Origin: Clavaria fumosa
Lineage: Eukaryota; Basidiomycota; Agaricomycetes; Agaricales; Clavariaceae
Assembly (NCBI GenBank): GCA_951802425.1
Contig: OX637795.1
Location: 3,142,501-3,206,500 of the forward strand
Direction of reading: 5' to 3'
DNA length: 64,000 bases
Positions 1 through 64,000 of this stretch are shown in pieces. The stretch's first letter is position 1. Each line of letters opens with the position of its first letter. Below the pieces are notes generated by a model. The model worked only from the letters and a program-made list of their open reading frames with translations, was not told the origin of the DNA and ran no database searches. Both the position numbers and the translations under genes were made by a program.

Positions 1-149
1 GATAGCTCGCAGCTGTGCTTCAGCCCTGCATATGTTTGTGCTCAACCCGATAATCACCAATCAAGAGCACCAATCGACAACCACATACTTGTGCAAGATG
101 ATGGTGGTCTGGGTTGAGCACTAGAATCTCTCCATCATTATGTATGTCA

Positions 150-918
150 TCTGATAATTGTTTTAGCATTTGGTGAGGCACTTGCCCACATCCCCGATGT
201 CACAACAAGACATGGACTCCTTGATATTATCATGGTGGGGAACATGCTTGAATTTGCGATAGCCCTTGGCCTCAAGTCACATGGGAGGAAACCACCACCT
301 GAAATACTTGAAGAGCAAAACGTTGCGATGTGGCAATACCACATCTTCCAGAGCTGGTTCATCGAATGATACATTCTTGAGATTGGTGGTCAAGGGGTGA
401 ACCCATCATATCTCTTCTACAAATTGCTCATCCAGTTTGGCACAGCACTTTGTTCTTACATGAAAAGGTGGGAGAAAAAGGCACCACTCACAATCACTGC
501 ACAGCAGGTGATTGCAGCAGTGCTTGAGCACCTTCAGAAAGACTGGCAAGACCTTCTGGATGCCTTCCAGAAGTTGCTCCATGACAATACCAGTGCTGGT
601 AATTGGTTCTCCTGGGATGGCCCTGTCTTCCACATATTTCCCCGCAACAATACTCAGGTTTGGACGGAGCTGGAAGATTTGCTGGACGATCCAATTTATG
701 AACAGGTCTCTGAAGAAGAGCAAGAGGACAGTGATGCAGGAGATGACCGTTCTGAGTTGGGGACAATATGTTCTAAGAGGCCCCTCTCCCCGCATGATGG
801 TATGTGTTTCATTATATACTTTCATCTAGATGCAGCAGATTTTCTAATCAATACAACAGATAATTCAGACATGGAATTGATGGTCCGTGTGAGACAGAGG
901 CGCGGTTTCAATGCCTGA
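150..918 (+). pseudogene. decayed hypothetical protein gene
   Basis: Two plus-strand stretches read like protein. The first, about 170-378, ends at a TGA. The second, 397-918, carries a helical segment, a Trp/Phe-rich patch and an acidic Glu/Asp tail near 690-760. A GT..AG pair just after 800 could be a small intron. I do not recognise the family. The frame break near 378 and the lack of a convincing start suggest a fragment or a decayed gene. It could instead be part of a multi-exon gene that begins outside the window. Confidence 0.35.
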
Positions 919-1101
919 CCCTAGCCATTGATTTTGATTAGACATAGAATAGAGCACATGTACTAGGAAGCACCAACTCAGTCATCGGAACCCTTGCTTG
1001 ATGTATATATGCATTTACTTTTTTTGAAAGAAACTAACAGTTCGTAATGGCTGTGAGATGTGACTGCTGTGGAATTTTGTACATTAAAAAAATACACAAG
1101 G

Positions 1102-1250
1102 CTCACATATTCAAAGGACATTTTGCATATTGTTATGGAGAGTTACAGTCACAGTGTGACTGTCACACCCGGGGTCCCGGGCACAGCCTCAGCAAGTCAC
1201 AGTCACAATGTGTGACAAGTGACTCACGTGAGCCAAGTTATTTTCTCACA
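1102..1250. repeat. short dispersed palindromic repeat, copy 1
   Basis: A roughly 110-150 bp segment with a CACAGTGTGACTGTCACA dyad and a CCCGGGGTCCCGGG dyad. It resembles 9829-9960, including the flanking CACATATTCAAAG motif and the closing GACTCAC. The stretch 919-1101 before it shows nothing else that I can support. Confidence 0.5.
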
Positions 1251-1733
1251 TGACACACCACTTCTTGCTTCCCAACAATGCCACTGCTTTATCAGTTAGG
1301 CTAGCAAAGAAAATGACATGGTGGACAACCCCAGAGTATACCAAAATACTCACAGAAAGTCTTGTAGCCTACAGACAGGCAAACTCAAAAGACCACCTCA
1401 AAATTGTCAAGCAAATCAAAGCAAAAATCAAGGATTCAGCTGAGCAGGACAACAAATGTGTCCCAGAGGATCTTAGCACTGTAACCTATGCATTTTATGT
1501 GTCTCCTGAGTTGATTTGATGTTTGTCTGTTCATAGAAAATTCGCAATTGGCTCCACAATAACCGCAGGGCTGTCAGTGGAGGGGAGGAGTCTTCTGGTT
1601 CAGAAGATGATGGCAACCAAGGCCTTCAGTTCAGCAAATGACAGAGGTGGACCCTCCAGCGTGTTGTGGAGCAGTGCAAGAAGGGGATCATCAATGTCAG
1701 GGCCCAGGAGTTGTCAAATGCTGAGAGGGGATC
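1250..1733 (+). pseudogene. 5' part of paralogous hypothetical gene (i), interrupted by element 1
   Basis: An exon from about 1250 is followed by a small intron (GT near 1499, AG near 1540). The next exon encodes a motif of the form K-I-R-N-W-L-x-N-N-R-R, which resembles a homeodomain third helix. The gene at 33336-36110 has the matching motif V-Q-T-W-F-K-N at the same place after an intron. A TGA near 1640 breaks the reading frame. The exon runs into the left target-site copy of element 1 at 1729-1733 and resumes after 7637 in frame once one target-site copy is removed. Function unknown; the family is recognised only through its second copy in this window. Confidence 0.55.
1729..1733. other. 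target-site duplication GGATC, left
   Basis: GGATC immediately precedes the 5' LTR and is repeated at 7633-7637 immediately after the 3' LTR. This defines the exact ends of element 1. Confidence 0.9.
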
Positions 1734-2038
1734 TGTCAGGATCGCTTACATAAGCAGGTTGGAAAGGCCAAGAAAGGATCGCAAAAGAGTTGCGGGAAGT
1801 TTGCAGACGAGTCACGTGACCCGAACGGGTGGTGGCTTACATAATAGGAAAATCACGTGACCCGGGCCTGGACGCATCACGTGACGCACGGGGTCCGAGC
1901 GTGGGAACGCCGGCAACTCCTGAACTGCTCGCTATATATACTACATCGCTTTCTTACTTGTACCCTTTTCCCCTTATGTTAGTATCGTCATCATCGACCT
2001 TACGTTAAGTTGTGTGAACCGTGAGACTAAGTCTGACA
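1734..2038 (+). repeat. 5' LTR of element 1
   Basis: 305 bp, beginning TGTCAGG and ending TCTGACA. It holds three TCACGTGA-type palindromes (near 1811-1820, 1852-1861 and 1875-1884) and a TATATATA box at 1933-1940. The sequence 1976-1985 is complementary to the primer site just downstream. Confidence 0.95.
1933..1985 (+). promoter_or_regulatory. TATA box and inferred transcript start in 5' LTR
   Basis: TATATATA at 1933-1940 lies about 40 bp before ATGTTAGTAT at 1976-1985. In Tf1-type self-priming elements the RNA begins at the segment that pairs with the primer site, so transcription is inferred to start at or near 1976. Confidence 0.6.
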
Positions 2039-2040
2039 CA

Positions 2041-2050
2041 ATACTAACAT
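2041..2050 (+). other. self-primer binding site
   Basis: ATACTAACAT begins two bases after the 5' LTR and is the reverse complement of ATGTTAGTAT at 1976-1985. This is the arrangement known from Tf1, where the 5' end of the RNA folds back to prime reverse transcription. No TGG-starting tRNA-type primer site is present. Element 2 has the equivalent pair with a compensating base change. Confidence 0.75.
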
Positions 2051-2691
2051 CAACCCCTGTCTGCCCTAGCCCCGTGTCCTAACCCGGCTAGCCTGGACCC
2101 CTATCTCAAACTGTCACACTCTGTGACAGCTTATCCCCCTCATCCTCTTTCTCTTTACCCTGCCCACGGTGTGCAACAGAACCATGTGAAATTTTTACTG
2201 TGTGTAGATACACGTGACCAGACCCAGAGGAAGTCTACTGTGACCCTCCCCAAGAGACACCGAGTGCCAAAGGCCCGGAACTTTGCTTTACAGCTACGTA
2301 CCAGTGAATCGTGTAGTGTACAGGGCACGGAAAGGCCCTATACATAGTTTTTCTGTAGTTTCCTGGTCCAGTGGACAGGGCCCTTGCTCTGTGACCATTG
2401 TCAGAAGGGCACATGGGCAACTCACTAGGAGTTGTGGAGTGACCACCTGGGACACCATTTGGGCCCCACGCTAGCAACAAGTTTTATAGAATAAGAGTTC
2501 TATAAGTACCTAGATACATAGAGAGCAGCCTGAGAGGACAGGACTGCTAAGAGATCGAAGAAATCCTGAGTGCCCAAGGCCCGGAATTCTATTTACAGCG
2601 TCTGCGTCCGAGACCGGGTCGAGCCCAGCTCCCCCCCGATTCCCCTGTTACCGACGTCCCCGAAACCCCATCACCACCACCAGGGTCTGTG
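2051..2691 (+). other. untranslated leader of element 1
   Basis: About 640 bp between the primer site and gag, with no supported gene. Much of it matches the leader of element 2 (about 62440-62980, minus strand), so it is an original part of the element. Confidence 0.7.
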
Positions 2692-3693
2692 ATGGCTGAC
2701 CACGTCGCCCCGCCTGAAGTCCATGCCACGAGGCTGGATTTAGTCGTCGCCCCATTCGATGGGCAAAAAAGAAATTTCCATACATTCCTCCGGTCGCTCC
2801 GCCTCCTGTTTATGGCGAATCCGATAATCTATGCCACGGACCTGGCAAAGGTCCTCTACACCCTCAGCAAAATTACTGGCGAGGGGTTTGCCGCAGAATG
2901 GGCAAATGTGAAGGGAGAGGAAATCCTGGGTAACAACGAGGTTGGAACCTGGGCAGAATTTGTGGAAGAGATGAAGCGAGCGTTCGATGACCCGAACGAC
3001 TGTGCGACTGCCCTCGCAGATATTGCGAAGTTGAAACAGGGTGTCATGACGGCACCTGAGTTCTTCGCAAAGTTCGAAACAATGTTCCGAAGAGCGGGGA
3101 TGACAGAAGTGGCCAATTCGGACATCCTGGTCCATTGGCTGGAGTCGAATCTGAGCAGGAGGCTAGTGGGAAAGGTCTATGGTGTTTCGCCAATGCCAGA
3201 GACCTACGTGCAGTGGAAGGCACTTGCCGAAAAGCTAGACGCTCAGCAGCATCGCCTCGACGGAGTCATCGCACAACAGAACTCTGTGTGTCCTGCTCTG
3301 CCCGCAACCAGCCGCCCCCTCCCTCAACAAACCCGCTTCGCCCCAGCCCCCCGTCCCTTCCTGGCCCAGCCTCTGGCCCGCACCCCTGCCCCTCCCACCA
3401 TGCCGCGTCCCACCAATGCCGGTGATGCCATGGTGGTGGATCGTGCCCGTGCCCCTGGAGTGTTGTGCACCTGCTTCCGATGTGGCCAAGCTGGTCACAT
3501 GGTGAGAGATTGCCAGCTCCAGGACACACGTCCGCAGATCCCGAGGCCGCAGATCCGCGCCATGGAAAGCCAGGCACGTAGTGCAGAGGACTATGAGAAC
3601 GAGATCGCACTGCTCCGAGACCGCCTGGATTTGCTCGAGAGAGAGAAGAGGGCTCCTGTTGAAGAGCTGGATTTTGGAGACGAGGCCCAGTGA
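2692..3693 (+). CDS. gag: Gag polyprotein of element 1
   Basis: An open frame of 333 codons starts at the ATG at 2692. The frame is open at GTG 2689, but ATG is the better start. The N-terminal two thirds is a Ty3-type capsid region. A proline-rich linker follows at about residues 195-250, then one zinc knuckle (CX2CX4HX4C, about residue 260) and a C-terminal coiled-coil stretch. Gag would form the virus-like particle and bind the RNA. It ends with TGA at 3691-3693, and pol continues in the -1 frame across that stop. Relatives are at 62422 (minus) and, as a fragment, at 43935. Confidence 0.9.
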   Translation: MADHVAPPEVHATRLDLVVAPFDGQKRNFHTFLRSLRLLFMANPIIYATDLAKVLYTLSKITGEGFAAEWANVKGEEILGNNEVGTWAEFVEEMKRAFDDPNDCATALADIAKLKQGVMTAPEFFAKFETMFRRAGMTEVANSDILVHWLESNLSRRLVGKVYGVSPMPETYVQWKALAEKLDAQQHRLDGVIAQQNSVCPALPATSRPLPQQTRFAPAPRPFLAQPLARTPAPPTMPRPTNAGDAMVVDRARAPGVLCTCFRCGQAGHMVRDCQLQDTRPQIPRPQIRAMESQARSAEDYENEIALLRDRLDLLEREKRAPVEELDFGDEAQ

Positions 3694-6600
3694 GTCCGAA
3701 CTGGAGTCTCAGGAGTAGATATCCCAGCCCCCCTCCCGTCCCTGTACCCGCAGCTAGTATCCCAAAATACACTATCTTGCAGCGGAGACACACCCGGATT
3801 GGGGCTGAGGTGAAGGACAAAGCGGAAACGGAAACCGCTAAAAGTGAAATACCAAAAAGAGAAAAGGGGACTAGCAGCCAAGTGGAGCCAACAAAGCACC
3901 TTGCAGAGGTGCTGAAGGACACCCTATTATTGCGTATGCCCCGAGAGCTCTCCATCCAGGTGCACCTGGAGGCTCTCAGCACTGGCAAAGGGGCAACTAC
4001 GAAAGCCCTTGTCGACTCAGGCTGCACCAACTGCTTTATGGACTTGGAGTGGGCGAAAAAAGTGGGATTGGAACCATCTCCCTTGCTGAATCCAATCACC
4101 ATGTATAATGTGGATGGAACACAGAACAGAGATGGTAAGATCCGGTATGGGATGGAGCTGCTTGTGACGGTTGGCGACCACCAGGAGCAGATCCACTTCC
4201 TGCTAGGGAAGACTCAGTCCCACACGGCGATCCTTGGGCATGATTGGCTAAAGCGTCATAATCCAGAGATTGACTGGGTGAAAGCTGAAGTAAGGCTCAC
4301 CCGCTGCCCCAACTCCTGTGCCTCCTCCCCACACAGCCACCGGTCCCCTGTTCGACCCTCAGGTCCACCAAAAGCGAGTACCCTGGCCTCGGCCAGTATC
4401 CCGGACACCCGTTTTCCCAACACTGGCCCTACCCCTGATTGGCCCAGCCGCTACCCTTTGGTTTTTAGTGAAGCAAAGTGGGATGAGCTCCCCCGCTCCC
4501 GCCCTGACTTTGATATCAAAATCGAGTTTAAAACAGACCCTGGACACCTCTCCTCTAAGGTATACTCTCTGACGCGAGAAGAGATGGTGGAAATGAATCG
4601 CTGGGTGGATGAGCAGCTAGCTTCTGGACGAATCCGACCTTCGAAGTCCCCGTACGCGAGCCCCTTCTTCTTCAAACGTGAGAAGGACAAGCTGCGGCCG
4701 ATTATCGATTACTCTAGGCTGAACTCGTATCTAATCAAAGACAAGTACCCCCTCCCCCTCATATGAGACACTGTGGATGTGTTAAAGGGGGCGACCATCT
4801 ATTCCAAGATTGATGCGAAGGGAGGTTTCCCATCGATGCAGGTCTGGCCAGAACATCAGCACCGCTGTGCTTTCCTAACGCCCCGTGGACTCTTCGAACC
4901 GGCAGTTATGTGGTTTGGGCTGCAGAATGCGCCTGCAACCTTCCAGCGCTTCATGAACCATGTGTTGAGAGAAGAGATTGCAGGGGGGCATGTCCGAGCC
5001 TATGTCGATGATGTTATAGTGTTTGCAGAGGATTTGGCTACACATCGGTATTGGATGGATCGGGTCTTGAAGAAGTTTGGGGAGAATGGCCTGTGTCTCA
5101 GACTCAGCAAGTGCGAGTTTGAGAAGAGTGAGGTTTTCTTCCTGGGGATGAAGATCTCCCACAACCGTCTAGAGCATGACCCAGCTAAAGGCGCGGCGAT
5201 CCGTAACTGGCCCAGACCGAAAAATGTGAAAGAGGTACAAAGATTCAACGGGATGCTGAACTACCTCTGCTGGCACATCCCAAATCTCTCTGCCTGGGCA
5301 AAACCACTCTTCCGGCTGACAGGGAAAGTCCCGTGGAGATGGGAGGAGGAGGAGGAAGCAGCCTTCCAAGATCTCCGCCTGGCACTAGTATCAGCCCCAG
5401 TCTTGGCTCTACCACAAGACAAAGGGAGATGGAAGGTAGAAACAGATGCGAGCAACTTGGCGACTGGAGGAGTTCTCTCACAGCAGCAGGTGGATGGGAC
5501 TTGGAGAGTTGTAGACTACATCTCCAAAGCCCTCACTGCAGCTGAGAAGAATTACGATGTGTACGACAAGGAGTTCCTGGCTGTAATCCGGGCACTACGC
5601 GAGTGGCGGGCTTACCTGATTGGGGTGGAAGAGACTATCGAAATCTGGACGGACCATGCTAACCTCCAGTACTTCCGGAAGCCCCAGAAGTTGAAACCGA
5701 GGCAGGTCCGTTGGGTTGGAGAGCTCCAGTGCTTTGACTTCGAGATCAAGTACCGTACTGGGAAGTCAAACACGAAAGCGGATGCACTCTCACAGAGGCC
5801 AGACTATGGAGAGATGGTGGAGGAGGATGCACCAGTACAGGTCTTCCCAGAGGCTGAGACCCGCACATCGTTCACATTGGAGATGGAGACGCTACTCCAG
5901 AAAAACAGTGCGGTATATGTGCAGAAGCCGGAGGAGCTTGATGATGAGTGGACGAGAGATCGGATGGGACTCTGGCGGAAGGCAGAAATCACTTGGGTGC
6001 CCCCAGAAGCACGTGAGGCAGTGCTCACCTTTGAGCATGACCTCCCCATCGCAGGACACCCTGGTCCACGGAAACTGAGGGCGGCTCTGCTGAGGTCCTA
6101 TTGGTGGGTGGGCATGGTGAAGGATTCCAATCGGTATGCAGGTGGATGTGAGACATGCCAACGAATCAAGCCTGATCATACCAGGCGCGCCGCTCCGCTC
6201 CATCCGCACCCTGTCCCTGAGAGCCCCTGGGCAGTCATCTCTTGGGACATTGTTGGACCTTTCCCCCTCTCACGTGGTCACAATGCGATCCTTGTCATTG
6301 TCGACAAGTTTACAAAACGAACTCCCATCGAAGCTATTGGCCTTGACCTCACGGGACTTGGTGCTGCTCGGATCCTTCGAGACCGGGTCTTCCGCGACCA
6401 TGGAGTCCCGCAGAAAGTTGTGAGTGACCGGGGAACCCAATTTGTGTCCAGATTCATGAGGGAGTTTTATGGGATGATTGGAGTTAAGGCGAACCCAAGC
6501 ACTGCCTTCCACCCACAAACAGATGGACAGACAGAGCGGGTCAATCAGGAGGTTGAAGTGTATCTCCGGGCCTATGTTGACCATCTGCAGGATGATTGGG

Positions 6601-7316
6601 CAGAGTGGCTATCCACAGCCGAATTCGCGCTCAATAACCGTGAGCACTCAGCCACTGGATTCACACCGTTCTATCTGGAGTATGGCCGGCACCCTTGGAA
6701 TGGTGGTATCCGGCCGCCCTCTGAAGTGAACCCTGCAGCAGACGAGTGGATGGCCAAGCTCACGGAATCCCGAAGAGCAGCCAGGGATGCAATGGGGAAG
6801 GCGGCAGATGCGATGAAGGCTAGCTATGATAAAGGAAAGCGCCCGAGTCGTGAATACTCAAAGGGGGACTTAGTCTGGCTGGATACCCGGAACCTGAAAA
6901 TGGATCGACCATCCAAGAAGCTTGACAACAAGCGGGCTGGACCCTTCACCATCAAAGAGAAGGTTGGACCAGCAGCATACCGACTCAAGCTCCCCCGAGC
7001 ATGGCGCATTCACCGGGTTTTCAATGAGTTGCTACTCACCCTGTATATTGCTCCCTCTTTCCCTTCCCAGAACTTGCCTCCACCCCCACCCCCCACGATT
7101 GACGATGACCACTTGGAGTATGAGGTGGAGGAAATTCTTGATGTCAAGAAGGTTGGACGGGGAGTGAAGTATTTGGTGAAGTGGTTAGGATACCCTGCAG
7201 AGGAGAACACCTGGGAACCTCATTGCAACCTCACTAACGTTGCACTGTTGCTCCGGGACTTCTTCCAGCAATACCCTGACAAGGCGAAGTTGGCAGGTCG
7301 AGACGCCCAGCCTTAA
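3690..7316 (+). pseudogene. pol: Pol polyprotein of element 1, one nonsense codon
   Basis: The pol frame overlaps the end of gag in the -1 frame and has no early ATG, so a shift or reinitiation would be needed. In order I see an aspartic protease motif D-S-G (about 4015), RT with Y-V-D-D (about 5002), RNase H, an H-H-C-C integrase finger with the D,D,E core and Q-T-D-G-Q-T-E-R, and a chromodomain at about 7106-7260. TGA at 4764-4766 interrupts RT. The same codon is CGA in element 2, so this is a CpG transition. The rest of the frame is open to the TAA at 7314-7316. Confidence 0.92.
7106..7260 (+). other. chromodomain at the integrase C-terminus
   Basis: The C-terminus of pol has the chromodomain pattern: Y-x-V-E-x-I-L-D, then K-Y-L-V-K-W-x-G-Y, then E-N-T-W-E-P. 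Integrase chromodomains in chromoviruses bind methylated histone H3 and steer insertion into heterochromatin. That fits the nested repeats around this element. Confidence 0.85.
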
Positions 7317-7327
7317 GAGGGGGGTGA

Positions 7328-7632
7328 TGTCAGGATCGCTTACATAAGCAGGTTGGAAAGGCCAAGAAAGGATCGCAAAAGAGTTGCGGGAAGTTTGCGG
7401 ACGAGTCACGTGACCCGAACGGGTGGTGGCTTACATAATGGGAAAATCACGTGACCCGGGCCTGGACGCATCACGTGACGCACGGGGTCCGAGCGTGGGA
7501 ACGCCGGCAACTCCCGAACCGCTCGCTATATATACTACGTCGCTTTCTTACTTGTACCCTTTTCCCCTTATGTTAGTATCGTCATCATCGACCTTACGTT
7601 AAGTTGTGTGAACCGTGAGACTAAGTCTGACA
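7328..7632 (+). repeat. 3' LTR of element 1
   Basis: 305 bp, preceded by the purine-rich tract AGAGGGGGGTGA (polypurine tract). Compared with the 5' LTR it has G or C at five positions where the 5' copy has A or T. Confidence 0.95.
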
Positions 7633-7637
7633 GGATC

Positions 7638-9306
7638 AGTCCAGTTCCTCAGCTCATATTGTCATGCTAGGACTGAGATTTGTCAAGAGCTAACACAAGA
7701 GGAGCATCAGAAATACATGGGGTTGGTGGAGAAATGGAATAGGGAGCCTGTCCCAGTTCCTGTGCAGAGAGAGTGAGTATTTTAATTTACCTTTCTCAAC
7801 CAGTAGAATGGCTGAAATGTTGCTTGGAGATTGGCTTCTCGCAAATTTATGCATGAGGCCCTGAAGTTTGCCCGTTTTGCAAAGGAGCAGATGGGTGTTG
7901 AATTATTTATGTTGACTGGCTGGCAAGATGAGAAAGGGAATATAAAGAAGGCAAAGTGAGTCTCAATTGCATGCCCACTGGTCCATCAGATTAATTCTCT
8001 GTATACATGCTCCAGGATTCAGACCCCTGGACCTGTGACTAGTGGGTTCAAGGTACAATTTCACAAAGTTGGTTGTGAGGTGTGGGAGGAGTGGGATAAA
8101 TATTTGGCTGAGACATGGAATGGTGAGAAAATGATGTGAAGCCAAGGTTGGGGAAGTACTGACAGGATTTCAGATGAGTTACAAAGGAAGCCTTTTGTTG
8201 ATGAAGAGGAGATGCTATCAAGGAAAGGAAGAGATATTAGTGTGCCATGGGATTTGCTAACAGATCATGAGGGATGGCCCATTCTTCCTTTGGAACTCAA
8301 CCTACCACTCGCACAACTCAAAGAAATTTTGCGGTCATTTTTTACTATCACTTATCATGAGTCTGTCTTGCTCAATAGTCCAAGTCTGACAAGTTACTTC
8401 CAACATGTAGGCAATACAACAAAAAACAAGAAGGTTGCTGTCCCTTGGCAGCTGATAGCTGATGCTCCACACAAGTTTATTCCTCATGAATACCTTCCAG
8501 AGGGAATGCAAATTCGCAAGCCTTCAAAAATGCAATATGTCGATGTCAGAAGGCTCTGTGATTTCCTGCATCACCGACAGACTTTGGGCCAAAAAATATT
8601 ACAGTTTCAATATGTTCTCCCACAGCACCAGAGAGGGAAGCCATCAAGGCATCTAGTCAACTATCACCAGCAACCTGAACAAGAGCCATCATTGTCATCT
8701 GACAAAGAGGTGAAGAGGCTCTCCCTCAAGAAGGGGAAAGAACGAGAGGTCCAGCCTGTCCATATCAGTACTGAGTGAGTGTTCTCATATCATCATTATC
8801 ATCATCATCATCATCATCAATGCACATTTGAAATGCACATAGTGAGGACATTGGCTCAGATGAGTCAGACAGTGATTCGGGGTGCATCTATGATGGGGAT
8901 AATGATGATAGGGTTGAGGCTTCTGTTCCCCCTGATAGTGATGCAGAAGAATCCTGTCTGAGCAAGCAGGTGGATATGCGAAGGGGTGATGGTATTGAGG
9001 GGAATGGGTTAGAAGGTGACCATGACAGGCAACATCCAGGTGAGAATTTTCCAGTCCAGCATAAATACAATACAGATAATGGAATTTTGGACAGGAGAAC
9101 AAGGGATGTGGGATGATGTGGGTGTGCATAGAGATGTTCATGGCCTTGTTGCTCATATGGCAGTTCAGATCCACAAGGAGGCAGGGCCCAGCCTGCCCAA
9201 GAGGAAAAGGGTATACCATGATGAAGAGGAGGAGGAGAGGTCTAAGCAATATAGGACCAGGGCTAGAGAGAGGGCTTCCATGGATGCCAAGAAGCAGGTA
9301 CTGTGA
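7638..9306 (+). pseudogene. 3' part of paralogous hypothetical gene (i)
   Basis: The reading frame of 1541-1733 continues here after the target duplication. It encodes a helical segment ending in E-K-W-N and V-Q-R-E, then a GT..AG intron (about 7773-7804). Further exons lead to the clear open stretch 8164-8778, and a spliced acidic segment follows from about 8844. The part around 8245-8560 aligns with 34370-34700 of the paralogue (G-W/Y-P-I/L-L, V-P-W, L-P-E/D). Several frame breaks around 7800-8160 suggest decay in addition to the insertion. An ATC microsatellite lies at 8790-8820. Function unknown. Confidence 0.5.
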
Positions 9307-10573
9307 CCAAGGGTGAAGCACTGAAAATCATCCTTGACACTGGTGACAGTCATTTGTAGTGCATATCAATCTGCATGATGTCTCACTAGGTCCTAATAAT
9401 TCTTTGCAATCTGTCCTTTTGTGGTGCCTATAGTTTGGCCCTTTCTAAGGAATTTCAGATAATGATCCACTTCCTGAATCAGTCAGCTTTGCATTAGATC
9501 ATTGAAGAACCTGTGCCTATCAGAAAGCATATTTGAGTCTTGTTATTAGATGCATCATGTTGTTCAGAAGATTCATACCTTTATAAGCAATATCTGATAA
9601 TAATATCCTCCTTCATTATTCCCACTGGATTGTTGAAGGTGGAGTGTGCCCCATTGAACCACATATGTGGGTCCTTTTATAATGGTTTGTCTCTTTATAA
9701 GGAATATCAGATTATATACTGCCTTGCATCACTACCTCAATTTAATTCTAGACCACAATGGATCATTTTTATGTACAAAGGCTCATCCTGAACAATTCTA
9801 ATACATTCTCCTCTTCTTTAGAACACATATTCAAAGTGGATTTGAATACTCTTATGCAGAGTTGGTCACAGTGTGACTGTCACACCCGGAATTCCGGGCA
9901 CAGCCACAGAATGATATAATCACAAGGTGTGATAACAGACTCACATGCACAACTTCTACATTGCAAGAATATTTGAACAATAACAATACATTCTCCTTTA
10001 GAACACATATTCAAAGTGGATTTGAATACTCTTCAGAAAGGATATTAAGGCCCATCCTTTTCCAAAGAATATCCTGACTCAGTTGACAGCCACATTTCAC
10101 TCTAGTTTATAATGGCTCCATTGCATATTCGATTGGTACATTTGCTTCTACCCTTTGAAGACCTATTGGAAGGCATATTTGTTTTCATCTCACCCAACTA
10201 TGTTAAGTTGTCATGGAGGAGTCTCAGATGATAAGGAGTCTCAAATGATGCAGATGACCTTGTAATTTACATGTCTATCAAATAGCACATCTGATCTTTG
10301 CTTCCTAATCTTGTGCATATGCTTTATCCCCAGCTTTTTTGATCTAATTTGTCATGTAAGTGAGAGAAATGTTTGAATAGGGTGCTTCAGACCCTCTACA
10401 CTGGTTCCTAAAATGGGTGTCGGCCAGCCCTTTTGAAAGGGTATCATCATTACCATGGGATCCCTGTATGCCTGGCAGGATTTTGGTATATCAAGTTGAT
10501 CGGCCAAGCCTATAAAGCTATATCTCGGCTGACGATCAGCTGGGCCCATAAAAAGGGCATCAGTCAAAATCGG
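9307..10573. other. intergenic stretch with a short palindromic repeat
   Basis: No gene is supported. A CACAGTGTGACTGTCACA dyad and CCGGAATTCCGG lie at about 9868-9902 (copy 2 of the repeat at 1102). They are flanked by two direct copies of a segment of about 50 bp, at 9801-9853 and 9983-10033. The rest is AT-rich and featureless to my reading. Confidence 0.5.
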
Positions 10574-12137
10574 CTAGGCCTTTTGGATAGGGGGTGGGTG
10601 TGCTGAAGGGGGTGTCTTGTCAGCCCAACCACAAGGACAGCTTGCCTGGTAACTGCCTGATTTGCTGTCCAGTAGCTTGAATGTGAGGGTCCGAATTGTG
10701 TAACACTTCGGGCACTGGAGGGCAACGGCATCATCAAATGGGCAGAGTTGGTGGTGGACCCATATGTATTCCAAGGCGAATCTGTGAGACAAAAGAAGGA
10801 TGGAGGTGTGGGCACCAAGACCCTCCTCCTCCTTGAGAAGATCTGGCAGAATTCGGAGGATTGAGAAACATTCAATGAAATTTTTGATGATAAGTTTTGT
10901 GAGGAATGGAATAGCTAGATGGGGAAAGAAATTGGCTTGGCCAAAGCCAATGACGTGATTGAAATATGCACTGGGCATCATCAGCATTGGAAGCAGGGGT
11001 GGGGCCAAGACATACCTTTGAGCAAAATCTGTTACTGCTTTGCACGATGCCGCGTTCTCCCAAACTCCGCCACAAACCTCAAGGACAAGAAGTGAATGTA
11101 CTTCCTGTGCAAACTGAAGGAGATCTTGCCCAAAAATTTGAGCCAGAAACTTTTGAAAAGGTAGACTACATCAGTAAGCGACCATTTGATGGTATGGATG
11201 AGCTTACACTTTCAACTTGGATTCCTGAGTTATTAGCACAATGGAGGTCACCATTCTTGGGATTGGCGTGGGTAAACAGGAATACGACGAGCCTCCAGAC
11301 TCCAAATCTGTTTGGAGCAATCAGCTGCATTCAATCGTAATAAAACGGACTCACTGTTGAAAGCTTTTGATGATATCCTTGAGAACTCTCTGATGCTTGG
11401 CCAATGATCTTGGATTCGCTACATCAATATCCAAGACTACCTCTTTGGTAAATAACATCCTTCTTTCAGATATGCTGGCGAACCAGCCAGCCAAGGTGTT
11501 GGCGATGGAAATGTATGGATCGCCTTGGGTTGGGATCGTGCACAGTCGAATGTTGACGATGGCCAACGAGTTTGTGTTTTGCTGTGCATAATTGCCCCTT
11601 AGTGTCGTGGGCTTGATATGCCCAATGACACTTTTGATGGGCTCGCCGTTGCGGTAGAGAGGCTGTAATTCAACATTCTGTGTCAATAAATTTGTGTTGA
11701 TAAAGATCAGTACTTACATAGAAGGGCTCAGCTCGATTCTCTGAGCCTAAATGACAGCCCATGCAAAAAAAATTGACGTCAGGCTCTTTGATGAGCTTGG
11801 AGCCTCCGGAAAGATCAAGGCATTTGCTGCACACGGCTTGCTCACAAAAATCGCAGTCCAAGAGATTTCCGCCATTGCTGCAGCTGCAGCACCACTGCAA
11901 AAGGTCAGTACTATATTAGATGGAGTTAAGTAGTCTGACTTCATCATTTGGGGCTCTGTCACCTGTCTGTGTCCCTTGATTAGCTCGATCAAATCGACAG
12001 AAGAGTCGAGGACTCACCCTAATTCCAATCGGTTGAGCAATAGGCTGCGCATTTTGTTTGATGGCAGATGGGTGAAGGGTCACTCTCACACATGGAGCAC
12101 CAGTTGACCTGGATGCCGATTGTTTTGTTCTTGGCAT
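10574..12137 (-). CDS. H3-tail-like / PHD finger protein, seven exons
   Basis: Exons (minus): 12137-12018, 11974-11963, 11894-11718, 11677-11355, 11307-11208, 11149-11016, 10970-10574. All introns are GT..AG, 40-68 bp, and the 1263-nt sum is in frame, giving 420 residues. Residues 2-15 (PRTKQSASRSTGAP) resemble the histone H3 tail, keeping R2-T3-K4-Q5, A7 and S10-T11-G12. A PHD-type cysteine finger follows at about residues 45-95 (W-C-C-x-C-S-N-G-G-N-L, then C-x2-C pairs). Further on are T-H-A-N-P-x-x-G-D-L-H, V-C-G-G and a C-terminal CPKC...CPCG zinc-like pair. The His and Cys motifs could belong to a caspase/CHAT-like fold, which is inference. Exon 2 (12 bp) might instead be intronic; both versions keep the frame. 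A nuclear, chromatin-reading role is inferred. Confidence 0.75.
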
Positions 12138-12429
12138 TGTGATGGTTCGAGGTCAAAGTGCTTAGCTGCTCAGCCACTCAGTGGTCACGTGACTTACACG
12201 TAGGAGCAGAATCTCGCCTTATAACAGGTATGAGAGTTCGACAAATTACAAGTAATTATTACAAGTCACATGAAAAAAGTATATGGTCAGGGCAGAAAGG
12301 ATACTCAATGTGGCCGGCATTGAATATCCCCGCTACCCCTCCCCTACTACAACATGAATAACTACTGCTACAGTGCACAAAAGACAAAAAAAGGACGACT
12401 TGTCAGCAGATGTTTGGTGTGAAGACCAG
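12138..12429. other. promoter-side intergenic region of the PHD gene and left flank of element A
   Basis: No ORF or repeat of note. The final 20 bases resemble the end of the 162-bp tandem unit found right of element A, so element A appears to have inserted within that repeat. Confidence 0.4.
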
Positions 12430-13335
12430 TGTAAGGATAATATGCGGTTTAAACATAGAAACATGACAGATACTGATCATCTGGATATTTCGGGATCCAA
12501 AGCAATTGCGTCCGATACAATCCGATAACAATCCGACACTGTCCGATAACGACCAATACTTATCCGACATCGGACTCTCCGGTCTCCGACTCCCCGTGAA
12601 GATCACAGCCCGCAGGTCACACATACCACCTACACCCCTCTATTTCATCACTCCAGCATGGTCAGCACTCGACATACTCACTATTCCATTCCCATTCCTC
12701 TATTTCATATACATGCTGTAAATTTCATATTGTGATCCCTTTCAACCATCCGATCATTGAAACATTTCAAACCCTTTGCAGTGCCTTGTCCATTGTTCCT
12801 AGTACCCCTTTGCTGTACCAGTCTCACTCTCCTTGATTTTATGAGCGGTCCGGATGTACACCGATCATCGGACACTTCATTCCTCCAAACTGCATAACTC
12901 TTTTATGATACATGACCTCTATATGACCTTGCACACGATACCGCATTACCTTCTGTAGCTTCCGGAAACTTCCGTAAAACTGGATTTGCTGTACTTACGA
13001 AAATGTACTTAAGTATGTACCAGGTTCTATGGTAATCCAGCTTTTTGAATGCCCACATTGTGCTGTGATTTTTAGCAAGCTCACCCTTCGTCGTACCTAT
13101 TGATCCGCTGGCCTTCATCGTCGCCGGCCCCTCGAACCTTCGATCCAAACATTGGACTCTATCGGATCCGATACCGGATACTCTGGACAACGTATATTTT
13201 CACTCTCTGAACCTTTTGCACTCAACCTCTACATCCTCCAAGGTTTTGTCTAGTGTACCCGTTGTGTAATAAGACCCCCTGAAGAACCCGGCCACGAACA
13301 TCTATTTGCAGCCAACACCTGTACAGCCTACTACA
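12430..13335 (+). repeat. 5' LTR of element A
   Basis: 906 bp, TGTAAGG..CTACA. It contains a CCGA-motif cluster like that of B but thinned by CpG changes. A TGG-starting primer-site-like sequence begins at 13340. Confidence 0.92.
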
Positions 13336-13339
13336 ATTT

Positions 13340-13358
13340 TGGAGCCCACCACGAGGGG
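13340..13358 (+). other. tRNA-type primer binding site of element A
   Basis: TGGAGCCCACCACGAGGGG begins four bases after the LTR. The leading TGG fits pairing to a tRNA CCA end. Element B has the same sequence with one CpG difference, starting at 20992. I cannot name the tRNA. Confidence 0.55.
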
Positions 13359-13385
13359 GTCGTAACAACGTCTTCACTACAGCCT

Positions 13386-15722
13386 TTGAGGATTCCCAGA
13401 GGCTCCTCCGCTTTCCAGCCTCAACACTCCGAACGCCTAAGAACTCGATACCCCAATCCGATTACACAACCACCACATTCCGGACCTCCTGGAGAAGTAA
13501 TTGAAACTTCCCACTTTCTTCCATCGGACATTCCCAGTATTTCATCCATTGTTTACTCCCACACAAGCTTCGCCACCCCGGTTACCTCATTACCACAGAT
13601 CTTCGAAGAACCACACTCACCGCTCACACCACTACCCCTCGAACTGAACACCTTACAATTTCCAACTGACGAACCACAGAATCCTCTCGACGCCGTACAA
13701 GAACTTCCTCACGCAGCAATACCAATAGCCAACCAACCGAGATATCCGCTCCGTGGCGCTCACGGGGCCCCCGCCTTTGACAGAGTACCAACCCATCTCA
13801 ACCGGTATTTCGAGGACATCGACATCGTACTCACCGGCATTAATCCAGACATTCCGGAAGCCGATTTAATTCGGTACGCAAAGCACTACCTCGACACAGA
13901 CACATGTCTCCTCTGGGAGACCCTCACACCAGCCCCGGACCCGGTATGGACCTGGGAAACCTTCAAAGCGGCTGTCCGACGCCTTTATCCAGGCTCCGAT
14001 GGCGGTCGTTTGTTTTCTGTCGCCGATTTGGACCGTTTCATATCAGACTCGGCCCAAAAAGGGGTTTACACACGCGCAGAACACGGAGAATATTACCGGG
14101 ACTTTCTCCAGATCACTTCGCACTTGATCACCTCCCAACGTATGTCCACAAATGACAGAAACTGGCTTTACATCCTCGGATTTGGGGATCATACTAGGCG
14201 CCGGATCGAGAGCCGGCTCGCGATTATACTACCTAATGACCATCCGGAGGACCCATACCTGATGAATGAGGTTCACACCGCAGCCGAATTTCTACTCTCC
14301 TCAACATCCCCGCACTCTGTAACAACCGATCAATTCTCCGGACCCATCCGTTTCACATCCTCAGCCCCTGGGAGAGAAACGAAACCAGTGATCAAGAAGG
14401 AAGAATTTGATATGTCCGCAGCCTTGGCAACATTTGCCTCCACAATGGCTCGCCTCGAATCAATTTTATCAGCCCAGTCTCTCGAACAGGCAAAATGTTC
14501 TGCTCCTTGGACGACAAATTCCCCTGCAGGCCGGACGTGTAATTTCTGTTCGGAACCAGGTCATTTTGTTAGTGCCTGTCCGAAGGCCCTCGAATACATC
14601 AAGTCTGGTAAATGTATACAGAACACCGAAGGCAGGATTTGCCTTCCCTCCGGATGATACTTGCCCGGGACTATCATAGGAAATAACTTATCCGAGCGCT
14701 TTGACAAGTACTATGCTACTTACCAATCCCAGAACACGCAACCGGCGACTACTGCGGTATTTGAAGCACAGCCGACCGGATCATTCGTAAATCCCCTGGA
14801 TACGGAAGACGATTTGGAAGAAGAAGATGGCGAGAGGATCGCCCTGAAAAATATGGCTTGCACCTTTGCCAATGATGTGGCAAAGAAAATAGACAAGAGC
14901 AAAAGGAAAGCGCCCGCGCCCCGAAATAACGATCCACAGCCATCTAGGTTACCTCCTCTGCCCGCCGTTGTCATTACCTCGCCTCTGGTCACGCGCCCAT
15001 CGAAGCCGGAAAGAATCGAACGATCCGACGTCCAGTATCATTACCAAGCTCCGATAGAAAATCCGGTAACAGTTCAACAAGTTTTCGATCACGCACTCGA
15101 CATTCCGGTCCATGTGACGCCCCGTGAATTACTCGCCATTTCCGGAGACATCTGCAAAAAGATGAAGGATATGGTCACCGCCCACCGCATCCCGGTCACT
15201 GCTTCCGTCGTACAGGACACGCTTTACACGAACATTACGGCCCCGGATACCTCCAATCTCGTCGTCGCAGTCGATGCTGCTCCACTCCGCATCGTAGAGG
15301 GCATTCTAGACGGCCGGATCGCAGCGGAGTGTCTTCTTGACCAGGGTAGCTCTATTGTAGCAATGAGGCGAGATGTTTGGGAAAAGCTCGGCAATCTGTT
15401 GCACTCCGAACGAGTAATCCATATGGAATCATCCCATGGCACCATTGCTCCGATGCTCGGACTCATCAAAAATTTCCCTTTACAGATCGGTCTGTGCACG
15501 TTCCATGTTCAAATGCAAGTGGCAGACATGCTACCCTGCGAGGTTCTTGTTGGACGACCATTTTTTATGCTAACCGGCTCTCAGACAATTGACCATCCCC
15601 ACGGAGCCCAGGATCTCATTCTAAATGATCCGAACACAGGAGAACGAATCATTGTGCCAACAAAGGAGCGAATCCCGGTCCACAAAACATCGAATAACAA
15701 GAAACCGCATCCGGATTTTTGA
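13386..15722 (+). pseudogene. gag: Gag-protease frame of element A, one nonsense codon
   Basis: An open frame collinear with B's Gag-Pro. The zinc knuckle (CX2CX4HX4C) is near 14541 and the protease motif D-Q-G-S-S near 15340. TGA at 14655-14657 corresponds to CGA in B. The residue at B's start Met is Ile here (ATA), so even the start is lost unless initiation occurs upstream. Confidence 0.85.
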
Positions 15723-18700
15723 TGGCTGGAGCCTCGATTATCCGCAAATCTATGGACTCACCTCCGGTCGATGCGGACACGGAACCTATACCCAAATACG
15801 AGACTCCAGCCATCTTTTCCACTTCCGTTCAAAATTTCTCATCGTCTTCCCTTGTAAATTTAGCACCTCCCGATCCCATTCCCAGTATCAGTTTCTCGGA
15901 CATTTCTCTCGATTGCGTTGATTCCCCGGTTGCTATCGAATGTGAACCGACACATCCAAATATCGCATACCCTCTGTACAACAATACCTCCGAAATGAAT
16001 TTCCCATCTACGGACATCGTCATGCCAGTTTACCTTGGAAAGAAATACAAGAAAGTCGCAAACCGTGTCAACCCGATCAAAGCAACTCTACCCGAAGAAT
16101 TTCGGATTGTCCGACGACAACACCCCGATCCCCTCTCCGATATCCCCACTCTTCCGACACACCCCCCCGATTTCACCCCCGGTCTCCGATATACTCAAGA
16201 CCGGAAAGAAGCGCATAACGCAAATCCCACCAGATTTTTATGGCCAGAGGAAGAAAAACTCGTTCATTATCTTATTAAAGCCCAGGAAGATGCCTTTGCT
16301 TGGACGGAGACCGAAAAAGGACGATTCGACGCAAAATACTTCGATCCCATTATCATCCCGACAGTCGAACATGTCCCTTGGATCTTCAAAAATATACCGA
16401 TTCCTCCCGGCATCTATGACGAAGTCCTGAAGGTTATCCGAGACAAGATAGCGGCCGGAGTCTACGAAGAATCCAACTCCTCCTATCGGTCCCAGTGGTT
16501 TTGCGTGTTAAAGAAGGACGGAAAGTCTCTCCGACTTGTCCATAACCTCCAGCCATTAAACAAAGTCACCATCGGCGACTCTGTGGTTCCCCCGATAATG
16601 GAAGTTTTTGCGGAATCATTCGCTGGACGCGGATGCTACGGATCTCTTGATCTATTCGTCTCCTTGGATCAACAATCTCTTGACGAACAGAGTCGAGACC
16701 TTACCACATTCCAAACCCCTCTTGGAGCCAAACAGCTCACTTGCATCCCCATGGGATACACCAACGCGACACAGATTATGCATGGAGACGTCACGCATAT
16801 ACTACAAGACGAAATTCTGCACATAACCATCCCATTCGTAGACGATGTAGCAATTAAGGGCCCGGAAACCCGATATGAGCTTCTGGACGGCACATACGAG
16901 ACGATCCCGGAGAATCCGCAAATATGGCAGTTCGTTTGGGAGCATTTGAATAACGTCAACCGGGTGCTCCAACGAGTCAAAATAGTTGGAGGAACCTTTA
17001 ATGGCAAGAAAATGACAATTTGCACCCCCGAAACAATCGTTACTGGATACACATGCACATATGAAGGGCGAGTTCCGGACGCTTCCAATGTTCAGCGCAT
17101 TCGAGACTGGCCTCCGTGCGAAACACTTACAGATGTATGATCATTTTTAGGCATCTGCAGACTGCTCTGGATATTCATCAAAAACTACGCCATACTTGCC
17201 CGACCACTTGTCAGCCTAACTCGTAAGGACGTTCCATTCAGGTTCGAAGAAGAAGAGCAAAATTCAATGGACTGACTTAAACACGCAATAGTCAACTCAT
17301 CCGCCATTCGACCGATCGATTACCGCTCTGGATGGCCTGTAATTATGGCCATCGACTCGTCCAACATCGCTGTCGGCTTCGCGCTATTTCAAATCGGACA
17401 AGATGGAATCCGATACCCATCCAGATTCGGCTCGATTACCTGGAACGAACGCGAGGCCCGATACTCTCAAGCAAAAATCGAATTATACGGACTCTTCCAC
17501 GCACTTCGGTCATACCGGATTTACCTTATCGGCCTTCCGAAATTCACTGTTGAAATGGACGCGAAGTTCATTAAGGGTATGCTAAACAATCTGGATGTTC
17601 AACCAAACGCTGCCATGAATCGATGGATTGCCGGTATACTACTCTTCGATTTCGACCTTGTTCATATTCCCGCAGATAAACACACTGGAGCCGACGGACT
17701 ATCACGCCGACGTGCCGCAGATGGTGAAGAAGACACCGAGTCCGAAGATCACGAAGACTGGATCGATCGGAGCTACGTATTCGCCATGGAACACATGAAT
17801 CGAGCACCGGACGCTTCCTACCCATCCGAGACGCCACTCGCCGGCATCGCCCACTCTCGCTTCAAAGTTTACACAGGATCGATGCTACTCAATTCGACAG
17901 TACCATCCAATGATTCACCGGCTCCGAATGAATCCTCCACCATCCTTATACCATGACCCGATGCAGCAAAGAAAAGGGAAGAACAGATCCGCAAAATCGA
18001 ATCTTTCCTTCGAAACCTGATCCGTCCTTCTGGCATCAACGCAAACCAGTTCCGACGATTAGTCCGCTCCACATCCCAGTTCTTCATTCTAGATGACAAG
18101 CTATGGCGTCGCCGACCTAACGGATGCCACCAGGTAGTACCTCCGGACCACAAACGGCTCGCAATTATCACAGAGGCACACGATTCACTCAGCCACAAAG
18201 GCGTTTACATTATCCGGACACGTATTCTAAATCGGTTCTGGTGGCCGGTGTTGGATCAAGACGTAAAATGGTTTGTCCGAACTTGTCACCAATGCCAGAC
18301 TTGGCAAATCCAGAAGATTTTTATTCCACTGACGGTCGCCACACCGGCTGGTCTTTTCCGTCGAGTGCACATTGACACCATGTTCCTACCCAGAACTCGC
18401 GGTTTCCGACTTCTTGTCCACGCCCTATGTTCATTATCCGCATATCCAGAAGCAAGACCGCTACAAAACAAGACTGCCCGACTTCTCAGAACCTTCATAT
18501 TTGAAGACATACTGTGCTGATGGGGAGCAGTAGAAGAGATCATTACGGATAACGGCACCCCATTTATCAAGGCCCTCGACTTCCTCAAGACACGGTACAG
18601 AATCTGTCACATCCGTATCTCTGGATATAATTCCTGCGCTAACGGCGTCATCGAATGTGCCCACCGGTCAGTCCACGAGTCATTAATCAAAGCAGCAGAC

Positions 18701-19456
18701 AGAGATGAATCGAAATGGCCGGACATCTTACCCTCGGTCATTTGGGCAGAACGAACCACAATCCAACGATCCACCAGTCACTCTCCGTTTTACATCGCAC
18801 ACGGCGTCGAACCGCTTTTCCCTTTCGACATATCCGAAGCAACATATCTAATTCCGACCGCCGATGCCCCAATGACCACTCCGGAACTGATAGCCCTTCA
18901 TGCCCGCCAACTGCAAAAACGAGAAGAAGATCTTGCAACAATTGCCGATAAAGTGCTCGCTGCTCGCAAACAATCTGTCAAGCAGTTCATCGACGCACAC
19001 TGCAAGTCTATTATTGATTACGACTTCCAACCTGGATCGCTGGTATTGATCCGAAACTCGGCCGTAGAAATGGAATTAAACCGGTAGACAAAACCGCGAT
19101 TCTTCGGACCGATGATCGTTGTCCGCCAAACTCAATACGGCACATATATTCTCTCGGAACTCGACGGGGCCGTCTCCAAAATCCACTACGCAGCTTTCCG
19201 CATCATTCCCTACTATCCGTGGTCGCAAACATCGATTCCGGTCACTGCTATCACCGACCAAATGACAGAGATAAACGAGGACGTCCCTCACAATCAAACA
19301 CACGAGACGTCACATAACTCTATTGACACCGAAGATGAGGAAAGCCAGGTGGCCGATCTATCTGATGAATCCGACAATGAGGCCGCCGATACTGACGCTC
19401 CGGAAACTCATCCGCAACGCTCCGGAGCAACCTGGAACCTTCGGCCTCGCCATTAA
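15719..19456 (+). pseudogene. pol: Pol frame of element A, five nonsense codons
   Basis: RT (F-V-D-D-V near 16835), RNase H and integrase align with B without any frameshift over 3.7 kb. Stops lie at 17138-17140, 17273-17275, 17954-17956, 18518-18520 and 19085-19087. The first four are TGA where B has CGA. The last is TAG where B has AAA. At the gag-pol junction this copy has TGATG, so the gag stop overlaps a pol ATG. B lacks that ATG. Confidence 0.9.
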
Positions 19457-19511
19457 GCATTTTGTTTCCATCCAATCCTTCACTCCTCCATAATTTACAT
19501 TGATTTCAACG

Positions 19512-19539
<28 letters not shown>
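19512..19539 (+). repeat. 28-base A tract after pol of element A
   Basis: An uninterrupted run of A between the pol stop and the antisense gene, followed by GAAATTTCGGACAA, which B shares. B has 21 A at 27167-27187. Confidence 0.9.
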
Positions 19540-19545
<6 letters not shown>

Positions 19546-19685
19546 TTTCGGACAACTCCAAACTTTATATCTGACGTTCTTCACTTTATACCTCAGTCTC
19601 ACACTTCTCACCTATTTTTCCACTCAGTAACGAAACATAAAATTAAAACAAAAACAAAGAAAATTATTGTGTATTTAGCAGATGA

Positions 19686-20069
19686 CTAGCTGAGAAGGAG
19701 CATCCGGAGAAGCTCCGCCCCAGCCCTCACCTGATCCGCCCCCCTCTCCATCATCTGGAGCGCTCTCTCTAGCGCCTCCTTTCCGGACACCCCTGGCGCC
19801 GTCTCCCGCTCCTTTCCCTTCCGGCTAGGACCCGCCTCCGCCTTCCTCCTCTTCGCTGACAGCTCCTCCACCAGCTCCACGCTGTCATCCTCAATTTCAT
19901 CCTCCTCCTCCTCCTCCTCCGGCGTCGTCTCCTCGCGAACCGGTACCCGCGTTGCACCTCGCCTCGGCCTTTTGCTCGCGGTCGCTTCCACTGCCTTCGG
20001 ACCTACTCCGCTACGTTAGCCGATACAGATCCGGTACTCTCTTGACTTACCTCCGGCACCGGACACCGC
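19686..20069 (-). pseudogene. antisense cargo gene of element A, 3' part (exon 5 and part of exon 4)
   Basis: Minus strand. The last exon (about 20020 down to 19686) encodes an acidic, then Lys/Arg-rich C-terminus like that of the B gene, and ends early at a TAG. The upstream intron keeps GCTAACG as branch site and an AG acceptor. Element B is inserted in the adjoining 39-bp exon, whose other part lies at 29880-29903. Confidence 0.7.
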
Positions 20070-20987
20070 TGTAAGGACCATATGCGATCTAAACACGGAA
20101 ACATGACAGATACCGACTATCCGGATGTTTTGCGATCCAAAGAAATTACGTGCGATACGAACCGATAACGATCCGACACCGTCCGATAACGACCGATAGT
20201 ATCCGATACATGTCCGATGTCGGACACTTCGGTCTTCAATCCCCCGTGACGATCACAGCCCACCGCTCTCACACACCGCCCACGCCTCTCTATTTCACCT
20301 CTCCAGCACGGTCAGCGCTCGACATACACACTATTCCATTCCCATTCCTTTATTTCATATACCATGCTGTAAATTTCATATTATGATCCCTTTCAACCAT
20401 TCAATCGTTTAAACGTTTCAAACCCTTTGCAGTACCTTGTCCATTGTTCTTAGTACCCCTTTGCTGTACCAGCCCCACTTTCCTTCAGTTTATGAGCGGT
20501 CCGGACATTTGCTAGTTATCGGACATTTCATTCCTCCGAGCTACTCATTTCCCTTGTGATATAACTCCTTCATGTAACCCTTCACGCGACATGGCGCTGT
20601 TCCATGTGTTTTCCGGACATTTCCGTACATTCCAATTTGCTGTACTTACAGAACTGTACTTAAGTACACTCCGGACCTCTCTGAAAGACAGCTTTCTGAA
20701 CCCCTTCTCTCTGTTAGAAACCTCACCTAAGCTCACCCGTCGTCGCAACCTTCGATCCGCTGGCCTCCGTCGTTGCCGGCCCTTCGTCTTATCGCACCAT
20801 CCTTATCGGATTTTATCGGACACATAGCAGAATATCCCGGACACCGTATATTTCTATTTCTCACATATTTTGAATTCATACTCCACATCCTCAAGGGTGT
20901 TTGGTGAATCTCTAACGCCTTACAGGAACCCCTGAAGGACTTGACTGTAATCAAGCAGTTGCAGCAAGAACCGTAATACCCACTACA
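20070..20987 (+). repeat. 5' LTR of element B
   Basis: 918 bp, TGTAAGG..ACTACA. It carries the phased CCGA array at 20162-20217. Confidence 0.95.
20162..20217 (+). promoter_or_regulatory. helically phased CCGA array in the LTR
   Basis: CCGA(T/C) occurs at 20162, 20173, 20183, 20193, 20203 and 20214, spaced 10-11 bp, and TCGG follows at 20220. The same array is in the 3' LTR from 29054. One-turn spacing on one face of the helix suggests cooperative protein binding. CCG/CGG triplets are the half-sites of Zn2Cys6 proteins. Confidence 0.5.
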
Positions 20988-20991
20988 ATTC

Positions 20992-21010
20992 TGGAGCCCA
21001 CCGCGAGGGG
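20992..21010 (+). other. tRNA-type primer binding site of element B
   Basis: TGGAGCCCACCGCGAGGGG starts four bases after the LTR and is conserved in element A. tRNA identity not determined. Confidence 0.55.
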
Positions 21011-21376
21011 TTCAACAAGACGTCTTCACTACCACCCTCAAGGATTCCCAGAGGCTCATCCGCTCCTCAGCCTCGACGCTCCGAACGCCTGAGAAGTCGA
21101 AACCCGAATCCGATCACAGAACCACCGCCCTCCGAACCCCCCGGAGAAGTAATTGAAACTTCCCACCTTCTTCCATCGGACATTCCCAGTATCTCATCCA
21201 TTGTCTACTCCCACACGAGTTTCACCACTCCGGATCCCTCACTACCACAGACCTTCGAACAACCACACTCACCGCTTACACCACTTCCCCTTGAACCAGA
21301 CATCCTTCATTTCCCGCCCGAAACACCTCAGAATTCACCAGACGAAGTTCACTCACCGCCCCACGCACCAATACAA

Positions 21377-23374
21377 ATGGCCAACCAACCGAGATATCCG
21401 CTCCGTGGCGCCCACGGGGCCCCTGCCTTTGACGGAGTACCGACACACCTCAACCGGTACTTCGAGGACATCGACATCGTGCTCACCGGCGTCAACCCGG
21501 ACGTTCCAGAACCCGATTTAATTCGGTACGCCAAGCACTATCTCGACACCGATACGTGTCTCCTCTGGGAGACTCTTTCACCTGACCCGGACCCGGTATG
21601 GACGTGGGATACCTTCAAAGCGGCCGTCCGACGACTTTATCCAGGATCTGATGGAGGTCGCTTATTTTCCGTCGCCGACCTGGACCGTTTCATATCGGAC
21701 TCGGCCCAAAAGGGAGTTTACACGCGCGCAGAACACGGAGAATACTATCGGGACTTTCTCCGGATCACCTCGCACTTGATCACATCACAGCGTATGTCCA
21801 CAAATGACAGGAACCGACTTTACATCCTCGGATTTGGGGATCATACAAGGCGTCGGATCGAAAGCCGACTCGCTATCATACTACCAAACCACCATCCGGA
21901 GGATCCTTACCCCATGAATGAAGTACATGGTGCAGCTGAATTTCTTCTCTCCTCGACGTCCCCCCACTCTGCGACAACCGATCAACTTTCCGGACCCGTC
22001 CGTCTCGCATCTTCAGCCCCCGGGAGAGAAACGAAACCGGTAGTCAAGAAGGAAGAATTTGATATGTCCGCAGCCTGGGCAACATTCGCTTCCACAATGG
22101 CTCGCCTGGAATCGATTTTGACAGCCCAATCTCTCGAACCGGCAAGACACTCCGCTCCCCGGACAACGAACTCTCCCGCAGGCCGGACGTGTAATTTCTG
22201 TTCGGAAATAGGTCATTTTGTTAGTGCCTGTCCGAAGGCCCTCGAATACATTAAGTCCGGCAAATGTATACGGAACACAGAAGGCAGGATTTGTCTCCCC
22301 TCCGGACGATATTTGCCAGGCACTATCTCAGGGAACAACCTATCCGAGCGCTTCGACAAGTACTACGCTACATACCAATCCCAGAACACGCAACCGGCGA
22401 CAACCGCGGTATTTGAAGCACAGCCGATCGGACAATCCGCTCACCCCCCGGACATGGAAGACGATTCGGACGAGGAAGATGACGAGAATACCGTGTTGGA
22501 AAACATGGTCCGCACCTTTGCAAACGATGTCGCGAAGAAAGTAGACAAGGGCAAAAGGAAAGCACCCACACCCAGGAATACCGATCCTCAGCCATCTAGG
22601 TTACCGCCCCCACCCGCCGTTGTTATTACGCCGCCTCAGGTCACTCGTCCATCAAAGCCGGAGAAAATCGAACGACCCGACGTCCAGTACCATTACCAAG
22701 CTCCGATCGAAAATCCGGTAACCGTTCAACAAGTATTCGATCGCGCACTCGACATGCCAGTCCGCGTCACACCTCGCGAACTACTCGCCATTTCCGGAGA
22801 CATCCGCAAAAAGATGAAGGATGTGGTTACCGCTCGTCGCGTTCCGGTCACCGCGTCCGTCGTACAGGATACGCTCTATACAAACATTACGGTCCCGGAC
22901 ACCTCCGATCTTGTTGTCGCCGTCGACGCTGCTCCGCTCCGCATCGTAGAAGGGATATTGGACAACCGGATCGCCGCGGAGTGCCTGCTCGACCAAGGCA
23001 GCTCAATTGTGGCAATGCGAAGAGACGTTTGGGAGAAACTCGGCAACCCACTACACTCCGAGAACGTTATTCACATGGAATCCTCTCATGGCACCATCGC
23101 TCCGACCCTCGGACTCATCAAGAATTTCCCCCTACAGATCGGTCCGTGCACATTCCATGTTCAAATGCAAGTAGCAGACACGTTGCCCTGCGAGGTTCTT
23201 GTCGGACGACCATTTTTCATGTTAACCGGTTCCCAAACGATTGACCATCCCCACGGGGCCCAGGACCTTATTCTCAACGATCCAAACACCGGAGAAAGAA
23301 TCATAGTGCCAACAAAGGAGCGAATCCCGATCCGCAAATCCTTGAAGAACAAGAAACCGCATCCGGATTTTTGA
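21377..23374 (+). CDS. gag: Gag-protease polyprotein of element B
   Basis: 665 residues from the ATG at 21377. The frame is open for over 300 bp upstream but without ATG. A capsid-like helical region lies at about residues 15-190, a zinc knuckle CX2CX4HX4C near residue 272 and an acidic linker at about 350-400. An aspartic protease motif L-L-D-Q-G-S-S-I is near residue 537, with Gln where most families have Ser or Thr. Protease is therefore carried in the Gag frame, unlike in element 1. The stop TGA at 23372-23374 overlaps the pol frame by one register. Confidence 0.92.
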   Translation: MANQPRYPLRGAHGAPAFDGVPTHLNRYFEDIDIVLTGVNPDVPEPDLIRYAKHYLDTDTCLLWETLSPDPDPVWTWDTFKAAVRRLYPGSDGGRLFSVADLDRFISDSAQKGVYTRAEHGEYYRDFLRITSHLITSQRMSTNDRNRLYILGFGDHTRRRIESRLAIILPNHHPEDPYPMNEVHGAAEFLLSSTSPHSATTDQLSGPVRLASSAPGRETKPVVKKEEFDMSAAWATFASTMARLESILTAQSLEPARHSAPRTTNSPAGRTCNFCSEIGHFVSACPKALEYIKSGKCIRNTEGRICLPSGRYLPGTISGNNLSERFDKYYATYQSQNTQPATTAVFEAQPIGQSAHPPDMEDDSDEEDDENTVLENMVRTFANDVAKKVDKGKRKAPTPRNTDPQPSRLPPPPAVVITPPQVTRPSKPEKIERPDVQYHYQAPIENPVTVQQVFDRALDMPVRVTPRELLAISGDIRKKMKDVVTARRVPVTASVVQDTLYTNITVPDTSDLVVAVDAAPLRIVEGILDNRIAAECLLDQGSSIVAMRRDVWEKLGNPLHSENVIHMESSHGTIAPTLGLIKNFPLQIGPCTFHVQMQVADTLPCEVLVGRPFFMLTGSQTIDHPHGAQDLILNDPNTGERIIVPTKERIPIRKSLKNKKPHPDF

Positions 23375-26300
23375 GAGCTGGAGCCTCGAATGTCCGCAAA
23401 CCAACGGACTTACCTCCGATCAATGCGGACACGGAAGCTATACCCAGATACGAGACTCCAGCCATTTTTCCTACTTCCGTTCACGTTCCCTTATCGTTTT
23501 CCCTTATAAACCCAGTCTCTCTCGACCCCTTCCCCTGTATCAGTATCTCGGACGTTTCTCTCGATTCCGCTGATTCCCCAGTCGCTATCGGACGTGAACC
23601 GTCGCGTCCAAATGTTGCAACCCCCTTGTACAACAAAACCCCCGAAATAAATTCCCTGTCTACGGACGCCGTTCTTCCAGTTTACTTGGGAAAGAAATAT
23701 AAGAAAGTCGCGAATCGCGTCAATCCGATCAAAGCGACAGTACCCAAAGAATTCCGGATTGTCCGACGCCGACACCCGGACCCCCTAGCCGATATGCCAA
23801 CTCTTCCGACCCATCCCCCCGATTTCACCCCCGGTCTTCGATACACTCAAAACCGGAAAGACACGCACAACGCCAACCCCACCGGATTCTTATGGCCGGA
23901 GGAAGAAAAACTCGTTCACCATCTTATTAAAGCCCAGGAAGACGCCTTCGCTTGGAAAGAGACCGAAAAAGGACGATTCGACGCAAAATACTTCGATCCG
24001 ATTATTATCCCGACAGTCGAACATATCCCTTGGATCTTCAAAAATATACCGATTCCCCCCGGTATTTACGACGAAGTTCTCAAAGTAATCCGGGAAAAGA
24101 TCGCAGCCGGCGTTTATGAAGAATCCAACTCTTCTTATCGGTCCCAGTGGTTTTGCGTGTTAAAGAAAGACGGAAAGTCTCTCCGACTCGTGCACAACCT
24201 CCAGCCGCTTAACAAAATCACTATCGGCGATTCCGCGGTCCCCCCGATAATGGAGGTATTTGCGGAATCATTCGCCGGACGCGGATGTTACGGATCACTC
24301 GACCTTTTCGTCTCCTTCGATCAGCGGTCTCTGGACGAACGAAGCCGAGACCTCACCACGTTTCAAACCCCTCTCGGAGCAAAACGGCTCACCTGCGTCC
24401 CCATGGGATACACCAACGCGACGCAGATTATGCATGGAGACGTCACGCATGTTCTACAAGATGAAATTCCGCACGTAACCATCCCATTCGTAGACGATGT
24501 AGCGATCAAGGGCCCGGAAACCCGATACGAGCTTCCGGACGGCACCTACGAGACGATCCCTGAGAATCCGCAAATACGACGATTTGTTTGGGAGCATTTA
24601 AATAACGTCAACCGGGTGCTCCAACGAATCAAGAAAGTCGGAGGAACCTTTAACGGCAAGAAAACGACAATTTGCGTTCCCGAAGCAGTCGTTACCGGAC
24701 ATACGTGCACATACGAAGGACGAGTTCCGGATGCCTCCAACGTTCAGCGTATCCGGGACTGGCCTCCTTGCAAAACCCTGACCGATGTCCGATCATTTTT
24801 AGGGGTTTGCGGACTACTCCGGATATTCATTAAAAACTACGCCGTACTTGCCCGACCTCTTGTCAGTCTAACTCGCAAGGACGTGCCATTCAGATTCGAA
24901 AAAGAAGAACAAAACTCGATGGACCGACTCAAACACGCGATTCTGAACTCATCCGCCATCCGACCAATCGACTACCGCTCCGGACAACCCGTAATCCTCA
25001 CCGTCGACTCATCAAATATCGCCGTTGGTTTCGCACTCTTCCAAATTGGAGAAGATGGAATACGATATCCCTCCCGCTTTGGCTCCATTACCTGGAACGA
25101 ACGCGAGGCCCGATACTCACAAGCAAAAATCGAATTATACGGACTCTTCCGCGCACTTCGGTCGTACCGGATTTACCTTATAGGCCTTCCGAAATTTACT
25201 GTCGAAATGGACGCGAAGTTCATTAAGGGTATGCTAAACAATCCGGACATTCAACCCAACGCTGCCATGAATCGATGGATTGCCGGTATACTACTCTTCG
25301 ATTTCGATCTTGTTCATATTCCCGCAGATAAGCACACCGGAGCCGACGGACTATCACGCCGACGTGCCGCAGATGGTGAAGAAGATACCGAGTCTGAAGA
25401 TCACGAAGAATGGATCGATCGGAGCTACGTATTCGCCATGGAACACATGAATCGAGCACCGGACGCTTCCTACACATCCGAGACACGACTCGCCGGCATC
25501 ACCCATACTCGCTTCAAAGTTTACACAGGATCGACGCTACTCAATTCGACGGTACCACCCGAGGAATCACCGACCCCGAACGAATCTTCCGCCGTCCTTA
25601 TACCCCGATCCGATGCAGCAAACAAAAGAGAAGAACAGATTCGCAAAATTGAATCTTTCCTTCGAAACCCGATCCGTCCCTCCGGCATTGACGCAAACCA
25701 GTTCCGACGACTGGTCCGCTCCGCATCCGAGTTCTTCATCCTAGATGACAAATTATGGCGTCGCCGACCTAACGGATACCACCAAGTAGTACCTCCGGAC
25801 CACAAACGTCTCGCAATTATCACAGAGGCACACGATTCACTCGGCCACAAAGGTGTTTACGTTATCCGGACACGTATTCTAAATCGGTTCTGGTGGCCGG
25901 TGCTGGATCAAGACGTAAAATGGTTTGTCAAAACTTGTCACCAATGCCAAACTCGGCAAATCCGGAAGATCTTCATTCCACCGACGGTCGCTACACCGGC
26001 CGGTCTTTTCCGTCGAGCGCACATTGATACTATGTTCCTACCAAGAGCCCGCGGTTTCCGACTTCTCGTCCACGCCCGATGCTCGTTATCCGCATATCCG
26101 GAAGCAAGACCGCTACGAAACGAGACCGCCCGACTTCTCGGAACCTTCATATTCGAAGATATACTATGCCGATGGGGAGCAGTAGAAGAGATTATCACGG
26201 ATAACGGAGCCCCATTTATCAAAGCCCTCGATTTCCTTAAGAAACGGTACGGAATCCATCACATCCGTATATCCGGATACAACTCCCGCGCTAACGGCGT

Positions 26301-27108
26301 CATCGAACGTGCCCATCGATCGGTCCGTGAGTCGTTAATCAAAGCAGCAGATGGAGACGAATCGAAATGGCCGGACGTTTTACCCTCAGTCATTTGGGCA
26401 GAACGAACCACGATCCAACGGTCCACCGGCCACTCCCCATTTTACATCGCACATGGCGTCGAACCGCTTTTCCCCTTCGACATATCCGAAGCAACATATT
26501 TAATTCCGACCGCCGACGCCCCGATGACCACTCCGGAACTGATAGCCCTTCGTGCCCGCCAACTGCAAAAACGAGAAGAAGATCTAGCAACAATCGCCGA
26601 TAAAGTGCTCGCTGCCCGCAAACAATCCGTCAAGCAGTTCATCGACGCACACCGGAAGTCTATTATCGACTACGACTTCCAACCCGGATCGTTGGTATTG
26701 ATCCGCAATTCGGCCGTTGAAATGGAATTAAATCGAAAAACAAAACCGCGATTCTTCGGACCGATGATCGTCGTTCGCCGAACACAATATGGCGCCTATA
26801 TTCTCTCGGAACTCGACGGCGCCGTTTCCAAAATCCACTACGCAGCTTTCCGCATCATTCCCTACTATCCGAGGTCGCAAACATCGATTCCGGTCACTTC
26901 TATCATCGACCAAACGACGGAGATAAACGAGGACATCTCTCCCTATCAAATACACGAGGCGTCACCCAACTCTATCGACAGAGAAGATGAGCAAAACCAA
27001 GCGGCTGACCTATCCGATGAATCCGATAATGAAACCACCGACGACGACACTGCAGAAACTCGTCCGCAACGCTCCGGAGCAACCCGGAACCTTCGGCCTC
27101 GCCATTAA
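23371..27108 (+). CDS. pol: Pol polyprotein of element B (RT, RNase H, integrase)
   Basis: 1245 codons with no stop. RT lies at about residues 240-420 with F-V-D-D-V near 373. RNase H begins near residue 544 with T-V-D-S-S and continues to H-x-x-G-A-D-G-L-S-R. An H-H-C-C finger is at about 820-860, and an integrase core has Asp near 884, D-N-G near 944 and Glu near 977. The RT-RNase H-integrase order makes it Ty3-like, and there is no chromodomain. The frame starts in the -1 register over the gag stop and has no nearby ATG, so frameshifting or reinitiation is inferred. The listed start is the first codon of the open frame, not a proven start. Confidence 0.92.
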   Translation: MRAGASNVRKPTDLPPINADTEAIPRYETPAIFPTSVHVPLSFSLINPVSLDPFPCISISDVSLDSADSPVAIGREPSRPNVATPLYNKTPEINSLSTDAVLPVYLGKKYKKVANRVNPIKATVPKEFRIVRRRHPDPLADMPTLPTHPPDFTPGLRYTQNRKDTHNANPTGFLWPEEEKLVHHLIKAQEDAFAWKETEKGRFDAKYFDPIIIPTVEHIPWIFKNIPIPPGIYDEVLKVIREKIAAGVYEESNSSYRSQWFCVLKKDGKSLRLVHNLQPLNKITIGDSAVPPIMEVFAESFAGRGCYGSLDLFVSFDQRSLDERSRDLTTFQTPLGAKRLTCVPMGYTNATQIMHGDVTHVLQDEIPHVTIPFVDDVAIKGPETRYELPDGTYETIPENPQIRRFVWEHLNNVNRVLQRIKKVGGTFNGKKTTICVPEAVVTGHTCTYEGRVPDASNVQRIRDWPPCKTLTDVRSFLGVCGLLRIFIKNYAVLARPLVSLTRKDVPFRFEKEEQNSMDRLKHAILNSSAIRPIDYRSGQPVILTVDSSNIAVGFALFQIGEDGIRYPSRFGSITWNEREARYSQAKIELYGLFRALRSYRIYLIGLPKFTVEMDAKFIKGMLNNPDIQPNAAMNRWIAGILLFDFDLVHIPADKHTGADGLSRRRAADGEEDTESEDHEEWIDRSYVFAMEHMNRAPDASYTSETRLAGITHTRFKVYTGSTLLNSTVPPEESPTPNESSAVLIPRSDAANKREEQIRKIESFLRNPIRPSGIDANQFRRLVRSASEFFILDDKLWRRRPNGYHQVVPPDHKRLAIITEAHDSLGHKGVYVIRTRILNRFWWPVLDQDVKWFVKTCHQCQTRQIRKIFIPPTVATPAGLFRRAHIDTMFLPRARGFRLLVHARCSLSAYPEARPLRNETARLLGTFIFEDILCRWGAVEEIITDNGAPFIKALDFLKKRYGIHHIRISGYNSRANGVIERAHRSVRESLIKAADGDESKWPDVLPSVIWAERTTIQRSTGHSPFYIAHGVEPLFPFDISEATYLIPTADAPMTTPELIALRARQLQKREEDLATIADKVLAARKQSVKQFIDAHRKSIIDYDFQPGSLVLIRNSAVEMELNRKTKPRFFGPMIVVRRTQYGAYILSELDGAVSKIHYAAFRIIPYYPRSQTSIPVTSIIDQTTEINEDISPYQIHEASPNSIDREDEQNQAADLSDESDNETTDDDTAETRPQRSGATRNLRPRH

Positions 27109-27166
27109 GTATTTTTTCTCCATCATATCCTTCATTTTTCTATACTTCACATTGATTCACACCTTC

Positions 27167-27187
27167 AAAAAAAAAAAAAAAAAAAAA
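27167..27187 (+). repeat. 21-base A tract between pol and the antisense gene
   Basis: A run of A sits where the pol and antisense transcripts converge, at the same place as the 28-A tract of element A. Confidence 0.9.
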
Positions 27188-27329
27188 TCGAAATTTCGGA
27201 CAAGTCCAAACTTTATACCCGACGTTCTTTCAACCATTTTCTCACATTCTCACATTCCTCACTTATCCCACACGACATACCATACCAAATAGAAAAAGAA
27301 AAACATATATAAAAACAAAAACAAAATAT

Positions 27330-28804
27330 TTACTTAGAGGACGACTCGCCAAGGAGGAGCATCCGGAGCAGCTCCGCTCCGGCCTTCACCTGGTCCGCCC
27401 CCCTCTCCATCATCTCCAGCGCCCTATCGAGCGCCTCCCTCCCGGACACCCCTCGCGCCACCTCCCGCTCCTTACCCTTCCGACTTGGTCCCGCCTCCGC
27501 CTTCTTCTTCTTTGCCGGCGGCTCCTCCACCAGCTCCACACTGGTATCCTCCTCAATCTCGTCCTCCTCCTCCGGCGTCGTCTCCTCGCGAACCGGTACC
27601 CGCGTCGCACCTCGCCTCGGCCTCTTACTTCCGCTCGCTCCCGCCGCCTTCGGACCTGTTCCGATACGTTAGCAAATGCGGACCCGATACCTTCTCGACA
27701 TACCTTCCGTTCCGGACACCGCCGCTCTCTCTGTTTTCGCTCCTGAAACACACCTATCATTTGTCTCATCATGAAAAATAAAAAGAATACCACTTACCTC
27801 GCACAGCCGACAGACTGCACGATACCTTATACGTCCGGCACCACCGGCACGCTATCCCCTCCACTCCGTAGCACGCCCGCCACTTCCGGGTGCACTCCTT
27901 GCACCCCGGAACGTGCTCCTAATCATTATATCAGACGTCGAAAAAGCCTCACATATCTTAATTAACCACTCACCTTATCTCCAGGCTGCCGCGCAGCCCG
28001 GGACTCTATGTCGCTCTTCGCCCCGCCTCTCCTCCCTCGCCCTCGCTCCGCTGCCTTCCGCCTCGCGATCTCCACCCACACCGGAGTCGCCATCATCCGC
28101 GCACCGTCCCGGTGCACGAACATCGGCTCCTCCACCGACTGCTCGCCTCCCCCGGCCACCGCACTCACCGCCGCCACCTCGTCCACACGCAGCTCTCCGG
28201 CGTCCGGTGATATCATCGTCGTTGTTACCGCCGCTGCACCGGACTCCGCCGCTCCCGTCGTCGTCGTTGTTGCCGCCGCCGCCGCCTCGCCCTCGTCGTC
28301 GCTGTCACTTACGACAATTAAGCGCGCCCGGGCAAGGCGCGCCCTCTTCTCGGCAGCCCTCGCCGCCTCCGCCCGCCTCTCCTCCGCCTCCGCCTCTGCT
28401 GCGGCCCGCTCAGTAGCCGCCCTCTCCTCGCTCGTGCGCTGTTTCTCGGCCTCGACCTCCTCCCGCCTTCTCGTCCGCTCAGCGGACCACTCGTCCCCGC
28501 GGAGCTTCCGCCACTTCTTGAGCCTTCGCGCGACCCGGACGAGTCCCTCGTCCACCTCCACGTCGTCGTCGATCGCTGCCACATATCCGGCAAGAAAATC
28601 GTCCTAAAAACGTTGTCAGTGCGATACAAAAAAAAGTACGAAAGATTCTCGTTCACGCACCGCGTCACCCGCATACGTCCCCACCCACTCCGCGCACTCT
28701 CCATCCTGCCCCCGATCCGGCAACTCCTCGCCCGGCGCCATGGCCTGCGCCTCGGTCATCGCCTGGACTGCGTTTCGAAAGATTGAAGAATCGAAGTTTT
28801 CCAT
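27330..28804 (-). CDS. antisense cargo gene: Zn2Cys6-type protein, five exons
   Basis: Exons (minus): 28804-28661, 28603-27974, 27918-27798, 27742-27704, 27655-27330. Introns are 57, 55, 55 and 48 bp, GT..AG, with CTGAC, CTGAT and CTAAC branch-like sites. The 1260-nt sum is in frame: 419 residues. Exon 2 encodes a long charged, Ala/Glu/Arg-rich coiled-coil-like region and a Ser/Asp patch. Exon 3 encodes CX2CX6CX7CX2CX6C, the spacing of a fungal Zn2Cys6 binuclear cluster. Exon 5 encodes an acidic stretch, K-K-K-K and a helical C-terminus. All six cysteines and the exon pattern are conserved in element A. It is probably nuclear and DNA-binding (inference). I know of no named family for it. Confidence 0.78.
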
Positions 28805-28922
28805 TGTCGGAGAGTTGACGTGTTGCTGTCGCTGGAGAAAACACAAGGGTGTGTTTGGACCTATGTGCACCCACACGACGCGTACTTCACGATCAACAAA
28901 CCGTTATTTGGCCTTGTTTGGT

Positions 28923-28942
28923 TGCAACCGAGGGCGGTTGCA
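28923..28942. promoter_or_regulatory. perfect dyad with everted CGG triplets
   Basis: TGCAACCG, spacer AGGG, CGGTTGCA: 8-bp arms, perfect inverted repeat, with CCG-N4-CGG at its centre. It lies between the start of the antisense gene and the 3' LTR, where that gene's promoter is expected. Element A has a degraded copy near 30700. Confidence 0.55.
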
Positions 28943-28961
28943 TTTTCAGCCCCCGGGAGAA

Positions 28962-29879
28962 TGTAAGGACCATATGCGATCTAAACACGGAAACATGACA
29001 GATACCGACTATCCGGATGTTTTGCGATCCAAAGAAATTACGTGCGATACGAACCGATAACGATCCGACACCGTCCGATAACGACCGATAGTATCCGATA
29101 CATGTCCGATGTCGGACACTTCGGTCTTCAATCCCCCGTGACGATCACAGCCCACCGCTCTCACACACCGCCCACGCCTCTCTATTTCACCTCTCCAGCA
29201 CGGTCAGCGCTCGACATACACACTATTCCATTCCCATTCCTTTATTTCATATACCATGCTGTAAATTTCATATTATGATCCCTTTCAACCATTCAATCGT
29301 TTAAACGTTTCAAACCCTTTGCAGTACCTTGTCCATTGTTCTTAGTACCCCTTTGCTGTACCAGCCCCACTTTCCTTCAGTTTATGAGCGGTCCGGACAT
29401 TTGCTAGTTATCGGACATTTCATTCCTCCGAGCTACTCATTTCCCTTGTGATATAACTCCTTCATGTAACCCTTCACGCGACATGGCGCTGTTCCATGTG
29501 TTTTCCGGACATTTCCGTACATTCCAATTTGCTGTACTTACAGAACTGTACTTAAGTACACTCCGGACCTCTCTGAAAGACAGCTTTCTGAACCCCTTCT
29601 CTCTGTTAGAAACCTCACCTAAGCTCACCCGTCGTCGCAACCTTCGATCCGCTGGCCTCCGTCGTTGCCGGCCCTTCGTCTTATCGCACCATCCTTATCG
29701 GATTTTATCGGACACATAGCAGAATATCCCGGACACCGTATATTTCTATTTCTCACATATTTTGAATTCATACTCCACATCCTCAAGGGTGTTTGGTGAA
29801 TCTCTAACGCCTTACAGGAACCCCTGAAGGACTTGACTGTAATCAAGCAGTTGCAGCAAGAACCGTAATACCCACTACA
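28962..29879 (+). repeat. 3' LTR of element B
   Basis: 918 bp, apparently identical to 20070-20987, preceded by the purine-rich GGGAGAA. Confidence 0.95.
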
Positions 29880-30568
29880 CCGCGACCTTCTCGGCTTTCA
29901 CCCCTGAAACACACCTTTTAGATTGATTCATCAAGAAATAAAAAGAATATTACTTACCTCGTACAGCCGAGAGACTGCACGACACCTTATAGTTCCGGCA
30001 CCACCGGCACGCCACTCCTTCCACTCCGTAGCACGAACGCCTCTTCTGGGCACACGCCTCACAGGCCGGGTCGTGCTCCTACTCACCGATCAGAAATCTA
30101 AGAATCAAAAACTCCAATTGACGACTTACCTTGTCCCCAGGCTGTCACGCAGCCCGGAGCTCGATGTCTGCCCCCACTCCGACCCTCCGCCCTCTCCTCG
30201 TCCGCACGTTCCTGTTCGGCTTCGGCCTCCTCCTGTTTCCTTGTCCGCTCGGTGGTCCATTCGTCCCCGCGGAGCCTTCGCCACTTTTTGAGCCTTCGCG
30301 CGACGAGGACGAGTCCTTCGTCCACCTCCACGTCATCGTCGATTGCGGCAACATAGCCCGCAAGGAAATCATCCTGAAAACTTGTCAGTGCAAAGTGAAA
30401 AAGAAAGAAAGAAACACCACGCACCGCATCACCCCCATACATCTGCACCCACTCCGCGTATTCACTGTCCTGCCCCCGCTCCGGTAATTCCTCACCCGGC
30501 GCCATGGTCCGCGCCTCCGTCATCGCCTGGGCCGCGTTCCGGAAAACAAGAGCGTCGAAGTTTTCCAT
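29880..30568 (-). pseudogene. antisense cargo gene of element A, 5' part
   Basis: Minus strand. ATG at 30568 opens exon 1, closely similar to B's. Exon 2 is shortened by an internal deletion of roughly 390 bp relative to B, and a TGA near its end replaces an Arg codon. Exon 3 (about 30075-29955) keeps all six Zn2Cys6 cysteines. Part of the 39-bp exon 4 is at 29903-29880, with the rest beyond element B. Splice sites are preserved, so B entered what had been a functional gene model. Confidence 0.7.
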
Positions 30569-30728
30569 TTTTTTTGGATGGTTGATGCATTGCTGTTATT
30601 GGAGAAGACACAAGTGCGTGTTTGGACCTATGTGCACCCACACAACGCGTACTTCACAATCAACAAACGATTATTTGGCCTTGTTTGGTCGCAACCAAGG
30701 GCGGTTGCATTTTCAGCCCCTGGGAGAA

Positions 30729-31634
30729 TGTAAGGATAATATGCGGTTTAAACATAGAAACATGACAGATACTGATCATCCGGATATTTCGGGATCCAAA
30801 GCAATCGCGTCCGATACAATCCGATAACAATCCGACACCGTCCAATAACGACCGATACTTATCCGACATTGGACTCTCCGGTCTCCGACTCCCCGTGAAG
30901 ATCACAGCCCGCAGGTCACACATACCGCCTACACCCCTCTATTTCATCACTCCAGCATGGTCAGCGCTCGACATACTCACTATTCCATTCCCATTCCTCT
31001 ATTTCATATACATGCTGTAAATTTCATATTGTGATCCCTTTCAACCATCCGATCATTGAAACATTTCAAACCCTTTGCAGTGCCTTGTCCATTGTTCCTA
31101 GTACCCCTTTGCTGTACCAGTCTCACTCTCCTTGATTTTATGAGCGGTCCGGATGTACACCGATCATCGGACACTTCATTCCTCCAAACTGCATAACTCT
31201 TTTATGATACATGACCTCTATATGACCTTGCACACGATACCGCATTACCTTCTGTATCTTCCGGAAACTTCCGTAGAACCGGATTTGCTGTACTTACGAA
31301 AATGTACTTAAGTATGTACCAGGTTCTATGGTAATCCAGCTTTTTGAACGCCCACATTGTGCTGTGATTTTTAGCAAGCTCACCCTTCGTCGTACCTATT
31401 GATCCACTGGCCTTCGTCATCACCAGCCCCTCGAACCTTCGATCCAAACATCAGACTCTATCGGATCCGATACCGGATACTCCAGACAACGTATATTTTC
31501 ACTCTCTGAACCTTTTGCACTCAACCTCTACATCCTCCAAGGTTTTGTCTAGTGTACCCGTTGTGTAATAAGACCCCCTGAAGAACCCGGCCACGAACAT
31601 CTATTTGCAGCCAACACCTGTACAGCCTACTACA
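30729..31634 (+). repeat. 3' LTR of element A
   Basis: 906 bp, collinear with 12430-13335. Differences are nearly all CpG transitions; one G/T transversion is near 31257. Confidence 0.92.
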
Positions 31635-31638
31635 CCGG

Positions 31639-31962
31639 TGAGTTGGGATGTGTCGAAGACATGATTGTGCTGGAGGGATAGTCAGTGTCAATGTCAGTAA
31701 AATAGTAAATGGAAACACATGAAACACCCACATTCCCTGCTCCAGACCAACAAATACAAGTGTCAGGTGCGAAGACCCGTGTGTCGGGTGTGAAGACCAG
31801 TGAGTCGGGATGTGTCGAGGACGTGATTGTGCTTGAGGGATAGTCAGTGTCAATGTCAGTAAAACAGTAAATGGAAATGCATGAAACACCCACATTCCCT
31901 GCCCCAGACCAACAAATACAAGTGTCAGGTGCGAAGACCCATGTGTCAAGACACACTTTGCC
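31639..31962. repeat. 162-bp tandem repeat, two units plus a partial third
   Basis: Units begin TGAGT(T/C)GGGATG at 31639 and 31801. They contain GGGATAGTCAGTGTCAATG and end GTGTGAAGACCAG. A partial third unit fades near 32000. Element A lies at the left edge. Beyond it, 32000-32170 is low in features. Confidence 0.8.
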
Positions 31963-32189
31963 AGAAGGATAGAGAGTGTCAATATGAGTAAAATGGGAAA
32001 TGGAAACGCACCAAAGTGCCTGCGGCCCCAGATCTTCAAGACTGCCGAAGGTCTGTGGCATGCACCGAGGCACCCAGCCCTGCCCCAGATCATCAAGACC
32101 ACCGAGGGTCTTGGGAGTGAGCGCACCGAGGCACTCACTCCCTACCCCCAGACCAAAAGACTGCAAAAGAGATGTTTATGTATCTAAGG

Positions 32190-32260
32190 TAGCCTTAGTA
32201 GACAAATGACCATATGCATCCAGTCATTTGTCTACTAAGGCCACCATCTACTAAGGCTAC
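32190..32260. repeat. small hairpin
   Basis: GCCTTAGTAGACAAATGAC (32192-32210) is inverted at 32223-32241. A further TCTACTAAGGCTAC copy ends near 32260, so alternative hairpins are possible. The stretch 32261-32373 shows nothing. Confidence 0.7.
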
Positions 32261-32373
32261 ATAAAAGATAAAATAAAATATGTACCTGTGAGTCAAGAGA
32301 GTCGACGAGTTCGAGGAAAGAAGATGGTAGTAGTGGTTAAGGAGAAAGAGATGAGTGTCGAAGCGGTTGGAGT

Positions 32374-33293
32374 TGGAAATATTTTAAACGAACGATCACA
32401 TGACCATTGGATCCCCGCGCGACACAGTCACATGGTCTGACTACGTTGCACATGATATGGGGGCAATCCCTGCCAACACGGGGTTGTTTGTAAATGTTGT
32501 GACCTCCCACCACTGACCCAAAAGTTGCGACGAAGTTGCAGGCTTACACAGGCATTTTGAAGCTTAGTTTTAGTGAGACAAAATGATCACAGATTTAATT
32601 TGGGTAGATTGTCCAAGATGAAATTTCTAATTTCTCCCTCAATATTTAAATATGAGCACTGGTGGTGTAATATAAAATTATTATGATCTGGAAGTTACCA
32701 TAAATGGATGCAGATATCTGTGTGCCATTTCCTGCATTCCTCAGCCACTTTTGAGCTTAGTTTTAGTGAGAGATATTGTTCCTATGTATGTTGTCCATAT
32801 TCCCCAGCAATCAGAATATTTTTACAATTTTTATCTCACCAAATATATGCAATTTGGTATTGTACTCATCATTTTCACCTTTCTGACCTCTCTATTGAGT
32901 TTGGAAATTCATTCTAATGAGATAAAACAATTCTAGAATTATTTTAAACAGATTGTCCAAGGCAGAAATTTTAATTTTGACCTTAATAATTTTATATTAC
33001 ACCACCAGTGCTCGTATTTAAATATTGAGAGAGAAATTAGAAATTTCGTCTCGGACAATCTACTCAAATTAAATCTGTGATCATTTTGTCTCACTAAAAC
33101 TAAGCTTCAAAATGCCTGTGTAAGCCTGCAACCTCGTCGCAACTTTTGGGTCAGTGGTGGGAGGTCACAACATTTACAAACAACCCCGTGTTGGCAGGGA
33201 TTGCCCCCATATCATGTGCAACGTGGTCAGACCATGTGACCGTGTCGCGCGGGGATCCAACAGTCACGTGATCGTTCGTTTAAAATATTTCCA
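32374..33293. mobile_element. inverted-repeat (foldback/MITE-like) element
   Basis: Arms of about 310 bp (32374-32685 and 32985-33293) are inverted copies. They begin TGGAAATATTTTAAACGAAC and contain ATTGCCCCCATATCATGTGC on the right. No protein is encoded and no clear target duplication is seen. The central 32686-32850 segment matches, inverted, 50422-50576 elsewhere in the window. Most arm mismatches look like CpG changes, such as CACGTG versus CACATG. Confidence 0.85.
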
Positions 33294-33335
33294 CTTCTCT
33301 GCCTCCTGCCTCCCTGCCTCAAAGCTAAGTCAGGC

Positions 33336-36110
33336 ATGCCTTGGGCTATCGATCTCTATATTCCTATCCTAGAAAATGCCTTCCCAATGTGGCTTGCCAC
33401 AAAGGGTAAGGAGCGGTCAGATCGCATCAGAACTACTGTGCAGCAGTTGCGGGAGGCTCATCAGCAACGGGTTTCCAAGGGAAAATGGCTGCCTGAGCTG
33501 CCTCTGGATCTCTCAAAGGTAAATTGACAAGTAATTACATTTTTTTGGACTAAAAACTCAGTAGGCTGTTCAAACATGGTTCAAAAATGCGAGAACCAAA
33601 CGAGTATCAGGGGGTCACCCAATGTCTCGCAGTTGAGATGATGCTGATGATGGAAATGGCCAAGGTGATGGCAACAATGGGAGTGATGATGATGTTGAGG
33701 GGGAAGATAAGAATAATGAGAGGTTGGAGTGGGGGCATAAATGGAACCTGAGACGAGTAGTTGGACGAGTTTATCAAGAGGAAGTGCAGCAGGAAGTAAC
33801 GAGGTTGGTCGAGGAGGGCCGGACACCATTTGCGGCATATCAGCCAGCACTCATGAAAGTGTTGAATGGCCTTTCTGAAGTGAACAGGAAACAATGTATG
33901 GACCAAGCACACACTTGGAATTCAGGTGCATGGCCTCACGATCTGCAGAGGGAGTGAGTATTTTATATCTGTGACATTCTCCCCTTCTCATTCCTGTTTA
34001 GGATGGCCAAGAAAGACTTATATAAAGTTGTCACACAATTCATGGACGATGTGTACCACAAGATGGGGGTACATGTCTTCATGCTCACATCATTTGAGGA
34101 TGAGGAGGGTCAGGCGATTTGCTCAAAGTAATTTTTGCTTTGTCTGCTGTCTCTCCATGCTAATCTATGTCTAAGGTTCGAAATGAGCAACAAAGGACAA
34201 AAATTCACCAAGGCATGTGCGGATTGGAAAACTGGGAAAATTTGGCCCAGCTGGTGCAGATACAATGTGTCTTTGGGAAATAGTAAGTAGTTTATTTCAC
34301 TAAGTTGTCTGGTATTAATTATCATCCAGATAATTATCAAGAAGATGACAGATCTTGGGGGAAGCTGAACTACGACGATGCTGGCTACCCCCTCCTTGGG
34401 AAACTCCCACTTGACATCTCACTTCCTTCTTTGAAGGACATGATTAGTGAATTTGTGAAGGCTGTCTACTGTAAGATTTTTTTCTCACTTCTGAATCATG
34501 ACTTATATCATTTTCAGTGGTTCAAAAGCAAACTGCACTTGTTCCATGGAAAAGAATTGCTGCCAGTCCTGAAGAATTTGTAAAGGATGGCATTCTGCCA
34601 GACAGCCGCCTTCAAGATCCTTCATACATGCCCAAGACTGAGGCAATTGCCTTGTATTCTTACTGGTACACGAAACAGCAGCAAGGCCTGAGGCCTTTGA
34701 CATTCATCAGGTTGGATATGGATTCAGATGTGGGAAATGAAGTGTTAGATGATGGTCCAGATGCCACTGACAAGGACGCAGAGCCGGAGGCAAAGGGGAC
34801 AGACGCGCTGTCTGAGAGAGCGCTGACAGTTGACAAGGGCAAGAAAGTAGTTGGATTCGAGCCTGCCCCAGGCTCTCCAGCAACAGCCGTCAACCGTCTT
34901 GCATACCTGAAGAAACTAACAAATCAACAAGACTACATCCATGCACTCAAGCTTCTCCAATATGCGGTATGTTTATTTGTCTTTTGAGGGTCAGTATCTG
35001 AGTCTGTGGCAGTGTCCAGGAACCACCAGCCGTCTCATCCCAGCAACCTTCGCCTGCTGGACATTTGACAACGAATGGCTACTGAAGGAATTTTTCTCTT
35101 CAGACCTTGAACATCCAGACAGTGCTGTTGCCTTTTCTGATTGGATCAGAGCATCATCTTGGAGAGGCTCTTTGCCAAACTCAGTGGCACCACCTGGGTT
35201 CATCGAAAGGATATTGCTCAGCCTAGGACTTGGACTCAAACAACTCAGCGAAATCCTTTTCACTGAGCCTGACTCTATTGCGCCAAATACACCAGGATAT
35301 TGTCTCAATGCTGAGCTTCCACTGTGGGATGCAATGACCCAAGCTGCTGCTTACTTGTCTGCTAGTGTTAAAACATAAGAATTTATTTGTTCTGTCTCTT
35401 TTAAGTCTAAATGAAAATATAGACTGGAAGCCAATGCATTGCAAACCTCTCAGGGTGTTATGCGGACTCTGAAGCCTCGACCATTTAAGCTCAGCAGCCT
35501 TCCATCTTTGATCCAACAGGCATCACAGGATATGGGTCTGGGTCACCATGACGTACAAAGCCTTGGCAATGATTGGTATGCGTTATGTGAGGCATGGATT
35601 GCTGCTGAGACAGCTTTGGGGAGCCTTGGAGGGACTCCATTAAAATTGGAGAATCGACAGGTTGCAGTTCCTGAATCACTCAGGAACTGGAGTCAAGCAT
35701 GCCAAGCTCATAACTGGGATGACACACAAGACTTTTCGGGGATTGCAGACGACATGGCCAACTGGTGGCAACAAATAATGCCACATGGAGTTCTGTGTGA
35801 TGCAGATGCGCTCATCCTGACTGACTGGTGTGGGGCAGGGCTCGCAGGTATTGCGATGGTTATGGTAGGAATGAAGACGTGGGGATTGACGCTGAAAGAC
35901 GACGACAAGGTCGACTGGACCACAATGGTACGAGAAATTTCAGCTGTTTTCAAACTGATTCCATTGGCTCGAGGCCTGTGAGTCTATCTCAAATAATTGT
36001 GATTACAACTATTAACAAAGCACAGGAATAAATCACTAAGGAGAGGAAGAGACCAAGGGAAAGAGGCAGTGATAGGTGCAAAAAGAGTCAAAGTGGGAAC
36101 TGCGACTTGA
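33336..36110 (+). CDS. paralogous hypothetical gene (ii), multi-exon
   Basis: Exon starts and ends that keep the frame: 33336-33518, 33565-33953, 34002-34127, 34176-34282, 34330-34470, 34518-34966, 35013 to about 35360, about 35430-35977, 36026-36110. Introns are about 46-50 bp. Exon 2 starts with V-Q-T-W-F-K-N-A-R, reminiscent of a homeodomain recognition helix. Next come an acidic patch, helical segments, V-P-W-K-R-I and a Trp-rich C-terminal region. A TGA near 33631 in exon 2 is unexplained: either a nonsense mutation (possibly CGA to TGA) or a 31-bp intron too short to be usual. The junction near 35370-35420 is also unresolved. Same family as gene (i). Function unknown. Confidence 0.6.
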
Positions 36111-36179
36111 AATATGCTACTTATCAATGAAGTACATGGAAATATTGTGGACAGTAACCACGTACATAAAGTGAATTAC

Positions 36180-36990
36180 ATGACAGTTGCCAGAGATGCA
36201 AAATATCCTATGTAATGTGGTGGCCTTGATTCAAACCAGTCAAGGATATCCTATTTAATTTGGTGGCCTGGATTCAAACCAGTCAAGGATATCCTATTTA
36301 ATTTGTTGGCTTGGATTCAAACCAGTCAAGGATATCCTATTTAATTTGGTGGCTTCAATTCAAACCAGTCAAGGACATCCTATTTAATGTGGTGGCTTGG
36401 ATTCAAACCTGTCAAGGATATCCTATTTAATTTGGTGGCTTGGATTCACACCAGTCAAGGATATCCTATTTAATATATCTGCCTGGATTCAATCCAATCA
36501 AGGATATCCTATTTAATTCGGTAGCCTGGATGTGATTGATTGATGGATATCCTATTTCATTTGGTGGCTTGGATTCAATCCAGTCAAGGATATGATATCC
36601 TATTTAATTTGGTACCTTGGATTGAAACCAGTCAAGGATAACCTATTTAAATTGGTGGCTTGGATTTAAACCAGTCAAGGATATCCTATGTAATTTGCTG
36701 GCTTGGATTCAAACCTGTCAAGGATATCCTATTTAATATGGTATCCCTGATTCAATCCAATCAAGGATATTCCATTTAATTTGGTGGCCTGGATTTTCTT
36801 CAGTCATGGATATCCTATTTATTATGGTTGCTTGGATTCAATCCAGTTAAGGATATCCTATTTAATTTGGTGGCCTGGATTCAATCCAGTCACGGATACC
36901 CTATCCAATTTTGCTGGACCTGAGGTTATCTGGTCAAGAATATCCTATTTAATTCACTGAACCCATGGTTATCCTGGCAAGGATATCCTC
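36180..36990. repeat. 43-bp minisatellite, about 18 units
   Basis: Unit of the type CAAGGATATCCTATTTAATT plus a GGTGGCCTGGATTCAAACCAGT part, period 43 bp (starts at 36241, 36284, 36327 and on). Each unit carries the AGGATATCCT palindrome. Units diverge more toward the right end. The stretch 36991-37267 holds only degraded repeat-like sequence. Confidence 0.9.
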
Positions 36991-37267
36991 CGCCAGCCAC
37001 ATATATTACTAGAAAATCAGATATCTCCGGCAGAATCCAGTACCCCATTATATACAGGGGATTTGCAGTGTCTGGTATCCCGTTGTATACTAGAATATCT
37101 GACTGAACTATGTGGCTACAGAGTCCTACATAGAAACATGTAGCTAGTGGCAGGTCCTACATCTAAACTATGCTCAACTACACTCAACTGCACAACCGCA
37201 CAATTGCAGCAATCAATATTTGTATTTGTTTTATGATCAACAAAGTCATGTGATACTCTAATTGTAA

Positions 37268-38096
37268 GGAATGCTGCTGCTGCCACCACCATTGCCACCG
37301 CTGCCGCCACCATTGCCGCTGTCGCCTTTGCTATTGCTCATGCCACCGTCACCACCCCTGTTGCTCGCTGCCACCATTGTTGCTCATCACCGCCGCCATT
37401 GCTCATTGCCACCGCTCGTTGCCACCGCCACAGCCATCGCCACCACCGCTCGTTGCCACTGCCGCAGCCGTCGCTGCTGTTGCCTCTGCTATTGCTCATG
37501 CCGCTGTCACTGCCCCTGTTGCTCGTCGCCGCCACCATTGCTCGTCACCGCCGCCACCGCTCGTTGCCACCGCCACTGCCACCGCAGTCGCCTTTGCTAT
37601 TGCTCGTGCCACCATCACCGCCCCTGTTGCTCACCGCCGCCATTGTTGCTCGTCGCCACCGCTGTTGCTGCCGTCGCTGCTGCCATTGTTGTGCCGCCAT
37701 TGTTGTGCCACTGCTGCTCGTTGCTTCCGCCATTGTTGCACCGCCACTGCTTGTCACTGCCACCGTCGCCACCGCTGGTGCTGCTGCCACCTCCACTGCT
37801 CGTTGCCGCCGCCGCTGTCGCCTTTGCTATTGCTCGTGCCTCTGTCACCACCCCTGTTGCTTGCCGCCACCATTGTTGCTTGTTGCTGCCGCCACTGCCG
37901 CTGTTGCCGCCATCACTGCCACTATCGTTGTGCTGCCGCCGCTTGTTGCTGCCGCCGTCACTGCTGCCACCATCACTGCCGCTGGTGCTGCTGCCGCCAT
38001 CGCTGCCACCGCCACTGTTGCGGCTGGTGCTGCTGCTGCTGCCGTCGCCACCGCCACCATTGCTGCTGCTGGTGCTGCTGCCATCATTGCTTGGAG
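37268..38096. repeat. trinucleotide-rich (GCC/GCT/ACC) low-complexity tract
   Basis: About 830 bp made almost wholly of GCT, GCC, ACC and ATT triplets in one register, with longer internal duplications (for example GCCTTTGCTATTGCTC recurring). Long open frames exist in several registers and on both strands, a by-product of the repeat. I do not call a gene. Confidence 0.85.
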
Positions 38097-38116
38097 GCAC
38101 CTGATGCTGCCAGATT

Positions 38117-41100
38117 CTTGCAAGAGTATCTTCTAATTACAATAAATAGCCATTGCAAGATTGAGTGTAGTTACAATACATTTTTCTTGCAAGATTATAT
38201 TGTCATTACAATGCAGATTACAATACAGACTACGATACAATGCAAGACTGTGACAGTGATTCTGTTCCCAGGCCTGCCCTGCCTTTCCCAGGCCTGCCCT
38301 GACAATAGCCATGCAATATATTACAATACATGTCCTTTCCCAGGCCTGCCCTTCCTTTCCCAGGCCTGCCCTGCCTATTGCAGGGTCCCCTGACAAACAA
38401 TGGCAAACAAAATATGCTAAAAATAAAAACAAAAACTCGAAATTGAGCAGCCCTGTACCTGGTCCCTCAGGTACAGCTTACCAATCAGGCATAGCTGCTT
38501 TTGGTAAGCTGCTATGACCATGGGAAAATTTTTGCACAGCTTGCAAAATATGACTTTTTATACACCAAAAAATCGGCAAAAATCAGGAGATTCCGAATCT
38601 GGACACCCTACATTTGTATCTGCCTTGCTTCAGTGTCAATTTGCAAAATACACAGAAAATATTCATTTTCCACAATTCTGCAGTACTCTGCAGTACTCTG
38701 GCTTGAAAATGGTTAGTGGAGGATACTGTCAGGACCCATTCATTTTTCCTTGCCCAAGCCGACTTCACCCATATCCACGAGCTTCCCGACGACCCTCTAC
38801 AACCTCCCGAGTCCCTCTACACACTTCCGGGACCTGCTGTCTCCTTCCGGAAGCCTCTCCAACCTCCCCTGCGCTCACACGACACTCGCGACGCTTACTA
38901 CTACTTCACCCTACGTGCATACTTTACCCGGACCCACCAATCCTACGCACACACCGATATGCATCTACTTCCACCAGCACGTGACTTGCCACGCAGCACC
39001 CCCAGCGCTACCACTACCAGCGCCAATACATTACCAGCGTTACGACCATTACTTGCGTTACCAGCGTTACCCATGTGACTACCCACCCATAGGTCACCTG
39101 CATCACTAGCGTCACCCACATGATCGCTCTTATGATCTCGCGACCTTAACACTCAAACGTGCCACCAATGGTCAGCTGTATGTACACTTCAAATATGTGT
39201 CCCTTCTTCTCCTCAGTCATCTATAATTACGTTACTTATGATCCGAGAATCCCTCCATAGTTATAGTGACATATATACTTATTTAACTAGGTCACGACCT
39301 GTGACAGGTCATCTTTGCGACCTTACCTATGCATACCTAACCCCTCGCGACCTTAGTAGAACATGCGCCTAGTCACTTTACGACTAAACATACCCCGTAC
39401 TACTATAGTCTTGTCACCTGGCAACCTCTGTACTTTCCCTGTTTCGTTATACTCTCTGTACATACATATATAAGGTCTCGCATGTACTTATGGTACTCTA
39501 GACTTGATATTGATGCACATTGGTTTAAGCTTGAGGCTAGTATGCCCTTTGAGCTTGGAACCACTGCGATTGATAGGTCTTGTCTCTCTTGGTGACCACA
39601 AGATCGCCAAGACACACTCTACTCTATTCTAACTCGCCCTCTGCGCTTGTACAACTTGCGCGATCTAAGTATCCTCTCTTATTCATCTTGGTACTGATCT
39701 TCAAACCCTATAGGTTCTCCTGTCAGTTGGCAAAGTCATCGCCTCCACCGACACACTTCTCAACACTGTCGCAACTACCCACAACTCTTCTATCATCGTC
39801 TATTTCTTTCACTTCATCCTTTTCCTTTCTCACACTTCATCGGTCGATCTCGTGACCTTCTCAGCATTACCAGTTTCCCCCACCTTGTCTATTCTCTTCT
39901 TCACGCTTCATCAGTCAACTTCGCGACCCTCTCAGCATTACCCATCTCCCTCTCCTCATCAATTTCCTACTCTACACTTCATCTACCGACTTCGCGACCT
40001 TCCCAGCAACGTCTTCTCTTTCTATACTTATCTCCCTTCGCTCTTACATCTTCTCAGACATCTTCACGACCTTCCGGGACCGAGCATTCTCAACTGTGCT
40101 CAACAGTTGATTGGTCTTAGCGAGTTTTTAGCATAGGTCACCAACAAGTCGATCTCCAGCACTATTATCGAGACGGGACAGGCCCTAACAGATACACACA
40201 TTACCTGTGGACATATGGGGAGGGTGTAGATTAGTTTAACAACCCACCCACCATCTCTGTCACCTCCCTGGAATCCATTACTAGGAAGTAGGGTTATTGG
40301 CCTGGGAGCATGACAAAGGGGACTGTCTGGGGAGAGATTTTGAGATTTTTGGGAAAATAGACATGGGGAATCTGTAGTTCTGCACCAAATATTATGGGCT
40401 TTTGTTTGATTGTATTAGATGTCATAAGGTGTAGTCTGATGGCTGGAATTTGCAATATAACAACTAGCCATGCTCCCAGGCCAATAACCCTAATTCCTAG
40501 TAATGGATTCCAGGGAGGTGACAGAGATGGTGAGTGGGTTGTTAAACTAATCTACACCCTCCCCATATGTCCACAGGTAATGTGTGTATCCTCCACTAAC
40601 CATTTTCAAGCCAGAGTACTGCAGAGTACTGCAGAATTGTGGAAAATGAATATTTTCTGTGTATTTTGCAAATTGACACTGAAGCAAGGCAGATACAAAT
40701 GTGGGGTGTCCAGATTCGGAATCTCCTGATTTTTGCCGATTTTTTGGTGTATAAAAACATATTTTGCAAGCTGTACAAAAATTTTCCCATGGTCATAGCA
40801 GCTTACCAAAAGCAGCTATGCCTGATTGGTAAGCTGTACCTGAGGGACCAGGCACAGGGCTGCTCAATTTCGAGTTTTTGTTTTTATTTTTAGCATATTT
40901 TGTTTGCCATTGTTTGTCAGGGGACCCTGCAATAGGCAGGGCAGGCCTGGGAAAGGAAGGGCAGGCCTGAAAGGGAGGGCAGGCCTGAAAGGGACATGTA
41001 TTGTAATATATTGCATGGCTATTGTCCACTTTGGGACAAGCACATCACAGTTGTCACAGAGGCTGTATTGTCATGTCTTGCAATACACTTACAATCATCT

Positions 41101-41143
41101 CTTGCAATGGCTATTTATTGTAATTACAATACTCTATTGCAAG
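38117..41143. mobile_element. long-hairpin TIR element split by a solo LTR
   Basis: The left arm, 38117-38726 plus 40196 to about 40314, is the inverse of the right arm, about 40466-41143. The arms begin CTTGCAA. Removing the solo LTR and one GATAC leaves an element of about 1.56 kb with arms near 700 bp and a loop of about 150 bp. It has no coding capacity. Repeated CCTTTCCCAGGCCTGCCCT blocks lie in both arms. The flanks do not show a clean target duplication. Confidence 0.85.
38727..40190 (+). mobile_element. solo LTR, 1464 bp
   Basis: Starts TGTCAGGACC and ends GGCCCTAACA, flanked by direct GATAC copies at 38722-38726 and 40191-40195. A TATATAAG box is near 39467. There is no pol sequence inside, and ORFs in it are short and without motifs. 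The simplest reading is an LTR left after recombination between the two LTRs of a Ty3 element. Orientation is taken from the TATA box. Confidence 0.75.
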
Positions 41144-41330
41144 GAATTCATGTCATTGACTGCTCCTTGACCAATAAGAAAAAAAGAAAAAAGCAATGAA
41201 GGGGGAGAGGACACACCTGGGGGCCCCTTAGCTGCCAGAAGAGAGGCACAGCCGCCACTGCCATCGTTGTTGTCGCCATCATTGCTTGGAGGAAGGGAGA
41301 GAGGAGAGGGAGAGAGGGGGGGAGATGAGG

Positions 41331-41375
41331 GGGAGGGAGAGGGAGAGGGAGAGGGAGAGGGAGAGGGAGAGGGAG
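41331..41375. repeat. (GGGAGA)n microsatellite
   Basis: Near-perfect hexanucleotide purine repeat within a longer GA-rich stretch (about 41285-41380). The rest of 41144-41640 shows nothing supportable. Confidence 0.85.
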
Positions 41376-41639
41376 TAAAAACAAGTGTGGGACAATTTGA
41401 GAGAAAATTCAACATAAGATCATGTGATGAACTGACATTGAATTTTTTCCAAGTCCTACGCATGTGCATGGGTGGAAATGAGATCCTACTCCTAGCTACA
41501 TAGATCCAAATAATATCTAAGTGTTGCTACAAAGATATCTCTGCTTTCTATGCACTGATTTCCAGGTGTATGTGTAATCTACCATGAGCTACACTGCACT
41601 GCATAGATACTAAGCTGCTATGGCAAGCTATGGCAAGCT

Positions 41640-41881
41640 ATACCCTAGCTATAGATTTCCTTCATTCTACAGCAACAAAAGTGGGTTTGCTGATGAAGCA
41701 CATCCTTCAGCGACTCAAAAGCAGATTCAGGTGCCCAAAGTCAAAAGCACAGGCTGAATCAAGCAATTCTGATGCAGACTTGGACAGGGCTTTCTTCGAG
41801 ACAGACAGCTTCCATGAATAGTATAAGGAAGATCAGAAACACGCAAAAGAAGTAGCTCGATGTCGGCAGGCAATGCTATCT
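41640..41881 (+). pseudogene. coding-like fragment left of the satellite-armed TIR element
   Basis: A frame rich in charged residues is interrupted by TAG near 41819 and ends at the CTATCT target copy. After the element the same strand leads into the gene starting at 46379, so this may be upstream sequence of that gene or an unrelated fragment. Not recognised. Confidence 0.3.
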
Positions 41882-42109
41882 TATGAAGGACCAAACTGGA
41901 CAAAATTCATATCTTTGGTAAATTATGCTTCCAGACATGCATGCACACATGTGTGCATGTATGGACATGCATGGACATGTATGTACACACATGTCCATCT
42001 GTGTACATGTGTGCCCATTCATTTACATGCATGGGCATGAGCATCCATGAATGTGCATATGTGTCCATGCATGGGCACATGTGTCAATATTGGCCCTGTG
42101 TGTGCAAAT

Positions 42110-42470
42110 GTATGCTAATATATGTGCAAGCTTATGCTGATTTGTGCAGAATTATGCTATTATATGTGCAAGCCTATGCAAATTTGTGCAGAATTATGCT
42201 AATGTATGTGCAAGCTTATGCTGATTTGTGCAGAATTATGCTGATGTATGTGCAAGCCTATGCAAATTTGTGCAGAATTATGCTATTATATGTGCAAGCC
42301 TATGCAAATTTGTGCAGAATTATGCTATTATATGTGCAAGCCTATGCAAATTTGTGCAGAATTATGCTAATGTATGTGCAAGCTTATGTCAATTTGTGCA
42401 GAATTATGCTATTAGATGTGCAGGCTTATGCCAATTTGTGCAAGCTTATGCTAATATATGTGCAGACCTA
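42110..42470 (+). repeat. 42-bp satellite array, left arm
   Basis: Units of the type TGTGCAGAATTATGCTATTA plus TATGTGCAAGCCTATGCAAATT, about eight copies. Because 42 is divisible by three it leaves a long open frame with a 14-residue repeat. The inverse array lies at about 45785-46110. Confidence 0.85.
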
Positions 42471-43139
42471 CAGATGACTCTGGTGTACTTGACAGGATTG
42501 GGTATGGCCTAATGAACTTAGGCATGAGTGGTGAAACCCTCCTTGAAATTTGATACATATACTATGTTTCAGAGTGCTCCTACATGTATACTTCTATCAT
42601 TGCAGTATAAGATCCCACATGTATTTCCCTGGTCCTCAGTTCAAATATTATCATCTCTTGTTCCTAAACATTTCTTAGCTTTCATCCTCATTGTCCTTGA
42701 CATTGCAATTGCACAGGCAATGTGGGCTGATTACACCCAGAAGCACCAATGGGCTGTATGAATCATTTGCATATTGTAATTATACACTGTATTTTACATG
42801 GCATGACAAGTAGAAATGAATAACCATGGCCTAGGCAAGGGATTAACCAGAACACTGTTTGGCAAGTTGTCCAAGAAGGAAACAGCTATGAGAGGAAGCT
42901 TTGCTGATGGCCAAGTACATGTGTAAGAATTCCCACCCCTTCTTACTCCACATGACTCCCCCAACCACACTGCCTCTCATGCTGTCACCACCACCCCTGC
43001 CCCTACCCACATGCTCCCACCTCCTTTTCCTTGTCACCACCCCATGCAGTGCTGCCTCGCCAGTCCCTTGTGTATCCCACATGTATGACTCATGCAATGC
43101 ACTGCCCCCTTTCCGATTATGACTCATACCTCACATTAC

Positions 43140-44330
43140 ACACTATATAAACATGGACTCTTGTAGTGTAGTCTCCTTAGGTTGTGACTCCTCTTCCAAT
43201 ACAACCTTGCACTTCAATTTGGCCAAGCCACGAACCAGGTTCCCTCAAATGCACAGAAGTCACATTGCTCTTTGTGACAAGTAACAACCTTTCCCACTGC
43301 CTACCTCTTTGGACCTAGGCACTCTCCACCCTGCCCAAGTCGAAGCAAGACTTGTGTATCCCAAGAAGACAGACTGGTGCACTTTTGAACAGTGTATGAA
43401 TGATCCATCAGGAGAAAGGCTCTCCTGGGACGAGATATCGAGACTGACTTTGAACAACTGACACTGCCAAATATGCCTGGAGGAAGCTATGGTGACTTCC
43501 ACTACCTGAGACATTCAGAAGTAACTGCATTATTGTTCCAATGCCATTTTGCCAGCAAGAGGATCTTTATATGAGAAGATCCATTCCAAAACAACCCTTT
43601 GTCCCACAAACATTCCATTGAGTGGTGTACTTTCTGATGCAACCTGCTGGAACAGCTAGATGTTTTAGCTGAGAAACAAAGAAACAAAGATGAACTTACT
43701 GAGCTCCTATGAGGGGATGAAGATCTTGAAAGCTTTTCTAGTGAAAGTGACTACCAAAGCACTCTTGAAGAACTTACCCATTACTCCGTTGGGGTTCAGA
43801 CAGACCCAGTACCAGAAGTGCCACACTGCTCTGCACATGCCCAAACCAACCTCACCTTTCTCAGCCTAGAAGATAGGCTACGTATCGACATTTTTGCAGA
43901 ACCCCCTCGAATCTACCTACAACCCGACTAAGACATGGCAGACATCACACCTGCACCAGAACCAGCACCACCCCTCGCCCCTGCCATGTTCTCCCTAAAG
44001 ATCACCATGTACTCTGGAAAGAGGGAGGAGTTCCAGACCTTTTTGAGAAGCCTGCGTCTGGAATTCCAAGTAAACGAGGCCAAGTACCTGATGGACTTCC
44101 ACAAGGTAGTCTTCTGCTTAAGCCACATGACAGAAGGATATGCCGCAGAATGGGCAAATCAAGCTGTGAATGTGCTACTAGAAGAAGGAGGCAAGCTTGT
44201 AATTTGGGCCACGTTCGAAGCTCGAATGAGAGAGGCCTTCTCTCCCATCGAGGACCAAGCCTTGGCCATGCAGGAACTTAGCAATTTCAAGCAGGTACAG
44301 ATGGATGCGGTGCAATTTTTGTCTTTATGA
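43140..44330 (+). pseudogene. gag: Ty3-type gag fragment with upstream leader
   Basis: An ATG at 43935 opens 131 codons resembling the N-terminal capsid of element 1: T-F-L-R-S-L-R-L, then A-A-E-W-A-N, then W-A-x-F-x-x-x-M-R-x-A-F. The frame stops at about 44330, before any zinc knuckle. A TATA-like TATATAAAC near 43146 and an interrupted open stretch upstream suggest the 5' end of a different chromovirus-like element. No matching pol follows. Confidence 0.65.
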
Positions 44331-44929
44331 GGAAGGATTGGGAGGACTGGGAGGCAATAGGTGCATTAGAAAAGTTGTGAGGAAACTGAAGAGAGGAGGA
44401 ATTAGTTGTGGCCCACATGAGTATGGGGGTTGGTTTGTTGTTGTGACTCAGAGTTCCCCTGGAAGTTCTTGAGTTGCTTCCTCATTTAACTCTTCATGCA
44501 GGTCATCCACATCCTCTTTGACTTCTTCCTCAACTTTGTAAGCCTCCTGAAGATCTTCCTCTCCTTCTTCCAATGTGAAGATGGCTCATCCTGCTACTCT
44601 TTGGTCAGGGCATGCAGCACTTTAATGTCCTGCTTCCCACATCTCAAACAAAGGTTTCCCTGATGGCATCCTTCTCATTCCTCATCACTAAGCACAATGT
44701 AAGGCAGGTTCAGGTCGAGCTGGCAGGCAAGGTGGATTAATGGGTTGTGGTGGGGTTGTGGGGGTTCCTGCAGCTGGTCTGGGTATCATGGGATTGTTAC
44801 CAGTGGTGGGGTAAGGTTGCAGTTTCTGCCTTGTTGGGCAGGTAGATGAGGGGCAGGTGGGTTGGTGTGGAATTGAGCTCATTGGGTCTTGCTCTCATAC
44901 TCCCAGTGCCCCTGGTCAATCCATATAGC

Positions 44930-45160
44930 CAAATCTCATAGCTCCTGGGAAAAAAGCAAAAGTATATACAGCAGGAACCCCAGCGCTTGCCAGCATTCCC
45001 ACACTCAGGCCCCATGTGTTATGTGATGTGCTGAAGGCCTGGGTCATGTGACCTGGGGATTATGTAATCTGGCTCCTGTCTGGATCACATGACTAATCCA
45101 TGATCTTCCCACAACTCTTTAGTAACCATTCCATGACCACTTACATAAGTGATCCTGACA
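44930..45160 (-). repeat. degenerate LTR of the element 1/2 family
   Basis: Ends ACTTACATAAGTGATCCTGACA on the plus strand, as the LTRs of element 2 do. It has a TATA-like GTATATA, CAGCATTCCCACACTC and GTCATGTGACC in the same order. Most differences are CpG to TpG/CpA. The left boundary is uncertain. Confidence 0.6.
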
Positions 45161-45784
45161 ATAGTTGAATTCTGACACTTGGCAATTACGTCTGACCAAC
45201 AAATGGCAATTCCAAGTGCAATCCATAATTCTGACAATTGCTGCTTGCCTTGCTGTTGCTCAGGCATTGTTCAGGAGTTGCTTTAGGATTTGCAGGGTGG
45301 TCTCTAGACAAGTTAGTGCATATGCCTCAATGATGTTAGGTTTTAGGGTATCAATATGGTGGCTGAAACATGTCTCTGGGCAATTTCCTTATTATTTGTC
45401 TTGCATTTTCTTCTTTGTAGATCTTCTTTGGTACTATTCCACTTCTGATAATTCTTCAGTATATAATCCTTGAAGTAGTAAATACTACAACATACTATAT
45501 AACATAAACTCAATTACCCACATATGCATAAGGATCACTGTCAAGAGCCACCTAAGTACTTGGCTGGGTATCACACAGCAGCCACCCTCTTGTGCAGTGT
45601 CTGGGTCAAACCCCTCTGTCATGCTACCTTGACCATCCCCTACCTCATCCAGTTGCATCCCTGCCACTCATTGGCAACATGACCAACATGCAGGATTCCT
45701 GCCCATTGTTGGAATTACTGCTATGCCCCCTCCTTGCCATTGTATACATTATTAACTGGTTTAATTGACCTACTCTTGACAACA

Positions 45785-46110
45785 AATTGGCATAAGCTTG
45801 CATGTATATTAGCATAATTCTGCACAAATTGGCATAAGCTTGCACATATATCAGCATAATTCTGCACACATTTGCATAAGCTTGCACATATATTAGCATA
45901 AGCTTGCACAAATATGCATAAGCTTGCACATACATTAGCATAATTCTGCACAAATTTGCATAGGCTTGCACATATAATAGCATAATTCTGCACAAATCAG
46001 CATAAGCTTGCACATAAATTAGCATAATTCTGCACAAATTTGCATAGGCTTGCACATATAATAGCATAATTCTGCACAAATCAGCATAAGCTTGCACATA
46101 TATTAGCATA
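45785..46110 (-). repeat. 42-bp satellite array, right arm
   Basis: Inverted counterpart of 42110-42470, with one shorter unit near 45900. Unit order differs between arms, so the arrays have changed independently. Confidence 0.85.
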
Positions 46111-46378
46111 CATTTGCACACACAGGGCCAATATTGACACATGTGCCCATGCATGGACACATATGCACATTCATGGATGCTCATGCCCATGCATGTAAAT
46201 GAATGGGCACACATGTACACAGATGGACATGTGTGTACATACATGTCCATGCATGTCCATACATGCACACATGTGTGCATGCATGTCTGGAAGCATAATT
46301 TACCAAAGATATGAATTTTGTCCAGTTTGGTCCTTCATACTATCTCGCGTCGAAGCTGGTACGGGCCACACTGAAACA

Positions 46379-47118
46379 ATGCCTGGACTGCTACAGGATT
46401 GTGCAGCGGCCAATGGAAAGGGGAACATGGACCTCTTGCTCCAGAACTTGGCTCTTCATGACTCCTCGCTCGCGCTCCACCTAGGTCAGTTCAGCAAGGC
46501 ACATTGCTTCCTCGAAGCGCTGAACGAGGAAGAACAGCTCCCTGCGACCTACTACTTCCGTGCACGCATATTCAGGATACAAGGCTTTATAAATGCCGCT
46601 GCCGAGCAGCTTCGTCTAGCTCTCAAATTGTTGCCACTTCCTCCACCAGCACAGAACGCCGAAAGACACGTACGTTTGCATGACTTCTTGGAGGTGTTTC
46701 TCGTCAGCACTTTGCTCGACGACTGGGAAGCTTGTCAACAGCCCAATCAAGGCCCTCAAGCATTAGTCACTCTTGCTCGAAATTTGTGGGAGAACTGGCT
46801 TCGGGACGTTAGCCCTTCAGATTATGATCCAATTGCGGTACGTTCCCTTCCGTTTTCCACCCAAAGAGTCTGTTTCACGGATCCAAGGTTCTTATTTTAG
46901 ACCTGTATCTAAATATCGATCCGGAAGGTGATGATTCCGTCAAGGACAACTCTTTGCTTCTCCTCGATCGTCTCATCTCGCACCTCGCATCCCAGCTTCG
47001 TATATCCGAAGCGTTCGAGTTGTTCACCTCGCGAATAGTTCGATCCGATCCGGCTTGGGATGGACATCTTCATCTCACAAGGCTATATCACACCTCAATG
47101 TGCATCATTCTATTTTGA
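46379..47118 (+). CDS. unrecognised host-like gene, two exons
   Basis: Exons 46379-46837 and 46888-47118, with a 50-bp GT..AG intron in phase 0. 229 residues. The N-terminal 150 residues are rich in Leu and Ala helices with a pattern that could be TPR-like repeats (L-G-Q-F-x-K-A-H, then A-x-Y-Y-F-R-A-R-I). That assignment is weak. Base composition (about 50% GC, CpG present) differs from the AT-rich repeats around it. The gene may continue through a further intron after 47100, and its 5' end may have been altered by the TIR element ending 34 bp upstream. Confidence 0.5.
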
Positions 47119-47238
47119 GCTTCCGCATCAACCCTTCCTCGAAATTTCATCTATCATCCATTCCCACATAATGAATGGAATCCAAGCCCACGCAGATACG
47201 AGAGAACGGTTTGTTTTGCAATATGATTGCTGGCATGT

Positions 47239-48115
47239 CTAGGCGGCACGATGTGAGGAATCAAGGTTGTTTGCACTTTTGATTGGCAATGGTGAGCGTG
47301 CAATACCATGGGCACGGATAAGATCGTGGAAAACGCCTGTCAATATGGGTGCTACTTGCCGCACTATATAAGCGAACAATATCAATCGCCCATCATCGAT
47401 GACAACCGTGCAGTACCCAGGATGTAGTGAAGTAGGCACTTTCACGAGTGCAGCGGGCGTGTGGAATTTCCGAAGCATGGCTACTGTCATGGGGCTCTAC
47501 ATACGCGATATGATGGATTGGTCGTCGCCCGATAGTAAGAGGAGTTTGGCATGCGTGAACATGAATGCCATACAGAGTAGTCTGTCTCCCCCCATGGAGA
47601 TTATCTTCAATATGAAGTTGACGCCTGGGGATGCGTGGGCGTGGGTGCATGGAAGTGCGGATAGAATGGGAACGAGGGAGGGGGAAGGAGGCGTACTAGC
47701 GTCTGGACGTAATCCTTGTCGAAGCTGCCCTCGACGTACTTGACATGAGGCTCGTCTTTCTGGCCTGTGAGTCCCCGAACATGCCGACTTCGACTTCGAC
47801 GCTGAAAAAAAATTGCATAAGCGAGGTGGGAAACCCATGGTTTATGAGACCGGGCAGTCGCACCTGTTCTTTTCCTCGCCGTTCTCGAGCAACATGGGCA
47901 CTCGGGCCCGGACATTATGGGATCATCTCTGAGTGTATTAGGCAGAATGAATGGCGCGTGATAAGAGCTCGAGCGGCGGCTGGTTGGTTCGGGGCTGAGA
48001 AGGGGCGGTAAAACAACAGGTGCCACGCGTACACATTAGTGAGGAAGCGATACCAACGGCGGCGAAGAGAGTGAAGTGAATAGAGTGTAGAAGTGAATGC
48101 AGTGAAGTGAGCCAT
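47239..48115. other. GC-rich stretch with competing open frames, strand unresolved
   Basis: Open frames of 80-140 codons exist on both strands. The minus strand has H-V-K-Y-V-E-G-S-F-D-K-D-Y-V, followed in another frame by a hydrophobic helix. The plus strand has M-G-L-Y-I-R-D-M-M-D-W. I could not build a spliced model that joins them. A host gene is likely here, most probably on the minus strand and divergent from the gene at 48358, but I cannot prove it. Confidence 0.35.
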
Positions 48116-48357
48116 GAATGCCGAAATTGGGTTCTAACTTCTAAATGTGGGATTCTAGGGTGGTAAAAAATTTTGGTGGTGATTGGGCAGTGATGGACAT
48201 CTCTCAATGCGTCGGGTAACTTCATGGTGACTAGCAGAGAATACCTAGATAAATTCGAATTTGCGTCTGCGCAGCTATGTGCCCCTGGTCTGAACTGTCG
48301 CAGCTTGCAAGACAACTGTGGTGCACCGCCGCAGAGCTCTCCATTCTTCCACTCATG

Positions 48358-49929
48358 ATGTCGAAGGTGTCTGATGTACAGTATTATCATCATGGGCCAT
48401 TCAAAGTGTCTGGAGGCGTGCTACCAGATGCCGTTACAGCATATCGGACCTATGGAGACCCCAAGTTACCATGCGTCGTATTTCCGACTTGTTTCCTGGA
48501 AAAGCTTCCTGCCAGTGGTGTGTTCTTTTACTTATGCTCCTGCATGCGAATGTGACTATTTGTAGATGAAACGAACCTGGTGGGGAAAGGCAAAGTATGG
48601 CAGCATTCACTATCGCATTATCTCAAGCGCTCAATAAAGCTCAGGCTCTAGATCCCACTAAATTTTACGTTGTCATCTTTGCATTGTTTTCCAATGGAGA
48701 AGTGAAGTAAAGTTGTCTTTCAGTCAAGCATATGCTAACAGCCACAAAGTCATCTTCACCATCAAATACTGTGAGTTTTCCCATGCTATTTCATCTGTCT
48801 TGACGTTGTCTTGTCTAGCCTCCTCCGTACAATGGCCCTTACTTTCCTGCTGTGTCCTATGAGGATAACGTGTTTGTGGTCATCTTCGTAGTTCTACCTT
48901 TCGCCTAATCGTGGCGTTCCTTTCGTAGGCGTGCTCAGTATCAGGTCCTCACAGATCACCTTGGGGTAGCAAAAGTGTTTTGTGTGGTGGGTTTCTCCAT
49001 GGGCGGTCAACAGGTCTGTATGGCATTTATTTTGGACAGACGTGATAACACTTGTGCCAGGCATATCATTGGGTCACGATTTATCCGGACTTGGTGGAGC
49101 GGTTTGTAGTGCTCTGTGGCTCAGCGCGCACTAGCCCTCATAACATATGGTCAGCTATTTTGTCATATGTCATGCCATTGCTCTTATGTTCCGTCCAGCG
49201 TCCTTGAAGGGCCGAAGATGGCATTGCGGAATTCCAAGGACTTTGAGGATGGTCTTTACTTGACCAGTCCTCGTCTTGGTCTGCAGGCTTATTGTCGGGC
49301 TTTCTGTGCATGGCTATACAGCCAGACGGTACGAGAATAATCCGTCCTAACCCAATCTTTTGAAATCTCAGTTTCGTTCATAGTGGTACCGACAGCACTT
49401 GTACCTTCAGGATGGGGAGTGAGTCATTGAAGATTTGTGGTGCATCTTCACAATACCTGATCCATCAAAGGTTTTGTAACCTCGAAGAATTCTTACAGGA
49501 TGCGGAAAGCTTTATACTCAAAACTTGGGATGCAAATGATATTCTTGGGATGATGCACACTTGGCAGAATGGAGATATCTCGCAAATACGTCACGGGGGC
49601 GATCTTCCCCTTGCCCTGAAGGATATCAAGGCAAAAGGGTTGATCATGCCCTCAAAGACAGACCTTTATTTCACCGTAGGTATATGCTCTGTTCAGTTGT
49701 CAGCGGTACTGACAATGCTCTCTTCAAGCCGGAAGACAACCTGATTGAGATTTCGCACATGGAGAATGCAAAATTTGTGATGATAGACTCCATCTGGGGG
49801 CATAACGGTAAGCGTGATAACAGCGGATGTTGACTTCCTGAATACAACTGCTCAGCAGCTGGATGGGGGAGTGCTCCTGCAGATCTGCACTTTATCACGT
49901 CCCAGCTCCAAGACTTTCTCAAAGAATAA
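48358..49929 (+). CDS. homoserine O-acetyltransferase-like alpha/beta hydrolase, twelve exons
   Basis: Exons: 48358-48517, 48566-48594, 48645-48701, 48750-48770, 48819-48871, 48929-49013, 49061-49149, 49199-49328, 49384-49418, 49471-49675, 49729-49807, 49856-49929. All introns are GT..AG, 47-57 bp, and the 1017-nt sum is in frame: 338 residues. The nucleophile elbow is G-F-S-M-G-G. Catalytic Asp lies in K-T-D-L-Y-F and His in I-W-G-H. This matches the MetX-like branch of the family, which moves acyl groups to homoserine or hydrolyses esters. Whether it is the biosynthetic enzyme is uncertain, because fungal genomes carry several paralogues. An in-frame ATG at 48277 is an alternative start. 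No disabling change seen. Confidence 0.88.
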
Positions 49930-51195
49930 TGCTGCATTCTCATGTGATGGGGAAATCAATATATTTTTAACTGTCGTACCATCTAGTGACAGGTGATATA
50001 GCACATTGGTGTATTACCCTTAAGATTTAGCTTGCAGTTCTTATTTTGTGAGATTGTTGGTGCCAGATTACTTTTTGGTCAGAAGTCAATCTGTAAGCAC
50101 CATGTAGAAAAATCAATCACCGGTGTGAGGTAGCATGGTCAGTGAGCGGGGGGGGGTTGCCAGGCAGTGTGGAAGAGTGCAGGGTGGTGCGGCAGCAAGT
50201 AGGAGGCACCAGGTGGCATGGTGTGGTGTGAGGTAGCATGGTATACCTATACTACAAAGCAAGACATCAGTTACAACACAGTTCATACAACACTATTCAC
50301 AGCACATGCATTACATAAGCTTTCAGCATGACTAGACACTCATTAGCCCTGGGGACTGGCAATCCCCACTACAGCCATACTACAGCCATGTGTCACTTAC
50401 ATCAGCAATGTCTCTGTGGGTAAGATAAAATTTGTAAAAATATTCTGATTGCTGGAGAATATAGACAACATATATAGGAACAATATCTTTCACTAAAACT
50501 GAGCTCAAAAGTGGCTGAGGAATGCAGGAAATAGCACACAGATATCTGCATCCATTTATGGTAACTTCCAGATCATGTTGCCATAAATAGATGCAGATAT
50601 CTGTGTGCTCAAAGAATTTTTGAAGGAGAAATATTCAAAATTATTCAATTTTTTTCTTGTATTTATTGCTGAGACAAATTCAAATCATCATATTTTAAAA
50701 TTTTATATATAATAATACCACTCAAAAAATTAGGTGAAAAAGAAAATAAAAAATTCATAACCCTACAAATTTTTTATTTTCTAACAACTTTTCTTGCCTT
50801 GAATATGTGAAATGAAACAATCTTTTATAAATAAATTCGAATTTTTTTACAATATGTGAAACCATTTTTGATGCCTACAAGTTTAAATTTTTTTTGCATC
50901 CTTTATTGTAATTTTTTACACTGTAATAAGTTGGTCATGAACACTGTGCATAGGTTGTGACTTTCATTGTGACTTGCATATTGAAACCTCAGGAAAGTCG
51001 GGTGAACTCTTTCAGGCAATGGGACCTCATGATGGTGAAGAACCAAGAGGGAAAGAACGAAGGAAAGGAAGAGAGAAAGCACTGAAGCATCGCCATCCGT
51101 GTTCTTAACCATCTCAGCAAACTCATCAACGACTCTCTCCCCCAATGCGGAGCGCCTCGACGCACATTCAACTCTTGTTGTACCTGAAGAGGGCC
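49930..51195. other. AT-rich intergenic stretch
   Basis: 50139-50245 is a GT/GG-rich segment bounded by two copies of GTGTGAGGTAGCATGGT. 50422-50576 is an inverted partial copy of the centre of the foldback element at 32374. 50600-50930 is very AT-rich. No gene supported. Confidence 0.5.
50422..50610 (-). repeat. partial copy of the foldback-element core
   Basis: Matches 32696-32850 in inverse orientation, including GATATCTGCATCCATTTATGG and ATTCTGATTGCTGG. It is followed at 50581 by an inverted repeat of its own end. Confidence 0.8.
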
Positions 51196-51200
51196 CACTC
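51196..51200. other. target-site duplication CACTC, left
   Basis: CACTC precedes the 5' LTR and is repeated at 55806-55810 after the 3' LTR, fixing the boundaries of the Copia element. Confidence 0.9.
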
Positions 51201-51430
51201 TATTGGTAATCACCCGGACAGATTACGTAACACGTGTGTTTATTTGGCTACAATGTAGCAGTGCCACAGCTCAGTCTTAACTTTGACTGAGCTGTGAGTT
51301 TACATCTTTTCACTTCACATTATAACCGTACTGATGGCCTAGGGTAGAACGAAATAACCCTAGGTACTGCAACAATTACACTCAGTCTTAACTTTGACTG
51401 AGCTAACGAAATAACCCTAGTTATTCTATA
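51201..51430 (+). repeat. 5' LTR of the Copia element
   Basis: 230 bp. Inside are two copies of CTCAGTCTTAACTTTGACTGAG, a near-perfect inverted repeat, and two of AACGAAATAACCCTAG. These could act in transcription or in RNA folding. Confidence 0.95.
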
Positions 51431-51434
51431 GATT

Positions 51435-54400
51435 ATGAGATTCGTTGCGCAAAACGACCTCACGACCACCAATACCTCCTCCAACGCCTTAGGTGTCCCT
51501 CGACTCCGCGACGACGGAGCGAACTGGGCTGACTACGAGTCAAAAGCCCGCACCGCAATGGGCGCGAGAGGGTTAATAAGGCATCGTGATGGAACTGCAC
51601 GAAAACCAGTTGCTTACCCTGAAGATGCCGGAATTCCAATGAAGGCTCCAGGGATAAAAGCTACTGACGACAACCTCGAAGAAAAAGAACGAAAGTTTGA
51701 CGAGTACGAGCAAAAAGAATATAGTGCCCAGCACATATTACTTACTACGGTATCACCACGTCTCGCAACGGTCATCAAGTCCTTGTCAGCATCTGAGATG
51801 TGGAAGGCAATACGCACTGACGCTACCCGAAAGAGTCAACTTCACAAAGTTGACACGCGCCGCAGGTTGCAGTCCATGACCTGTGCCGAGGACGGTGACA
51901 TCAAAGCACACCTAAATGCAATGATCAAGGTTCGAGACGAACTTGAAGGCATCGGCGCATCAGTGATGGACGATGACTTCACGACCATGATACTTACTTC
52001 CTTGCCGCCTAGCTATCGCAGCCTCCTTCACTCAATCACGCATGCCGCAAGCCTGTCATCTACGGAGATCTCTCCAAATGACCTCATGCGTATAGTCTTA
52101 GAGGAAGCACGACAGCGCGAAATAGCAGACCTTGCGTCCAAATCTGGTGACGCAGCCCTTCATGTTAAAAAGGGTAAAGGCCGCAAGGGAAAATCAGACG
52201 ACTCAGGCACGAAAACACCCTGTGAAAACTGCAAACGCACCAATCACAAGACCGAAAACTGTTACTCTGACGGCGGAGCGAAGCAAGGCCAAGCGCCCTG
52301 GCAAAAGAAAAAGGAAAAAGCCAATACCGCAGCCACACAGGCCAAAAAGCAAGAAAATGACGAAGAATACCTTGCATTTACTTGCCTAGCGGACCGGCAT
52401 GAAGTCGCAGCCGCCATATCCCAGACGGGTAAACCGCACGACATCATCCTAGACAGCGGCGCAACCGCGCATTTCTGTCCAGACAGGTCAATGTTTGTAA
52501 GCTACTCTTCTACCAGTCCGACTGCTATCACTGCTGCCGACAGACGCGAGTTAAAAGCCGTTGGTCGCGGCGATATCATTCTACAAACACAGAATGGTGA
52601 GCGCACAAGTACCCTAAGACTACGGAACGTCGCGCACGCACCCAGCATGGCATTTACTCTTGTATCTGTTGGGAAACTGGATGATGCCAGATACACTGCC
52701 GAGTTCACCGACAATCTTTGCCAGATAAAGGATCACCAAGGGAAAGTGCTTGCACAAATCCCTAAAGTGAATGGGTTATACCACATAAAGACATTATCTT
52801 TAGAAGCCCACCTAGCCAAGAAGCAACGAACACTTACATTGTTCGAAGCCCACCGTGCCTTGGGTCATATAAACTACGCCGCAGTCAAACACGCCGTGTC
52901 TTCGGGCAAAGTACTCGGGATCTCGATAGACAATGCATCCGAAGAGGTCTTCTGTGACGCATGTGCTCAGGCTAAACCCCACCGGTTACCATTCCCTGAT
53001 AAAGCTACCAATCGTGCAAAAACCTACGGGGAACGCATCCACGCTGATGTTTGGGGCCCTGCTTCCATCTCATCACTCGGCGGTAGCCGCTACACAGTCG
53101 ATTTTGTCGACGACGCGACTCGCTGGACCGAAATCTCCCTCCTGCACAAAAGGTCAGATGCTTTCAATGCTTACAAAAGGTTGGAAGCGCAAATAAGCAC
53201 TCACAACAAGACGAGGATAAAGTTCCTACGCTCTGACCGAGGAGGGGAGTTCAACAGTGACGCATTCTCAGACCATCTAGCTGAGAAAGGTACAAAACGC
53301 GAGCTCACCACGCATGACACCCACGAGCAGGTGGGAGCAGTCGAACGCTGGAATAGGACGAAAGCAGAGCTTGCGAGAGCCATGCTTATTGACTCAAACC
53401 TCCCCAAATTTCTCTGGGGCGAAGCTATGACTCACGCAGCTTGGATAAAGAATAGATCACCTACCCGCGCCCTCGAAGGTGAAACTCCGTTCCACGCCCG
53501 CTACGCTAAGCACCCCAACCTGTCTAAACTAGTGCCTTTTGGCACACCAGCATGGGTAAAGATCGCCGATGCCGGCAAGCTCGAATGGCGAGCGCGCAAG
53601 GGTCACTTTCTCGGGATTGACTCAACTAGTACAGGGTACAGGATCTATTTTCCTGATACTAAACAGATCAGGATCGAACGTGAGGTTGTGTTCAATCTAG
53701 ATGAAAACACTGACGCTATCGTTTGGACCGGTGAACTGCCGCTTGAGGGGAGGACGATAACACGGCTCAATCAGCACTCCACCGATCAGCCCAACTACCC
53801 CCCGATAGCCGTTGATCAGCCCGATTCCCCAAATGAAGAACCACAAATGAACTTACCCGTTGCGCCGTCGATCGACGACGACCCACTTCCTAGCCGCACC
53901 CGCCCTCAACCCGGTTTCTACAAAAACCTGGCCGGCTACGCCCCACGAGGGCACGCCGCAAATCTAGCCGATGTTCAAACTGACGACCACCCGCCGCTGT
54001 TCGCCTTACTTGCAGGTTCCATTGGCAGCGAGCCACGCTCTATAGCTCAAGCGCTAGCTGGTCCGGATGCTAACCAATGGAAGAGGGCCTATCAGATCGA
54101 GCTGGACCAGTTGAACCGCTCACGCACCTGGGACATCGTCGACCGACCTCCGGACAAACCAGTTATTCCGTGCGGATACGTCTTCAGGCTAAAACTGGGT
54201 CCTAAGGGCGAAATCGTCAAATACAAGGCTCGCGTCGTCGCAGGAGGACACAGGCAAACGAAAGGGACAGACTACAATGAAACCTTCGCCGCTGCAGCGA
54301 AGATTGCGTCCATACGAGTCCTACTTGCCCTAGCTGCACAACGAGATTGGGAGATAGACCAAGTGGATGTCGTAGCAGCTTACCTCAACGCCGAGCTGGA

Positions 54401-55568
54401 GGAAGAGGTATACATGGAGCTACCGCACGCAGTACTCAGCGCGAACGACGGACGAAAAGTTTGCAGGCTGCGCAAGGGGCTGTACGGACTGAAACAGTCA
54501 GGACGCATCTGGTATCAAAAATTGGCCACGACCTTTATATCCCTGGGTTTTATCGTGTCCAAACTAGACCAATCAGCGTTCATCCGGGTACAACAAAACG
54601 AAAACGTACACGTCACGGTTTCCACGGATGACATGGTCGTGATGGGGAGCACACGCGCCGCTGTCAACCGAGTGAAAAACGAACTGCGGAACTCCTTTGA
54701 AATTACAGATCAGGGCGAGTTGTCATGGCTCCTAGGATTCGAAATCAGAAGAGACAGGGCGGCAAGAACAATTGCACTAAATCAACGGGCATACCTGGAA
54801 GTTCTAGCCCAGCGATTCGGGCTCCAGGATGGACATCCCGTCCATATCCCGATGGATCCGTGCGCCGTCCTATCAAAGGATCAATGCCCCGCTGAACCGA
54901 TTGACGTACCGTACCAGGAGGCTTGCGGCGGCGTGCTCTGGCCAGCCGTTATATCCCGCCCAGATGTCCAACTCGCCATTGGGATACTTTCGCAGTTTAC
55001 AATGAACCCTGCCCGCGTTCATTGGGAAGCGCTAAAGCGTGTGATAAGGTACTTGAACACGACGAAAGACCTTTGGCTCACCCTGGGAGGCAAAGGAACA
55101 CGCCCCGAGGTCTTCTCAGACGCAGATTGGGCATCGCAACCTGATCGCCATTCGATATCCGGGTTCGTTATGCGTATCGGATGCGGAGCTGTCAGCTGGT
55201 CCTCGAAGCGGCAAACCCTGGTCGCGCAATCCAGTACCGAAGCGGAATACATCGCAGCTGCCGTCGCTGCGAGGGAGATACTTTGGATAAGGAGTTTTCT
55301 GTCGGAGGTAGGAGCGAGCGAACCGGGAGCGACGAGATTGTGGCTGGACAACATGTCCACCATCGCGATAACAAAAAACAACAAATTCCATGCACGCACC
55401 AAGCACATCGACATCCGTCACCACTTCGTTCGAGAGGCCGTCGAGCAGGGGACAATACGAGTGGAATATGTGCCGACGAGCGAAAACATAGCCGATGGTT
55501 TCACGAAGCCACTCCCGCGACCCGCATTCGAGACCTTCATTTGCGAACTCGCACTTCTGCCCATTTGA
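51435..55568 (+). CDS. gag-pol: Copia Gag-Pol polyprotein, intact
   Basis: 1377 codons from an ATG four bases after the LTR. Gag has a zinc knuckle CX2CX4HX4C near residue 262. The protease motif D-S-G-A-T is near 339. Integrase has its H-H-C-C finger at about 472-512 and Asp, Asp, Glu near 536, 601 and 635. RT follows with S-T-D-D-M near 1062, where most families have Y-V-D-D. RNase H comes last (F-S-D-A-D-W-A near 1226, S-S-T-E-A-E-Y). Gag and Pol form one ORF, so the Gag excess must come from processing or splicing. The motifs look intact. Confidence 0.95.
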   Translation: MRFVAQNDLTTTNTSSNALGVPRLRDDGANWADYESKARTAMGARGLIRHRDGTARKPVAYPEDAGIPMKAPGIKATDDNLEEKERKFDEYEQKEYSAQHILLTTVSPRLATVIKSLSASEMWKAIRTDATRKSQLHKVDTRRRLQSMTCAEDGDIKAHLNAMIKVRDELEGIGASVMDDDFTTMILTSLPPSYRSLLHSITHAASLSSTEISPNDLMRIVLEEARQREIADLASKSGDAALHVKKGKGRKGKSDDSGTKTPCENCKRTNHKTENCYSDGGAKQGQAPWQKKKEKANTAATQAKKQENDEEYLAFTCLADRHEVAAAISQTGKPHDIILDSGATAHFCPDRSMFVSYSSTSPTAITAADRRELKAVGRGDIILQTQNGERTSTLRLRNVAHAPSMAFTLVSVGKLDDARYTAEFTDNLCQIKDHQGKVLAQIPKVNGLYHIKTLSLEAHLAKKQRTLTLFEAHRALGHINYAAVKHAVSSGKVLGISIDNASEEVFCDACAQAKPHRLPFPDKATNRAKTYGERIHADVWGPASISSLGGSRYTVDFVDDATRWTEISLLHKRSDAFNAYKRLEAQISTHNKTRIKFLRSDRGGEFNSDAFSDHLAEKGTKRELTTHDTHEQVGAVERWNRTKAELARAMLIDSNLPKFLWGEAMTHAAWIKNRSPTRALEGETPFHARYAKHPNLSKLVPFGTPAWVKIADAGKLEWRARKGHFLGIDSTSTGYRIYFPDTKQIRIEREVVFNLDENTDAIVWTGELPLEGRTITRLNQHSTDQPNYPPIAVDQPDSPNEEPQMNLPVAPSIDDDPLPSRTRPQPGFYKNLAGYAPRGHAANLADVQTDDHPPLFALLAGSIGSEPRSIAQALAGPDANQWKRAYQIELDQLNRSRTWDIVDRPPDKPVIPCGYVFRLKLGPKGEIVKYKARVVAGGHRQTKGTDYNETFAAAAKIASIRVLLALAAQRDWEIDQVDVVAAYLNAELEEEVYMELPHAVLSANDGRKVCRLRKGLYGLKQSGRIWYQKLATTFISLGFIVSKLDQSAFIRVQQNENVHVTVSTDDMVVMGSTRAAVNRVKNELRNSFEITDQGELSWLLGFEIRRDRAARTIALNQRAYLEVLAQRFGLQDGHPVHIPMDPCAVLSKDQCPAEPIDVPYQEACGGVLWPAVISRPDVQLAIGILSQFTMNPARVHWEALKRVIRYLNTTKDLWLTLGGKGTRPEVFSDADWASQPDRHSISGFVMRIGCGAVSWSSKRQTLVAQSSTEAEYIAAAVAAREILWIRSFLSEVGASEPGATRLWLDNMSTIAITKNNKFHARTKHIDIRHHFVREAVEQGTIRVEYVPTSENIADGFTKPLPRPAFETFICELALLPI

Positions 55569-55575
55569 GAGGGAG

Positions 55576-55805
55576 TATTGGTAATCACCCGGACAGATTA
55601 CGTAATGCGTGTGTTTATTTGGCTACGACATAGCAGTGCCACAGCTCAGTCTTAACTTTGACTGAGCTGTGAGTTTACATCTTTTCACTTCACATTATAA
55701 CCGTACTGATGGCCTAGGGTAGAACGAAATAACCCTAGGTACTGCAACAATTACACTCAGTCTTAACTTTGACTGAGCTAACGAAATAACCCTAGTTATT
55801 CTATA
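55576..55805 (+). repeat. 3' LTR of the Copia element
   Basis: 230 bp, starting eight bases after the stop codon region, preceded by the purine tract GAGAGGGAG. Confidence 0.95.
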
Positions 55806-56300
55806 CACTCGGCCATGCAAACTGCCATGGTGAGATCGATGTGGAAGAGTGGCATGTCTGTAGACTGCACCTTCACCCAGTATCTTGCATCATGCATCAC
55901 ATCTTCTAGCAATACATGTTCTGCATTGGCTCCTGGGCTGCAGCACCTCAGTGCGAACAGGGTGAACATGCAGTGAGACTTTGGCACCTTTGGTTGTGCA
56001 CAATGACGGCCAAGATCTTGATCTCTGTGATGTTTTGCGAGTCACAAAGCGACAACTTGCGGCTCAGCATAATCACAGCACGTCATTAACCAGTGAGTGG
56101 CTGCCTGAGCGATCCGTGGGCTGCACAACGCAAGTAGGGGGCCCGGGTGTGCAGCATATGCTCAGGGGAGTGATTGTACGAAAAGGGCAACTGCGCGGCT
56201 CGGACAGCATCGCCCGACCCAGGCTCACCCGTATTTAGACACTAGCTTATCAATATAGAACCCTCTCATAAGTCCTCATCCTGGCCTGAGTGCAGTGCCA
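55806..56300. other. right flank of the Copia element
   Basis: A minus-strand open stretch at 55796-55987 reads like a protein fragment (H-D-A-R-Y-W-V-K-V) but has no recognisable domain. The rest of 55988-56300 holds nothing supportable. Confidence 0.35.
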
Positions 56301-56309
56301 AGACTGATT

Positions 56310-56867
56310 TTCCCCAATTATGACATTGGTGCCAGACTTCGCAGGGAGTGATGACAATGCGCTCACGGCCTGCCTTGGGAACCTCACGACGGTCTATCCC
56401 TCGCTAGACTATAACACGACCGCATTTGCATTGTATACGCGCACGGCATCCCTGCCTGCCACACTCGACGCCACAGCTTCACTGTGCATCTCCTGACCCG
56501 TTTTTCGTGCCCTGACTCAACCGCCATCAGAACCACTGCCAGCTTCCCCACAGGCATGTTCTCGACCATTACCCTCAAGTGCAACTTGGTCGCTGAGCTT
56601 CTAGGCAACACACTCATCGTTTCAACAGCCAAAACATGGCTGTCACACAGACAATGTTGCCACCACCATCCTCGCCAACAGTGTCCTGCTCCTCAGCACC
56701 CTCTCATAAATCATGCAGCTCCTTGATCGTTGGTGGTGTCATCGGCACACTGGCAGTGGTCCTTGTTTTACTTATTGTCATCCTTGGATTCATGCTCTGG
56801 CAGAGATGCAGATGTCTAGTGCTAGCACAAGCATCTTCGATTAGCCTTAATAATTACATGGTTTGAA
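56310..56867 (+). pseudogene. single-pass membrane protein gene, decayed or mis-framed
   Basis: The first part (about 56320-56495) reads D-N-A-L-T-A-C-L-G-N-L with N-glycosylation-like N-x-T sites, then stops at TGA. A later frame (56636-56866) is Pro/Ser-rich and contains one strong transmembrane helix of about 24 residues followed by R-C-R-C. This is the layout of a common fungal class: secreted Ser/Pro-rich domain, one membrane helix, short tail. The frame changes between the parts could be introns or decay. Function unknown. Confidence 0.45.
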
Positions 56868-57297
56868 AATGTTTGAACCTATCTGAACCTGTTCACCAAT
56901 ATCACTCCATTATGAACCCAGAACTGAACTGCAAGTTCAGTTCTGCAAAGCCATTGAACTTAGGACTGAACATCTGAGAACTGAACTGAAGTTCAGGTTC
57001 AGTGACTGGTTCAGAACCAAACTTCGACTGCACTACTGTAGTTTTTCGACCTTAAGTTCATCATGTGTAAGGTTAGGGTTGGCCAAAAATTCACAAAATT
57101 CAAAAGAAAATTATTGGCAGGGTCTCCAGAAATTGGTGTGACACATCACTGAACTTAAGGTCAAAAAACTACAGTATTCTTCAGCCAAGATGTGCTTCAT
57201 GTCACAAAGTCCAGCAAGTCTTCCTAGTACAGTGAGGAGCCTTTAGAAGACATGCTTGTGCATCCCTAGTTCATCATGAATTTGGCTGTCATATTCC
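56868..57297. repeat. GAACTT-rich stretch and small inverted repeat
   Basis: 56868-57015 repeats GAACTGAACT/AAGTTCAG-type motifs. ACTGTAGTTTTTCGACCTTAAG (about 57033-57054) is inverted, with one change, at 57153-57174. No gene. Confidence 0.6.
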
Positions 57298-57412
57298 CTC
57301 TAGGAGCTCAGTCACCTATTCCTGTCCAGTCAGCTTCAATGTGTGCTTCAGAGTCTTCTCAAAGCACAAAGAACAGTGCAATGAGGCACCACCAGCAAAG
57401 GGTACTATTAGT

Positions 57413-57672
57413 CATCCCCACCCACCAGTAGGACCTCAGCAGTGCTGCTCTCAGCTTCCATGGGCCTGGGTGCCCAGTGATGGGGAGGTCATGCTCAAAG
57501 GTGAGCACTGCCTCACATGCCTCTGGGGGTACCCAGGTGATTTTGGCCTTCCGCCAGAGTCCCATCTGATCCCTTGTCCACTCATCATCTAGCTCCTCTG
57601 GCTTCTGCACATGTACTGCACTATTTTTCTGGAGTAGCGTCTCCATCTCCGATGTGAATGACACATGGGTCT
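57413..57672 (-). pseudogene. pol: element 3 (chromodomain Ty3), distal pol fragment
   Basis: Minus strand: the linker and start of the integrase finger of the element 1/2 family, ending abruptly near 57413 in unrelated sequence. It is separated from the rest of its pol (from 63287) by element 2. The frame rejoins in the same register across the insertion. Confidence 0.85.
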
Positions 57673-57962
57673 TATCAGACTGGGTCTCACACAACTTAAG
57701 CGTAAGGTCATGACGACAATACTAAGATAAGGGGAAAAGGGTACAAGAATGGAAAAGACGTAGTATATATAGCGAACGCTTCAGCATTTGCCGGCGTTCC
57801 CACGCTCGGACCTCTCGGATCACGTGATGCGCCCAGGCCCAGGTCATGTGATCTTACAATTATGTAATCTGACCACAGCCACAGGTCATGTGACCTTCCA
57901 ACAACCCTCCCCAGTTTCTCCACAACTGCACTTTGGGATGGCTTACATAAGCGATCCTAACA
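57673..57962 (-). repeat. 3' LTR of element 2
   Basis: 290 bp; on the plus strand it runs from TATCAGACTGGG to GATCCTAACA. CACGTG boxes seen in element 1 are here partly CATGTG. Confidence 0.95.
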
Positions 57963-57973
57963 TCACCCCCCTC

Positions 57974-60900
57974 TTAAGGCTGGGCGTCCCGACCAGCTAG
58001 CTTGGCCTTGTCGGGGTGGGAGAGGAAGAAGTCCCGGAGAAGCAATGTTACGTTAGTGAGGTTCCTACGGGGCTCCCAAGTGTTTTCCTCCACTGGATAT
58101 CCCAACCACTTCACCAAGTACTTCACCCCACGTCCCACCTTCTTAACATCAAGGATCGCCTCCACATCATACTCCAGGTGGTCGTCATCAATCGTAGGGG
58201 GTGGAGGGGGAGGCAGGTTCTGAGAAGGGAAGGAGGGGGGGTGGTATGGTGTCAACAGCAACTCATTGAAGACCCGATGGATGCGCCAGGCCCGAGGGAG
58301 CTTGAGACGATACCCAGCAGGTCCCACCTTCTCCTCAACTGCAAAGGGGCCTGCTCTCTTGTTGTCAAGCTTTTTACAGGGCCGGTCCATCTTCAAGTTT
58401 CTAGTATCCAGCCAGACCAGATCTCCCTCAGAGTACTCCCGACTTGGGTGTTTCCCCTTATTGTAGCTCTTCTTCATCGCTGCCACCGCTTTCTCCATTG
58501 CCTCCTTGGCTGCTCTTCGGGACTCCGTGAGCTTGGCCATCCACTCGTCCGCCGCCGGGTTCACCTCAGAAGGTGGCCAGAGCCCCCCATTCCATGGGTG
58601 TCGTCCATAATCGAGGAAGAAAGGTGTCTGTCCTGTCGCTGAGTGCTCACGATTATTAAGAGCAAACTCTGCAGTGGACAACCATTCAGCCCAGTCATCC
58701 TGGAGATGGTCCACATAAGCCCGGAGATAGATCTCCATCTCCTGGTTCGCCCGTTCCGTCTGTCCATCAGTCTGTGGATGAAAGGCAGTACTTGGATTTG
58801 CCTTTACCCGGATCATGGAGTAGAACTCCTTCATGAAGCGGGACACAAACTGGGACCCCCGGTCACTCACAACCTTGTGAGGGACTCCATGGTCACGAAA
58901 CACTCGATCCCGGAGGAGACGCGCTGCTCCAAGTCCTGTGAGGTCGAGCCCAATCGCTTCGAGCAGTGTCCGTTTCGTGAATTTGTCGACAATAACAAGG
59001 ATGGCATTATGTCCACGGGAGAGGGGGAGGGGACCGACTATGTCCCATGAAATCACCGACCAGGGACCATCGGGCACCAGATGGGGGTGCAGTGGGGCAG
59101 CACACTTGGTACGGTCGGGCTTCGTCCGCTGGCATGTCTCACACCCCTGGGCATACCGATCCGCATCTTTTACCATGTCTGGCCACCAATAACCCTTCAC
59201 TAGTGCTGCTCTCAACTTCCGGGGCCCAGGGTGTCCAGCAGCGGGGAGGTCATGCTCAAACTTGAGAATGGCCTCACGAGCTCCTAGGGGGACTCAAGTG
59301 ACTATCCCCTTCCGCCAGAGTCCAGCACGATCTCGTGTCCACTCATCATCAAGCTCCTCCGGCTTCTGTATGTGTACCGCGCTATTTTTCTGGAGTAGCG
59401 TCTCCATTTCCGATGTGAATGACACACGGACTTCCGTTTCCGGGAAAACCTGCACCAGTGCATCCTCCTCCACCATCTCTCCATAGTCCAGTCTCCGGGA
59501 GAGTGCATCTGCCTTTGTATTCGACTTGCCAGTGCAATACTTTATCTCAAAGTCAAAGCACTGGAGCTCTCCAACCCAACGAACCTGCCTCGGCTTCAAC
59601 TTCTGGGGCTTCCGTAAGTACTAGAGGTTTGCATGGTCCGTCCAGATCTCAATCGTCTCCTCTGCTCCAATGAGGTATGCTCGCCACTCGCAAAGTGCCC
59701 GAATCACAGCCAAGAACTCCTTGTCATACACATCATAGTTCTTCTCAGCTGCAGTGAGGGCCTTGGAGATATAGTCAACAACTCTCCAGGTTCCATCCGT
59801 CTGCTGCTGCGAGAGCACTCCACCAGTTGCCAGGTTGCTTGCATCTGTCTCTACCTTCCATCTCCCTTTGTCCTGAGGCAGAGCCAAGACCGGGGCCGAT
59901 ATGAGTGCCTGGCGGAGATCTCGGAAGGCTGCTTCCTCCTCCTCCTCCCATTTCCATGGAACATTCCCAGTCAGCCGGAAGAGTGGCTTTGCCTGGGCAG
60001 AAAGATTCGGGATGTGCCGGCGGAGGTAGTTCAGCATTCCATTGAACCTCTGGACATCCTTCACATTCTTGGGACGTGGCCAATCTTGGACTGCCGCACC
60101 CTTGGCCAGATCATGCTCTAGTCTGTTGTGGGAGATCTTCATCCCCAGGAAGATGATCTCACTCTTCTCAAACTCGCATTTACTGAGTTTGAGACACAAC
60201 CCATTCTCTCCAAACTTCCTCAAGACCCGATCCATCCAGTACCGGTGTGTGGCCAAGTCCTCTGCAAACACAATGACATCATCCACATAGGCCCTCACAT
60301 GTCCTCCTGCAATCTCCTCCCTCAACACATGATTCATGAAGTGTTGGAAGGTAGCAGGGGCATTCTGCAGTCCAAACCACATGACAGCTGGTTCGAAGAG
60401 TCCACGGGGTGTCAGGAAGGCGCAGCGGTGCTGGTGCTCGGGCCAGACCTGCATAGATGGGAAACCTCCCTTTGCATCAATCTTAGAGTAGATCGACGCT
60501 CCTTTAAGCACATCCACTGTGTCTCGGATGCAGGGGAGGGGGTACTTGTCCTTGATCAGGTGTGCATTCAGCCTCGAGTAGTCGATGATCGGCCGCAGCT
60601 TGTCCTTCTCATGTTTGAAGAAGAAGGGGCTGGCATATGGGGATTTCGAGGGCCGGATTCGTCCAGAAGCAAGCTGCTCATCCACCCAACGGTTCATCTC
60701 CACCATCTCCTGCCGAGTCAAAGAATACAGCTTGGAAGAGAGGTGCTCAGGGTCCTTTTTGAACTCGATCTTAATATCGAAGTCTGGTCGGGAGCGGGGA
60801 AGTTCATCCCACTTCGCTTCACTAAACACCAAAGGGTAGCGGCTGGGCCAATTGGGGGTAGGGCCAGAGTTGGGAAAACGGGTGTCCAGAATACTCGTGG

Positions 60901-62422
60901 ATGCGAGGGTACTCGTTTTCAGGGGTGCGGAGGCTCGAGGGGATGGGGAACACTGTGGGGGGCAGCGGGTAAGGCTCAGCTCTGCCTTCTGCCAGTCGAT
61001 ATCCGGGTTATGCCGCTTGAGCCAGTCATGCCCAAGGATGACCTTGTGGGACTGGGTCTTTCCCAGCAGAAAGTGGATCCGCTCCTGGTGGTCACCAACT
61101 CTCACCAGCACCTCTATCCCATACCGGACCTTTCCATTCCTGTTCTGTGTCCCATCCACATTATACATGGTGATTGGGTTCAGCAGGAGAGATGGCTCCA
61201 GTCCCACTCCTTTCGCCCACTCCAAATCCATGAAGCAGTTGGTGCACCCTGAGTCGACAAGGGCCTTCATTGTGGTCCCTTTGCCAGTGCTGAAAGCCTC
61301 CAAGTGCACCTGGATGGCTAGCTCTCGTGGCACATGTTTCCGCACTTCTGGCCGCACTCTGGTTAGGCACTCTGCCAGTCTCACTTCCTCCTTCACCTCA
61401 ACCCCAATTCGGGTATGTCTCCGCTGCAAGATAGTATATCGGGGTATACTTGCAGCAGGCACAGGGACGGAAAGGGGGCTGGCACACTTCTTCTCCCCAG
61501 TGGGAGTCCTCCTCTCTCTCTCACACAGCTCTATGCAGGCTCGGAGCTGTGCAATCTCTTTCTCATATCCCTCCGCCATTTGGGGGGCACATGGTGCTGT
61601 CCGGGTTTGGGCCCTTGGGACCTGCAGACGTGTATCAGGCAGGGGGCAGAAACGGACAGCATGGCCAGTCTGGTGGCATCGGAAACAACATCTCTCATCA
61701 GCAGGGGCCCATCCTCGGGCCATGGCCACATCTGGAGTACACAGCAGAGGGGTCACAAGAGGTTGTGAAATGGTCACGGCAGGTCGCGGTAGGGTCGCGG
61801 TGGGTCGCGCGGGGGTCACAGTGGGTCGCGGTGTCCGTTCCGTGAGTATCCCATCCAGTCGCCTTTGCTGGGCATCAAGCCTCTCAGCCAGCACCTTCCA
61901 TTCTCCATATGTCTCTGGCATCGGGGAGACACCATAGATTCTCTCCACCAACCTCCTACTCAGGTTCAACTCCAGCCAATGGACTAGGATTCCTGAGTCC
62001 TTCTCTGCACTCAACTTCGCCCGTCGGAACAGCGTCTCGAATTTCGTGAAGAACTCTGGTGCTGTCATGGCACCCTGTTTCAGCCCTGCAATATCGGCAA
62101 GGGCAGTCGCACGGTCATTTGGGTCATCGAATGCACGCTTCATCTCCTCCACAAACTCTGCCCAGGTTCCGGCCTCGCCACTACCCAGGATCTCTTCCGC
62201 CTTCATATTCGCCCACTCTGCAGCGAATCCTTCTCCAGTAATTTTGCTCAGAGCAAGAAGGACCTTCACCAGGTCCACAGCATAGCCAGTCGGGTTCGCC
62301 ATAAACAGGAGGCGAAGGGATCAGAGGAACGTACAGAAGTTCCTTTTCTGCCCATCAAAGGGGGCAACAGATAGGTCAAGCCTCATAGGTTGGGCTACAG
62401 GCGGGGCGACATGGTCTGCCAT
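57974..62422 (-). pseudogene. gag-pol: single-frame Gag-Pol of element 2, three nonsense codons
   Basis: ATG at 62422 (minus). One register of 1483 codons runs to 57974, broken by stops at 62321-62323 (TGA), 59621-59623 (TAG) and 59294-59296 (TGA). Order: capsid, zinc knuckle C-F-R-C-H-x-x-G-H (about 61680), protease D-S-G (about 61250), RT Y-V-D-D (about 60280), RNase H, integrase with H-H-C-C and D,D,E, chromodomain (about 58170-58010). Gag and Pol are fused, as in Tf1, while element 1 has them in two registers. Confidence 0.92.
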
Positions 62423-62984
62423 CACAGGCCCTGGATGCTGTAAATAAAGTTCCAGGCCTTGGGCACTCAGGATTTCTTCGATCTCTTAACAGTCCTGTCC
62501 TCTTAGGCTGCTCTTCTGTGTACTTATGTACCTATAGAACTCTTATTCTATGAAACTTTTGTTAACGTGGGGCCCAAATGGTGTCCCAGGTGGTCGCTCC
62601 ACAACTCCTAATGAGTTGCCCGTGCGCCCTTCTGACAATGGTCACAGAGCAAGGGCCCTGTCCACTGGACCAGGAAACTACAGAAAGACTATGTAGGGGC
62701 CTTTCCTTGCCCTGTACACTACACAATTCACTGGTACGTAGCTGTAAAACAAAGTTCTGGGCCTTGGGCACTCGGTATCACTTGGGGAGGGTCACAGTTG
62801 ACTTCCTCCTGGTCTGGTCATGTGTATCTACACACAGTAAAAATTTCGCGCGGTTCTGTTACACACCGCGGGCAGGGTAAAGGAGAAGAGGATGATAGGG
62901 GCTGAGCTGTGACAACGTGTCACAGTTTGAAATTAAGGGTCCAGGCTAGCCGGGTTAGGACACGGGGCTAGGGCGGACAGGCGG

Positions 62985-63095
62985 ATCTTAGTATTATATC
63001 AGACTGGGTCTCACACAACTTAAGCGTAAGGTCATGACGACAATACTAAGATAAGGGGAAAAGGGTACAAGAATGGAAAAGACGTAGTATATATA
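62985..63095 (-). promoter_or_regulatory. self-primer site, inferred start and TATA box of element 2
   Basis: On the minus strand: TATATATA (63095-63088), then ATCTTAGTATT (63052-63042) about 40 bp on, then the LTR end at 62997, then the complementary primer site (62995-62985), one base past the LTR. The match is 11 bases, the length used by Tf1. Confidence 0.75.
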
Positions 63096-63286
63096 GCGAA
63101 CGCTTCGGCATTTGCCGGCGTTCCCACGCTCGGACCTCTCGGATCACGTGATGCGCCCAGGCCCAGGTCATGTGATCTTACAATTATGTAATCTGACCAC
63201 AGCCACAGGTCATGTGACCTTCCAACAACCCTCCCCAGTTTCTCCACAACTGCACTTTGGGATGGCTTACATAAGTGATCCTAACA
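62997..63286 (-). repeat. 5' LTR of element 2
   Basis: 290 bp, identical to 57673-57962 except for two CpG transitions (CTTCGGC/CTTCAGC and AGTGATCC/AGCGATCC). Confidence 0.95.
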
Positions 63287-64000
63287 GGTCTCCACTTCTG
63301 GGAAGACTTGTATCAGCACATCCTCCTCCACCATTTCTCCATAGTCTGGCCTCCATGAGAGCACATCCACCTTTGTGTTTGACTTTCCAGTCTGATACTT
63401 TATTTCGAAGTCAAAGCACTGGAGCTCCCCAACCCAATGGACCTGCCTCGGTTTCAACTTCTGGGGCTTCTGGAAGTACTGGAGGTTAGCATGGTCCATC
63501 CAGATTTCGATGGTCTCTTCCACCCCAATCAGGTAAGCCCGCCACTCATGTAGTGCCCAGATTACAGCCAGGAACTCCTTGTCATACACATCGTAATTCT
63601 TCTCAGCTGTGGTGAGGGCCTTGGAGATATAGTCTACAACTCTCCAAGTCTCATCCACCTGCTGCTGCGAGAGAACTCCTCCAGTTGCCAAGTTGCTCGC
63701 ATCCGTTTCTACCTTCCACCTCCCTTTGTCTTGTGGTAGAGCCAAGACTGGGGCTGATACTAGTGCCAGGTGGAGATCTCAGAAGGCTGCTTCCTCCTCC
63801 TCCTCCCATCTCCACAGGACCTTCCCAGTCAGCCGGAACAGTGGTTTAGCACAAGCAGAGAGGTTCGGGATGTGTCAATGGAGGTAGTTTAGCATCCCGT
63901 TAAACCTCTGGACCTCCTTCACATTCCTTGGTCATGGCCAGTTACGGACTGCTGTGCCTTTAGCCAGGTCATGCTCCAAACAGTTGTGGGAGATTTTCAT
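63287..64000 (-). pseudogene. pol: element 3 (chromodomain Ty3), RT/RNase H part, runs off the window
   Basis: Minus strand pol from the linker back through RNase H (T-D-A-S-N) into RT, continuing beyond 64000. Several Arg codons of elements 1 and 2 are Trp, His, Gln or stop here, as CpG decay produces. This is the oldest of the three copies. Confidence 0.9.

Follow-up and report, generated by a model that had tools for sequence, protein, structure and literature searches.

Why would an LTR retrotransposon carry, on the strand opposite to its own genes, a gene split by introns, and what might the product of such a gene do? In the 64-kb stretch of DNA analysed here (the window), one LTR retrotransposon is nested inside an older relative, and the inner one is the carrier (Table 1). 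A preliminary description had placed in it five minus-strand exons and four GT..AG introns of 48-57 bp, adding up to 420 codons, with a CX2CX6CX7CX2CX6C pattern in exon 3. These coordinates and counts were found to be correct. The interpretation attached to them, that the element carries its own DNA-binding protein, is partly supported by the results below.

The carrier element and its antisense gene

The inner element is of Ty3 type, with TG..CA LTR ends and with protease followed by RT, RNase H and integrase. The RT match in pol reached 28.0 bits, slightly below its Pfam cut-off of 29.6, and those of RNase H and integrase H2C2 lay above theirs. A chromodomain, the mark of chromoviruses, had no match at the integrase end of this pol (Pfam, E 0.01); two other Ty3 elements in the window have one. 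The LTRs (20070-20987 and 28962-29879) are 918 bp each and identical, which indicates a recent insertion, and the 4-bp duplication CCGC lies at 20066-20069 and 29880-29883. Across the longest aligned block the inner and outer elements are 84% identical, and the outer LTRs are 75% identical to the inner LTR. Comparison of the two elements places the inner insertion within exon 4 of the outer element's copy of the antisense gene. Three more LTR elements, two chromodomain Ty3 and one copia, lie at 1723-7616, 51201-55805 and 57673-63286 of the window, and a tandem array with 43-bp spacing between its copies lies at 36116-37022.

Table 1. Features of the two nested elements, in window positions
Feature	Position	Strand	Remark
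Outer element, first part	12430..20069	+	Older and diverged; contains the remainder of its interrupted antisense gene (about 20069-19680, minus)
Inner element	20070..29879	+	Ty3-type LTR retrotransposon, 9,810 bp; carries the antisense gene
gag	21377..23374	+	Aspartyl-protease-like C-terminal part; sub-threshold Pfam matches
pol	23371..27108	+	RT, RNase H, integrase H2C2, in Ty3 order (Pfam)
Antisense exon 5	27330..27655	-	326 nt including stop TAA
Antisense exon 4	27704..27742	-	39 nt
Antisense exon 3	27798..27918	-	121 nt; CX2CX6CX7CX2CX6C
Antisense exon 2	27974..28603	-	630 nt
Antisense exon 1	28661..28804	-	144 nt; ATG at 28804
3' LTR of inner element	28962..29879	+	U3 part upstream of the gene as read on the antisense strand
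U3 array	29054..29108	-	CGG, single orientation, every 10-11 bp
Outer element, second part	29884..31634	+	Exons 1 to 3 of its antisense gene, with part of exon 4 (about 30568-29884, minus); 3' LTR from 30729

The antisense gene (28804-27330, minus strand) sits between pol, which ends at 27108, and the 3' LTR, which begins at 28962; about 220 bp separate its stop from that of pol, and about 157 bp separate its ATG from the LTR. The joined exons make 1,260 nt, or 419 aa plus stop. All four introns (57, 55, 55 and 48 nt) have GT..AG borders, and each brings an in-frame stop when read through, so that the protein would need splicing.

Searching the source genome (48.76 Mb, 17 contigs) at the DNA level gave at least 32 full-length close copies, the window's own included; these counts are lower bounds, as 40 of 160 candidates were scored. 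The spliced frame is open in 29 of the 30 closest-copy loci, at 419, 440 or 445 aa (the window copy is L001), and the remaining one, L022, has an 11-nt deletion in the gene. Among the open close copies exon lengths differ by 78 or 15 nt and intron 1 by single bases (54-60 nt). Because the close copies are too alike for selection tests, diverged relatives were added, and gene models for 49 copies were built by aligning them with the window gene. These 49 include only L001, L002 and L023 from the 30 close loci, and also L034; they leave aside the interrupted outer copy (L036), the incomplete matches L051, L056 and L069, and L065, L031-L033 and L035, whose places duplicate other loci. A protein-collection search gave four metagenome fragments matching exon 2 among 7,995 scored candidates.

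GT..AG was present at all four exactly homologous sites, without adjustment, in 44 of the 49 modelled copies. Five copies are exceptions: L085 lacks one acceptor, L076 has an acceptor displaced by 5 nt, and truncation or rearrangement seems to have affected L048, L062 and L071. Exon 1 measures 144 nt in all 49 copies, exon 3 measures 121 nt in 47 and exon 4 measures 39 nt in 48. Precise loss of an intron, or an intron-less copy, was not seen among the 49, as is expected if only the sense RNA gets copied. This agrees with the earlier proposal that the introns pass intact through retrotransposition, the genomic RNA being copied from the strand on which they are not splice signals. Since the copies were found through the antisense gene, elements without it would escape detection. 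Frames of at least 400 codons occur in 18 of the 49, counting L046 and L075 (no ATG), L059 (altered C-terminus) and L052 (no stop within the cropped stretch; cut at 452 codons). The ATG is replaced by an A-run in L040, L046, L067 and L075, in two of which the frame is otherwise long and open; slippage, loss or a different start may lie behind this.

Selection was measured with NG86 dN/dS ratios. For 146 pairs with dS above 0.1 among the 18 long-frame copies, the median was 0.26 (range 0.21-0.52), not near 1. Regional medians were 0.19 for the N-terminal part, 0.39 for the linker, 0.17 for the zinc region and 0.21 for the C-terminal part. When 16 sequences (L002 and L023 omitted) were read in the other five frames the ratios were 1.38, 1.13, 1.37, 0.38 and 1.45, against 0.27 in the gene frame. 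The value of 0.38 belongs to a reverse frame with 1-7 stops per copy, which is taken to share wobble positions with the gene. Differences at codon positions 1, 2 and 3 numbered 828, 886 and 1969. Comparing the inner copy with the decayed outer copy gave ratios of 0.09 (gag), 0.36 (pol) and 0.35 (255 codons of the antisense gene), with exon 5 alone at 1.01. This evidence supports an intron-bearing coding gene that is under purifying selection and is kept in most copies examined; as judged from its sequence, the gene is real and was selected while the family moved. The introns of the window copy are 64-94% identical to those of 15 diverged copies and synonymous sites differ more (dS 0.47-0.90), so a second constraint on the intron DNA is possible.

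The cysteine cluster of exon 3

Fungal Zn2Cys6 proteins have the spacing CX2CX6CX5-12CX2CX6-8C, into which the exon-3 pattern falls. The six cysteines, at residues 264, 267, 274, 282, 285 and 292, all lie within exon 3; their spacing is exact in 47 of the 49 modelled copies, and they are invariant across the 18 long-frame copies. One open recent copy, L019, has lost the third cysteine. The domain resembles that of Gal4-type proteins in having CX2CX6C twice, a 7-residue linker and basic residues within the cluster. It is unlike them in its place in the middle of the protein and in its Zn_clus (PF00172) score, which was 11.2 bits for the spliced protein against a cut-off of 21.

Other searches gave little further guidance on the fold. 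Among 11 exon-3 peptides, 10 matched PF00172 at E up to 10, the best at 0.011 and below the cut-off; four of the 11 matched zinc_ribbon_6 (best E 0.0028). PF00172 itself found 16 places in the genome, all above the cut-off (26-38 bits) and none at a listed copy of the element family. PDB sequence searches returned chance-level hits and no relative; as a yardstick, GAL4 used as the query reaches PUT3 at just 15 bits. AF2 predicted two short helices for exon 3 at a pLDDT of 48, too low to inform on the fold, and hhalign against GAL4/LAC9 gave 31% over 14 columns. A Pfam scan of the spliced protein gave a chance WLM match only. Of the Zn2Cys6 cluster claimed in the preliminary description, spacing and cysteine conservation stood and the profile match did not; with these reservations the data support a zinc-cluster-like domain, its Zn2Cys6 label resting on spacing and conservation.

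By eye, the 18 long-frame copies share two conserved basic stretches and a conserved C-terminal segment, and most of them an acidic SDSDDE-type motif; these features would fit a nuclear protein. The longer LIVVSDSDDE-type motif, at about residues 141-152 in most of the 18, resembles a SUMO-interaction motif.

YCGGA sites and insertion sites

The usual half-site of Zn2Cys6 proteins is CGG. CGG triplets by themselves were enriched throughout the element, beyond the LTR too, and this led to a motif analysis. In the inner LTR, TATCGG occurs 7 times against 0.5 expected from dinucleotide shuffles and TCCGGA 4 times against 0.2, and CGGACA, CCGATA, ATCGGA, CCGGAC and TCCGGA are among its seven most enriched 6-mers. 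The outer LTRs have 5 TATCGG and 2-3 TCCGGA, so that both LTR subfamilies are enriched; neither word occurs in the LTRs of the three other window elements.

Enrichment in coding DNA was measured by synonymous-codon shuffling, which removes coding effects, with the palindromic TCCGGA counted as two YCGGA half-sites. There were 39 YCGGA in gag against 21.5 (SD 3.5) and 71 in pol against 37.6 (SD 4.9), numbers reached by none of 500 shuffles in either case. Six control ORFs, from the two chromodomain Ty3 elements and the copia element of the window, showed no such enrichment. When 509 5-mer classes were ranked in gag and pol together, CGGAC, CCGGA, ATCCG, TCCGA and ATCGG were five of the top six. 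The antisense coding sequence was enriched in all 6 copies tested (18 available), with at most 6 of 300 shuffles reaching the count. Over its full length the inner element contains 175 half-sites where 72.5 (SD 8.3) are expected, and no whole-element enrichment was found in the three other window elements or in a 3-kb stretch of another family (L086). Thus gag, pol, the antisense gene and the LTRs are about 2-fold enriched in YCGGA beyond what protein sequence and codon usage account for. Both strands and every codon frame contain such sites, which argues that duplex DNA is recognised.

Single words were in excess in some controls: TATCGG (3 vs. 0.8) in one chromodomain element, TCCGGA (2 vs. 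0.5) in non-element DNA and ATCGGA (2 vs. 0.3) in one control ORF. Between the inner and outer elements YCGGA was not clearly better kept than other words with an internal CpG (59 of 118 vs. 470 of 1018).

In the U3 part of the LTR the CGG triplets form an array, with CCG on the plus strand at 29054, 29065, 29075, 29085, 29095 and 29106. Over the inner LTR, CCG phasing at 10.4 bp was reached by none of 2000 random placements. The array is recognisable in 24 diverged LTRs, in which single CGG are often lost to TGG or CAG; relative to the inner LTR, 22 of them have a 10-bp gap and two (L055, L061) a 20-bp gap. CGG columns in related LTRs are modestly better conserved than other G/C columns (0.80 vs. 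0.73). A 10.4-bp phasing in gag and pol was rejected, as 160 of 500 codon shuffles reached it, though it exceeded a jitter control (5 of 1000). Helical phasing is claimed for the LTR only, with gag and pol excluded.

Insertions of the family have a marked target. Of the 4 bp that adjoin the 3' LTR, the middle two were CG in 46, TG in 6 and CA in 3 of 55 distinct flank sequences, and nothing else, over a CpG background of 5% in the insertion flanks; TG and CA are expected from CpG decay. The flanks, taken on the 3' side of L001-L056 and L061-L064, came from 31 young and 24 older loci. Two of the older ones are probably from one duplicated insertion (L037-L039), the young loci L009 and L023 lie in nearly identical target sequence, and LTR ends were not found for L057-L060. 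Both sides can be read in the window, where the inner duplication is CCGC/CCGC and the outer one reads CCAG and CCGG (12426-12429/31635-31638). Ginger1 transposons, with a Gypsy-type integrase, are described as making CCGG or CCGT duplications (PMC2836005), and by this analogy we read the CpG-centred target as a preference of the integrase, which is simpler than targeting by the antisense protein.

Ten of the 55 flanks lie in own-family sequence (L001, L005, L007, L012, L013, L016, L024, L041, L045 and L063), and in L001, L007, L012 and L024 the match extends to the antisense-gene region; self-nesting may be favoured. An apparent YCGGA excess in insertion flanks (81 vs. 51.2) was gone once own-family flanks were separated. 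The 45 insertions outside own-family sequence had 71 against 59.1, reached by 8 of 100 shuffles and hence not enriched, and the 10 inside it had 55 against 27.0.

Possible roles of the antisense protein

As the best explanation we tentatively propose, at close to an even chance, that the antisense strand encodes a DNA-binding protein that recognises its own element and serves as regulator or anti-silencer. A promoter in or beside the 3' LTR would produce an mRNA read backwards, and host splicing would yield a nuclear protein of about 420-470 aa with the zinc-cluster-like domain. This protein would bind YCGGA, through its CGG half-sites, across the DNA of the element, with phased sites in U3. 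It would act on copies of its own family, and most probably would either activate the LTR or keep silencing away. Among the functions suggested in the preliminary description, the YCGGA pattern favours self-regulation or escape from silencing, and target choice is weakened, since the CpG centre looks like an integrase property.

An antisense ORF between pol and the 3' LTR is already published and is not new. It is established in the plant Ty3 elements Grande (gene23), RIRE2 and Retand (TRP28) (PMC7264820), and plant antisense ORFs are likewise covered in PMC11963269. These are like the present gene in position, orientation and presence in most copies, and a nuclear or DNA-binding protein is suspected there too: the Grande protein is described as nuclear, and DNA binding is predicted for the TRP28 domain of Retand (PMC7264820; PMC11963269). 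Boty of Botrytis cinerea has an antisense gene, brtn (PMC7264820; PMC8365987), which, compared by description only, is likewise a gene added between pol and the 3' LTR, again in a fungal LTR element. The accounts of the plant genes and of Boty in these sources give no known function (PMC7264820; PMC11963269; PMC8365987). The present gene differs from the plant ORFs in its zinc-cluster-like domain, its four conserved introns and the CGG-core motif found throughout its element. The main text of PMC11963269 does not contain the word "intron", and the Pfam scan found no match to the TRP28 domain (PF04195) in the antisense protein. In the open-licence literature searched we found no account of a fungal LTR element with a zinc-cluster gene in antisense, nor of the four conserved introns, zinc-cluster-like domain and matching motif decoration.

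To the known antisense genes the family adds one that is strongly supported as coding and that has both a candidate DNA-binding domain and, in the element itself, a candidate target; as that target is written into the element, protein and target are directly testable. It also shows that an element gene can tolerate introns when it lies antisense to the copied RNA.

The closest working model is VANC of the Arabidopsis VANDAL transposons. VANC21 is described as binding a short motif, in one orientation, that is densely present in elements of its own family but scarce in others (PMC5735166); its targets are often tandem repeats subject to gain and loss, and the protein leads to a loss of methylation (PMC5735166; PMC10398659). 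The likeness lies in an element-encoded protein, a short motif dense in its own family, a one-orientation array and a variable repeat number; here the motif is dense in the family and not in the controls, namely the three window elements and L086. Unlike the present element, VANDALs are DNA transposons, and their motifs are described as mainly noncoding, whereas YCGGA fills coding DNA too. The present motif also contains CpG, and the element is known from sequence alone. In the spliced protein the Pfam scan did not report the VANC domains DUF1985 and DUF287. It is possible, if doubtful, that a fungal LTR retrotransposon has independently reached VANC-like self-recognition and anti-silencing, with an antisense spliced zinc-cluster protein reading a CpG-containing YCGGA address accumulated through LTRs, gag, pol and the gene itself. 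In that case fungal retrotransposons would join plant DNA transposons as elements that counter silencing by accumulating a motif.

The sequence does not say whether the protein would activate, protect or repress, and an HBZ-like repressor is the main alternative. HBZ, a leucine-zipper factor of HTLV-1, is encoded antisense and acts on transcription of the virus. Compared by description only, it is of an unrelated protein type. It is like the present case in that its gene is antisense beside the 3' LTR and its product nuclear (PMC7264820; PMC11963269), the nuclear location being stated in PMC11963269. A self-limiting repressor here would bind the CGG sites of U3, damp the sense promoter and keep copy number tolerable. 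The structural, selection and motif evidence fits it equally, as does the antisense position beside the 3' LTR, shared with HBZ; the at least 32 full-length close copies and identical LTRs tell, indirectly, of a recent burst and not of tight restraint, and we consider such a repressor rather unlikely. An accessory factor that is structural or acts on RNA, in export or packaging of genomic RNA or in import of the integration complex, would make the cysteine cluster a fold or an RNA-binding module and leave YCGGA otherwise caused. The weak Zn_clus match would suit this, and such roles are discussed for antisense ORFs (PMC7264820). However, YCGGA on both strands and in all codon frames suits duplex DNA better than one RNA strand, and the pair of CX2CX6C halves looks more like a zinc cluster than like a CCHC knuckle; we regard an accessory factor as unlikely.

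It seems quite improbable that the antisense protein guides integration to chosen sites. Such guidance could explain the CG (or TG/CA) centre of all 55 distinct flanks and the 10 flanks within own-family sequence, but a preference for a single dinucleotide is more simply a property of the integrase, as the Ginger1 duplications suggest (PMC2836005), and the non-self flanks lack YCGGA enrichment. It is hardly credible that base composition produced the antisense frame by accident, or that an antisense RNA matters and not a protein. Long accidental ORFs do occur in this GC-rich stretch, for example at 27913-28416 and 28008-28607 on the plus strand. But diverged copies retain the introns, the frame, the six cysteines and a low dN/dS, and the other frames are either broken or have ratios above 1, save the one reverse frame (0.38); the sequence comparisons largely refute the accident.

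In another Ty3 family of the genome, two minus-strand antisense ORFs were seen at 774-1121 and 2162-2599 of L086 (G000 C2:867900-870900), probably downstream of pol. They have a zinc-knuckle-like CCHC motif, with zf-CCHC scores of 16.7 and 16.6 bits against a cut-off of 20.8, and are perhaps a second sort of antisense zinc protein.
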